From assembly GCA_903813345.2 (NCBI GenBank), contig CAIIXF020000012.1, forward strand, positions 11,082,932 to 11,146,931: a stretch of DNA of 64,000 nt, written 5' to 3'. Position numbers and translations under genes: made by a program. Origin of the DNA: Owenia fusiformis (lineage: Eukaryota; Annelida; Polychaeta; Sabellida; Oweniidae). Shown here in pieces: positions 1 to 64,000 of the stretch. Each line of letters opens with the position of its first letter. Position 1 is the first letter of the stretch. The notes beneath the pieces are model-generated. The model made no database searches, had not been told where the DNA came from, and saw nothing but the letters and a program-made list of their open reading frames with translations.

Positions 1-768
1 TCAGTCTGGCTGTAATTTTCACTCAGTACACCTACACTATTCAAACATTTGAAAATACACATACAGTGTATTTGTATTTTCAGAAATAAGTGATTGGTTG
101 AACTAGCTAACATTTTTTACAATAAATTAGATGAACAATATAATTTTAATTGAGCATTTTTATATATCATATATCTATTTATTTATTTAGTATTTTGGCA
201 CAATTAATTATAGTCTTACCTAATCCTCGCCATTTACATATTTCAGAAAGAGCCATTATGCAAAATGATCAATGAACTTTTCAATATCATCAATATTGCA
301 TTCTGATACTCATAGCATCTCTCTGTTGCAAGATAGATATGAAGAGGGCGTGGCTTACCACGATGTCAATATTGATAAATTCTTGTATTCTTTTTTATAT
401 AAAATACTGAAGTTTTGGCATCAATATTTTGTTAATATGTTAGACTTTCTCCAATCGATTTGAGGAGGGATGAATGAAGATAAGAAGATAAGTAAAAAGT
501 CAGCATTGGCTAACATGCATCAACAGTTCATGACAATAAATCTCCAGCAGAGGACCGTATCTGTACACGTTTATTCACAAGTTCTTATAAAATCGTGTAG
601 CATAAACTTATTTTAAGATGTTCATAAACTAGTTAAACTTCTCTAACAATCGAATAAATCTCCGGGATTTTATCATTATAAGACACGTCTGAGTGTCAAC
701 TGCTGCAATGCATGATGGGAAATTGAAATGATGGTTTTACATGTATTTTGTACATGTCTGTCCACATG
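1..768. other. 3' flank of NWD-like copy A
   Basis: No protein-coding signal is visible apart from chance ORFs. On the minus strand this is the region downstream of the stop of NWD-like copy A, so its right part should be that gene's 3' UTR. The sequence is AT-rich and ordinary. Confidence 0.4.
570..575 (-). terminator. Candidate polyadenylation signal AATAAA
   Basis: A canonical AATAAA hexamer lies on the minus strand about 190 nt past the stop codon of NWD-like copy A. Its distance and orientation suit a 3' end signal. Hexamers are common in AT-rich DNA, so transcript evidence would be needed to settle it. Confidence 0.35.
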
Positions 769-3700
769 TCACATGACCAAGCACATTTGAGAGGAATTTC
801 TGTATCTTGCTTGTTGTATAAATTGAGCTCTCCTATATAACTCCTTATTCGGAACTACTCTTCCAGTAGTTTGCTCTTTCTGTGTGTCATTGCTGTTATG
901 GTCATGTTCATGCACAGATACATTCTCGGAATATCTGACTTTCCTGACATTCTTAGCGTCCTTTGTGGTAATTTGTTTCTTATTGTGTGTACTGACGCTT
1001 TGAGTCAGCCGTGTGTTCTGCATTGTAATATCCGTGGTTATATGTGGTTTGTATGAACTGAGAATGCCATTTTGTGTCGCCACCAAGATGTTTTGTTCTT
1101 GACTTGAGCAAATGTTTGTAACTGGAGAGTAAACGTACTGCCCATCGGGTACAAGACTTCTACATTTGGCCATGTCGTATAGATACACCAATCTCTCGTA
1201 GCAACCGACTCCTAATAATTGACCATTATGCAGGAAGGACATTGCGGTTATCGTCATCCTAGATGAGACTGTTTCTTTACAAACCAATAGGGTTTGGACA
1301 ACCTGCCTTCTTTTCAGATCCCAAATCTTAATATTAAGATCGTTTCTTGTAGTGGAAGCAACGAAGTTGTTATGTACCTTCAGGATGGTTATCTCTGTGG
1401 TGTGTTCTTGGTATGTATACGCAAGGCAGGACATGGATTCAAAGTTCCAAGCATATATTTTGCCAGTGTCTGTGCCATATAGTATAAGGTCATCGCTCAT
1501 TTCTAGTGCAGTGATATCCTCATCTTTCAGGTTAATTTCAACATCATCGCATTCGAATTTTTGCAAATGACAGAGCCTCACTTTGTTTCCATTTAGAGCA
1601 ACCACAAATAGTTTCCGATCTGGATGTGTTGCAATATGCGTAACCTCTGATTCAAACTCAAATGCCAATGTTCGTTTGAAGCTCGTTCCCACCATTTGCC
1701 ACACATTTACAGCATTGTCAGCCCCGCCCGTGATCAAGTGGCTCCCATTTGGTGTGCATACCATACACGTAATTTGGGCATCGTGTGCAAGAGTGGTCGA
1801 TATTTTCCTAGATTTTTTCATATCATACACCATAAATGTTACATTATCAGTATCTAACGTAACAACGTGTTTCCCATCAGGGAATACTACTGGTTTCATA
1901 TCGGTGTCATTTTGGAACTCGGGTACAACATCTTTCAAGTTTGGGTTTAAATGCCATATCTTAACATATGGAGATTCATTGGATGCAGACACGGCCACGT
2001 CATACTCATCATTTACCATGAGCTTCGTCACGCTTCCTGTCATACCAGAGTATGTGGATTTCAGCTCACTTTTTCCGAGGTCCCATACTTTGATAGTACA
2101 GTCACTTGCGGCTGATATCAAAGTGGGCCCATTTGTCTGAGATTCACCACTGTATCCAGTGAAACATACCGAATTGACTATTCCTGTATGCCCTAGAAAC
2201 ACGTGCAGCATTTGACCAGATTCTGTTGCCCAAACTCTGACATCTTTGATTGAACCCACAGCAACAAGTTGTCCATCGGGGGAAAGGGCAACCGAAAACA
2301 TAGTCTTGGATTTTGTAGGCTCTATGTGTTGGATGACCTTTCCCCGTTTTATGTTGTATATAACGATGGAATCTTCGAAGGACACACTCGCTATTATACC
2401 GGACTTTACTGCCATATCCAGGCCTGTTATTTCATATCGTTGTATATCATACGTTACATCCTCTCCACTTCCTGCAATGTTAGAATATTCCACACTTCCA
2501 TTGTTATATCCAATTAGAATGTGTTCCTTCTGATGAACGCTAAGGTATGACACAATTGCTTTATTACCATGGGTTTTCTCCTTGATAACTTTCCCTTCAT
2601 CAATGTTCACCATAAAGATAGTGTCTTCAATCGGATATACGATGTTTCCATTAGAAAGTGCAGCCATTTTGGGTTTGTTTGTTAAAGCATTGGCGGTTTC
2701 GCTAGATGGGCTATGTGGGCGTTTTAAGGGTATGGTATGTCTAAGTTTGGATGTGCCCATATCCCAAACGTATACAGTGTCGTCACAAGATGTCACAATA
2801 GCATTGGATGACATCACACAACTCTCAACGGAACCTAAAATGATATTAAAAGATTTGTTAAAGTAAAGGCCTCTTTAGTCATGTTAGTAAATGGTTCAAC
2901 TGCAGCAAATGTTTGTCAAAATCATCAAATAAATTTTTAGGTTTTATACAGAGGATTCTGAAAATTGTCACATACAGGTACGGGTGCCTTTTTAAATCAA
3001 CCTCGCCTATTTTGGACTATACATACGGCCCTGACTTGTACAAAAAATAATTTTCATCAGATAATAGAATGACTTAAACATGTACGGGACTTAGACTAAC
3101 CTGGATGAAAGAGATTCTGAATGACAATATCATCTCTAAGGTCCCAGAGCTTCGCTATGCGGTCAGAACTTGCAGTCACAAGAAGCGAGCAATCCTCATT
3201 TATGGCAGCATCGTTTATAGCTTGTTGGTGGCCCACCAATGTAGTCCGTAGAACTCCACCAGGTGATATAAAACATGGAACTGTTGGAATGAGTAAATCC
3301 TGCTTTGCGTTTTCACACCATTGTATAGCCTGAGATACCAGCTGAATCAGAAAAGAAGATATATAGAAATACCACTGGCGTTTTTAAATCTATCTATTAT
3401 TAAACCATACTGTGTACATGGTATTTATGGGGCAGTTGCTGGTATTTCATAGCGTTATCTTAGTTTTAGCATCAATAGTAGTCTATTGGTGAGCTACATT
3501 TAAAGAATAACGAAGTGTAATAATTCATTCGTGTACCTTTCCAATAATCTTTGGGTATTCGTCCACCTTTATAAGGAGTCTACCAATGATCTCAGGAGCA
3601 AGTGTTTCTGTTGGATGATACTCAAGCGTTGGCTTTATTAGTCTAGAACAAAAACATTTCGTGTGATATTATTTATCGTTTAAGCTTTATTGCCTCATTG

Positions 3701-6700
3701 GAAATATTATATTTCAAATATTCCCATTTTAAATAGTACTTAAAAAATCAGATAAACAACTTCAAGTTCAACAAAACTCATCGGGGAGGGGGGGGGGGTT
3801 AGTAACAGTAAATTTGGTAAAGTTAAGAATTCTTAAGTTCTGACGTCTGTATATCCATGGTAAAAACAATTGATTCAAGAATCCTTTACTTTGTGAGAGT
3901 TTACAGAATCTCAGAAGTCAAGAAGTCGATATATCCATGGTTTCAACAATTGATTTGGGGAACGATTCTTAACTTTGTGAGATTTGTGTATTCTTAACTT
4001 TGAGAGTTCAACTATGAGATAAGAGTGGAACCATAATATGGCTAAAATGACGTCAGGACTTTGTGAGGTTTCTGTAAACTGCATGATTATTCACCTTAGG
4101 GCATCTCTGAGGACCTTGAACTCCTCTTCCCCTGTGTCTGAAATAACCATATCAATGTCCCGGATGACTTCTAAAATATTCATGGCTGTCACCTTGGTAA
4201 CAATCCACTCAAAGTTACCAAAACAAACATCAACCAACTCCTCATGACGACCGGATTTAAGCAGATGGAGTGGCAGCTCGTTGAGTTTCCTCATATTGTA
4301 ATAACCACCTTCGTAGAACAGCGGTTGTGGTTCAACCTTCCTGTCTGCGAAGAAGGTTTCCTTTCTTTTAGTAAGATAGAGTTCCTTCTTCCTCCCATTG
4401 CTCCAAACTCCAAGGAACATGTCTGCTAGTTCTGAATGTATCTTTTGTTTCATTTCATCACATAGGTAACGCTGTCTAGCGACCTCTATGAATTGCCTGG
4501 AGTGTACAAAGAATCATGTCATAGCATATCTAAAAATATCTCGTACTTGCGTGGGTTTGGGGTAGATATCACTCGGGAATAAATGTCATATCTGAGGAGC
4601 GGGCAGGATATATTGTACATGTCCCGCTCCAGGCCAAAAGCGGGCAGATATAATATCAGATAACCTCCAAGTACATAAACCTTATATATGTGTCAAGTGA
4701 CCTCAATGTTATATATCTCGAGGGTAGTAAAGAGGATGATAAAGAGGGTAATAAAATATCAAGTGAGTCATGCCTCCATAGAACGTCAGATTTGGAAAAA
4801 GCTATACCTGTGATAAAGTGCCAGAACGGTTTTTCCATCAGCCTGTCTTTCCATGAGGTACTCATTTATGTCCTGTCTGAGTCTGGTCCATAGTAATGGT
4901 GGTATCCTTACAAGATCTTTGACAGGTGGTGAGAAATACTGGTAGACATCATCTAGCACTTCATTACTACTAGACAGCAGGTTATCCATTTCTAGATCTG
5001 TCACTCCCTGTCTGAAATCGATTACTTACTGATTAATATCAATGTTATTTTTTCTTTGCAACAGAAATGGTCCTATATGTTATTAGAGGCGTAGCCAGCT
5101 ACAGAATTTGCCTCATTTTTTTTACTTTGCCTCGTCTTTTAGGATAATGGCTCCACCCCTATGACATAGATGAGTTGTATATTTAATTGCATTTTGATAA
5201 TTACAACATTTCAATTGTTACACTTGTCTCTCAAGGCCATTGTTTCTCATAATGTCTATCATCATTATTATTTGAGCTAAAGATAGTGGCATGTGTTACA
5301 ATTTATTTATTTGTTATTGTTTCTATATAGAACACACTCAACGTGTTTTATAGCATCTTATTTGATGTGTATAAAAAGTGTGAGACAGCTACATGTACAG
5401 GTAAGTAAAACTACGAATATCTACATGCATAAGAATGTTAATATGTTAGTTGCCATCCACATCGTGTAAATAAATTAATATGATACAAAGTGATTTGAAA
5501 GATACTCGGTCCTTGATAAATGACATTTTAAAACAAAAACAACATGCAACTTATAAGAGGAGTATATAAAAGTGACACAACTACATGTATATGTACAGTA
5601 CATGTAATAAAATTAGGAATATCTACATGTATAAAAATGTTAATATGTTAGTTGCCATCCACATCATGTAAATAAATTAATATGATACAAATTGATTTGA
5701 GAGATACGTGGTCCTTTATCAATAACATTTAAAAACGAAAACACCATAAGCAACTTATTAGAGGAGTATATAAAAGTGACACAACTATATGTACAGTACA
5801 TGTGATAAAATTACGAATATGTATAAAAAATGTTAATATGTTAGTTGCCGTCCACTTCAAGTAAATAAATTCACTAGCTAGGCATATAATAAAAAGCAAT
5901 AATGATTAAATTAAAGTAACTACAGATTTGTGTATCAGTCATTGTTGTAAGAATTGTATACATTTTTAAATTAATAAGATTGTAAAACATTATTGGATAA
6001 CAGAATTGGGAATTGAGCTAGAGAATATACGTGAACAGAAAAGATAATCAGAATTTATAAAAGATATCTGTCATGTGCATTTACTCTGATTATATTAAAC
6101 ATTTTTTAAACATTTAATTGTCGTAGAAATAGGTAAGAGTGAAAAACATTCTATTCAGAAATCTAAACACACAAAGCATAAAACTGTCGCAGATACTTAC
6201 TCCCTGTTAAGAAAAAGAAAATAGTTGGTAGGTACGAAACATAATATGTAACAACATTAAAGCAACAACACATGAACACTGTATATTCTGAATGATAATC
6301 TCAAAACTATACAAGAACAATAAAATAAGGTTAATGGTAAATTTCACGTTACAACAATTGAACAACATAAATTATAATCATTTATCTTGGCAACCCTATG
6401 CAAAAGGATACCTACCTTCTGTTCTTTGTGAAGATATGAAATAAATGATCGAACATACACGTTTGAGTATTAGATACACTCTAAATAACAAACTTAATAT
6501 CCTTTTTAGAAAAGCAACGTAATGGATGGGTACAGTATCCTTTTAATTTCCCTTTGATCTACATGTTAACCTCTGTCCCTCCCACTATTATACTAATATT
6601 TCAAATATAAGTTCCATTTCCCATGCTATAGACCAATGTTTCCCCCTTATGGAAAGAGAAATGCTTCTTGCGGAAAGTAATTGGTGGTGAGGCCGATGTA

Positions 6701-9700
6701 TCCTTTTAAGAATGTCATACCCTACTTTTCGTCTTACCTTGCTGCTGCTATATAAGCCATAGCATTGATAAACAGCTGGCCATGTTTCTTCTCTAGTCTA
6801 TCAAATAGCAACATTATACCATCTTGTATTGTGTTGCCAAGTGTGATGTCATCAACATTAGAGTAAGACCTCCAGTTTTTGGCCTCCTCAATAGCCAACT
6901 TAAGGAAAATCGGACTTTTGCAGTTTTCAAATAGATTTTCGAGGATTTCCATTTGGGTTTTTGTAATTGAGCGGTTGATTTGTCGGAGGCTTGTTTCTAA
7001 GATGTCTGTGCATTCAGCGTCATCTAAGAAACCTAGTTCCAAAATGTTGTTTGGGTTATCGATACATAGTACACACCGGTCTAGAATGCCTTCATAACCG
7101 GTCAGTACTGAGATGACGATTTTGATACCCTTTGGAAGATTGAATGGAAACCAGTTCAGACTATAAGCACCCTCTTTCGGTGAGAGCTGGTCTAGTGAAT
7201 CCAAAAATAGAATCACCCTGTGCCCTTCACCCGACAGCTTCCGAAACATTTCCTGAAGGTATGGCACCATTGAGTTGATATCATTGAGCGTTGGCCTTGA
7301 TGGTACTGGATATCCAACTGCTTCACATATCTGTAGACACACTGCCTGCAGCGTATCTGTGATAAGTGTACTTTTAGGTGATGTCCCCAGAAACCGTACA
7401 ACAACTACCTCATCTTTACCATGTTTTTCTATTGCATTGCGAGTGAGCTTGGCTATAAATGAAGTTTTCCCAATTCCAGATACTCCATGTATCACAAAAG
7501 GAGCTCTATTAGTGTCATCATTCAGGTATTCATCCACACGTTTCTGGCCTTGGTGTCTACAATTGAATGATCTACTCCTTCGGGCACACATGTTAAGATG
7601 ATGTAATACTTCACTGAATAACCAGTTTGAAGCAGCTTTGTCCCTTTTCTCCAAGGCTTTAACTATCATGTCCCTAACCCTTGATGTAAAGAACTTACAA
7701 AAGTCCTCTAGGTATTTTGCATGAGCAGGTACCATTGGGTTTATACCTGAAACCAAAATGATGCCACATTTAATACAGTAAAGGAAACATGATCAGATGT
7801 TATTGGAAATGCGACTTTCATGTTGGCTATCTTACTGACAAAACAACCTTTTTGGGGGTTGCCGATTTGGCCGAGAGGGCTTGAGCGCCGGCACGTTCGA
7901 GCTAGGCGATTTAGCGCCGTAACCACGAGGTTGCGAGTACGTGTGCTCCTTGTGTTTATTCATTTATGTTAGTGTGACAGAATATGAGGACATACAGTAG
8001 AACATATAGCTACACATAACATTTACTGATTAGCGATTACCTACCATTTTTCTCCCATTGTAGTTTGTACTTTTGTATTTCCGAATCTGCGATATGTTTC
8101 GGAATAGTCTCATCTCTAAGTTCCCCTAAGAGTTCAACAGTCTCTTCATCCAATGCATCTTTGTTGTCATTCATATCAACGTATCTGTATGCCTTTTCAT
8201 CAGTGAAGTCAACATTGTCAATCTCTCTGGTTATCACAATGCATTTATTTTCTGAGGTTGCGCAAACATTGAGCAATCCCCTTTTAACTTCTTCCTCTGT
8301 AACTGATATGTTAAACTGTTGCCATTCTTCAAACGTCATGTGTTTCTGTTTTAACGCTCTTTGAGATGTGGTTCGGAATATCGCTTGAATTTCACATTGG
8401 ACTTTCCACCAATCATTTTTAGCTTTCTTACGAAGCTCCTCATTGGCTGGATTATCGTCAATATAAGATGGAAAGATGTCTGTGATTGGCTTAAGAGTAT
8501 ACTCTGGCGGGACTGCATTTGTATCAAGCATGTACCATTCCTCGATGGTAGCCAAAGGTAATTCAGCTGCTTTTGCGAACTGTTTAATGGTCTGTAAAAC
8601 CGAGGCTTTGATTCTTGCTGGTAAAGGTCGTGAGCCATATCGCCCCCCTAGTATAACCTGTAGATCATAAAAGAGGTATACGATACAATCCAATGACAGA
8701 CACCAATTTCTTTCACGCAAGATATACTAAAATAACTTTGTTGATATTGGATAATTTTATTCATTAATTATGAAGAACACAACTGAAAATTCAGTTTACT
8801 GAATGTTATATATTCCAAATAATAGTAGACTAAATGCAATACCTTAAATATTCAATTCAATCCACACCCTTTGTAAGACGATTCTACTTACTAGTATTTT
8901 TAATGATTTCAGCCAAAATGACAACAAAAGTTTTGTAATTAGATTGTGATAATTGTACATTCCATCTCTTTAGCTTAACGTAGGAAATATATCTTACGCA
9001 AAAGTTTGGTCCCACTGAAAGTCTCTGGCAGTTGTATATCTCTTGGAGACAGATTTCTGTTGTCTGATGATCTGACGTCATCACATCTCTTACTCCCCAT
9101 CGCATGTCAACCACCTAGAAAAGGGTAACATTTGAGAGTCAAGCATTCAGCACACTATAATGCAGCATTCAGTTGGGCATGGACACATACATGTATAGCC
9201 CTTACAGTGTCCAAGAATGAGTATGAATTAATAAAACTGCACATAGAGAGGGGGACCATATTTGGGCTTGACCTAAATAACATAAGAGCTACGAGAGTAA
9301 ACATTGTTAATAGTGATAATATTATTTAAATATAGCTTATTTAATACTATGTTTCATTCAAATATGTGAATACTGTTTATCACATGCACTAGAATTATCA
9401 ATTGAACTTACAATAATATAACCCATTTTACACAGTGCCTATATCAGTCAATGAAGTACCCGAGTTCCACTTTGATATTGATTTACGCAACATTATCGTT
9501 AATCGAATCATTATTAAGTGTATTCAGCAGGTAACAGAAACAATGGTTTCCATTAACTCTCACTCTAACACTTGTTATTCACAAATGGTGACTAAAAGTA
9601 AGTTATCATATATGAAACCATTTATAGTGCCTCGGAACCCCCACTTTACTCACTACTAAGAGCAAATTAATTTACTTACTTGGAAGTCGAGTCCATTCTG

Positions 9701-10212
9701 AGCACAAAATTGTCTCAGTTCAGGATACGCTTTGTCCAATAAAATATTTCTCTCGTTGATCGTGTCTGAAAGTTTAAATACGCATTACATATACGAGAGT
9801 TGTCCAAAAAGTATTAACTTTTTGACAACCCTCGTATGTTATAAGATCCATTAACCAATATCCATTTAGATCCTTCAAATTATATGGCTCTTCAGCACTT
9901 GTTACATATGTCATATTATGGGCACATTATGGTGAAGTATTACCATATTACCATTTTGAGTATAACGCCCGGGGGATAACGATAATATTCTTATAGTAAA
10001 GTACGGTATGACATGTATCTTGCATATTTGTTTGAATGAGTCAAGTCTTATCATACATGATTGTGTACTTTATAATGAATCCTGAAGTTACCTGTAAATG
10101 TCGAGCTGAGGAAAATCCTGACAATATTAGACGTATTATCAGGTAGGTTGTCCAGGCGTCCTCTGTATATTTCACGTTGAGATGCTACCACCTCCTCTTC
10201 CGGAGCCGGCAT
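769..10212 (-). CDS. NWD1/NWD2-like NACHT and WD40 protein, copy A (10 exons)
   Basis: Exons, 5' to 3': 10212-10092, 9765-9680, 9114-8998, 8657-8045, 7746-6738, 5011-4808, 4496-4095, 3642-3537, 3341-3101, 2834-769. All junctions are GT-AG and in frame, giving 1654 residues. The N-terminus (about residues 33-115, RIFLSSTFT then VVDMRWGVRD) matches the DUF4062-type domain of NWD1, NWD2 and TEP1. A NACHT ATPase follows, with P-loop GVSGIGKTSF near residue 400 and Walker B VILFLDSLDQLS near 495. From about residue 890 to 1590 there are roughly a dozen WD40 repeats, which probably form two propellers. The last residues are CLVM, a farnesylation-type CaaX box after a basic tail. By family it is a cytosolic STAND ATPase, here possibly membrane-anchored; its ligand is unknown. 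The start is the first ATG of exon 1 and aligns with copies B and C. Intron 5 (5012-6737) is enlarged by tandem repeats. Exact mammalian orthology (NWD1 or NWD2) is not resolved. Confidence 0.9.
3835..4000. repeat. Two-copy tandem repeat in intron 7 of NWD-like copy A
   Basis: Two imperfect copies about 80 bp apart share atatccatgg, a nearby caattgatt and ctttgtgaga. They lie wholly in the intron between 3643 and 4094 and do not touch the splice sites. Confidence 0.5.
5365..5875. repeat. About 200-bp tandem repeat in intron 5 of NWD-like copy A
   Basis: About two and a half copies of a unit of roughly 193-202 bp. The shared word ttaatatgttagttgcc recurs near 5438, 5640 and 5833, and each unit also carries tataaaagtgacacaacta and a tacatgta-rich stretch. 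Copies B and C have a short intron here (about 320 bp), so the 1.7-kb intron of copy A is partly due to this array. Confidence 0.7.
7850..7950 (+). repeat. tRNA-derived SINE-like segment in intron 4 of NWD-like copy A
   Basis: The sequence TTGGCCGAGAGGGCTTGAG resembles the D-arm and A box of class II (Leu/Ser) tRNAs. A degenerate B-box-like GAGGTTGCGAGTAC follows about 70 nt later, and local GC is much higher than in the surrounding intron. No good acceptor stem can be drawn, so this is more likely a tRNA-derived SINE fragment than a functional tRNA. It sits wholly inside an intron. Confidence 0.35.
9792..9836. repeat. Hairpin of two facing mariner-like terminal repeats
   Basis: TACGAGAGTTGTCCAAAAAG is followed after only a few bases by its near-perfect reverse complement, ending ...GACAACCCTCGTA. 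Terminal repeats of the form CGAGGGTTGTCC are typical of mariner-family elements. It looks like an element deleted down to its two ends. It lies in intron 1 of NWD-like copy A. Confidence 0.5.
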
Positions 10213-10306
10213 TTTATGTATTCAGGCCTTTGTGGATGTTCATATTGGGGTGTAGTATACAGTATTATGGTAAATATTGGAAAATCTCCGATCTAGTGTT
10301 GTCACG

Positions 10307-11282
10307 GGTAGACTGTAAATCTAGTAAATCTAGTAAATCTAAATCTAGTAAATCTAGTAAAATCTAGTAAAATCTTGTAAACTTTTTAGGGACCATTCAT
10401 TTGATGTCGATGTCAGTCTCTATGAAGAGTACTGGTGATTATGATTCCTTTTACAGCATTAGAAAAATACCTTCTCTGCATTAAAATTCAGAGTCATTCC
10501 TTTCACCAAATAATCAGTAAACAATTTTTTTAACAAAATTGTGAAATATTATAATAAAAAAGAATGTTTAAGGGGCTGATATGATATGGCTTTTAACTAT
10601 TAATTACAAGGAATACAAGGAACATATCATCATCAAAACGTAAATGGAAAGCATTATAGAAATGTCATACTATACTTTATGTATAGGTAAAGCAAATAGA
10701 TCAATCAGTAAGTTGTCTCACTCTTCCCCTTACTACAGCATTTGATTGTTTTTATTATTTTGGGGGGTTGGCAAAAATCAATTTTGAAATTGCCATTTAT
10801 CCATTCCTCTAACATTGGAACTTCTACAAATATTGTCAATTGAACAGCATCGCCAAAAAATAAGCAATAACTAAATTATCTGATAGACTAAGCATTATAA
10901 CATTTTGTGAGGGAAAAACAAGCCTGTGTCATTTAGATGGTACGCATTGTCCCCCGAGTCCTTAAATGTGTGGCTTAATTTGTTAATAGAGCATGCTTCT
11001 TGGGTGGGTTGTGTATGATGATAAAATGGGTGTACCATTTGATAACCATTTTGTTATCCAGTACTAACATATAGTTGTTTTGTAACTAAATATAATGAAA
11101 TAAAAGGTATAATTTTTTCTACATGTTCATTTCATTCATACAAAGGCATTTTCGGTGCTTTTTCGACATTTGCACTTATATCCTAGACATTGAATATTCA
11201 AGTTTTTACAAGATTTTACTAGATTTACTAGATTTACTAGATTTACTAGATTTACTAGATTTACTAGATTTACAGTCTACCG
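10307..11282. mobile_element. Inverted-repeat element with (CTAGTAAAT)n arms
   Basis: The left arm (10307 to about 10378) starts GGTAGACTGTAAATCTAG, runs through repeats of ctagtaaat and ends aaaatcttgtaaa. The right arm (about 11207-11282) is its reverse complement in the same order. The roughly 830 bp between the arms have no recognisable ORF. Long terminal inverted repeats built of short direct repeats suggest a non-autonomous DNA transposon or fold-back element. I find no convincing target-site duplication. Confidence 0.6.
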
Positions 11283-13170
11283 TTGTCACGCCATTCGTTG
11301 TACTGTTGTTACCTACAGAATGTTATGAAGAAAGTCTAAATGATGGATGCCATAACATATACATATTTAATGATCAATCCGAGTTAATAAAGTTAATATA
11401 TTAAACCCAAATTAGTAAATTAATCTACATGGGTTTGAGATACCATCCATAGATGTTAGAGACATACGAGCATACATACGAATGAAATCACCAAAGCTTG
11501 ATATTTATTTGTTCATTGGCTATTGAACAACCATGATGATTGCATTTCATTACAAATCCTAGACAATTATATGAATACCAGGTATGGAACAGCCAAAGTA
11601 AAAATATTCCACCATGGCTGATTCCATAATTTAGTTTTGCTGTGTGAAATACGGTATTGTTTTCCCTAATCATCATAGATTCCATATAATCATGTAGGTT
11701 ACTCAAATTGCTAAATAATATAGTCATTGGAATAATGCAATGTTACATTTAACATGTGTTCCAATGATTGACTCGATCGTCACAATAACACTTGACAAAC
11801 ACACGGATATGCATGTGTATAGCATATTTCGTCAAGTCCCTGAATTTATCAACTATATTCTATACCAATTGATAGATCATATCATTCATTATACAATCGT
11901 TGAGAACTTACCTGGTCAAAACATGTTATCCAAATTCACCTTCCTCCACGTCAACCATTTTCATTGGTATTTATAGAACCAAACAAATCAGTTATTTGCT
12001 TTGATTGTCGTTGTGCTAAGATGCTAATGTTTTCACATATGATTGGTGAGGTTTGTTTGAAGTTCAGATCAAAATGTTTACCTATAATCATACCAGCCTA
12101 AGTACACGCTTAGTGTAGATGTGTAAAAGTCTATAGTTCTCAGCCATGCCTTGCTTTAACAGTTAATAGTCCCATCAATACAATTCAGTATGTAAATATT
12201 AAATGTAAAAGCCGCTTAGCAGGCGATCGAATATTTTATTCCATTATATTTTATTGTAAAGCTCGGTTTATTAATCCTCGAGAAAAAACTCATTTTGTAG
12301 GACTAATGCATTAAAACGTGAATAAATTGTCAATTTCGTTTTTTCCGAATTCAGTGTAACCCTATGGGCAATTTTGGCCCATTTGCTACAGGTTTTTACG
12401 CACAACCCTATGGGCAATTTGGTATTAGGTTTCGTTTCATCGCGCATTTATCATTTATATTTTGGGCTATAGTATTTACTCACCTATATGATTTATAATT
12501 GCAATGACTTAACTATTGAAATTTTGGATATTTTTTTGCTCCACTTCTTCGATTTTTACAGTACTTTAGTTTGATTTTCCGAAATTTCACCTTGTTGTTT
12601 TACGATCACCAATCTTTTAATCTTATCTGACATAGTTTTGAACATACATATATCATGCGAAACATGCGGGAACTTGACTTAACGGTTTATGAATGAAGAA
12701 ATAGTTTCAATAGTAGTATGATAATGCACTTCAAGTAATAGATGGCGTGTTTGTGATTGAATTTTAAAGTAATCATTTGGTAAACGACAATTATAGACCT
12801 CTGAACATCACAGGGGGGGGGGTCTTATTTTAGGAAGGTACCGGAGAGTGACATTTTACTCAGAAACTTCAAGAATTTCCCGCGATTCAATTTTATTTAT
12901 AAGCTGCTTAATCTCCCACAAAATAACCAAGTCCCGGGGAACCAAGTGCAAGATACTGATCTAATAGTTTTAATACAAAATAACCGAAAACGGCCTGGAC
13001 GACATCGTTTTGTCTATTTCGACTTGTTACCACATTCAGCCGTAGGCTGTTAGGTCTTCAGTATTCTTAATGCTGATTTAAACATTTACAATTTGTGTTA
13101 TCCGGTTATTTTGCTTTACTTTTAAAAGAATCCAAATATTTATTGGGAATGAACTGGAGTTGGTAAGGGG

Positions 13171-14488
13171 CAGATATATGAACCGAAACTCTTCCTAGAC
13201 GAATTGGAATTGTTTTTGATTTATTTTACGTAAAATCATCATTATATTTAATTCACGATGCGGATAGTTCATTGTTCATGTTGTTATTTTGTTCAATAAG
13301 AAACTGCAAACAGATAGAGTAAAATATGAGTATATCTATTGAGAAAAAACTTCAGCTGATAACGAGCAGATATATGAACCAACACTCTTTCTAGACTAAT
13401 TATCCCAACGAACGAAGTTCGTTAGGGATATAGTGAAGCCCTCCGTCCGTCTGTCCGTCAGTCAGTCAGTCAGTCAGTCAGTCAGTCAGTCCGTCCGTCT
13501 GTCCGGAAGATAACTCAAATACTAGATGACAGATTTTCTTCATATTTAGTGGAAAGATGAATATTGGTGAATAGTTTTACGCAAAAAAAAATTTTTTCAA
13601 GATGGCCGCCGCTTTAAAACTGACGGGACTTTTTCGCAAAAATCATAAATTTTTCATTCTAAACCAAAGTAATTAATATTATTGTTTGAAATTTCGGTAG
13701 TGTATTCACAACATTTATCTATTTCACATATATTCCGTGTTTTTCATCCTGACCCCCAGGGGCCATGTATGGGGGGACAGGAAAACAGAAATTTTCGCTA
13801 ATTTTTAGATCTCTCTGAAGTATAGCTTTATTATACTCAAATGAAAGGCAATTAAGAGTATATTGCAAATATTGTATCTTTTTTCTGATTTGAGCCTCGT
13901 AAAATTCAAAATGGCCGTCTAATGTACGATTTCGCAATAATTTTTCGATCCCTTCAAAGTATGGCTATATTATACTCAAATTGAAGGAATTTTGGAGTAG
14001 ATCACAATTATGGTATTATTTTTCAGATTTGTACCTCAGAAAATTCAAAATGGCTGCTTTGCAGGAATTCGCAATTCTAAAATCTAATTTTTTCATTTTC
14101 AACCAAAGTAATGAGTATAATTGATTGGAATTCGGTAATTGATATTTTGTTCGTTGGGATTTGCTACTCCGCGGAGTTGCCATTATCTAGTTGGAAATGT
14201 TTTTGATTTATTCTAGGTGAAATTATCATATATTTTACTCATGATACGGATCGTTCATTGTCATTTTGTTCAATAAGAAACTGCAAACAGATAGAGTAAA
14301 ATACGAGTGTATCTATTGAGAAAAAACCACAGCTGATAACGAGCAGATATATGAACCGATACTTTTTCTAGACTAATTGGAAAATGTTTTTGATTTATTC
14401 TAAGTGAAATCATCATATATTTTATTCATGATACGGATCGTTCATTGTTATTTGATTAAATGAGAAACTGCAAACAGATAGAGTAAAT
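13171..14488. repeat. Tandem repeat, period about 186-196 bp, split by a transposon
   Basis: The word cagatatatgaacc recurs at 13171, 13367 and 14344, and each copy carries gaaactgcaaacagatagag and a tctagac-aattgg segment. After the 791-bp insertion at 13401-14191 is removed, the spacings are about 196 and 186 bp. No gene is apparent. Confidence 0.75.
13401..14191 (+). mobile_element. HINE-like (non-autonomous Helentron) element
   Basis: The element begins TATCCCAACGAAC and carries near its 3' end the inverted match GTTCGTTGGGAT (14149-14160), that is, a subterminal inverted repeat. A GTCC/GTCA/GTCT (GTCY) tetranucleotide tract lies at about 13443-13505. The 3' end has the palindrome ACTCCGCGGAGT about 10 nt before the terminal CTAGT. 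These are the described hallmarks of Helentron-associated elements (HINE/DINE-1 type). The host tandem repeat reads actaat|tggaaatg without the insert, so insertion was between two T residues with no target duplication, as Helentrons do. No Rep/helicase gene is present, so it is non-autonomous. Internal ORFs are chance. Confidence 0.8.
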
Positions 14489-14673
14489 GTGTATACGTGT
14501 ATGCATGATATACAGCGATCGTGCTCAAGATACATGTATAAACCGATTATTCTTAGTTTGAAGAAGGGATTACATGTTTTTCAGAGAACGGATATTTCAA
14601 TCAAGGTCTCTGCCCAAAGTGATAGTCTGGCATTTTTTGTAAAGTACATTTGGACTATATACATGTACACTGA

Positions 14674-14928
14674 TTGACGGACCAAAATAGTTATGCACAA
14701 ACGATGATCGGTTCAGGTTCAAATCGAATTAAAATGTTCTTTCATCGTATCAGAGATTATGGTAATCTTATTTTTCTGGTATTGAATATACTTCTTGTGT
14801 ATTGTGCCAAAGGAGGGAAAGCCTATAGTGACCACTTGGATTATGACCTACCGACAATAAACACATCCCTTGTTACTGGTAAACTTGTATATATTCGGCA
14901 ATGTCATACACCAGAAACATACATTTAG
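14674..14928 (+). pseudogene. Leader-exon-like remnant upstream of NWD-like copy B
   Basis: An open frame contains an internal Met followed by RDYGNLIFLVLNILLVYCAK, which resembles an N-terminal signal peptide or membrane segment. It continues with SDHLDYDLPTINTSLVTG up to a plausible donor (ACTG|gtaaac near 14879). A homologous but frame-broken copy lies at about 39540-39790, also upstream of an NWD-like gene and in the same relative orientation. No downstream exon was identified and the family is not recognised. It may be an orphan first exon carried along in the NWD duplication. Confidence 0.35.
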
Positions 14929-15339
14929 TGGATTCAAAAGCCTAAAACAATCGGTAAGGGTTAACAAAAGGATATCACCGGACAACAACAAGCAGCTTTG
15001 CCACGATGACGTAATCTGGTAAGGATAGACATTTTCGCTTATCAATAATAAAGCTAAATTATTACCATTATAGATACAACCCATTGCTATTCTAGTGCTT
15101 AGATTGGTCCAAAAATAAAACTAGGATAGACGACACATATTAGGGAATATTTAGCGAAGACAAAGAGAAGAGTTGTAATTTGTATATAATAAGATGTGAC
15201 ACAGAAATAAAATGCCGTTTGCAATGAACAAAGAAAAATAGCTTATGTCTCAATGTTGAAGTATCAAACTGCGATTCAAACTGTTCGTATACATGAGTAT
15301 AATAATGCCATTGCAGATGATCTGATCATAAGAGGAACC

Positions 15340-18300
15340 ATGGCTGATCCAGAGTCTCTAAAGGAAACAGAGATGGAAACATCTCAACATGAAATATACA
15401 GAGGACGTCTGGATAACCTACCTGATAATACTTCTAATGTTCTCAGGATTTTCCTTAGCTCAACATTTACAGGTACGTCTATAACATTAAGACTGTATGA
15501 TGATGATTTCATTTCTCCAATCAAAGCAATTTGGATATAAACCCTCTCCATTATTAGTTTGGCAGCTTGTAATACCGATTGAACAGCGTGTTCAGTGTTG
15601 CCTGATTATGTTAGAATCTTCATTTTGTTTCCCAAATAAAAAGGTAGGTTGCATGGCTATTGATGAGCTGAATGTCTTAAATTGGCAAATGAAAAAGGCT
15701 TTAACAAGTTAACTGAAAGGATTATTTTCGTTGCCAAACTAACATCAAAGCTATGAAAAAAGAATTGAACGTGTTAAACAGAATTATGTGCCAATATAAC
15801 GCATCACTCCATCATTGTTGAAAATCTCTAGCCTGTTATTGAAAATGCATTCATGAATTATAAATGAATCGTGATGAATGATGATGTCGCAACGCAAAAC
15901 AAGTTCAGTGGAAAACACTATAGGCACAAATAATTCAAAAGTTATCAACAAATGAAAGAACAAATGAGGGGGGAAACTGAACTGTAGATTGCTATCATGA
16001 ATCTAGTTCACAGCAATTTTGTAAGTCAAAGAGATCCTTTTGTCAATTGCATCAGCTAAATATTTATACCTGAATGTACTTACTGTATTTGATATCCAAA
16101 TATTTTACTTTTTTTCAAAAGTATCCCATGTTTTCAGATACAGTAGCTGAAAGAAATATATTGTTAGAAAAAGCCTATCCAGAACTTAGACAGTTTTGCG
16201 CAGAAAATGGACTCGATTTCCAAGTAAGAAAAAGTTGTACGTTAAGATTAACAATACGAATAAGTTCGACACATTATGTGTTTCAGTCATGTTTTGTAAA
16301 TGTTTCGCTTCCATTTTTATTTAATTGCTATACATGCTTGTGCATGTTTCATATTCACTGTGTAAAGTCAGTGACAAATAAAGGATATAACTACCATTTG
16401 ATCCGTATCTAACGAACACTATATTAACCATCATCAACAGCACTGAACGAAACCAGAAATTAAACATCCTAAATATCCTTTACGTAGCTTGTTTTTCGAG
16501 GTTGCTATAGTTTTGCACCGAAAGGGCAATACATAATCTCTCAATTATCTGTTCACAATTCGTACTTGGCGTTTTCATTCCCTCTCAGTGTAGCCATGTT
16601 AAAATTCATGAATATGACTATTTCTATGACTGCACCTCCAAATACATGTATGTGTTGCATATAAACGCATTGACATCCTGGGTCTCATTCTAGGTGGTTG
16701 ACATGCGATGGGGCGTTCGAGATGTGATGACGTCAGATCATCACACAACAGAACTGTGCCTCAAGGAGATACACAACTGCCAAAGACTTTCAGTTGGACC
16801 AAACTTCTGTGTAAGTGATACAATGTTTGTTTTGCTATGCCCCTACCGTACACTTTTTGAATAACTATGGACTAGGTCAGACAATGCATTATTACAAAAT
16901 TACCCCGAACATAATTGAAATATTTTTGTTTTTAGGTACTTCTTGGTGGACGATATGGGACTCGACCTCTCCCAGCAAAAATCGATGCTCTTCTCATGCA
17001 AACCGTTGAAAAATTTGCTAAAGAAGAGAACTTCAACCTGTCTGTCGTTAAAGAATGGTATAAACTTGACACCAACGCTGTTCCATCAGAATATATTCTT
17101 CAGCCAATCACAGAGAAGTTCCCATTTTACATCGATGATGATCCAGAGAATGAGGAACATCGGAGAAAGGCCAAAAGTGATTGGTGGAAAGTTGAGTGTG
17201 ATATCAACGCCATCTTTCGTACAGCATCTGCAATTGCTCTCAAAAGAAAATTCATGACGTTTGAAAACTGGCAGATTTTCAATATATCAGTAACAGAAGA
17301 AGAAATCAAAAGAGGACTGGTCAATTCTACTGCACCAGCAAAGGACAAATGTATTGTCATAAACAGAACCATTGATAATGTTGACTTTAAAGATCCAAAA
17401 GCATACAGATATGTTGATATGAATGACAAAAAAGATGCAATTAATGAGAAGACGGCCGAACTTTTGGCAAACCTAAAAGAGAACGTTATTCCAAAAGGAA
17501 TTCCTGAAACAGAGATACAAAAATACCAACTACAATGGGAAGCAAATGGTAGGTTTATAGTATGTTACTATTTCAGCTGAACCTTTTGGTAATTGATAAT
17601 GATTGCAAAATGTGATACGCATGGATACCGACACAAAACACATGTGAGCATAGAAAGGGATGGTTACCTATAATCAACAGTTGTGGAGAAAATAAGTTCA
17701 TGCCGTTGTGGCTTGACCCCTGTCTTCTTTATAATGTAAATTTGACTTTCACTTAAATATTAAAAAGCAACACTAGGTATTCGCTAATGAAACCATAATC
17801 CCCCCCACCTAACAAAGCTGACTTCGTTATTCACCATCACTCAGTATTCCAATATACATGTACATACAATAAATAATGTGTTAAGCACAATTAGCAACAT
17901 TAAAAGACAAAACATCACTTCATTAAGAATTATAAAGTTTAATTGATTTTTTTATTTTCAGGTATAAACCCAGCCATTGAAGCTCACGAAACTTATCTGG
18001 AGGATTTCAATCAATATTTCGTTTCAAAGATAAAAACTATGACATTGACTGCTCTCGAGAAAAGGAACGCTAGAACTTCAAATTGGTTATTTGCAGAAGT
18101 TCTACAACACCTCAATATGTGTGCTAGAAGAAGTAAATCATACAATTGTAGGAAAGGATATCAAGAACGCGTGGATGAATACCTGGGTGATGACAGCAAC
18201 ATGGCTCCACTGGTAATACATGGAGTCTCTGGTATCGGAAAGACGTCATTCATGGCCAAGATTACTCGTAATGCAATAGAGAAACTCGGTACAAATGCTG

Positions 18301-21300
18301 TTGTTATTGTACGTTTTCTAGGTACATCACCAAAGAGTTCCCTTATCACTGATACACTCCAGACATTGTGCCTACAGATTTGTAAAGCATTTGATTGCGA
18401 TCCACCTCCAAGTTCATTAAGTGACATCAATACAGTCGTATCATTCTTCCAGGAGCTCATTACACAAGTATCTAAAGATGGCCACCAATTGGTTATTTGT
18501 CTAGATTCGTTAGACCAACTGTCTCCAATAGATGGAGCATATGACTTAAGCTGGCTTCCATTTGAGTTACCAAAAGGTATCAAAATAATCACCAGTTTGC
18601 TTACAGACTATGCAGGTATACTTAAGCGCTGTGAGCGATGCATAGAAAACACTGACAATATTCTACAACTAGGTCCACTCTCAGATGATGAAAGTAAAGA
18701 GATCATTAAAACTTCATTAGAAAATGTCAATCGAACAATAACCGAAGACCAAATGACAATTTTAGAAAACGTGTTCAAATATTGCAATAGTCCTTTATTT
18801 CTGAAGCTAGTTTTTGAAGAAGCAAAAACATGGAGATCCTATTCTGCCTTAGATGATATCAGATTGGGAAACACCATACAAGAAGGGATAACAGTGCTTT
18901 TCGAGCGTCTACATAAGAAACACGGACAGTTGTTCTGCAATGCAATGTCATACATCACCGCATCCAAGTAAGCTTAATCAAATTTTATTGAAGCTTCACT
19001 ATTATCTTCCATTTAGTATGTTCTTCAAAGCGAGATCTGATACTACTACTAGCCATTCCTCTAGTGTCATCCGTAGGTGACATGACGTGTTCCATATAGA
19101 AAGTCCAAAATCTTGTGACTGCAAATGGATGGTCAAAATCTTTACGGTTATTCTACGATTGAACGTTCACATTTAATAGTAATTTAATGCGAGATCATAA
19201 TACAAATAATATATTTTTCATAAAGGATACAGTTGATTGAATATATATGTAAAGTACTGTTTGTATTTCTTAATTTGGACATTTCAGGAATGGTGTCACA
19301 GATCTTGAAATGGAGAACTTGCTGTCAAGTAGTAATGAAGTACTAGATGATGTCTACCAGTATTTCTCTCCACCTGTTAAACACCTAGTGAGGATACCTC
19401 CATTACTGTGGACCAGACTCAGACAGGACATCGATGAGTATCTTACAGAGAGGCAGGCCGATGGAAAGACAGTGTTAGCCCTATACCATAGGTAGCTTCA
19501 CTTTTTGTATTAGTGTATCATGTGACTGGTATGGTTTTTAGGATTTCCTGTTCAAATCATACATGTGTGTTATCATTTTTATTCGTTTCGTATATTTTTT
19601 CCATTTTAGGCAGTTTATCGAGGTTGCAAAAAAGCTATATCTCAGTGATAGTGTGAAGAAAAACGTTCATTCAGAACTTGCAGACATGTTCCTGGGAGTT
19701 TGGAGCAATGGGAAGAAGAAAGAACTCTATCTAACTAAGAGAAAAGAAACTCTCCTCGCAGATAGGAAAGTGGAACATCAACCATTGTGTTATGAAGGTG
19801 GCTATTACAATATGAGAAAACTCAATGAGCTTCCGTTTCATCTCCTGCAATCCGGTCGTCACGAGGAGCTGATCGATGTTTGTTTTGGCAACTTTGATTG
19901 GATTAATACAAAAGTAAAGGCGACCAATATTCTAGCTGTTATCCGGGACATCGACATGGCTATTGCAGAGACGCCAGAGGAGGAGCTGATAATTCTGAGA
20001 GACACCCTAAGGTATTGCTTGGTTTCTGCATGTGTTGTGTAATACATATCTACATTTCTTACCATGAAACACAACGGGCATTGAAAACCTTACACTAGAA
20101 AAGTAGATACTTGTCGACCTGAATGATCTGCAAAATTGAAATTACAAAACAAATACATATATTATCTTGCAATAAAGTCAAATGTAGTCAACTACAGTAT
20201 ATGAATTCGTGAATTAACAGTAATATGTTTATTTTATATTGTTAGGCTTATAAAACCAACAGTGGAATTCCACCCTGATAATCCCCTTGCACCTGAAATC
20301 ATAGGGCGCCTTCTGATTAAGGTTGACGAATATCCACACTTAATTGGACAGGTGAGTTATATAAACTGTACCATGATTAATTTTGTAGATTACTATATAC
20401 AGGTATTCTCAATGGTCAATACTTTGTGAAAATCATGTATTATTCGGTATCAAACTATTTTATTCTACTCCAAGATTTACCTTCAAAATGATCTTTTGAT
20501 AGAATATGAATACTGATATGATCCCTCTCATACTTTGTTTATAAATTATCAAATTTTATCTAATTCAGCTGGTATCTCAGGCTATACAATGGTGTGAAAA
20601 GGCAAAGCAGGATTTACTCATTCCAACAGTTCCATGTTTTATATCACCTGGTGGATTTCTACGAACTACATTGGTGGGCCACCAACAAGGTGTAAACGAT
20701 GCTGTTATAAATGAGGATTGCTCGCTCCTCGTGACTGCAAGTTCTGACCGCACAGCGAAGCTCTGGGACCTCAAAGATGATATCGTCATACAGAGTCTAT
20801 TTCATCCAGGTAATACAGTAATATCAAATGTCCTGTTAAATATTTTGGCAATCCTAAGATTAGCCAGATGGAATAATTCATGTTTTGAAACACAACAATG
20901 ATTGAGATTTGGCATTATATATGAATTCCAGAAATGATAGAAGGGTTAATTTAAATATCTTAAATTATGAACGCATTTCGATTTCAGATTCTGTTGAGAG
21001 TTGTGTACTACTAAGCGACAAGAAAATCATCGTGACATTTAGTAATCTCCAAATGTTCATCTGGGACACTACCACATGGAAACTAAAAGACAAACTGCTA
21101 CTTGGAAAACCAGACAACGGAAGAGAAATGACGTTCACAACTGAAACGCCAGATAAGGTTTTGACCACAAAACCAAAAATGCTTGCTCTCACCAACGGAA
21201 ATATTATCTGCCCTGTTGGTGGAACATTAAATGTGGTGGATATATCAGAAGGGGAAGTTATTGATGAAATCCAAGGTGGCGATCTTCTTATTTCATGCAT

Positions 21301-23077
21301 ATGTATCAGCCATGGTACAGTTTTAATAGCAGGGTACGACAATGGGTGTGTAAGGTATATTGACACTTCTAATAATGGAGAAGATGAAACGTATTCACTT
21401 CACAAAGATGAAATAACTGGTTTGGCTACAACTGCAAACTCTGGCACTGTAGCAAGTGTATCATTTGATGGCTCTATCGTTGTATATGACATCACAGTAA
21501 GAAAGGTCATTCAACATATAAATCCTAATAAATCAAAGCCTCTGTTTTCGGTGGCTTTATCACCAGATGAAGAACTAGTTGCTGTGGGTTCAATCAATGA
21601 TATCAGAGTCTGGACAACAACATCTGGACAGATGCTGCACATGTTTCTAGGACATTCAGGAGTTGTCAATTCGGTTTATTTTGCTGGATATAATGGCGAA
21701 TCTCGAGCCACTGGACCCACTTTGCTATCTGCCGCAAGTGACTGTACAGTTAAAGTCTGGGATCTTGAGAACAGTGAGCTAAAGTCCACGTATACAGGTA
21801 TGGCTGGAAACATCACAAAGCTTATGGTAAATGATGCAAATGAAACAGCCGTGTCTGTATCCAATGAGTCTCCGTATGTAAAGATATGGCACCTGAACCC
21901 AGATTTGAAGGATGTTGTTCCCGAGTTCCAAAATGACACTGAAATTACGCCTGTTATATTCCCCGATGGTAAACATGTGGTTACCTTAGACGCAGACTAT
22001 GTATCGTTTATGGTGTTTGACATGACATCTGGAGAAAAGGTTTACTCCACACTTGCACACGATGCTCCAATCACAAGCATGGTGAACACACCGAGTGGAA
22101 ATCACATGATCACCGGAGGGATCGATCATACTGCTCGTGTGTGGCAAATGGATCAGGGCCGTTTTCAGCTTTCATCACTATTTGAGTTCGAGTCAGCAGT
22201 GAAGCTTATAGCTACACACCCCGATAGGAAACTATTCGTCGTGGCTCTGAATGAAAATCAGATTAAGCTTTGTCGACTGGAGATATACGAGTGCGATGAT
22301 GTTGAAGTTGATTTAAGAGATGGTGATATAACTTCAATAGTCATGAGTGATGAGCTCATACTCTATGGCACAGACACGGGCAAAATATACGCCTGGAATT
22401 TTGACTTTATGTCCTGTTTGACGTATGTATTTCAGAAACATAGCACACCGGTGACATTGCTCAGGGTACATAATAACTTAATGGCGTCAGTAGCGAAAAA
22501 TGACAAATGTATTCAAGTTTGGGATGTCGCTACCGGGAGAAAGGTACATCAGTTAGAAGTGACAAACAAGGCCAATGACAAACTACACTGTACGATAACA
22601 GTAATGTCATTTCTACACAATGGTAAAATACTTGGAATAGGTTGTCACGAGAGATCTGTTTATTTATACGATGTAGCCCAAGGTAGAAGCCTTTTGCCTG
22701 ATGGCCAGTACGTTTACTCTCCAGTTACAACCATTTGCTCCAGTCAAGATCAAATGAACATTCTGTTGACAACGAAAAACGGGTTTCTCAGCTCATACAA
22801 AATCCACCTTGTCACTGATATCACTTCAAAGAAGAAGCAAACCAGTCTGCTTGACCAAGCTCCACCACAAGGAATCAGTCGAAAGAAACTCGTACAGTAT
22901 GATGCCAAAAATGTTAGCAAAATAAGATTTGTTGAGAGTGCACGTTGGGTCGGACATGGAAACAACAATCCAAGAGCAAGTACTCAAAGAGTGCCAAATA
23001 AGGAACTTTATAAAAGAGCACAGGTTATACAACAGGCAAAGTTTAAGGACTCTTCCAAAACCTGCTCAGTAATGTAG
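15340..23077 (+). CDS. NWD1/NWD2-like NACHT and WD40 protein, copy B (10 exons)
   Basis: Exons: 15340-15472, 16138-16223, 16694-16810, 16936-17548, 17962-18967, 19288-19491, 19610-20011, 20246-20351, 20569-20809, 20988-23077; all GT-AG and in frame, 1665 residues. The start (aaccATGG context) gives MADPESLKETEM and aligns with copy C. An upstream in-frame ATG at 15253 is less likely because the three proteins align only from about this point. Domains in order: DUF4062-type N-terminus (RIFLSSTFTDTVAERN, VVDMRWGVRD), NACHT ATPase with P-loop GVSGIGKTSF near residue 404 and Walker B LVICLDSLDQLS, a helical linker, then WD40 repeats (for example AKLWDL, VKVWDL, ARVWQM, IQVWDV). The protein ends TCSVM, a CaaX farnesylation motif. 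It is closer in sequence to copy C than to copy A. Family role: STAND-type signalling ATPase, with ATP binding in NACHT and ligand sensing or scaffolding by the propellers; a sensor role here is inferred. Confidence 0.92.
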
Positions 23078-23847
23078 ATTTGGTTGTAGTTTAATCGTTT
23101 TATTTTTGAAAAGATGTTATGAATGCATATTACGAATGTTAAGTGGCAAAAATATTTTTAAAACCTTCGAAATATATTTTTATTATGAAGTCTTATATAA
23201 CGCGATAATGTATGTCTGCTTTCAATTAAATTGAAATATGATCTTATTGATGTTCGATAGGCAGGGTTTGTGAAACGGATCTATTTGTCACGTTGCATGC
23301 ATTGATCAATTATTGTAAATTATTCATACTGAATACATTAAACCCATAAACAAATGGAAATAGATTGCCAATCATGACTTTGATTTTCATCAATCTTGGC
23401 ATTGTCCTTTACTCTTTCTCCGTTACAAAGAAACGACGAAAGCATAAACATGATTTTATCACCTGGGTCCTGAGTTAATTGTAAATGTGTTAATATTAAT
23501 AATAGGATTGTATTAGTACTGATGCCCTTTTAGGGCCAAACGTACATCCGATATACAATTTTCAATAACAGTAAATATAGCAATAAAGTAAAGAAAATAG
23601 GATTACATTTTTCAAAAAGACTGAAGTGTTATGATTCTTTTCTATTCAAAAGGCCCATTTTTATGAAAATAATTTTAGATAATTTGGCTACAATATTGGG
23701 CACCCTGATATATTTTGCTAATAAATGAGTAAACGCAGGTCAAAAGAATGATGCATGAATTAACTTTGGCCTTAAATGAGAGGGTAGTTAAAAAACGCCA
23801 CCTTTAATATAAGGGTAGGTACCAAGCACAGTAATATGTTTTGTTTA

Positions 23848-24010
23848 TATTTGCAAGGAAAACTTATTAAGCCATAAGCCATGGCTCATTTGAAAGGCTC
23901 TATGTGCTTTTTTAAGATCAACAAAAAATCAAAATGTTTAAAAAGTCTGTGATTAGACCCATTTTCCCGTGCCCTAGCTCATTTAAGTTGAAGTGCCAAT
24001 AACACCCCGG
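23848..24010 (+). repeat. Dispersed direct repeat, member 1
   Basis: Starts near gcaaggaaaac, then agccataagcca-ggctcatttgaaagg and gtgccctagct. A diverged second member in the same orientation lies at 27955-28120. The two flank the BTB gene, but their orientation does not match the inverted arrangement of NWD copies B and C. Element class unknown. Confidence 0.6.
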
Positions 24011-24089
24011 GTGATCAATATCCTGGGTTTAGAATTTCGTTCGAGCAAGTAAGTGTCCCGAAATGTGTTTTTGATGGATCCCGATAAAT

Positions 24090-24150
24090 ATGGCGGCTAG
24101 TTTGACAGTAGAAGAGCCAGGTGTGGAAAAAACATTACTATATGCAGAAG
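24090..24150 (+). CDS. Candidate orphan first coding exon
   Basis: ATGG in a favourable context (aaatATGG) opens 20 codons, MAASLTVEEPGVEKTLLYAE, up to a GAAG|gtataagg donor. Composition is protein-like, but no following exon could be joined and no family is recognised. It may be the first exon of an unfound gene, a relic, or chance. Confidence 0.25.
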
Positions 24151-24815
24151 GTATAAGGTAACAATGAATATAGGGTGGCGCATTCGGTGCCGAAATATGT
24201 TTGCAACATGTTCATAACAGTTTATTCACATGTGTATATAGGCTAATTCAAATCGAAGCATAAAACCAACATGACCTCATTCAAAAAGTTCGCAAACGAT
24301 ATCAGCGAGTCGTTCTTGGCCATCTGTTAGTAATTAGGGGTACTGTAACCGTGGTATAACTGTACAGAATACCAACTCCTGCTACGTGTGAAAGAAAGAT
24401 GACGATTTACATCATAGAGTCTTATACGAAGAGCTCAAGTCAAGAGAGAGTGGTATCATACTTTCAACTCGAAGTTAAGTTCAGGTTTAAGTGAAATATT
24501 GCCACTACAACCATTATTCGCCTCAAAAACAAAAATATAACTGTATAAAGCGTTTTGTGTAAGACTCTCAATAGTAAGGCTGGTATATAAAAAAAAACTA
24601 CATTTTATTTATTTACATTTTCATTTTTGTCATATTGACATTAGTACAAAGTTATATGGTGTGCCGTAAGTAGAAACAAAAAATCACGCCTTATTGAGAT
24701 ATGATTCATTGATGTCATACCTTTTTGTTTTACTCTTGAAACATTCATGAGAAATTGCTCCTTAAAATTATTATTCATGATCGTGCTTTTATTAATCTGT
24801 GTTGTCGTTCGAGGA

Positions 24816-25031
24816 CAGGCCTGTAGCCGGGGGGGGGGGGGTTCGCAGGGTTCGGGCGACCCCCCCCCCCCAAAAAAAAATTCTTTCAAAATCATGCAGT
24901 TTTTCATCATTTTGAGCACTTCTCAAGTGATTTTAGCCATATTTGTGCCAAAATTGTCAAATGTGAACCCCCCCTGGACATTTTTGAAAATTGAACCCCC
25001 CCCCCCTTGGCAAATCCTGGCTACGGGCCTG
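24816..25031. mobile_element. 216-bp TIR element (CAGGCCYGTAGCC ends, GAGGA duplication)
   Basis: The termini are CAGGCCTGTAGCC and GGCTACGGGCCTG, near-perfect 13-bp inverted repeats. The element is flanked on both sides by GAGGA (24811-24815 and 25032-25036), a 5-bp target-site duplication. The interior contains long C and G runs and no gene. On the minus strand it interrupts the BTB gene, and its terminal TAG acts as that gene's stop codon. The superfamily is not assigned. Confidence 0.75.
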
Positions 25032-26201
25032 GAGGATGTATCACAAAATCTGTCGTTTTTTTATAACTACAAAACTTATCATAAGCATCCTGGGTCTGTT
25101 TTCTAAGGGTTGCTGTCTTGTGTGGACATAGTTTCAAGTTCCCTTTTCTTTGCTCTTTGGTACATGATACCATGGGCTCTATCGGTGGTAGAGCCCATGA
25201 TGATACTGATGCTTTTCCAGATCTTAGTCGAGCATTGCATGTATAATCTTCATCAAAGTAATTATTAAGTAGATTAGTTGTTGTACAAAATGCATATTCC
25301 TGCATTAAAACCTTCGTTTGCAATATGTTGACAAGATCATCATCTTTTAGCTTTGAAAACCAATAATGTTGCTGGAGAACAGTTAGTGGCTGAGCAAGGA
25401 CAAATTGCATATTCTTCTTTTTGACTTCCTGGAATCCATATTCAGCCGCACGAATAAAGTTCGCGAGACACGGTTCTGCCTCCGCCATATAATTCTCACA
25501 TCTTTTTATTAGCTTATCTACTAGGTACTCTCTCGATAATTGTAACAGGACATCGATATTCCAAACTGAAATAATTTTTTAGATGGACATCTGTTATACT
25601 ATAAAAATAACTGTCGTTTTCCCTTATTTCACATCTTCGTTCATTTGGCTCTCCTTGGTTAGAACGCCATGAAAACCAAGCGTGCGAAGATGTCATACCG
25701 TACTGTTCTACATATAAGAATTAAACATCTTTGACATAAATCGTCAAATTCAAAAGGTTTTATTTTGTTATTTTCTAGTTAAAGGGAAAATTAGATGCGA
25801 GCTAAGCTAGAAAGATATTGTATTTGAGATCAAAAGGAATTCATCGTTAAATCAATTGCCACGTTGCTTGCTATTTTATCATCCCGTAAATATTCGATTC
25901 TGCATGCCTTTATTCTTAAAATATCATATGTACCTGAAACAGTTGCCCAAGTGTTGGGATGTATTGCCTCCATAAAGACAACAAGATCCGTTGTGCTTTT
26001 TCCCGGGAGTTTAACCTCGGTCATATTCTTTTCTTTCATATCAGAATTGAACATTGCTTTAAATACCGGAGACATCATTTTGAGCACAGCATTTGAAGCG
26101 TACACCTTCTCATCACTTTCACTTATCAGCACCATATCTCCTTCATCCCAAGGCTCGCCGAAATTAATCGAATTCTTTACGTATTCAGTCTTACCTTCCA
26201 T
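25021..26201 (-). CDS. BTB/POZ-domain protein truncated by a transposon
   Basis: Exon 1 is 26201-25934 and exon 2 is 25565-25021, joined by a GT-AG intron (TTTCAG|gtacat to ttatttcag). The join gives 270 residues plus stop. Residues about 10-115 form a BTB/POZ fold: DEGDMVLISESDEKVYASNA, SPVFKAMFNSDMKEKN, then across the junction DVLLQLSREYLVDKLIKRCE. A helical BACK-like segment follows (FIRAAEYGFQEVKKKN). BTB domains dimerise and often recruit cullin-3 ubiquitin ligases; partner unknown here. The last residues and the TAG come from the 216-bp element at 24816-25031. With the element and one target duplication removed, the frame stays open another 57 codons or so to a stop at 24641, so the original C-terminus was different, though the true ancestral exon end is unknown. 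Start ATG has a good context (AAAATGG). Confidence 0.7.
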
Positions 26202-26699
26202 TTTGGATATGTTTATGTGAAAATCCTATATAACACAGTAATGTAGCCTATTATGATCGACGAGTTGACTTCTCGGAATATGGGTTTGTTTCGTCCAGTG
26301 CGTTTCTAAACAATTTTCGAGGTGATATTACCGGGGAGAGACAATACTGCGTAAATATCCACCCGAGGCCTCATTATCAGTTGGTCGCAACGCAGAATCA
26401 CATGTGTAACGCCACACAACACATTTATTTCCAAAAGACATATTACCACGTTGATTCAACGCAGTTCTCACGAAAGATTATATTTACTGAATGCAAGTGA
26501 ACAACTTTTGTATACTTACGATTTTTACCCCGCCGCAAATCCATCAATATTATCAAAAGTACAGTTTAATTATAACTCTTACTACAAAGCACGATCGTTT
26601 GGTCTGTCATTCGATTCGTCCACACATTTCCTCCTGGACCGTTTGACCTTGAGTCCTCATACTTGGTCAACATACTGATTGGGTCGTTAAGCATTCTAT

Positions 26700-27390
26700 G
26701 AAAGTCAGAGGTCATACCAAGGTAAAAGGTTAATATCTAGGTATTTAGCTTTTTAAAACCATTAGTTTACAGTAAGGTGTGACCTTTGACGACCCATTAT
26801 TAGGTGACCTGAGGCCAAGATCAACTTTATGGGCCAAGGTCATTCCAAGGTTAAAGGTCAATATCTTGGTAATTGGCTATTTAATGTATTTAGGGGCTAT
26901 TGTGACCTTTGGCGACCCACGATTAGGTGACCTGAGGTCAAGGTCATTCCCAGGTCTAAATTCAATATCTAAGTATTTTGTGGTTTAAGGTCCTTTGGGT
27001 TGCTGTGACCAGTGACGACCATGTTTAGGTGACCTGAAGTCAAGGTCAATGTTTATGGGTCAAGGTTATCTTAAGTTCATGGGTGAATATGTAAATTTTT
27101 GGCGTTTTATGGACCTTTGGGCTGCTGTGTCCCTTGGTGACCAATGTCATTCCAAATTCAAAGGTCAATAGCTAGGTGTAGAGATATAAGGTCATTCGAG
27201 CTGCTATGACCATTGGCGAACAATCCTCAGGTGACCTGAAGCTGTGAGGTCAAAGTCTATGTTTATCGGTCAGGGTCATTGAGTTTTACAATCTGGGGGC
27301 TGCCTTGACCCTTGGCGACCCATGATAAGGTGACCCGAGGTCAAGGTCAGTGTTACTGGGTAAAGGTCATCTCAAGGTCAAGGTAACATC
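26700..27390 (+). repeat. Degenerate GGTCA-rich tandem array
   Basis: About six imperfect copies of a unit of roughly 100-120 bp, each with a ttaggtgacctgaggtcaag-type core (near 26801, 26923, 27025, 27227, 27326) and further AAGGTCA words. AGGTCA is the half-site bound by many nuclear receptors and here occurs in direct and inverted pairs. Similar AAGGTCA repeats are common in invertebrate genomes, so a regulatory role is only a possibility. Confidence 0.7.
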
Positions 27391-27954
27391 ATATAGTTAG
27401 AATAATAGTTATGTTTCAAATATTAATTGTATGACGTATACGAGACCAATGTTAATGCTACCAGGGGGAATTGGACCTGCAGGCCTTACTTTTTTTACAT
27501 ACTTTTCTGTTTCGAAAAATTCTATTTGAGATGTATATTTCTCCGTTTTTCAAAGAAATCCTTAAATATTTCGTTGCGGTTTTATCTTTTCATCGTAATT
27601 TCAATCCCTGCTATCATTTTCAAACAATCATGTGATGTTACCTTGAAATATCAGTACTTCATGCTATTCTCATACTTGTAGAACTTCCTGTTGAATGTCA
27701 AGTCTTTCATCATACAAATGTAATTTTAGGCGATCTGTCTGCATGGGGTGCATTGATCATGTTGGTATGCATTGGTTCTTGCAGCTTTACTTCATGAGAT
27801 CCTGGTAAGCGTCTGATGATTAACTGGGTACAAATACAAATATACATAGGAAAACCGGTCAATTTATCACAAAAAATTAAATTCTGCTACAGAGGCAAAA
27901 ATGTGCCAAAGATTTAAGAGAAACGTGGGCTAAATTCAAATCTGTATTTTCGTC

Positions 27955-28120
27955 TATATCTGCAAGGAAAATTGTTAAGGCATAAGCCAATGCTCATTTG
28001 AAAGGTCTCTATGTGCCTTTTTGAGATAAACAAAAATCAAAATATTGAAAAATCGGTGATAAGACCCCTTTTTTCGTGCCCTGGCTAATTTAATGAAAGT
28101 TGAAGTGGCAATAAAGCCAC
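27955..28120 (+). repeat. Dispersed direct repeat, member 2
   Basis: Diverged copy of 23848-24010 in the same orientation: tctgcaaggaaaattgtta, gctcatttgaaagg, cgtgccctggct. No coding content. Confidence 0.6.
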
Positions 28121-28915
28121 ATGTTATCAATTATTTCTTTTTAAATAAAATGAATATGTCACCAACGTCTCATTTTCATTTTACCGTGTACCATAGATAC
28201 CTGTATTTAACAGCATCAGATTTCTAAAATATAAAACTTAGCGCTGTCAGTGTACTTATCCGTTATCACTTGACGTTTAGCCGATAAGTTATTAAAATTC
28301 AGCACGTTTTAGTTTTCTATTATACATATTTTAAACAAGATATTTGGAGCTAAAACATGTATGACGCACACCATTTTCTTCAGAAAAAAATATATATAAA
28401 ATTTTGGCGCCTTAAAATCTTCGAAATACGCTTCGAATAATATTATGTTCATTTCTGGCGAGTTAACTAATACAACAGCTTCTTATTTCATATCAAGATG
28501 AAATTTCATATCAATATGAAAGAAAGGTGCACGGAATACACCTACATCAATTTCTCTCTAAGCTCTGGGTTTTCCCCTCCTGAAACCTTTCCTGAAACTG
28601 ATCACTTGACAAATCAACAGGTTGAACAACTTTTATAATCTTTGGGGTTATTTCATAACAAAAAGCAAGCTCCCAGGGTTCAAATATTTTTGGCATTTGG
28701 AGTGATTATATATCGTCATTCTAGCAACATGGCCAGCCTGATATGATCATGGCTTAGATACCCCCCCCCCACACTTAGTCCGTAGAACCACAATAGTTTT
28801 CAGCAAAGATTTCAGTGCAACTTTATGTGGAGAGTCGCTGGGTGAAAATCTCGTGGAAAGTTTCTAAAAGCTCAGCTGCTTTGCAGTCATGACGTATATA
28901 GAGGTAATTTTATAG

Positions 28916-29035
28916 GAGGTTTTTGATACAGAGTATTTCTAAGGGAAATACAATTTATCTACCCGAGGGACCGTAAGGACCAAGGGTTGATATATTGTAT
29001 TTACCGAGGGATATACCCTGTATCAAAAACCGAGC
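28916..29035. repeat. Palindromic repeat, arms about 38 bp
   Basis: Left arm ggtttttgatacagagtatt and on to aatacaa; right arm ttgtatttaccgagggatat and on to tatcaaaaacc. The arms are imperfect reverse complements around a spacer of about 37 bp. The sequence is related to the palindrome at 54766-54848. Confidence 0.55.
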
Positions 29036-29249
29036 ATTAATAACTGATTTATTCCATGCTTAGTAGATTTTGAAGATTAGTAGATTATATTTAAGTATGC
29101 ATTGAATGTTTTAGAACCCTCATGTAGTAATTACAAATGATAACTACAATCAAAACATAAATATCTTATCTAAATGCAAAGGTCTTAACATTTATTGTTA
29201 TTTAAAAACTCCACAGCTTTTAACATAAAACGAAATTCCCGAAAATTGT

Positions 29250-29281
29250 TGAGCGGGTGATATATATATATCTCCCGCTCA
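29250..29281. repeat. 32-bp near-perfect palindrome
   Basis: tgagcggg, then tgatatatatatatct, then cccgctca reads almost the same on both strands, giving a cruciform-capable hairpin. No function assigned. Confidence 0.4.
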
Positions 29282-29869
29282 CGTCAGATATCAATTATAT
29301 CCCCGCATGTTATTCACCTATAACACTTAGGTATGGGATAAAATCTCGTATGATGCACCCTTATGCTTTGAATAAGTTTCTGGCAAAGTTTCTGGCAAAT
29401 GTAGAGAGGTTGTACATGTCATACGTGAATAAACTAGATGCGAGTAGAAATGATCTTGATTTACGTCATTAAATATTCAGAATTCAGTCAAAGTGATGTC
29501 ATATTTGAAATCTACATGTAAAATTACATCTAAATGTATGCTTTCGAAAATTGTTTATCAACTTTGAAAATTTAATCTTTTTTGAAAATGTGACTTCTAG
29601 TTCGGGTTGATTCCCCATAGACCCCATACTAAAAAATCACAAAAAGTGAAATATCTTTTCTTGTATTGGACATATAACATTTTCCTTTACTGGACGTACT
29701 TAAATTTCCATAACTATTCGATACATAAGGGCTTTATGAAAATTGAACCACTAAACAGATGTAATTTAAGTTAAAGGGAACTTTCTACTATACCCGCCAT
29801 GCTATCTGACCCGAGCGAGCCACCTGGTGGTGAAATCGGTAACTACCTACTCGCATTTGCGTTATTGTG

Positions 29870-32800
29870 TTACATTACTGTGCATGTTTGAGAAGCATTT
29901 CTGTGTCTACCCTGTATAAACACCGCTCTTCTGTACAGTTCCTTATTCGGAACAACTCTGGCGTGTTCCTTTCGAGCCTCATGTCTTTTATTGTCACGTA
30001 CATTCTCAGTATGCCCGATCTTTCTTATATCGTTAACATTATATGTCGTAACGTTTTCCTTACTTGGGAGTAAAATACGATTGCTTTTTGTCAGAGATTG
30101 TCCCTTCATGTCCTCCATGGTAATGTTTGTGGTTACATGTATGTGCGGTTTGTATGAACTAAGGAAGCCATTTTGTGTCGCCACCAAGATATTTTGATTT
30201 TTACTTGAACAAATGTGTGTAACTGGGAAGTAGACATATTGTCCATCGGGGAGGAGTCTTCTCTCATGAACTACATCGTACAACTCCACAGATCTCTCAT
30301 AGCAACCAACTCCTAGTATTTTACCATCATGTAGGAATGAAATCGCTGTTACTGTACGTGGAAGTTGACTGTTAAACTTATTCCGGATTTCTAATTGATG
30401 CACATTTCGTCCCATAGTAACGTCCCAGATTTGTATATGTTTGTCAGTCTTAGCTACCGATGCCATTAGGTTATTTTGCACGGTGATGTAGTTCACTGGA
30501 GTGCTATGCTTTTGAAACACGTGCACCGGATGAGCGGTACTGTCAAAGCTCCAAGCGTATATTTTGCCATTATCAGTGCCATATATAATGAGCTCATCGC
30601 TCATTGCCAGTGTCGTAATATCAGCATCTGTGAGATCGACTTCAACATCATCGCACTCATGTCTCTCAACGTGACACCGTTTGATTCGATTATCACTAAG
30701 GGCCACAACAAACAAATTCTTATTTGGGTGTGTGGCTACGAGTCTCACTTCAGATTCGAATTCATATCGTAATGACATTTTGAGAAGTCGTTCCTTTTGC
30801 CAAACACGTGCAGTATGATCGATCCCACCGGTAATCACGTGATTTCCACAGGAAGTACACACCATGCTTGTGATTGGAGCATCGTGAGCTAGAGTAGAGA
30901 AAACCTTTTTCCCAGAAACCATATCAAACATCATGATCGATACATAATCCGCGTCTAAGGCAACCACGTGTTTACCATCTGGGAAAATGACAGGTGTAAT
31001 TTCAGTGTCATTTTGGAACTCGGGTACAACATCGTTTAAATTCGGGTTCAAGTGCCATATTTTCACAAAAGGCGATTCATCAGAGATAGACACAGCTGTG
31101 TCATAGTCATCATTTATTATAAGCTTGGTAACATTTCCAGCCATCCCAGTATATGTAGATTTAAGCTCATTGTTTCCTAGATCCCAAACTTTGACAGAAC
31201 AGTCACTTGCGGCCGATACCAAAGTTGGACCATTTGCTCGAGATTCACCACTATAGCCAGTGAAACATAAAGAATTGACTACTCCTGAATGCCCTAGAAA
31301 CTTGTGAAGTATCCGACCATCTTTTGTTGTCCATACTCTGATAGCGTTGATTGAACCCACGGCAACAAATTCCTCATCCGGTGGTAAAGCCACGGAATAC
31401 AGAGGCTCAGACTCATTTGGGTTTATATGCTGAATGACCTTTCTCATTGTGGTGTCATATACGACAATGGATCCATCAAGTGAGACACTTGCTATAGTAC
31501 CCGAATTTGCAGTCGTGGCCAGACCTGTCACTTCATCTTTGTGCTGTAGATACAATTCATCTTCTCCATCATCAGCAGTGCTTATGGAGCTCACGCATCC
31601 ATCGTGATAACCTACTATTATAAGAGTGCCTTGGCATATAGAGAGGCAGGAAACAAGTCGATCGCCACCTTTTACCTCAATGACAACCTTCCCTTCTGCT
31701 ATATCTACCACAAATACCGCTCCCCTTACAGCGCAGACAACATTTCCATTTAACAGGGCACACATTTTAGGCTTTGTCGTTAACGTTTTATGCAGCGTCT
31801 TCGTTGTGGACGCCATCTGTCCTCCATTATATGTTCTACCAAGCTCTAATGTATGTCTGAGTTTCCGTGTGGAAGTATCCCAGACAAAAATTTGAAGATT
31901 ACTAAATGTCACTATGATGTTCTTCTTGCTCAGCAGGAGACAACTCTCGACAGGATCTGAAATTAAATTTAGATGAATATTTAACTAATATACATGTACG
32001 TGTGTATTACAATATTGGTCTTCCTACATGTTCAAAATCGGTGTAGTTTTTGCATTCAATATGAAGGCTGTGTTACATGTTTTTAAGTTTTGTTTCATGT
32101 AAACGTGGAAAATTCTGGCCTTTATGGATTAGTTCTCCCTGTCGTATCATTTACTCGCCCGATTGAGTATGGAGGCATTGATAAAAAAGTTTTTATTAGG
32201 TTCCTGGGAAAACAGAAAGGAGGACTCTTATGAGTGGTCATAATATTATACGTTCGCCCTCTCTTCAAAACTTGCAACTTGACCGCCTCATATCATGGAC
32301 GAAAATCGTTGCATTACCTAAGTGGAATAAGCTGTGGATGACGATATCATCTTTAAGGTCCCAGAGCTTTGCTGTATGGTCAGAACTTGCAGTCACCATG
32401 AGCGAACAATCTTCATTCATGGATGCATCATTGACACCTTGTTTGTGGCCCACCAATGTTGTCCGTAGAACGCCACCAGGTGATATAAAACATGGAACTG
32501 TTGGGATGAGGATGTCCTCTTCTGCTTCCTCACAATATTGTATAGCCTGAGATACCAGCTGAATAATATATGAATAAGATATAAAATCTTTGCTAACAGT
32601 TATTTCTCATTCTAACAATGACATTGGTGCATTTTTGGATTAAATAAATATATGATAAGCAAATATTATTGAAATACCATGTTAGACAATGTAAATGCTG
32701 ATAGCTAAAATTACTTTCACTAATGACTTAATTGTCAATGTCTCCTTATAGTTCTTTTGATAGTTATATTTCTATGTAATATAGTTCTGGTTATTCACCT

Positions 32801-35800
32801 TTCCAATTAAGTGAAGATGTTTGTCCGCCTTAATAAGAAGACGCCCGATGATCTCGGGAGCAAGGGGGACTCCAGGGGTGAATTCCACTGTGGGTTTGAT
32901 GAGCCTATATTAAAATATGTAGATCCATGTTACTTTAAATTAATTACCCAACATACAAACATACATCCATACTAATATCAAGTATTTACTAAGCAATAAG
33001 TTTGACATGTTGAGACAGTTTTAATTTTTGGATTACAATTAGCAGTTGATTTGGGAGAAAATGTGTAAGGTTTCAATGTTAAAGTTTTTTTGGTGCTCAT
33101 AGTGGATCAGAATGTCAAAAATACCTGAGTGCGTCTCTCAGAATGACCAACTCTACTTCTGATGTCTCTGCTATAGCCATTTCAATGTCCCGGATAACAG
33201 CCAAAATGTTTGTTGCCTTTATTTTGGTATTTATCCACTTGAAGTTACCAAAACAGACATCGATCAGCTCCTCGTGACGACCAGATCTCAGCAAATGGAA
33301 TGGCAGCTCATTGAGTTTTCTCATATTGTAATAGCCACCCTCATAGCACAATGGTTGGGGTTCAACTTTCCTATCAGCGAGGAGGGTTTCCTTTCTTTTC
33401 GTAAGATAGAGTTCCTTCTTCTTACCATTGCTCCAAACTCCGAGGAACATGTCTGCTAGCTCTGAATGGACACTCGTCTTCACACTATTACTGAGATAAA
33501 GCTTTTTTGCAACCTCGATAAACTGTCTGAAATACAAAACTATCCACTGAATTACAACAATTGATATATATATATATATAGGACAATTAAATAAAGATAA
33601 TCTAATCTAAATCAAATATAAATTATACATCGCTTATAAGATCAACTATTACATTTGAATACCCCGTTGCAAACCTTTTTTTAAAATTAAATTTTATTCC
33701 AAAGAAAAAATATGTGAAAGCAATTACAATACAGTTACATATAACATTTACTATTTTGTTGACACTTTTGTATTTAAATTGCAAACCATGAAAGTATTGT
33801 TGATAGACATCGGATTGTGAACCCACCTATGGTACAGTGCTAACACAGTTTTTCCATCAGCCTGTCTTTCAGATAGATACTCATGGATATCCTGTCTGAG
33901 TCTGGCCCACAGTAATGGTGGAACTCTGACCAAGTGCTTAACAGGTGGGGAGAAATACTGGTAGACATCATCTAGCACTTCATTACTACTGGAGAGCAAG
34001 TTCTCCATTTCGAGATCTGTGACACCATTCCTGAAATGTTTTAATCTCACCTTAGCATGATGGTTAATGGATCGTTGTTCAGTGATTGTGTTCAAAATGG
34101 GGAGTTTATTCCAACTCAAGCTATTTAAGAAACATATCTGTTAGTCTTGTGTTATTGTGTTATTAGTTTGAGTTGCCTCATGTAAATAGTATAACAAAGT
34201 ATGATTCACATTCAAAAGTAATCAGTTAGATATCAAAATTGACATCAAAGTAAATGCTCAAAGCGCCTTTTTATAAAAGCTAAATAACATTCAGTTAGAT
34301 GAGCCCGAACTTGGATAGGTTAGATTTAAACGGCTTGCTGACTTACTTGGATGCAGTAATGTATGCCATTGCATTGCAGAACAACTGACCATGTTTCTCT
34401 TCTAATCGTTCAAACAGTAGTGTTATCCCTCCTTGTATTGTGTTCCCTAGTGTTGTTTCATCAAGGTTGGAGTAAGAACGCCATGTCTTTGCTTCTTCAA
34501 AGGCTAGCTTCAGAAAAAGAGGGCTATTGCAATGCATGAACGCACTCTCTAAAATTGACATTTGGTCTTTAGTTATGGTTCGTTTGACATTTGCAAGGGA
34601 GGTATTCATGATCTCTTTGCTTTCATCATCGTTGAGTGGACCTAGTTGGAGGATATTGTCAGTGTTTTCAATGCATCGTTCACAGCGTTTTAGTATTCCT
34701 GCATATTCAGTTAACAAACTGATGATTATTTTGATACCTTGAGGTAACTCAAACGGCAGCCAACTTAAGTCATATGCCCCATCTATCGGAGATAGTTGAT
34801 CTAACGAATCTAGACATACAATCAATTTGTGACCATCTTTAGAGACTATTTTAATGAGTTCCTGGAAGAGTGACATAACTGCATTGATATCATTGAGGGG
34901 TTGTTTAGGTGCGTCGTATCCAAATGCTTCACAAATATGCAAACAAACTGACTGCAGTGTATCAGTGATGAGGGAACTTTTTGGCGACGTACCTAAAAAG
35001 CGCACAATGACAGCGGAATCTTCACACTGTTGTTCTATCGCATTACTAGTGATTTTGGACATAAATGACGTTTTTCCTATGCCAGACACTCCATGTATCA
35101 CAAAAGGAGCATTATTAGTGTCATCATTTATGTATTCATCCACGTGTCTCTGGCTTTCCTTTCTACAGTTGTATGATTTACTCCTTGCAGCGCACATATT
35201 GAGATGTTGTAAGGTTTCATCAAATAACCAGTTGGATGCAGCGTTGCTCCTCTCCTTAAGGCCTGTCAGCGTCATTGCTTTTACCTTTGATACGAAAAAT
35301 TGATTAATGTCCTCGAGGTACTTTTCGTGGGCTTCAATGGATGGGTTTATGCCTGAAATCAGAAAAGGAAATTGGATTATTTCCCATGAAACATAGATCT
35401 CCTACGTTATGTAGCTTCTTTTTAAATTACTAAGTATATATAGAGATCTAGTTTACTGGCTTTTCTGTTGTTTTTGGAATTAGATATAGGTATATATTTT
35501 CAAATATAAACAGTATTTATTTTATCTTTCAAATGGAGTTTTTTGGAGTGAGTTCAACAATTTAAGTGATATTTTCAAAAACCATACGGCCAAACATGAA
35601 TTTTGATCAATATGCTGACAGATCCAATTTACGTACCATTTGTTTCCCATTGTAACTGGTATTTCTTTATCTCATTTTCGGGAATTTTTGTTGGAATAAC
35701 CATCTCTTTGAGGTTTTCCAGAAGCGCAGCATTTTCTTCATTCATTGCATCTTTTGTATCATTCATATCAACATATCTGTATGCCTTTGCATCGTTGAAG

Positions 35801-37752
35801 TCGACATCATCAATGTCTCTGTTTATGATGATACATTTATCCATCGTTGGTCCAGTTGTATCAAGTAATCCCCGTTTGATTTCATCCTCCGTCACCGATA
35901 TATTAAAAAGTTGCCAGTCTTTAAAGGTCATGCATTTTTGCTTTAGAGCTTTTGCAGACGCTGCACGAAAGATGGCGCTGATTTCACAATTAACCTCCCA
36001 CCAATCACTTTTAGCTTTCTTTTGCAGCTCTCGATTTTTTGGATTGTCATCAATAAAATATGGGAATTTGTCTGTGATTGGCTGAAGTATATATTCAGGG
36101 GGGACAGCATTACTGTCAAGGTGATACCATTCGTCAATTAGAGACACTTTGATGTCATCTTCTTTAGCAAACTTTTCGATGGTTTTCAGAAGAAGGCCTT
36201 CAATTTTTGCTGGGAGAGGTCGAGTGCCATATCGTCCACCAAGTAGTAACTAAAAGTACAGGGTGTCAATAAAGTATCTTTACACTTTGTATTGTAATTG
36301 TCAAGAGACCTTAAGGGCATCGTGTTTAATAACTTGGTTAGATAAGGTCTCTGTATAAAAATTCTCATATTTTTGTTATAGCAATTTACATAAATCTATA
36401 GATAACTGAACCAGATCACTATGGTCAAGTAGCAAAAGAAAAAAATAATTATTAATACTCAACTAACGCAGAAGTTTGGTCCCATCGAAAGTCTCTGGCA
36501 GTTGTATATCTCATTGAGGCACAGTTCTGTTGTGTGATGATCTGACGTCATCGCATCTCGAACGCCCCATCGCATGTCAACCACCTGGAAAATTAGATTT
36601 ATTGAGAAATCATCATATGGAGCCATCGGGTTGTGAAATAAAAGTTGATTGTACGATGTAGAAAGTGTGAACCCAGAGAAGTATAATAGTTTTCTCTATT
36701 GTCTTGTATTCGTAAAATATCATTGTCAAATAATTCCCCTTTACACAATCGCTGTCCCAGCTCGATTAAACAGTTATTCACACACAAGACAATGCAAAAT
36801 GCTGAAACATTTACGCATTGAGTAAATGAAAACATTATTCAATTTTTATTCCATAATTCATGTTTTTGCCACTGCTCTTTAATAGTACTTTTACAACACT
36901 CATAACTCATCAACATAACTATGGCTGTGAGTAATATCAACGTTTTCTACTTACCTGGAAGTCGAGTCCATGTTCTGCACAAAACTGTCTCAGTTCAGGA
37001 TATGCCTTTTCCAGTAGGATATTTCTCTCCGCTACTGTATCTGGAAATAGTTAAATTGCAATAGATTAGCTCTCCATATTGTATTTCATCACAGTATTTC
37101 ATCGCATGTTCAGATATGGCAAGAAATAATAGAGTACGAAAATAGACATGAGCAGAAATAATAGAGTACGAAAATAGAATGAAAAGAAATAATAGAGTAC
37201 GAAAATAGACATGATAAGAAAGAATAGAGTACGAAAATAGACATGACAAGAAATAATAAAGTACGAAAATAGACATGATAAGAAATAATAGAGTACGAAA
37301 ATAGACATGACAAGAAATAATAGAGTACGAAAATAGACATGACAAGAAATAACAGAGTACGAAAATAGACATGACAAGAAATAATAAAGTACGAAAATAG
37401 ACATGACAAGAAATAGTACGAAAATACTTCAAAATAGACATGACGAGAACTAAAATGCATGGAAGCAAGACACGAGACACAGAAGAGGCAGAAATACAGT
37501 TATTTGAATGTTAAATCCAATTTATGGCTTTGAAATGGCACACTTGTGGAAAAGTTGCCCTTTAGACCCATCTCTGATTCTATTTTCTGATTCATATAGT
37601 ATAATGTAGTTAGTTAGGTCTATTGTACCTGTAAATGTTGAGCTGAGGAAAATCCTGACAATATTAGAAGTATTATCAGGTAAATTTTCCAGACGTCCTC
37701 GGTATATTTCACGTTGGGATACCTCCGCCTCTGTTTTCTCTTTAGATTCCAT
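29870..37752 (-). CDS. NWD1/NWD2-like NACHT and WD40 protein, copy C (10 exons)
   Basis: Exons, 5' to 3': 37752-37629, 37040-36955, 36584-36468, 36249-35637, 35352-34347, 34030-33827, 33526-33125, 32904-32799, 32558-32318, 31956-29870; all GT-AG, 1661 residues. It starts MESKEKTEAEVSQREIYRGR. The DUF4062-type N-terminus carries RIFLSSTFT and VVDMRWGVRD. NACHT has P-loop GVSGIGKTSF near residue 401 and Walker B LIVCLDSLDQLS. WD40 repeats include AKLWDL, IFVWDT, VKVWDL, IQIWDV. The last residues TCTVM are a CaaX box after a basic tail (ELYRRAVFIQGRHRN). Its head region is closely similar to copy B, which it faces tail to tail. Intron 1 holds a 32-bp minisatellite (37119-37443). A role as a cytosolic or membrane-tethered STAND ATPase is inferred from the family; ligand and partners are unknown. 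Confidence 0.91.
37119..37443 (-). repeat. 32-bp minisatellite in intron 1 of NWD-like copy C
   Basis: About ten copies of a 32-bp unit, aagaaataatagagtacgaa followed by aatagacatgac, with small length changes (for example near 37180 and 37410). Because 32 is not a multiple of three and the minus strand lacks stops, it yields long overlapping ORFs in several frames; none is likely to be translated. It lies between exon 1 (37629) and exon 2 (37040). Confidence 0.85.
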
Positions 37753-37947
37753 ATTAACAAGATATAGTTCTTAAACTATAAGAGCATCTGAAAATAGAAT
37801 TGCACATCAATTTTCTTTTTATGAAGATACTAGTATAATTATTTATAATGTATTGTACATAAAAATGTAAATTACTTCATCATTTCAAATTTAATTTTTG
37901 GCGCCTATATGTGTGTTTTTGAGGTTAGTCCGATCTTTCAACATTAA

Positions 37948-38779
37948 CACAGGCTGGTATCGAAAGATTTGTCCGCTGTGACGGAGCATGCTATATTTCA
38001 TAAAAACACTAAGAATGCTTCACGATTTATTTTTTAACTCATATGTTTCGTTATATCAAAGATAATTACTTACTCCATGCAATGGATATATCATTTGCGT
38101 GTAACCTTCACTTCTGTTTGAAGTCCAATAACGCTAGGAGTAAAATCTATTGAAAACGGCGCCAGAGTATCAAACTCTAAAATGTACCATTTCTTTTTTA
38201 ACTTTTTAATGGCATGATATAGTGACACGATAATATTAACATATGTTTTCAACATAACTCTGAATGTAATAATGAGATATTAATGCATTGGGTCTTTTTA
38301 ATATTTTTTGTAAAATATAATATTAATATTTTTTGTCCGCTGTGACGGAGCATTTTCACAGTTTACATTTGCAACTGCTCCGTCACAGCGGACAAAAAAA
38401 TTAAATATTATTTTTTATAAAAGAATTAAAAAGACCAAATACATCAACATCTCATTTATACCTTCATAGTTATGCTGAAACCATGTGTAAATATTATCGT
38501 GTCACTATATCGTGCCATTAGAAAGTTAAACGAGAAATGGTACATTTTGAAGTATGATACTCCGGCGCCATTTTCAATAGCTTTTCTTCCCAGCGTAATT
38601 GGACTTCAAACAGAAGTGAAAGTTACCCGCAAATGATATATCCATTGCATGGAGTAAGTAATATTGTATGGTATAACGAAACATATGAGTTAAAAAATAA
38701 ATCGTGAAGTATTCTTAGTGTTTTTATGAAAAATAGCATGCTCCGTCACAGCGGACAAATATTTCGATACCAGCCTGTG
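37948..38779. mobile_element. Fold-back element with about 395-bp arms, TSD ATTAA
   Basis: Almost the whole 832 bp is one inverted repeat. The left arm starts CACAGGCTGGTATCGAAA and the right arm ends in its reverse complement. The word tgtccgctgtgacggagca occurs four times, at both ends and on both sides of the centre near 38340-38395. ATTAA flanks both ends (37943-37947 and 38780-38784). There is no ORF of note. The termini resemble those of the element at 43851-44758 (consensus CACWGGYYRGTATCRARA). A CAC terminus with a 5-bp duplication recalls Transib or CMC-type elements, but the class is unproven. Confidence 0.8.
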
Positions 38780-39539
38780 ATTAAGACACAATCATATGTA
38801 TCAGTATCATGAGTCATTCGATCATTGGTAAAGTAGCATACTCTGACAACTCATGATCTTGTTATTTGAAGCAAGGGCGAACGATACCCGGAACGTTCGC
38901 AAATTGGCGTTCGGTTTTTTAGGGGCTATTTAACGACTCTATTGTCTCAATGTATTGTTTTTAGTTAATTGTACTACACACTTTCTAAAATCGACAATGT
39001 GTACTGTGTGCTTTATTCCAAAATAAACCATTATCAAAAATGTGAAGCTTTGTTGCGTTATTAGACGTACTGTTATAGCCACCATTTTTTGACCGACCTC
39101 GGACGTTTTCATCAATATTATTTTTGACCGCGGTGACATATTTTCTGGTGATCGTGCCATCCATTTACAACTATACAATACACTATACATGTATATTCAT
39201 CATTTTGAGATAGTTGATCAATACGTATTGAACAACCTGTGTAGATTGTATTTTCAAGATGCTAACTGTTTGTCGTTAACTAACTAGCTATCGTTACCAT
39301 CGCATATGTCATGTCGAGCTACATGACTACATGACGACAGTGTTATAAGTTACTATTAATTGATTGTTTCAATTTACTTCGTATTACATCTTAGTAGGTG
39401 TTTGTTTGGTAATCATAATTTTCAAGATAAAACATAATTTAAAAAATTACGATACCACAAGCATGCCACATTACCTAATAACTTCCTAGTAAAGCGTTGA
39501 CATTCTTGTCATAAGTCCTCTTTTACTTTTTGCCTGTTT

Positions 39540-39790
39540 CTGATGTGTATGATATTTAATAATTCCCATTTCCAAAGATGGCTGTTGGTAGGTGAATGGT
39601 ATATGCCATAATCCGTTGTAGAGCACAAATAGCCAGTCGCTGTACTAGAGAACAATGCTTTCTTTCTTTCATACAAACACAATACAGAAGCCGTTCTCGC
39701 AGCCAACAAAAAAAGAGATTACCATAATCCCTGTTATGCTGAAATAACATTTTAACTAGATTGTGTACTAGACTGGGTCATAGTCAGTGA
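39540..39790 (-). pseudogene. Frame-broken copy of the leader-exon-like remnant
   Basis: The minus strand reads MLFQHNRDYGNLFFCWLRER, matching the RDYGNLIF segment upstream of copy B (14674-14928), and after a frame change continues TDYGIYHSPTNSHL against LDYDLPTINTSL. Frame loss marks it as decayed. It stands upstream of NWD-like copy C in the same relative orientation as its partner upstream of copy B. Confidence 0.45.
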
Positions 39791-40110
39791 GGTTCAATCG
39801 AACTACAATGCTTAGTTCTATTCTATTTTATTTATTATTTATTTATTTTTTCTATATATATGAATGTATCCGAGATCGGGATTTTCAGAGATAAGAAAAA
39901 ATACATCATACGATACCATACATTATTTAATAGGTGGCGTTTAGAGGGTTAATTTATTATATCTCTCAGAACTAAATATTGTCTCTGACGACTAGCGTGT
40001 TTTGATGCGTTTATTTTGTTATATCCATCATCCATCAATCCATCCTAGGGCGTTTCATTTTGCCAACTTTTTCTCAAGTCATCCTTACTTTTTGATTATC
40101 TACTAAAAAA

Positions 40111-40371
40111 GTGTCAGCCCAACTGCTCGACGTTTAGACCCCCCCCCACCACGATGTTTGTTTTGTATGGGATTCGCCACAATGCAAAAAGTCAGTGCTC
40201 ATTAGCACATGAAGTATAAGTCACAATGTTTCATGTTCAATAATACCTGGGGTATGCGATATTACAACCAAAAATACATATGAGCAGATTCAAGGTCCAA
40301 GTGACCCCATACAAAACAAACATCGCGGTAGAGGGGGGGGGGTCTAAACGTCGACCAATCGGGCCGAAATG
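40111..40371. mobile_element. Inverted-repeat element with C/G runs
   Basis: The left arm contains cgacgtttagaccccccccc and atgtttgttttgtatggg; the right arm carries their reverse complements (ccccatacaaaacaaacatc, ggtctaaacgtcg). The arms are about 60 bp and separated by about 130 bp. Target duplication not resolved; likely a MITE. Confidence 0.55.
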
Positions 40372-41133
40372 TTTTTGTGGCCATTGGTCATAGAAGATCA
40401 TTTTGCATGTACACTACACATTTAAAGAAATCAGGCCTGAGGGTCACGGGGGCATGAAGCTCCAGTGAGGCAACTTACCAGTGATCAATGTACATTACCT
40501 TTAATCTCCAATCAGGAGCCAAATTGTGACGTGTCCAATTTAAAAGCGATTTGTTCGATTATATGCCTGTTCCGTTGCTTGGAGAACAGAGTACTATCAT
40601 TAAGAGTAGTATTATTACAAGTGATATTGAGCGAACTAAGTGCATTTTAAAGTGCGTTTTCCATCTACTTTTATTTGTATCTACTTTAATATAACAATTA
40701 AATAAGGTATTAGATATAGATGAGAACTTTTACTTTGTACCAGCTTTCTGCATCCATTTATTTGGAAATGTCTAGACAATGACGGTCGATAACTGAGCGA
40801 ACCAGAACCGAACCAGAGAATCATTCAAAGCACTTTGATGGTCATCAGACTTTAATAATATGTTTATAATTTGATGAACTTTAAGAATCTGCTCGATTGC
40901 ATGCTTTGTACATGGAGGGAAATGTTCCATAAGGTTTGGGTCTAGCCAGGGGCCCAGACCTGCAGGTCCGTAGTCAGCTTTTGCTAAGGAGGAGGGGCAT
41001 TTTAAAAGTAAAACAGTTAACTTCAAGGGCGGGCTCCCCCAAAAAACGTCTACTGGCTCGATCTGCAAAACAATGTAAAAACTCAAAAGCGTACAACACT
41101 GTCCTGTGGATTACAGAATTACAATTCTGTGGA

Positions 41134-42117
41134 TTAGGGAGATCGTTTTACTTTCATGGTGGTAGCCATTAAAGATACACTAGTGTCTGACGGCGCAAGG
41201 GGTTTCCATTTGATACCCTGTTTATGGTCATGGTAGACACCATCCGTGCTGTAATTCCCATTTAGATTTACAGTTGTGCACGAGTTATACCACCAGCCTG
41301 CCCCATTGTACATTTCTACACACGTTGAACCATTCCGTAAGTCATTGACGACATCAAGTGTGGAAAATTTCATGCCATGGGGTTCCTGTTTAGGATTGGA
41401 AGCCCCGATGGCATCTGTATTGCCACCTATGAATGGCCCAATCGATAGTTCATAATCCGCGATTTCATCTTGTATTGAGAAATTAGAATATGTCGCATTG
41501 TGCCAAACATTGTCTGGAGTCATCAGATCAAATTTAATCTCATAATTTCCTGAATTTGTAATGAGATGAATGAGGTCATTTCCCAACCAATGCTCAGTGG
41601 AAACGTCCCCAAAACCATTTTTATATTCCGTCCAATTTTGGTTGTGAAATTCGACACTCCCGTCATAACGTCTTTGAATGACAGTCCATCCGCCACCTTG
41701 CATGTCACAATAAGCATTAAACGCCGATTGGTTTGGATTTGGTCTTATGATATAAACGCCATCTTGCGTGAAGTTCTTTTCCCATAAGGCTTGACAGTCT
41801 TGACTGTGTTCGTTTTCATACCCATGATTCCAATCCGCGTCTGTCGTAAATAGACAAGTTATTATCTTACTCGAAGCAATCAATTCACAAGTAGTGGATC
41901 TTTTCTCAAAATTTACTCCTGCGCATTCAGCCAAAACTGCACACTTTGCAAGGCAGATCGTCTGCGAGCGAATGTTGTACAGTGTGTCTATAACGGTATA
42001 GGCTTCACATCTTTTATTTTTCAGTATTTGAAATGTGTGTCCATTGATGTTAGAACAACATGATGTCACTTGTAAGGTTCCGATAAGAAGGATGCTAAAT
42101 ATAAATTCCATCATCAT
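41134..42117 (-). CDS. Secreted PAN/apple and fibrinogen-like domain protein, copy 1
   Basis: A single uninterrupted exon of 327 residues. Residues 1-20 form a hydrophobic signal peptide (MMMEFIFSILLIGTLQV). About 22-90 form a cysteine-rich PAN/apple-like module (RCEAYT, CLAKCAVLAECAGVNFEK). From about 108 to 325 there is a fibrinogen-related domain: DCQALW, GGGWTVIQRRYDGSVEFHNQ, YKNGFGDVSTEHWLGND, AGWWYNSC, NLNGNYS. Such proteins are extracellular lectin-like recognition or adhesion molecules. Potential N-glycosylation sites include NWT, NAT, NFS, NGS and NYS. In the usual calcium site (DxDND) this copy reads D255-V-V-N-D259, losing one aspartate that copies 2 and 3 keep. The ligand-pocket CH of ficolins is CT here. 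Start is the first of three Met codons; using the third would change little. An ATATATAG box near 42693-42700 is a possible upstream promoter. Confidence 0.92.
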   Translation of the reverse strand: MMMEFIFSILLIGTLQVTSCCSNINGHTFQILKNKRCEAYTVIDTLYNIRSQTICLAKCAVLAECAGVNFEKRSTTCELIASSKIITCLFTTDADWNHGYENEHSQDCQALWEKNFTQDGVYIIRPNPNQSAFNAYCDMQGGGWTVIQRRYDGSVEFHNQNWTEYKNGFGDVSTEHWLGNDLIHLITNSGNYEIKFDLMTPDNVWHNATYSNFSIQDEIADYELSIGPFIGGNTDAIGASNPKQEPHGMKFSTLDVVNDLRNGSTCVEMYNGAGWWYNSCTTVNLNGNYSTDGVYHDHKQGIKWKPLAPSDTSVSLMATTMKVKRSP

Positions 42118-45100
42118 ATTGAAAAATCCTGGATGTATTTGGTCTGAAGAGTTTATCGTTGACTCGAATCACTCATGCTAACTTTGTTTCCCTGTGAAGT
42201 GATGTGTCCAGAAAACGCTGACTTGATAAAGTCAATGTATGTCCGTTTTGGTTGTTCACATTGTAATTCAGTGAATTGATTTCCCAATAGCCTCACAGAG
42301 AACATTCATGTACCAAGTTAAGAGTGATAGTTGGACGCGCGATGCGGTAAACACGAGGGTGATGAAATGAGTGACAAGCTTCTCTTGCAATCAGATTGTG
42401 GATGATCTTCAACAGTGACCATCCATTCCTCAAATTTACAATACTACCTAGGTTCCTGGAGCGGATTACTCATTGCCCATACACTCTATGAGTCCAAATA
42501 TGTCTCTGATGGTGTCCTTTTACTTTTTCTTGAACGTACATGCATGTAAAACCTAATGGTACGCCTAATGTATAATGCATTCGTTTGACTTCACTTCTTA
42601 AGAGAGAGTTTCGTCTTCACTCTTTCAAACTAAAATAAACCTGTGAACTCACCTCGCAAATCAGTGTTCGTCGGCAACATTTGACCGAAGTTCTATATAT
42701 GGTCATTCCTTCTGACGTCATCGTTGAGCCCGGAATTGACCAATGACATGCGCATATTTAATTAGAACGCATTTGGCGTATGTTTCTTCAAGCTCGCTGA
42801 TTAGTGGAAGAAAGGTCAGCGCGTAGGTCAGAAGTGATTTATTACCCAAACTGTCACCGGTACCCGTCGAGGGGGCGGGGCTACTAAACTGTAATATGGT
42901 GTAGTTTAACTAGACTCTGCACGCAGGGTAGTTGCACTCTGCATCAACCACACCTCATCTGATAATTTGATTTTTGCTGTGTCTTATGACATGTAATGCA
43001 AATTGAAGCGTAATAGAAGCATTTTGCCGGGCATATTCACTGTCTCATGACTTTGCTGATTGGGGGCATTTCCAAAAATGGCAGTCATGACTGTTCGATG
43101 GGATTTGTTACGTCTTAGCGTTGTGTAAGCCTTTTCCCTACAGGTTATACAATCTAAGCAAGCCAGATAATTTAAACGCCAAATAAACTGCTGTGCATTA
43201 TATGCTTTGCTGGATGCGTAAGTACTTTTTCTGATCACCCAATATATCTATCTGAGAAGGCGATTACTATACGTGACTTTGACCATTGCAATGCGAAGAC
43301 TTGATTGCTGATGTCCAGTCCAAATCAAAACTCCTGAAACATCAATCCCCCTGGAAATAACCGATCGGTTCGATTTTCTTTGTTTCTACCCCTTTCGTTG
43401 CTTGATGAACGGAGTAGTGTATACGTAACTTTAATACATCTAAGTGCCACTTGTTTTAAGCGAACTAAGTGCTTAGTGTTAATGCATTTTCCAATTCAGT
43501 CAACTTTTAGGTAAACAAATAAAGTTATAGTGGAAAAGTTCTACATAAGTAATACTTAGTATTACCCTTTTACATTTATTTATTTGGTAATCTTCAAACC
43601 AGCTCACAGATGTCCATTAGCTGAGCGAATGAGATCTTAAAACCAGCTCAGATGTCCTTAGCTGAGCGAATTGACCCCTCTAGTCCAAAAACACAATAAT
43701 TAATAGTCATCAGGAGACAAAACTATAATATTGGAGGATCTTGCATTTTATTCTACATGTAAGGCAATATTTCAGTATTCAATGGACTAACATAGATTAA
43801 TCGGTCTGCCATAGTTATTTAAAAAGTATTTATATTACCCTTTACCCTATCACTGGTCAGTATCAAGATGCGACGACGGCCGTTGCCTTCTCATCTGAGA
43901 AAGTGGATGAAAAGTGTCGATTCTGATATTTTTGGTTTTCGTCGAATTAAACTACCTTATAAATTGACGTCATGCTTTGATATAAATTGAACTTGATAAT
44001 AAGCCTTATATATCATGGAGTCTTTGGAGTATGAAAATTTGTTCCTAAATCATACGTGGGCGCCATGATTCAAGTATGTGTTACACCGCTTAAGGGAAGG
44101 TAATTGAGATTTTGATTTTGCAAATGATACGATAACTGATCAGTGGTGATGCGGTAACGTTATAAGAGTTTATAATGGAGGGCCGGCTGACATAACAAAA
44201 CCTGATATATAACAAGTTAGGCCTCACATTATCTCGATTCCCAATTTCGATTAATTAATCGACATCGACACTTTCAGCTCCCGTTTTTGATAAGAAAAGT
44301 TGCTATCTGGCACGTCTTTCAGTGCATGGAATCGTATCGTATGGTCCAGGATTAATGCTACACTTTCCAACCGTAATGTACAAAAACTGAACATTATAGC
44401 GAAGTGCATCATTTTGGACTGAAACAAAAAGATCTATATCATTAACTTCATACAGTAACCACATCATCTTCGAAACAGACGTGTCAGTTATCGTATCATG
44501 CACTTCCAGTTACTTTCCCTTGAGCGGTGTAACATATAGTTGAATCAAGGCGTCCACGTATGATTTACGTACAAATGGTCATACTCCAAAGTTTCCATAA
44601 TATGTAAGGCTTATCAAGTTCAAATATCTAAGTATTACGTCAATTATAAAGTAGTTAAGTAGTTAGACGAAAACCAAAAATATCGAAATCGACACTTTCC
44701 GTCCACCATCTTAGATGAGAAAGTAACGGCCGTTACCGCATCTTGATACTGACCAGTGCCTACGCTGCAAACAGAATGAGGATCAAAACAACCCAACCAC
44801 GTGTGAAGGACTTATCTTACCATTGCTAAAAACAAAAAAATGATATTCAAGGTTGTATTTGTTATTAACAATTTTGGTCTTTACTGAAATCTTTTTCATG
44901 ATTTCTTAGTCGGTGCAATCATAGCCCAAAAAGTTCGTGAAATCTTTCGTTTTCAAAAAGGTTTTTCCTCTAAAAGAATCGGTATCGATATGGAGAACTG
45001 AATTCAACAATGTTTTCTCTTAAACCAATTATTGAAAACATTCTGTAAACAAAACACGGTCCTGTATGTAATGTTGACTGATTGACTACAATTTAATGCG

Positions 45101-46075
45101 AAAGTAATTTATATATATTTTATATATCTGTTTTTGTTAAAAAAATTGTTTTTAGTGCAATTGTTTTTTTGTTCCTTTTTTACCATTTCTTGAGAATGGA
45201 ATAAAATATCTTTCCGAAGCTTGCATGTTTGAACAAAATAGCATATACAACATTTTCTAAGACTTCCCAATATTATCGTTGTACAAAGGAAATTTTGGTT
45301 GAACAGAGATAGCCTAAACCTTTAATTTCATTAACAAGATACTTTTTTAAATCAACCAAACTTTTCTTTGTATAATTACAATATTGAGAGACATAAACAC
45401 GTTGTGTTTTGTTCCAATGAGTTTCAGATAGATGTTTCATTTCATTCCGAACATACATGTATGATATCAAGAACAAAAGAAGTGTCCGATGTGTTTTCTT
45501 AAACAATATACAGAAAAGTATATATATATCTCTTTCAAATAATATTGTTACCATTCAAAAGGTGACCATTAAATTGACAATGTGTAAAATTTTCAGAATT
45601 TTTTGATGACTGGTTTGAGAGAAACGTGTGATCAAAAGGTTCGCCATATCGATACCCATCCTTTAGGTAAAAGTCACTTTTCTGATAAATGTAAGTTATT
45701 CCCCGATTAAAAATAAATATTATTCTAACAATTGATCTAGAAAAGATAATTGTTTCAAATAAACTAATGAATATATACATTATATTTATGTGCATAGACT
45801 ATTGCAATCGCCGCTGGCATCATAAGCTGGTAAGAGCAATGGGTGTGCAGCTTTACACTAGACAGAAAGGCAGTCTATGTGGGGGCGGGGGTCTGAAAAC
45901 AATCGTTGCCCTACAACTTAACTGTCTCACTATAACTCCACTCACCGCATATGCATTACTGTCATATATAGTAATGAATGTTCAAAAGAAATTCAGCGAA
46001 TGACAATGTCATAATATTATCCATGTGTAAGATGCCGCTGTGAGATTTATTTGGCCCTCTTCAATACTAAAATAT
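42118..46075. other. Intergenic region between fibrinogen-like copies 1 and 2
   Basis: The part at 42180-42300 matches the upstream flank of copy 2 (47338-47440). A large fold-back element occupies 43851-44758. The remaining stretches (42860-43850, 44760-46040) show nothing coding. An AATAAA on the minus strand at 46046-46051, 25 nt past the stop of copy 2, is a close but possible polyadenylation signal. Confidence 0.45.
43851..44758. mobile_element. Fold-back element with about 280-bp arms, TSD CCTAY
   Basis: The left end CACTGGTCAGTATCAAGATG and the right end, its reverse complement CATCTTGATACTGACCAGTG, bound 908 bp. The arms pair imperfectly for about 280 bp (for example tttttggttttcgtcg against cgaaaaccaaaaa). 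The flanks are cctat (43846-43850) and cctac (44759-44763), a 5-bp duplication with one change. It shares its terminal pattern with 37948-38779. No transposase ORF; non-autonomous. Confidence 0.75.
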
Positions 46076-47050
46076 CTATGATTTTCTTTTTACTTTCATG
46101 GTAGTAGCCATTAATGATACATCGGTGTGTACCGAAGCAAGGGTTTTCCACTTGATACCTTGCTTATGGCCATAGAAGACACCATCAGTGCTGTAATTGC
46201 CATTTAGATTTACAGCTGTGCACGAGTTATACCACCAACCAGCGCCGTTATAAGATCTTGCACACATTCCACCCGACATATCATTGTCCACATCAAGTGT
46301 AGAAAATTTCATTCCATAAGGTTCTTGGTTAGGGTCTGAAGCACCGATGCCATCTGCATCGCCAATTATAAACGACCCAATTGATAATTCATAATCCGCG
46401 TTTTCATCTTGTATTGAGAAATTAGAATATGTCGCATGGTGCCAAACATTGTCTGGAGTCATCAGATCAAATTTGATCTCATAATTTGCCGAATTTGTAA
46501 TGAGATGAATGAGGTCATTTCCCAACCAATGCTCAGTAGAAACGTCCCCAAAACCATTTTTATATTCAGTCCAATTTTGGTTGTGAAATTCGACACTCCC
46601 GTCATAACGTCTTTGAATGACAGTCCATCCGCCATCTTGCATATCACAATAAGCATTGAACGCTGATTGGTTTGAATTTGGTCTTATGACATAAACGCCA
46701 TCTTGCGTGAAGTTCTTTTCCCATAAGGCTTGACAATCTTGACTGTGTTCGTTTTCATACCCATGATTCCAATCCGCGTCTGTCGTAAATAGACAAGTTA
46801 TTATCTTACTCGAAGCAATCAATTCACAAGTAGTGGATCTTTTCTCATAATTAACCCCCGAGCATTCAGCCAAAATTGCACACTTTCCAAGGCAGATCGT
46901 CTGCGAGCGAATGTTTTCCAGTGTCCCTAGAATGGTATCTGTGTCACATCTTTTGTTTTTCAATATTTGAAATGTTTGACCATTGATGTTAGAACAGCGT
47001 GGTTTTACTTGTAAGCCTCCAATAAGTATTACGAAAAATATTAATTTCAT
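46076..47050 (-). CDS. Secreted PAN/apple and fibrinogen-like domain protein, copy 2
   Basis: Intronless, 324 residues, closely similar to copy 1 over most of its length. Signal peptide MKLIFFVILIGGLQV, then the PAN/apple-like module (RCDTDTILG, CLGKCAILAECSGVNYEK), then the fibrinogen-related domain (DCQALW, DGGWTVIQRRYDGSVEFHN, GFGDVSTEHWLGND, GAGWWYNSC, NLNGNYS). The calcium site is the intact DVDND. The products are presumably secreted, glycosylated recognition proteins like copies 1 and 3. Signal peptides and the region just before the C-terminus differ most among copies, while the core is nearly the same. It is head-to-tail with copies 1 and 3 on the minus strand, so it is part of a tandem family. 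Confidence 0.93.
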   Translation of the reverse strand: MKLIFFVILIGGLQVKPRCSNINGQTFQILKNKRCDTDTILGTLENIRSQTICLGKCAILAECSGVNYEKRSTTCELIASSKIITCLFTTDADWNHGYENEHSQDCQALWEKNFTQDGVYVIRPNSNQSAFNAYCDMQDGGWTVIQRRYDGSVEFHNQNWTEYKNGFGDVSTEHWLGNDLIHLITNSANYEIKFDLMTPDNVWHHATYSNFSIQDENADYELSIGSFIIGDADGIGASDPNQEPYGMKFSTLDVDNDMSGGMCARSYNGAGWWYNSCTAVNLNGNYSTDGVFYGHKQGIKWKTLASVHTDVSLMATTMKVKRKS

Positions 47051-48406
47051 ATTTTTATTGACAATATTTAACTGAACAGCAAAATAGTTTCTAATGTAGT
47101 ATCCAGGTGATTACAAAGGTTAGATTTAAACTATATTCATTTTTACCAAACGTAACGTAGTGTTTATAAACTTTCTGAAATATATCATTATAAAGGAGAC
47201 TTTTTTTCATTTAAACACGTCGCAATTATTCATTTCCTCTTCAGCGATATTTTCACTACAGATATACTTCAAATTCGAGTTTCCTCCGGGATTTCAAGTC
47301 CTTAGTCAATCTTTCTCATTATTCCCTAGGTTACTTTTACTAACCGTGCCTCTCTGTGAAGTGAGGTGTATAGCGATGACTTGATTGAGTCTCAGTTTTG
47401 GTTGCTCATTTTGTAATAGTAATTGATTTCCCAACAACTTTCAAGTATGGCCACTTCGCATATTTATACATTATTCATTTATATCTTCAATAGAAGAGTT
47501 TCTAAATAGCTTTGAAATCTCGCTAATTCTCGTTTTTACATGAGATTTTAAGAGATTTGCACTTTTTTCCTCTAATGAATTACTTTTCTTTATTTTTGAT
47601 AGCATATTTGGATTCAGTGATAAATTTTCTCCAATTATAGCTTTGATTTACACAGTTATGTCATTTAAATCATTTTCCATGACATTTTAAAAAAACTTGG
47701 GCCAAATCTCCATTGGTGCAATGCTGAAATTCATTAAAACCTTGATTTATTCGTATGACAACCAATATTTTCATGCTTAATCACAATATGTAGCATTGAC
47801 AGGGCCATCCAATAGTATTCCATTCGAGTTTCAGACAGATTCAACCAACACTTTTTGATAAATCATGAAATTAAGTGACTATTGCAAGTTTCTAACATTG
47901 AAGTGAGTGGAGGTCTGGCCCTAGAAAATCAAAGACAATCAAGGGTGACATCTATTATGTAAGCATTTTTCAGCTATTTAGAAACTATACAATTGTGAAT
48001 TGATCTGCGAGATTGATTTTATCTATAGGTCCTTTTTCTTAACACCCAATATGTCTGGTGGAATAAGATGTCAGTAATTTACCAATGAAAGGATTTTCTG
48101 ACGTCGGTTAAAAAAACCTTTGAAATCCAAAAACCCTAAATAAATAAAGATGGTAATACTATGCATCGATCCATAGTTAATTATATAAAAAAGATTTGAA
48201 TAATATATTGAACATGTTTCATATAACCAGTAATTATTAATGCGAATCCTGGTTCAATTTAATCAAACTCGGAGTTTGTGTCGGGATGACCCCATATAAT
48301 AAAGGGGTGAATAAATTTGTTAACGACAACGTAAATGATTTTCTTGAGTAATGATAGTGTTCAAAGGAGAGAGTTTTGATGACCTCGTAAAGCGAAGAAG
48401 GCTTTG

Positions 48407-48879
48407 TATAAAAAAAACTCCTACCTCATACCCACCTACCCACGTACGTTGGACATGATACAGTCTTTGAAGGGTTCAATTTAAAAGATCTTAGTTTATT
48501 AAATCTTAGTTTATGATGAATTATAGATGCATTTGTAACGACTCTTGATAGCAAGTTGTTACTACAGGCCAGCTGGTTTCGATTCCCACTCGGGGCATCG
48601 AATTTAGCTCACTTTCTTTAAATTTCTTTATCTGGCTTGTTGGACCCATGCGGTCGTTAGTTAATTATTCCCCTGGGGCGTCCACGGGTCAGTACACATA
48701 GTACAATGCACCCATACCTTTATTTATGGATCTGTCATCCGTCTAGTCATAAAATAAAGCCGGAATTGTAGAATGTTAACAATTAGAGCTATTTTGAGAT
48801 TTAAAATTGAACCCTTCAATGACTGTATCATGTCCCACGTAGGTGGGTAGGTGGGTGTGAGGTAGGAGGTTTTTTATAT
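48407..48879. mobile_element. Inverted-repeat element with 76-bp arms
   Basis: The left arm ctcctacctcatacccacct with acatgatacagtctttgaag is matched by the right arm cttcaatgactgtatcatgt with aggtgggtgtgaggtaggag. The interior holds ggtttcgattcccactcggg, which resembles a Pol III B box, so a SINE-like core may be inside. No coding content. Confidence 0.6.
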
Positions 48880-49487
48880 AAAGCAAGTGAAGAACGCTCC
48901 AAGAAAAAATGCACTTCCGGTCTGTGCAGACCCTCGCAAGAACTATTGCAACAATTTATAGGTTTTGAAGTATTCTTTACCATTGAATTGCTTTTGTGAA
49001 TATTAATTACGAAATATCCTATACACGGCGCCGGCCGGTGAATCAAATATGGCCCAGGCATAAGTGAGGCCATTTTCTTTAAAATTGGCCAATTGCAATA
49101 TCGCGGGTGTATGAGCATTTTATGTGGCTATTTACAATAACTTTATTAATTTGTATGGCGAAACACTTGGAATTCAGATTCAATTTAGTTTAGTTGAAAT
49201 CGGGAGGTTTATCGAAAACCATGAAGCTTGTACACCATCTTGAAGCCAATTGTAGTTGGACTCATTTAGATTTCAAGTTTGTAAAATTTTTGACATTTTT
49301 CAAGTGTTATGTAAAACTTTCTTAGCCACCTTGTGCATTTTCTAGTCGCCCTACGGTTGCAGTAGCGTATAAAACGCCACCACTGACAGGGTTGTTAGCA
49401 AATAACAATAGCATAAAGATAACCATGATTAGGATGCATTGTAAGTATTTATTTACCCCCCCCCTCAATTTCTCACTTTCATTGAAT

Positions 49488-50369
49488 TACACTCCCCTCC
49501 ATATGTTTGGCAACCTTTTTTCCCCCATTGAACTACGTGTAAAAGCCTCTTTACCTTTGAATTTTTATTTACCTTACCTGCGAAGAAAATACTTATACTA
49601 TTGATGGAAACGTAATTTGACTTTAATTCCGATACCTCCAAATTTTCTCAATTTTTTTCCTCAATTACAATAGGTCGAAAATTGATGATAAATTTGATGA
49701 ATTTTTGAAAATCGTCATTCCCATGTTAACCAATGGGAAATGGTAGGTTTGCCGCAAGTCATATGACAGAATATCCATCCATCCGAGTCCTTGCAAAAAA
49801 TACAAGTTAGGCAGGCAATTGAATTTGCTAACTTTATTTGACAAAAAATTGATATGTTTCTTCAGGTTTAACAAAGTTATAGGGCTTTAAAGTCAAAATT
49901 GTTTTTCAAAAAACCTCTCCCATTGAAATAACACAGGAGGCGAAAAATTATTTTCAAAAATGACTTTGAAGCGCTGTAACTTTAATATTCATCAAATAAA
50001 CTAAACACTTAGTGTTCAAAAAAGTTAGACAATTCAATTTTCTATATAAAAATATTTTTTGCTGGATCTTTTACTGAAAAGATATAATGATTTCTGATTT
50101 GCCCCGAACCCTCCATTTTCCATTGGATTACATGGGAATGACGATTTTCAAAAATTCATCAAATTTATCATCAATTTTCGACCTATTGTAATTGAGGAAA
50201 AAAATTAAGAAAATTTGGAGGTATTGGAAATAAAGTCAAGTTACGTTTCCATCAATATTACAAGTTATTTCATCGCCGGTTAAGTAAACAAAAATTCAAA
50301 CATAAAGAGGCTTTAACACATAGTTCAATGGAGAAAAAAGGTTGCCAAACTTATGGAGGGGAGTGTATA
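49488..50369. mobile_element. Fold-back element with about 255-bp arms
   Basis: The left end acactcccctccatatgttt is matched at the right by aacttatggaggggagtgt. The arms extend inward through the poly-T region to aattttcgacctattgta and its complement. A spacer of about 370 bp lies between. No clear target duplication and no gene. Confidence 0.65.
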
Positions 50370-50544
50370 TATGAAGCGACATACATGTAATTTCAAATTT
50401 TTCTTTTTATTCTTAATTTCTTTATATTAGACTAGTAACATGAGTTGATAGAGATCATTCTTTCCTTTGCACTTTCCTAGCCTTCATCTGTACGTGGTTT
50501 TCATACAGTAGTACCCCCCCCCCCCCGGGGAATACTTGCATTTT

Positions 50545-51516
50545 CTATGCCTTTCTTTTCACTTTCATGGTGGTAGCCATTAACGATTCACCAGTGTATG
50601 ACGAAGCAAGAGTTCTCCATTTAATGGCATGCTCATCCCCATAGTAGACACCATCCGTGCTGTATCTACCATTTAGATTTACAGCTGTGCACGAGTGATA
50701 CCACCAGCCTGCGCCACCATAATTTTTTGCACACATTCCCATTAACAAGTCATTGTCCACATCAACTGTAGAAAACTTCATTCCGTTAAGTTCCTGGTTA
50801 GAGCCAGAAGCCCCAATGCCGTCTGTGGTGCCACCTATTGACGGCCCAATAGATAGTTCATAATCCGCGGCTTCGTCTAGTATTGAGAAATTAGAGTATG
50901 TCGCATGGTGCCAAACATTGTCTGGAGTCATCAGATCAAATTTGATGTCATAATTTGCCGATTCTGTAATGAGATGAATGAGGTCATTTCCCAACCAATG
51001 CTCAGTGGAAACATTCCCAAAACCATTTTTATATTCAGTCCAATTTTGGTTGTGAAATTCGACACTCCCATCATAACGTCTTTGAATAACAGTCCATCCG
51101 CCATCTTGCATGTCACAATAAGCATTGAACGCTGATTGGTTTGGATCTGGTCTTATGACATAAACGCCATCTTGCGTAAAGTTATTTTCCCACAATGCTC
51201 GGCAGTCTTGATTATGCTGACGTTTATATCCATGATTCCAACCCGTGTCTGCCGTATATGAACAAGTTATCTCACTCGAAGGAATCAACTCACAAGTAGT
51301 TGAACTTTTCTCATAATTTACTCCTGCGCATTCAGCCAAAACTGCACACTTCCCAAGACAGATCGTCTGCGAGCGAATGTTGCTAAAACTCCCAAGAATG
51401 GTATCTGCGCCACATCTTTTCTTTTTGAACAGTTGAAACGTGTGTCTGTCGATGTTAGAGCAATGTGATAATACTTGTAAGGTTCCAATAAGAATGATGG
51501 AAAATATAACTGCCAT
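50545..51516 (-). CDS. Secreted PAN/apple and fibrinogen-like domain protein, copy 3
   Basis: Intronless, 323 residues. Signal peptide MAVIFSIILIGTLQVLSHC, PAN/apple-like module (RCGADTILGSF, CLGKCAVLAECAGVNYEK), and a fibrinogen-related domain (DCRALW, GGWTVIQRRYDGSVEFHN, GFGNVSTEHWLGND, GAGWWYHSC, NLNGRYS). The calcium site is DVDND, as in copy 2. It differs from copies 1 and 2 mainly in the linker (YKRQHNQDC) and the ADYELSIGPSIGGTTDG loop, so the ligand surface may have diverged. The upstream flank is shared with copy 2 but interrupted here by a pogo-like MITE at 51859-52411. Confidence 0.92.
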   Translation of the reverse strand: MAVIFSIILIGTLQVLSHCSNIDRHTFQLFKKKRCGADTILGSFSNIRSQTICLGKCAVLAECAGVNYEKSSTTCELIPSSEITCSYTADTGWNHGYKRQHNQDCRALWENNFTQDGVYVIRPDPNQSAFNAYCDMQDGGWTVIQRRYDGSVEFHNQNWTEYKNGFGNVSTEHWLGNDLIHLITESANYDIKFDLMTPDNVWHHATYSNFSILDEAADYELSIGPSIGGTTDGIGASGSNQELNGMKFSTVDVDNDLLMGMCAKNYGGAGWWYHSCTAVNLNGRYSTDGVYYGDEHAIKWRTLASSYTGESLMATTMKVKRKA

Positions 51517-53121
51517 TGTCCTATTGAAAAATTCCAGGTCTATCTAATCTAAACAGAACGTCTTATAAATCCATGTAATACTTTGGATATTCATAATATA
51601 CATGTCAATCCTGTTTAATGTCCCTTCGAAGACAAAAAATCTATGAAATAAATTATTATAAAAAAGACTGGAATACATAAGATCTCGCAATTGGTAATAG
51701 TTTTTCAAAAGATACTGTCAACCGGTTACTGTTGTTTGATTGCCTTTTAACGCTGTTTTAATAGTAGATATACTTAGAATTCGAGTTTCTTATATTTCAC
51801 GTGCTCTGTCAATCTACCAATGCAACAACCTATCACTAACTTATAAATCAATCAATTACAGTAAAACCTGAGTTAGTGAACACATCTCTCTAGTGAACAC
51901 CTAGCAACAGTGAACGTTTTTTTCGGCAAAACCCCTTTCTCCCATTGACTCCCATGTTAAAGTACAATGTTTCAGTGAACACCTACCTACTGTGAACAGT
52001 GAACACTAAATCTTGGCAAAATCAATTGAAATATCCTGTCTCTAGTGAATATTGAATCATATACATGTACGAGTATAAGATTTCTCGCAGATTTTCTGCA
52101 ACTGCCTTATCACGTTATCAGAGTTAAGCAGGTTATATTTAAATTACCTGCCGAAAAAATAATTAAAAGGTAAATTTGAGATGTGATTTGTTCTTCTTTT
52201 GAAACAGGCGTGACTAATTATAATTCTTAATAAGCTCTGTTCATGTTAAGACAGGATATGCGTCTAGAATTGGTTGCTTTAGAGATAATCAGAAAACCTG
52301 TGTATAGTGAACATTTTTTGGCCTAGAAAAAACGCAAAATCAAATCCTTACCGTGGTTGACACCTGCGTTTTTTCTCGGCCAAAAATGTTCACTATACAC
52401 AGATTTTACTGTATATTGATAATGGCAAAGTCAACTTAACATAGTTCTCAGTCTTATTTGTTCACTTTGTACTATAAGTACCCGTAAGTTGATTTCCAAA
52501 ACAACCGACAAGTAGGCACTTCACACATTTATACATTATTAATTCATATCTTCAAATGAATCGATTGATTTAATGTGTAGATCCTTTCCTGAACACTCAA
52601 TGAGATGAGGGAATAACATATCATAGATTTCTCAATGAAAGGATTTTCTGACGTCGGGTCCAAAACCTTTGAAACACAAATAACTTAAATAAATAAAGAT
52701 GGTAATATCATACATCTATAGGTAATTATATACTTTTGAATAATGTATTGAACATGTTTTATTTAACCAGTTATTATAAATTCGTAATCCTGATTCTATC
52801 TAATCAAACTAGGAGCTCGTACCAGAGTGACCTCAGAAAATTAAAGGGTTGAACAAATTCATCAATAATGACGTAAATGATTTTCCTAAATAAAAATAAT
52901 GTTCAAACGAGAGACGTTTAAAGTCTCATACAGCGTCAACCGCTCTGTTTTGATTAAATGGATTTTATTCCTGGGCAGCATTTTCGAAAAACCATGTACA
53001 TGTTCACAAAAACTCTGGCGATTACAAACTGATTTTAAAGAAATCTATTTCCTTTCTCTATTGGCAATCAAACCACTGTCTTTTAAAAAGATTTCCATAT
53101 AAAAGAACTATAACAAATTGG
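51517..53121. other. Upstream flank of fibrinogen-like copy 3
   Basis: Contains the presumed promoter of copy 3, the pogo-like MITE (51859-52411) and the rest of the block shared with the copy 2 flank (to about 52930). Beyond 52930 I see no gene until the 3' UTR of the selenoprotein gene. Confidence 0.4.
51859..52411. mobile_element. pogo/Tigger-like MITE with TA duplication
   Basis: The left end CAGTAAAACCTGAGTTAGTG and the right end, in reverse complement CAGTAAAATCTGTGTATAGT, are flanked by TA on both sides (51857-51858, 52412-52413). CAGTAAAACCT termini are typical of pogo/Tigger elements. Motifs of the type agtgaacac recur inside, and a second hairpin occupies 52295-52408. No transposase is present in the 553 bp. 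Confidence 0.7.
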
Positions 53122-53127
53122 TTTATT
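53122..53127 (-). terminator. Candidate polyadenylation signal of the selenoprotein gene
   Basis: AATAAA on the minus strand, about 220 nt downstream of the SECIS element and about 625 nt after the stop codon of the thioredoxin reductase exon. Order stop-SECIS-AATAAA is as expected for a selenoprotein mRNA. Confidence 0.5.
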
Positions 53128-53344
53128 ATACATGTTATAAGTGTCATATCAATATAATAACAGGGCATTCACACGCAACATCTCACCACCAGCCATTTGT
53201 TACAGACGACGACTGCCGAACACCAACAGTCAAATACCAACAGCCGAACACTTTTTGCCAAACACCATCCACAAAAAAGTTGGAAACTAATGACAACATG
53301 TCACCACTTTTGGTGGTGACATTAAAAATGTACAATATATTTTA

Positions 53345-53409
53345 CTTGCAGAACCATCAAACAGCACCTCGCCAAAATGGTTTAAGGTGGTGTTGTCATA
53401 CGCTGCAAG
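53345..53409 (-). promoter_or_regulatory. SECIS element (selenocysteine insertion)
   Basis: Minus-strand hairpin in the 3' UTR of the thioredoxin reductase exon. Basal helix: CTTGCAG (53409-53403) pairs perfectly with CTGCAAG (53351-53345). After an internal loop come ATGA (53399-53396) and the opposing TGAT (53359-53356), the kink-turn quartet bound by SBP2. The upper helix AACACCACCT pairs with AGGTGCTGTT with one mismatch, and the apical loop begins TAAACC with the conserved adenosines. All elements have the spacing of a eukaryotic SECIS. It lies about 355 nt past the UGA codon it would recode. Confidence 0.85.
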
Positions 53410-53749
53410 CATTGATGAAAACAGGAAATCTAAGAACAAACCATCTAACAAAATGACCCATTACATTGAAATATTATCAACTACATGGGTATAACATGGG
53501 TAAGATCCATTATTGTAGTGGAAATTTTACAAAACATGCAGTATTTTCCAAGCACAACTTTAAAAATGAATCACGTACAGTGCAGATGCAATCTGATTTG
53601 CTCTTACATTTCCCGTCTATTCAACAAAATCCTTGCTGCCATAACAACTAACAAAGCACACTATTCTGTCCATGCTTTCACTTGGTTGCTATGGTAATAT
53701 GCCTTGTTGCTTTGGTGATAAGCTCAGTTACTATGGCAACAAGGGTAAA

Positions 53750-53899
<150 letters not shown>

Positions 53900-54765
53900 T
53901 TACAAAAATTGGAAGCCATTTTTAAATGAGTGGACAATTTTCTTGTCCCATGCTAATCATATTAAAGCCAATTAAAAGAGAACCCCCGATAAGGAGAGCT
54001 TTTTAGAAGGACATTGCTTTTTTATTCTGGAAGTGATCATCATGGAAATTTGACACCTTTTTAGAAATGAGGTGAATTTTGACATCCTGAAATATTATAT
54101 TTGGATGATTAAAACTTCCGTTTCTAGAACGTTTTTTGTAAAACGATGAAATTCAATGTTCTATTTTGACCGTTACTTTCGATAAAGTGCAATACATTTC
54201 CTTCAACTGTACATGCGAAATAAAATATGTCTAAGAAGGATTGTGATGCAAAGTCTTAGTTTCGTAAAGGAATTGAGGGGCGTGTTACCAGAAGTATGCT
54301 TAAAGAATTTTCTAAGAAGTTGTTCCACTATGGTCGTCATTCTCATTAGAAGAGTCTCGGAATTTTATACAAGTCATAGATAGAGGGCGTTTCACAGATC
54401 AAATAAGTTCATCTTTGGATAAAACTTGGTCATTTTTGAAAATCATTCAAATGCCCAAAATTAGATGTCTCTCCTGGACAATCAGTAATGTCACAGTAAA
54501 AGATTATCCTGTGCTATTTTGGTTTCAGGTACATAACAGCTGGATATAGAACTGATGTCTTAGAGGAGTGGGACACATATATCTCCCGCTGTATATTCCC
54601 CGGAAATGTTTTTTGTTCAGTGTTGAAATAGTAAAGACTGTCCGAATATCTTGCTATAGAATGAATGCAGCAGACGTAGAATATTTCATTGCCAAATGTT
54701 TATGAATTTTTCGAAAATAATGAAAATGAGAACACTGAAATCTTCACTTATGAAACCGAATGCTC

Positions 54766-54848
54766 GTTTTTGAATATGGGGTATACCCCTAGGGAAATAT
54801 GATATCCTTTATCATATTTCCCGAGGGATATACCCCATATACAAAACC
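54766..54848. repeat. Near-perfect 39-bp hairpin
   Basis: Left arm 54766-54804 (gtttttgaatatggggtata and on), five-base loop, right arm 54810-54848 (tatcatatttcccgagggat and on). The arms differ at only a few positions. The cccgagggatatacccc core is shared with the palindrome at 28916-29035. Confidence 0.7.
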
Positions 54849-54896
54849 TCCCATGACATAACCCTTATGCATTGTGGTTAAAAAATAAATAATGAT

Positions 54897-54985
54897 AGTC
54901 AGCGTCGGGATTTGAACACGAACCTTTCAGAAAATTAAAGGGAAGACAAATTCCAACGCGCTATCATATGCGCCAAACGATCATT
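54897..54985 (-). pseudogene. tRNA-like sequence or tRNA-derived SINE (class II type)
   Basis: On the minus strand the D-arm GCGC-ATATGATA-GCGC is perfect, the T-arm TCGTG-TTCAAAT-CCCGA has four of five pairs and a canonical B box, and between them a GGAA/TTCC anticodon stem and a long variable arm CTTT...GAAAG can be drawn. The acceptor stem (GATCGTT against CGCTGAC) does not pair. It is therefore a decayed tRNA or the head of a SINE, not a working tRNA. Confidence 0.45.
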
Positions 54986-55509
54986 GTATTATGATTTATG
55001 TCTTTAACTATTCACGTTTGAATTAGGTACACGATTGAAAAGCGTATGAAGTCTACATTTTTCAAATCAAAGAATTCGAGCGTTCCTACTTTAACCTCAA
55101 GACTGTTGGCATCAGGCTTCTTATCTTAGCAATTCAACCAGTTGTTAGAGTAGATAGTCCAGGGTGTAAAGCAAAACTAGAGCGTTCTCAAATCTAGTAG
55201 AAACATATAGTTATTCAATACATACAAACATCGATTGGAAGTTGTATCTTTCTTCTTTGAAAAAGTATATTTCAAGATAAATTAATTATTTATTTTGATA
55301 TATTTATTTGCCAAAAATTAACGTTGGCACATGTTTTATTATCCAATGCGTCGACATGCATTGTATAAAATATGAATGAAATAAAAAAAATCATAAATAA
55401 TTTCTTGAAAACAACGTTACATACAAATAATCATAATCATGATTTTCGGGGCTGGTACAATTTGGTTAAAAAGCGTTTCAAATAATATAAAATAGTCTTG
55501 CCCCATTAT

Positions 55510-55980
55510 CACTCGGGATCAGCTCGATTACGCTGATGACCGTTTCGGTAACATAATGTCGGAACCTCGAAGGAACGATTTTTCTTTTTTCCTTATTCCA
55601 CGCGTTGTTGGCAAAATTCCCATGATATTTTTATAAAAAACGTGCGTCAGTATCATATGTTTAAAAAATGTACATGTTTGCGAACAGATAGTTAGTTCAG
55701 AGGACAACAGAACCATGATTCAATACCTCATTTAAGTTACTTAAACGGGATGGGTTAGATATGCAGATCCGTTTACGTAACTTAAGTGGTGTTTTAAATC
55801 GACGATTCTGTAGTCTTCTGAACTAATTGTTCGCAAAGGTGTACATTTTCTTAAAGACACACATTTTTTATAAAAATATCATGGGAATTTTGCCTACAAC
55901 GCCTTGAATAGGAAAAAAGAAAACTCGACCTTCGAGCCTGCGATATTTTGTTGCAAGCGTAATCGAGCGGATCACCAGTA
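55510..55980. mobile_element. Fold-back element, arms about 230 bp with almost no spacer
   Basis: The left arm carries agctcgattacgct, ttcccatgatatttttataa and gtacatgtttgcgaaca; the right arm carries their reverse complements in order, with the centre near 55757. It spans 471 bp. No gene; target duplication unclear. Confidence 0.65.
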
Positions 55981-56584
55981 ATATGAAAAAATCTCATCGC
56001 GAGCATTAATGTCAAGTCATCAGTTAGATTAATAGAAATATAACGTTGAGAACATTAAACGCATCGTTGAGAAATCAAACATATATACTTCAATAATAAT
56101 TGACGATTTATAAATAACATTGCAAACAAATGTAGAATATAACGTACATGATGTATAAAGTCATACAACGATTTCCATAAAACAAAAGAATAGATAAAAT
56201 AACCTATACTTTGGCTTGAGGCGCGTATGATGCTTATCATACATATTGTAGAAAGTGGTATTCGAAGCCATCCCTGGGGGGGGGGGGTATCTCACATATG
56301 TACACGTGGTTCTGATAAGACAGACGAATGAGCCAAGTAGCCTCCTTGATAGAAAAGGGTTGATGAAGCAACGGACTCCCAACCAATCGACCATACTTGG
56401 AGTAATAGCGAAAAGCTTGACTCCAAGACGAACATTTTGGTTGTGGAACATTTAAATCTAAAATATCTCAAGTGCTCCACTGTTGAATGCATGTTAGCAT
56501 ACATGTATATATAAGAAAAAACTATGAGCTTTGTTTAGAACACTAGGAGCAGACGCTCATATTGTATTAACATTTTTGAATCTT

Positions 56585-57110
56585 AAGCCCGGTATACACC
56601 AATGGGGCAAAATCCCACTTGCCTCATCGAGTCCCATCTTGCCCCATCGAATCCCAATTTGCCCCATCAAATCCCACGAAGTCCCATGGGACCTTGATGA
56701 CTTTGCCCCATCGTGCCCCATGGAGTCCCATCAAGTCCCATGGAGTCCCATCAAATCCCACCGTGCCCCATTGGTGTATGTCGGGCTTCACACAACACGT
56801 CATATGATCGAAAATCCTACGATGCCCATGGAAAGAATGAACATGTTCATTCTCGATGGGACTCCATGGGACCATTTGGGATTTTGCCCCATCTTGCCCC
56901 ATCGAGTCCCACCGAGTCCCACGTGGGACTTCATGGGACCTCATGGGACCTCGTGGGACTCGATGGGGCAAGATGGGGCAAAATCCCAAGAAGTCCCATG
57001 GAGTCCCACGGACTTCATGGGGCAAAATCCCAAAAGGTCCCACGAGGTCCCACGCAATGTTAAGTCTATGGAGGTCCCAACTTGCCCCATTGGTGTATAC
57101 CGGGCTTTAG
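56585..57110. mobile_element. TIR-bounded array of TCCCAT / ATGGGA words
   Basis: The ends aagcccggtatacaccaatg and its reverse complement (near 57083-57110) enclose a degenerate array of gtcccatcgag, gccccat and their complements; a third end-like copy lies near 56770. Part of the array is in CCCAT orientation and part in ATGGG orientation, so it folds on itself. Long ORFs occur in several frames on both strands and are by-products of the low-complexity repeat. Confidence 0.65.
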
Positions 57111-57453
57111 ATAGCTTTCGCGAATTCAACTACCAGCGGCTGTCGGATCAACCTCATATTGTATGACTCATTTGACATATTCAAATGAGTCGAAATAGTT
57201 TGTTACGCCGTCATCTGATAGGTAGCATTTTTAAATACGTGAACTTGATAATAAGGCAGCTTTATGGTAATACTCTTTATCGTATGATCTGTAGAATGAA
57301 GCCTTCTGATTGGTCAGTTTTTGTGCTGTACCAATCTGTATTGTTACTGAGATTGTCAGCATTGATCATCTCCGTCGCAATACAGAAAACATTGGTACGG
57401 AGGGGACATTCTCAGATGCAATACAGATGATCACACGATAAAAACGTTATAGA

Positions 57454-57575
57454 ATGATTTGAAGTGCAATACAGGATATATTCTGTCTCGATATTCTGTA
57501 TTGGCACTCGACTTCGTCTCGTTCCAATACGGAATTTCTCGAGCAGAATATATCCTGTATTGCACTTCAAATCAT
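57454..57575. repeat. Perfect 32-bp inverted repeat
   Basis: Left arm 57454-57485 (atgatttgaagtgcaataca and on) and right arm 57544-57575 are exact reverse complements around a 58-bp spacer, which itself contains ccaatac/gtattgg pairs. Likely a small palindromic MITE. Confidence 0.65.
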
Positions 57576-57825
57576 ATGATAACTTATAGTATTTGTACGT
57601 ATTACTAAAAGTTAACACAGTTACAGGTACTTCTAAAGTAGGCTTTCTGATATTAAATAATTTATTGATGATATTTCAGGTTTCATCGACGAACATAACT
57701 ATTTTACAACATACGAATTCCCATTTAATGGTACCAACTACATGATGCTATGTTATTTATGAGTCATGGGATGCACAATGTGAAATGCAAATTCAGAATT
57801 GCATAAATATGTTTCAAAAAGTACA

Positions 57826-57955
57826 GGGTATTCTGTATATCGTGCATTTTATACTCTCGTGAGAATATAATATATTCACTCGTTCGCTACGCTCACTTCT
57901 GAATATATCATATACTCACTCGAATATAAACACGATATACAGAAAGACCCATTAT
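57826..57955. repeat. Imperfect inverted repeat, arms about 60 bp
   Basis: gggta-tctgtatatcgtg at the left is matched by cacgatatacagaaagaccc at the right. The centre contains cactcgttcgctacgctcac, a word type typical of palindromic elements. No coding content. Confidence 0.55.
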
Positions 57956-58394
57956 ATAACCTCATAATATACAATATGGACACACCTTTTTTAAAACTCG
58001 TAATTGAACGTGTACAATAATGGTCCTCTGTGGATAATTTGTACTGTTTATTTGGCCAACTGAGTATAACGGTTTATGGGAAATGATTTTTATAAGGTCC
58101 CTTAAAAAGTTTATTCAGAGAGAGGCAGTAATTACTAATCACGTAGGCCGAAATGTTTCACGTAAAGGTTCTCAAAACGTGTAACTAAACTTCTGTAATA
58201 TCCTCGAGAATCGTAAAGATAGCCATGAGGTTTTATTTTATTTTTATCATTGGCTAGGCAAAGGTTGACTTTTTGACCCGGCTTTGAACTGCAACACGCA
58301 TTAGTGAATACGTGTCTTTATATAATTCATTACATAATAAAACTTAGAGTAATCCCCAGAGTGAATAATGAATGTGAAAGCGTAGGTACAGGTT

Positions 58395-59553
58395 CACGGT
58401 GTTATAGCATGACGGTTACGCCACCTCTGAAAACGATGTTGGACAGCTACGTTCACTGATTTATCCAATAAAATGGCCGCGATGGAAGAGAAAAGTAAGG
58501 TTGGTGCATTATTTTCTACAACTGTGTATCAATGAAAGGAAGAACGATTTATGTAAGCATCGCATTCGGTGATACATTCGGTAATGTATATTTTGAATGT
58601 AGTCTTTGCAAATTCATGCCCGGGGATAACATGAAATAAGAGAAAAACTGTCGAGTTTGAAATTCAAAACTACACAAAATTTTAGTAATTTGTTTATTTT
58701 TGTTGTTAGGGCATGATCTACACTGCCTAAAAACCCTGTGGTATATATGTTGATGTACGGTTACGCGAACCTGATTCAAATATGAAACCCCGATTCATTG
58801 TTGTTAATTTTGTCATCTTGATCCTAAATCTTCTTTTGCCTCTTCATTGCTATCTTTTACACTTTCATCGGTTTCATAAATAAAGCAAGCAACAGTTTTT
58901 TCCTTGCCATATAGAGGCTGAAACAAGAGCGTCTCTTGCGAGTCCTGAGAACAAATATTGAAAATTCAATATTCTTTTTCTTACCCATTATAACAATAAC
59001 ATGGATAGAGGCTATCAGATCTAGCAACCTTGACTTGACAGATGTGCATGCACGTTACCGTCCGCTAAATATCTTATGTACAACTAATACAATACGTTAC
59101 CGTCGAATTCGATAGAAGTCATACGTAGTCGTCTAACGACATTGCGTTTGAAACCTTATTATTTACGTTATACACCACGTTCCCGTTCTGGATTTGTCAT
59201 TTTATGCCTTGTTTATACACAGTTTACCTACAGTTAATATTCAGTGGCTCTGAGGCACATGTACTGAGAAAACACGAGAATGGACCAAAAATTATAAACT
59301 TGGATATCTCAGTCGGTAGGTTTACAGCTTATATTCTGTTCCTTGTAGACCACCTGGCAGATTTGACCCAGTCTTTATAACCATCCATATATACGTCACC
59401 GAATGGAACTAGTTTAAAAGGAAATCTTATCTGTGAATATTGCCTACAGGCGAGAAAGAGTACATGCTGCCTTTCCAATCCGCCATTTTTTGTTATCGTT
59501 ACCGCAAAATTTTGCAAATCGCCTTGACGTAACCGTCATGCTATAACACCGTG
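58395..59553. mobile_element. 1.16-kb TIR unit with CACGGTG ends (Transib-like)
   Basis: Both ends begin CACGGTGTTATAGCATGACG (right end in reverse complement), with at least 26 identical terminal bases. The flanks are AGGTT (58390-58394) and AGGTA (59554-59558), a 5-bp duplication with one change. CACNNTG heptamers and 5-bp duplications are features of Transib elements. The interior is less AT-rich than its surroundings and contains coding-like segments on the minus strand (58813-58944, 59354-59430). No recognisable Transib transposase is present. Confidence 0.6.
58813..58944 (-). CDS. Candidate terminal exon of unknown protein
   Basis: After an acceptor (gttctcag) the frame reads DSQETLLFQPLYGKEKTVAC, then an acidic tail (ETDESVKD, NEEAKEDLGSR) and a TGA stop: 43 residues. 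The composition is protein-like and unlike neighbouring shadow ORFs. The family is not recognised. It lies inside the CACGGTG-ended unit, so it may be captured host sequence or part of the element. A second coding-like segment at 59354-59430 (RFPFKLVPFGDVYMDG) does not join it in this frame. Confidence 0.35.
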   Translation of the reverse strand, partial: DSQETLLFQPLYGKEKTVACFIYETDESVKDSNEEAKEDLGSR

Positions 59554-61014
59554 AGGTAGAGGTATTCAACGCTTTTGCGAGGATCATTTGTACCGTTGGG
59601 TTTGGTGAATATACACTGACAGAAACTAGAATGCAGTGCGCCAGGTGTGATTGTTCGTTGAAGAAAGTGGCAAGAAACAAAGTCATTGCTTTGAGATTTG
59701 ACCTTCGATGACTTTCTCAAGATAAAAAAGTCAAAAAGGTATTTTTCAACTTGCTTCAAAAATGGGATCTTTCAAAATCTTCTACAAGTTCTCAGAAGTT
59801 TGAATCTGAATTTACAGTCTGTTAAACTGCTTCAAATACAATAGTCCATGGTATGACTTCCGAATATGAGGGATCCGTGGCACACTATAGCGCAGCAACA
59901 TTTGAAGCAATATTTATGAAGATGTATATGTCTTAATTCTTATGAAATAACATTTGCTGAAAAAACTTCCGGCTTTCGGGTCGAAAAATGTCTCATAACA
60001 AACGTAAAAAAATTGATTCTAACTTTTATACATCTTATAAGACACAGACCGTTATTCTAAGCATACGAACAAAAATAGACTATCACAATGTTAAAATATA
60101 CTATAATTTTACTCTAATTGTCGGTGCTTAATAATAATTGTTAATTACGCAAGTGTGTTTTTCAGATTCTGTTTGATTTTTCAAATATGAGCCAAGCCAA
60201 TTCAACAAAATTGTGTTTATCTCAAAACGTATTGAGACCCATTTTGGGAAAAACTAGCATAATTTAAGCATTTGTCATTCTAATATAAAAGTGATTCATT
60301 TGTAGCATTTATCTTTTTAATACCTGAGAAACAATACAAAACGTCGATACACTGATTACATAATTTTTGGGCATTGATAATAACCTCAAACTCATGGCCT
60401 AGAAACCTAAAATCATATATTTAAAATCATTTTGTATTATTTTCCGTTGCATTGTGTACTCCAAATTGTGAAAATTGTAATTTTCTTTTTCAGTAATTTT
60501 TGACCTCTATTAATGGCAGGCATAATTCAGCCTAAAAGCCGGAAGTATATTAAACGGTTATAATAACAATTATTCGGGAACATATGTAGGTATGTCAATG
60601 TTTAGGTCAAATATCGCTGCGCTATAGTGTGCTACCAGCTCCTTTATTAGACGTCCTAGAGATTTCATACCATAGACTACAAGCGGTTTAACCTGAGAAA
60701 TAACAAATCTAGAGGTGCATACCAATGACATTTCGTCCAATTATTTCCACATTGTTACAATTGCATTTTCGCTGATATTAAGAAATCAGAGGTTGAAGTT
60801 TAGGTCTTCATAACTTTTGAGTAGTAATTTTTAAAAACTCTTTTTTTCGTACAGGTAATCATGTGTATATGAACGCCTTACAGAGCAAAAATCACTAATT
60901 AACAATAAATAATTTTGAACAAAATACTCAATCGGCCGGGCGCCGTAGAGAAAATCAGAGCAAATGTGACCAGGGCATAAGTAAAAATATATATGATTGA
61001 TGATGCTGACTTGG
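59554..61014. other. Region between the TIR unit and the satellite
   Basis: It holds one inverted-repeat element (59842-60679). The remaining parts show no gene. Confidence 0.35.
59842..60679. mobile_element. Inverted-repeat element, GTCYATGGTATGA ends, TA flanks
   Basis: The left end (ta)gtccatggtatgacttcc and the right end, in reverse complement gtctatggtatgaaatc, share terminal bases and TA flanks. Inner matches include gcacactatagcgcagc (left) and its complement near 60625, and cttccggcttt with its complement near 60540. The arms are imperfect, about 150 bp. Non-autonomous. Confidence 0.55.
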
Positions 61015-62715
61015 CATGAAAAGCATTTGCAAAGATAAAAACAGAATCATAACATGAGAGTGGAGATATTTTATTAGCATGGACAAGGAGTGAAAATTAA
61101 CATCTATAGAAACCTATTACTTCAAAAAGACCATGACATGAAGGTGGAATAAGCATTTGAAGAAAATGAGGAATAAATTAAATGTATCATTATGATTTGT
61201 TGAATTAGCATTTGTAGAAAGTAAAGATTTAGCAATTTGGCATGAAGGGGAAACAAGCAAATATATATCATCAAATATACAGGAAATAAACATTAAAATA
61301 AGCAGTAAAAGGGTATTAGCATTTGTAAAAAATAAGTAATAAACGAAATATGCTATGAAATAAAGTTGACATGAGCTTTTTTAGAAGTAAAAAGTAAATC
61401 AAAAATATGTAAATCATGCTTTCCATATAGATGTTATTCGCATTTGTAAAAGGAAATGAATGAAAAATGCCATGACACGACGCTTAAGGAGGGTCAACAT
61501 TTGTGGAAAATCAGACATGAACAAAGTATACCAATGCATTTGTAAAAACTGGGGTATGAAAAAATAAGCAAAAAAATGAAGAAGGAATTGGCGTTTTTAT
61601 AAAATGAAATTAACAAAATATATCCTCCATAACATTTGAGAGGAATTAGCATTTGTAGAAAATAAGGAATGAAAAATACCATTTATAAGATGAAGGAATA
61701 AACAAAATATATCATGTATAACATTTGAGTGTAATTGGCACTTGTAGAAAATAAGGATTGAAAAATACGATTTATAAAATGAAGGAATTAACGAAATAAA
61801 TCATGTACAACATTTTATAAAATGGAGGCCGGAATAAACAAAACGTACCATGTATAACATTTGAGTGGAATTAGCATTTGTAGAAAATAAGGAATCAAAA
61901 TTATCATTTATGAAATGGAGGAATAAACAAAATATATATTGTATATCATTTGAATGGAATAAGCGTTTGTCGATAAACAGGAATTAAAAATACCATTTAC
62001 AAAATAAAGGAATAAACAAAATACATCATGTATAACATGTGAGTGGAATTAGCATTTGTAAAAAAGGAATGAAAAATACCATATATAAAATGAAGGAATA
62101 ACAAAATACATCATGTAAAACATTTGAGTGGAATTAGCATTTGTAGAAAAAAGGAATAAAAATACCATTTATAAAATGAAGGAACAAACAAAATATATAA
62201 TGTACAACATTTGAGTGGAATTAGCATTTGTAGAAAATAAGGAATGAAAATACCATTTATAAAATGAAGGAATAAACAAAACATATCATGTATAACATTT
62301 CAGTGGGATTAGCTTTTGTAGAAATAAGGAATTAAAAATACCATTCATAAAATGAAGAAATAAACAAAATATATCATGTATAACATTTGAGTGGAATAAG
62401 CATTTTTAGAAAATAAGGAATGAAAAATACCATTCATAAAATGAAGAAATAAACAAAATATATATCATGTATAACATTTGAGTGGAATTAGCACTTATAG
62501 AAAATAAGGAATGAAAATACCATTTATAAAATGAAGGAATAAACAAAATATAACATGTACAACATTTGAGTGGAATTAGCATTTGTAGAAAATAAGGATC
62601 AAAAAATCCCATTCATTGAATGAAGGAATAAACAAAATATATCACGTATAACATTTAAGTGGAATTAGCATTCGTAGAAAATAATGATTAAAAAATAATG
62701 TAGAATACCAAATTA
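61015..62715. repeat. Satellite array, period about 89 bp (left block)
   Basis: The unit contains gaaggaataaacaaaatata, tcatgtataacatttgagtg, gaattagcatttgtagaaaa and taaggaatgaaaaataccat. Spacing between neighbouring acatttgag words is about 89 bp where measured (61632 to 61721). Copies are degenerate at the left (61015-61480) and more uniform from about 61600. The minus strand has few stops, producing spurious ORFs. Confidence 0.85.
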
Positions 62716-63194
62716 CTGGGATTAGCATAAGTAGAATATAAGGGTTGTTAAAAGTAGTATGTGAAGTGTATATATGAAAACTGTTGGATCTACTGTAAAA
62801 AAGTTTGCCCGAAAGTAAGTATGAATTTTATGACATGTTAAATATCTAGTTTGATCCTGTCAATTTGATCCAAAAATATCTTCATGTGATTGGAACTTGT
62901 ATGTTTCGTGTGTCCTACATGGAAGAAAGATCAGTATTTAAATTCATATATTAATCAGTATGCTCAGAATTAAGATAATGTGATTATAAGTTTTGATTGT
63001 GCATCACAATTTGCAGTACAAGTTCAATGTCTTGAGATACATTTTGTTATACTGATATGCAATTTCTAAAAAGATAATAGGAAATCCTTTTAAGGATAAT
63101 ATACTGGTAACATCAATGGTGTCAGAGTCTTCTATTGTATGTTAATAAAATAAGGAGAGCGAATTAAATCATGTATTATTGACAATTTTGACAG

Positions 63195-63323
63195 ATCAAC
63201 ACTGGTGTCATCACTGATAGTGATAGTGATGGGGATAGCGATGACAATACGCTGCCACCAATAGACATGGACGCACTCGGTGAATCCAGCAGTAGTGGCA
63301 GTAACCAAGACGACTCGTTCGAG
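63195..63323 (+). CDS. Internal exon of an unknown acidic, serine-rich protein
   Basis: Between an acceptor (attttgacag) and a donor (GAG|gtgtgt) lie exactly 43 codons without a stop: ITDSDSDGDSDDN, LPPIDMDALG, ESSSSGSNQDDSFE. GC content and codon pattern stand out from the AT-rich satellite on both sides. Both splice phases are 0. A possible preceding exon ends at 62814 (VCPK|gtaagt, perfect donor) in a compatible phase, but its own start is uncertain. No family is recognised; such acidic Ser/Asp tracts are usually flexible and phosphorylated. The gene would be on the plus strand, with introns made of satellite, and continue beyond the window. Confidence 0.5.
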
Positions 63324-63344
63324 GTGTGTAGACTTAGCATAAGC

Positions 63345-64000
63345 ATTTAATATGAAGGAATACACAAAATATTATATCATGTATAACATTTGAGTGGAAT
63401 TAGCATTTGTAGAAAATAAGAAATGAAAAATACTATTTATAAAATGAAGGAATAGACAAAATATATATCATGTATAACATTTAAGTGGAATTGGCATTTG
63501 TAGAAAATAAGGAATGAAAAATACCATTCATAAAATGAAGGGATAAACAAAATATATCATGTATAACATTTGAGTGGAATTAGCATTTGTAGAAAATAAG
63601 GAATGAAAAATACCATTTATAAAATGAAGGAATAAACGAAATATTTCATGTAGAACGATTAAGTGGAATAAGCACTTGTAGAAAATAAAGAAAGAAAAAT
63701 ACCATTTATAAAATGGGAGAATAAACAAGATATACCATGTATAACATTTGAGTGGAATTAGCATTTGTAGAAACTAAGGAATGAAAAATACCATTTATAA
63801 AATGAAGGAATAAACAAAACATAATCATGTATAACATTTAAGTGGAATTAGCATTTGTAGGAGATAAGGAATGTAAAATACCACATAAAATGAAGGAATA
63901 AACAAATATTTCATGTAGAACAATTGAGTGGAATTAGCACTTGTAGAAAATAAGGAACGGAAAATACCATTTATAAAATGAAGGAATAAACAAAATATAT
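63345..64000. repeat. Satellite array, period about 89 bp (right block, runs off window)
   Basis: Same unit and orientation as the left block (tcatgtataacatttgagtg, gaattagcatttgtagaaaa). Copies here are uniform and continue to the last base of the window. The two blocks are separated by about 630 bp of non-satellite DNA that contains the exon at 63195-63323. Confidence 0.85.

Follow-up and report, generated by a model that had tools for sequence, protein, structure and literature searches.

Does a NACHT-WD40 gene of Owenia fusiformis end in a prenylation signal, and would such a signal place its ATPase on a membrane? The gene, here called copy A, lies on the minus strand of a stretch of 64,000 nucleotides (the window), which also carries the related copies B and C. 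Its C-terminus reads SSQM-CLVM-stop, and the question is whether the last four residues form a CaaX box that is selected, that is modified and that serves as an anchor.

Gene structure of copies A, B and C

The minus-strand translation of positions 769-840 is LYRRAQFIQQARYRNSSQMCLVM, followed by the stop. The frame to which it belongs (769-2874) has 701 open codons, includes the WD40 part and apparently forms the final exon of a NACHT-WD40 gene, with the stop and the WD40 repeats sharing this one large exon. The initial annotation had recognised a CaaX box at the end of copy A; the box stands, as CLVM at 772-783, and its interval had to be moved, since 769-780 takes in the stop codon and those for Met, Val and Leu and misses the one for Cys. 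An alternative last exon was rejected for A and B, because a scan of the last 330 nt of the genomic sequence found no GTRAG donor in either copy; copy C has one at -194. In total, the exon matches span 10200-772 (A), 15340-23074 (B) and 37761-29873 (C), as follows.

Copy A
4094-10200, minus strand: upstream exon matches, whole (tblastn with copy B pieces; NACHT by Pfam)
10200-10093, 9766-9680, 9114-9001 and 8657-8040, minus strand: exon matches of the N-terminal region (tblastn with copy B pieces)
7762-6737, minus strand: NACHT exon match (tblastn with copy B pieces, Pfam)
4513-4094, minus strand: further upstream exon match (tblastn with copy B pieces)
1051-2829, minus strand: WD40 propeller region, residues 16-608 (Pfam, AlphaFold model, Foldseek)
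847-1050, minus strand: linker from propellers to tail, residues 609-676, probably flexible (pLDDT below 50 with a three-sequence alignment, weaker constraint between copies)
808-846, minus strand: basic segment KELYRRAQFIQQA, residues 677-689 (modelled helix, moment and charge, kept in B and C)
769-783, minus strand: CaaX box CLVM (772-783) and stop TGA (769-771)

Copy B
15340-23062, plus strand: exon frames, whole (frames, Pfam, tblastn)
15340-15471, 16137-16223, 16694-16807 and 16936-17577, plus strand: exon frames before NACHT
17943-18968, plus strand: NACHT exon frame
19542-20039, plus strand: exon frame after NACHT
20906-23062, plus strand: exon frame of WD40 part, linker and tail
23063-23077, plus strand: CaaX box CSVM and stop TAG

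Copy C
29885-37761, minus strand: exon matches, whole (frames, Pfam, tblastn)
37761-37630, 37041-36955, 36584-36471 and 36249-35635, minus strand: exon matches before NACHT
35365-34346, minus strand: NACHT exon match
33561-33121, minus strand: exon match after NACHT
31984-29885, minus strand: exon match of WD40 part, linker and tail
29870-29884, minus strand: CaaX box CTVM and stop TAA

Pfam placed NACHT (PF05729) above cut-off in all three copies, and the stretches GVSGIGKTS and LDSLDQL agree with a NACHT domain that has a P-loop; the NACHT exon of copy B matched no PDB chain. The AlphaFold model of the last exon of copy A, built on a three-sequence alignment (mean pLDDT 63.0, pTM 0.46), has propeller-type strands over residues 16-608. 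From residue 609 to the end pLDDT stays below 50, and the only helix in this very-low-confidence region is itself of low confidence (677-689). The low pLDDT of the tail is consistent with disorder, and the shallow alignment may lower confidence too. Among the 50 Foldseek matches listed for the model, tandem WD40 propellers predominate and Apaf-1 chains occur (3shf, 3sfz, 5juy and 3j2t); these matches mainly reflect the propeller fold. In all three copies the segment around the helix is positively charged (net +4), and its 11-mer hydrophobic moment peaks at 0.41-0.50. The earlier description of the copy A tail as basic and conserved agrees with this charge and with the retention of the tail in B and C, whose CSVM and CTVM ends that description left unmentioned.

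Elsewhere in the window, three similar neighbouring genes on the minus strand (41134-42168, 46076-47110 and 50545-51543) have the look of fibrinogen-related lectins, with a GGWTVIQRR motif recognised by eye. At 56528-57166, frames of more than 150 codons are open on both strands and the composition is repetitive, probably a tandem repeat.

Conservation of the tail among related genes

We searched the genome (498 Mb, 525 contigs, E up to 0.01) with the N-terminal exon of copy B and obtained at least 16 matches, grouped into 13 genes including A-C, with at least ten genes outside the window; searches with the WD40 exons returned A-C only. From pieces of 10-40 kb around each of the ten outside genes, C-termini could be read as genomic frames, without transcripts, in seven, which makes ten readable genes among the 13. 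Eight of these ten, spread over six loci and five contigs (C1, C5, C7, C8 and C12), have CaaX ends: CLVM (A), CSVM (B), CTVM (C), CSIM (C1), CLLQ (C7a), CSLI (C8), CSLQ (C12b) and CCII (C5). The distant outgroup gene C6a has no box and ends ...KTET. The last exon of C7b, joined in frame by eye via GTAAGT and CTCTGTTCCAG, gives an acidic tail without CaaX. The C-termini of C2 and C10, both in the 11-gene group described below, were sought over 30 kb each and not found, and that of C6b was not read in its 10 kb piece.

Several of these loci have features of their own. C7b (contig C7:3015800-3055799; L012, L017, L020 and L022) is an NWD-type paralogue whose C-terminus is rich in Asp and Glu instead of carrying CaaX. 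Two closely similar distant NACHT-WD40 genes lie about 3.9 Mb apart on C6 (31598400-31608399 and 35506100-35516099; L005 and L007), and the readable one has a terminal Cys-rich CxxC...CxxC stretch without CaaX. In the C1 gene (L013, reverse complement, 1942-6081) a single uninterrupted frame of 1379 codons takes in much of the gene, beginning inside NACHT and closing with CSIM, while its relatives are multi-exon. The CCII tail on C5 (at about 24205641-24206210; L018) has two neighbouring cysteines, to which a second lipid could attach.

All eight CaaX tails share Cys at -4 and Ser at -7; at a2 each has V, L or I, and X is M in four, Q in two and I in two. Six divergent tails (B, C7a, C8, C12b, C1 and C5) were compared from their right-hand ends, with A and C omitted because they are closely related to B. 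Identity averaged over pairs was 0.49 for the seven terminal residues, against 0.09 for positions -8 to -17 and 0.06 for -18 to -40. VPNKELY, RA and a terminal C-x-V-M recur in all three tails of the window, after a linker that aligns poorly. Nei-Gojobori counts for the three pairs put dN at 0.15-0.24 for the tail, a rough value because its 28 columns hold few sites, compared with 0.17-0.32 for the WD40 part and 0.38-0.72 for the linker; dS was at least 1.1, and saturated and not computable in two of the nine comparisons. Constraint on the tail among these copies is thus similar to that on the WD40 part, and the linker is under less. This conservation is at the protein level, because the box encodes its Val by GTC in A but by GTA in the other two copies, and each copy uses a different stop codon.

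A background of 634 stop-ended frames (at least 60 aa, six frames, window plus loci L004-L018), which is only rough because most of these frames are not genes, contained 23 with Cys at -4 and ten matching C-x-[VILMTA]-[MQSACTLIF]. Eight of those ten are the NWD genes, and the pattern occurs in two of the 626 non-NWD frames. For comparison, figures quoted from part of the PrePS paper are 1.7% of proteins with Cys at -4 and an overall false-positive rate of 0.11% for farnesyltransferase prediction (PMC1175975). Judged from these alignments and counts, the CaaX tail of copy A is not a product of chance, and there is good support for selection on the CaaX box across this family of STAND ATPases.

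Probable prenylation and rival readings of the tail

Cys at -4, an aliphatic a2 and a permitted X are found in A, B, C and the five other tails, and published CaaX rules, compared by eye, fit. The PrePS rule, as given in the portion of the source used here, asks for a linker of about 11 small or flexible hydrophilic residues before the Cys (PMC1175975); small or hydrophilic residues precede it, which agrees by eye, and pLDDT is low there in copy A, but the C8 linker has three acidic residues, which counts against reading its end as a prenylation box. CSIM, the end of C1, is reported in the main text of PMC11152559 as a full substrate of human FTase in yeast and as about half modified by human GGTase-I, and CLVM, CSVM, CTVM, CSLQ and CCII are absent from that main text. 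The genome encodes the enzymes: beta-subunit exons, detected with Pfam and identified by their closest PDB chains (own chains best), are present for farnesyltransferase on C8, GGTase-I on C10 and Rab GGTase (GGTase-II) on C6, one exon each. The ICMT Pfam family has a match in one exon on C1, an assignment that holds only at family level because five of 14 prokaryote control genomes match it as well.

Prenylation of the NWD-like tails is likely. For copy A, the proposal made in the initial annotation gained from the retention of the box in eight genes while the preceding sequence diverges, from the fit to published rules and from the encoded transferases; the observation is correct and stands on firmer ground than the annotation had claimed. 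The terminal Met that it named as typical of farnesyltransferase substrates is one of three residues found at X in the family (M, Q or I); because of this range, some members may be geranylgeranylated.

We consider it probable that the four C-terminal residues of these NWD1/NWD2-like STAND ATPases act as a functional CaaX box, whose Cys is prenylated and which would hold the ATPase on a membrane, where ring assembly would occur. The protein would run from an N-terminal region through the NACHT ATPase, a winged-helix and helical region and the WD40 propellers to a linker of about 70 residues, probably flexible, then the basic segment and S-x-x-C-a-a-X. The Cys would be prenylated by farnesyltransferase (X = M or Q) or by GGTase-I (X = I, partly M), after which RCE1 would cut off aaX and ICMT would methylate the end, both steps being established CaaX biology. 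We infer that the prenyl group and the basic segment would together tether the ATPase at the cytosolic face of the membrane and that Apaf-1-type ring assembly would then take place there.

Against the membrane and prenyl reading stands C7b, a member of the 11-gene group with an acidic tail that lacks CaaX. In the parts of the mammalian studies drawn on here, human NWD1 is mainly cytosolic, in a comparison of nuclear with cytosolic extract only (PMC4039239), and mouse Nwd1 is in cytoplasmic purinosomes (PMC7186558). These data, from accounts that do not give the C-termini of the two proteins, would weigh against tethering.

The tail might also be prenylated and yet use its lipid for protein-protein contact, folding or a carrier cycle and not for lasting anchoring. 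A single farnesyl is, by established knowledge, a weak anchor. The placement of mammalian NWD1 in cytosol and purinosomes in those same partial accounts (PMC4039239, PMC7186558) favours this explanation too, but the basic amphipathic segment beside the box, with a net charge of +4 in each copy of the window, resembles an additional membrane signal, and we regard a non-anchoring lipid as unlikely. 

Far less likely is a tail that serves as a PDZ-type or other peptide ligand with an incidental Cys. A class I PDZ-like end is S/T-x-hydrophobic, and B, C, C8 and C1 have one, but A, C7a, C12b and C5 do not fit and the Cys is at -4 in all eight; with only four of eight tails fitting, this explanation was rejected. 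Slighter still is the chance that the Cys carries an S-acyl group or another modification in place of a prenyl group: C5 has adjacent cysteines, and NLRP3 is reported to be S-acylated (PMC11392533), but the aliphatic a2 in eight of eight tails and the restriction of X to M, Q and I are CaaX features. The least credible reading, that the box is functionless inheritance from a recent duplication, suits A, B and C as neighbouring paralogues but was rejected because S-x-x-C-a-a-X is kept in distant paralogues on other contigs and because the silent sites of A, B and C have changed heavily while the tail was kept. Five more genes, one each on C1, C5, C7 and C8 and one at another place on C12, retain the box although the sequence before it has diverged.

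Ancestry of the box and what it would mean

The working CaaX box, the reading that we prefer, raises the matter of its age. C7a matched Pfam NWD2_C over 341 of 341 positions with 520.9 bits; against a cut-off of 33, C1 scored 40.6, copy C 37.2 (best stretch, positions 10-161) and C12b 28.3. NWD2_C was absent for A and B among the 25 Pfam families listed, and no full-length match was found in A-C, C7a being the only one among the frames scanned to cover the whole profile. This match, set against the scores of the others, makes C7a an NWD2-like gene whose divergence from other members looks old. HTH_NWD1 was above cut-off in C1, C12b and C6a, in a scan that did not include the winged-helix exon of A-C. 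No relatives outside this genome were confirmed among viral contigs or prokaryote genomes, each scanned once.

In a tree of the 13 genes built from concatenated NACHT-to-helical segments, in which C2 filled only 44% of columns, the C6 pair is separate with full support and the remaining 11 genes, C7b included, are mostly without resolved order. Because of this the ancestry of the box rests on parsimony, and an ancestral box lost in C7b would be the simplest reading. Should vertebrates share the NWD2 lineage, the box would be older than that split. Tentatively, and with more doubt than confidence, we suggest that CaaX is ancestral in the NWD1/NWD2 branch of animal STAND ATPases, which would have been prenylated, ring-assembling membrane machines with some losses, vertebrate NWD2 and/or NWD1 descending from a lipid-anchored ancestor.

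NWD1 and NWD2 are poorly understood and have been likened to Apaf-1 and NLRs. The genes described here resemble them in NACHT and WD40 propellers, and some relatives have an NWD1-type winged helix. Apaf-1 shares the order of a nucleotide-binding domain followed by propellers; unlike these genes, it has NB-ARC and not NACHT, an N-terminal CARD and no known CaaX. Guanylate-binding proteins are prenylated immune NTPases with NTP-driven assembly and a C-terminal CaaX, but they are dynamin-like GTPases and not STAND ATPases. WDR72 belongs to a separate family and is not known to have a NACHT ATPase. The C-terminal CaaX (CKVS) of this WD40 protein is nonetheless described, in the portion of the report used, as required for Golgi and membrane localisation, which shows that CaaX can recruit a WD40 protein to a membrane (PMC8930991). 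NWD1 is described as cytosolic in the portions cited (PMC4039239, PMC7186558), whereas these genes carry CaaX ends. The open literature covered, mostly titles and abstract openings with subscription papers and supplements outside, contained no report of a CaaX box on an NWD protein and no paper linking NWD1 with prenylation or NWD2 with CaaX.

A selected lipid-attachment signal would tell where NWD proteins act, and would make this directly testable by one Cys mutation or a prenyltransferase inhibitor. If the reading is true, STAND ATPases would join the lipid-anchored assembly NTPases.
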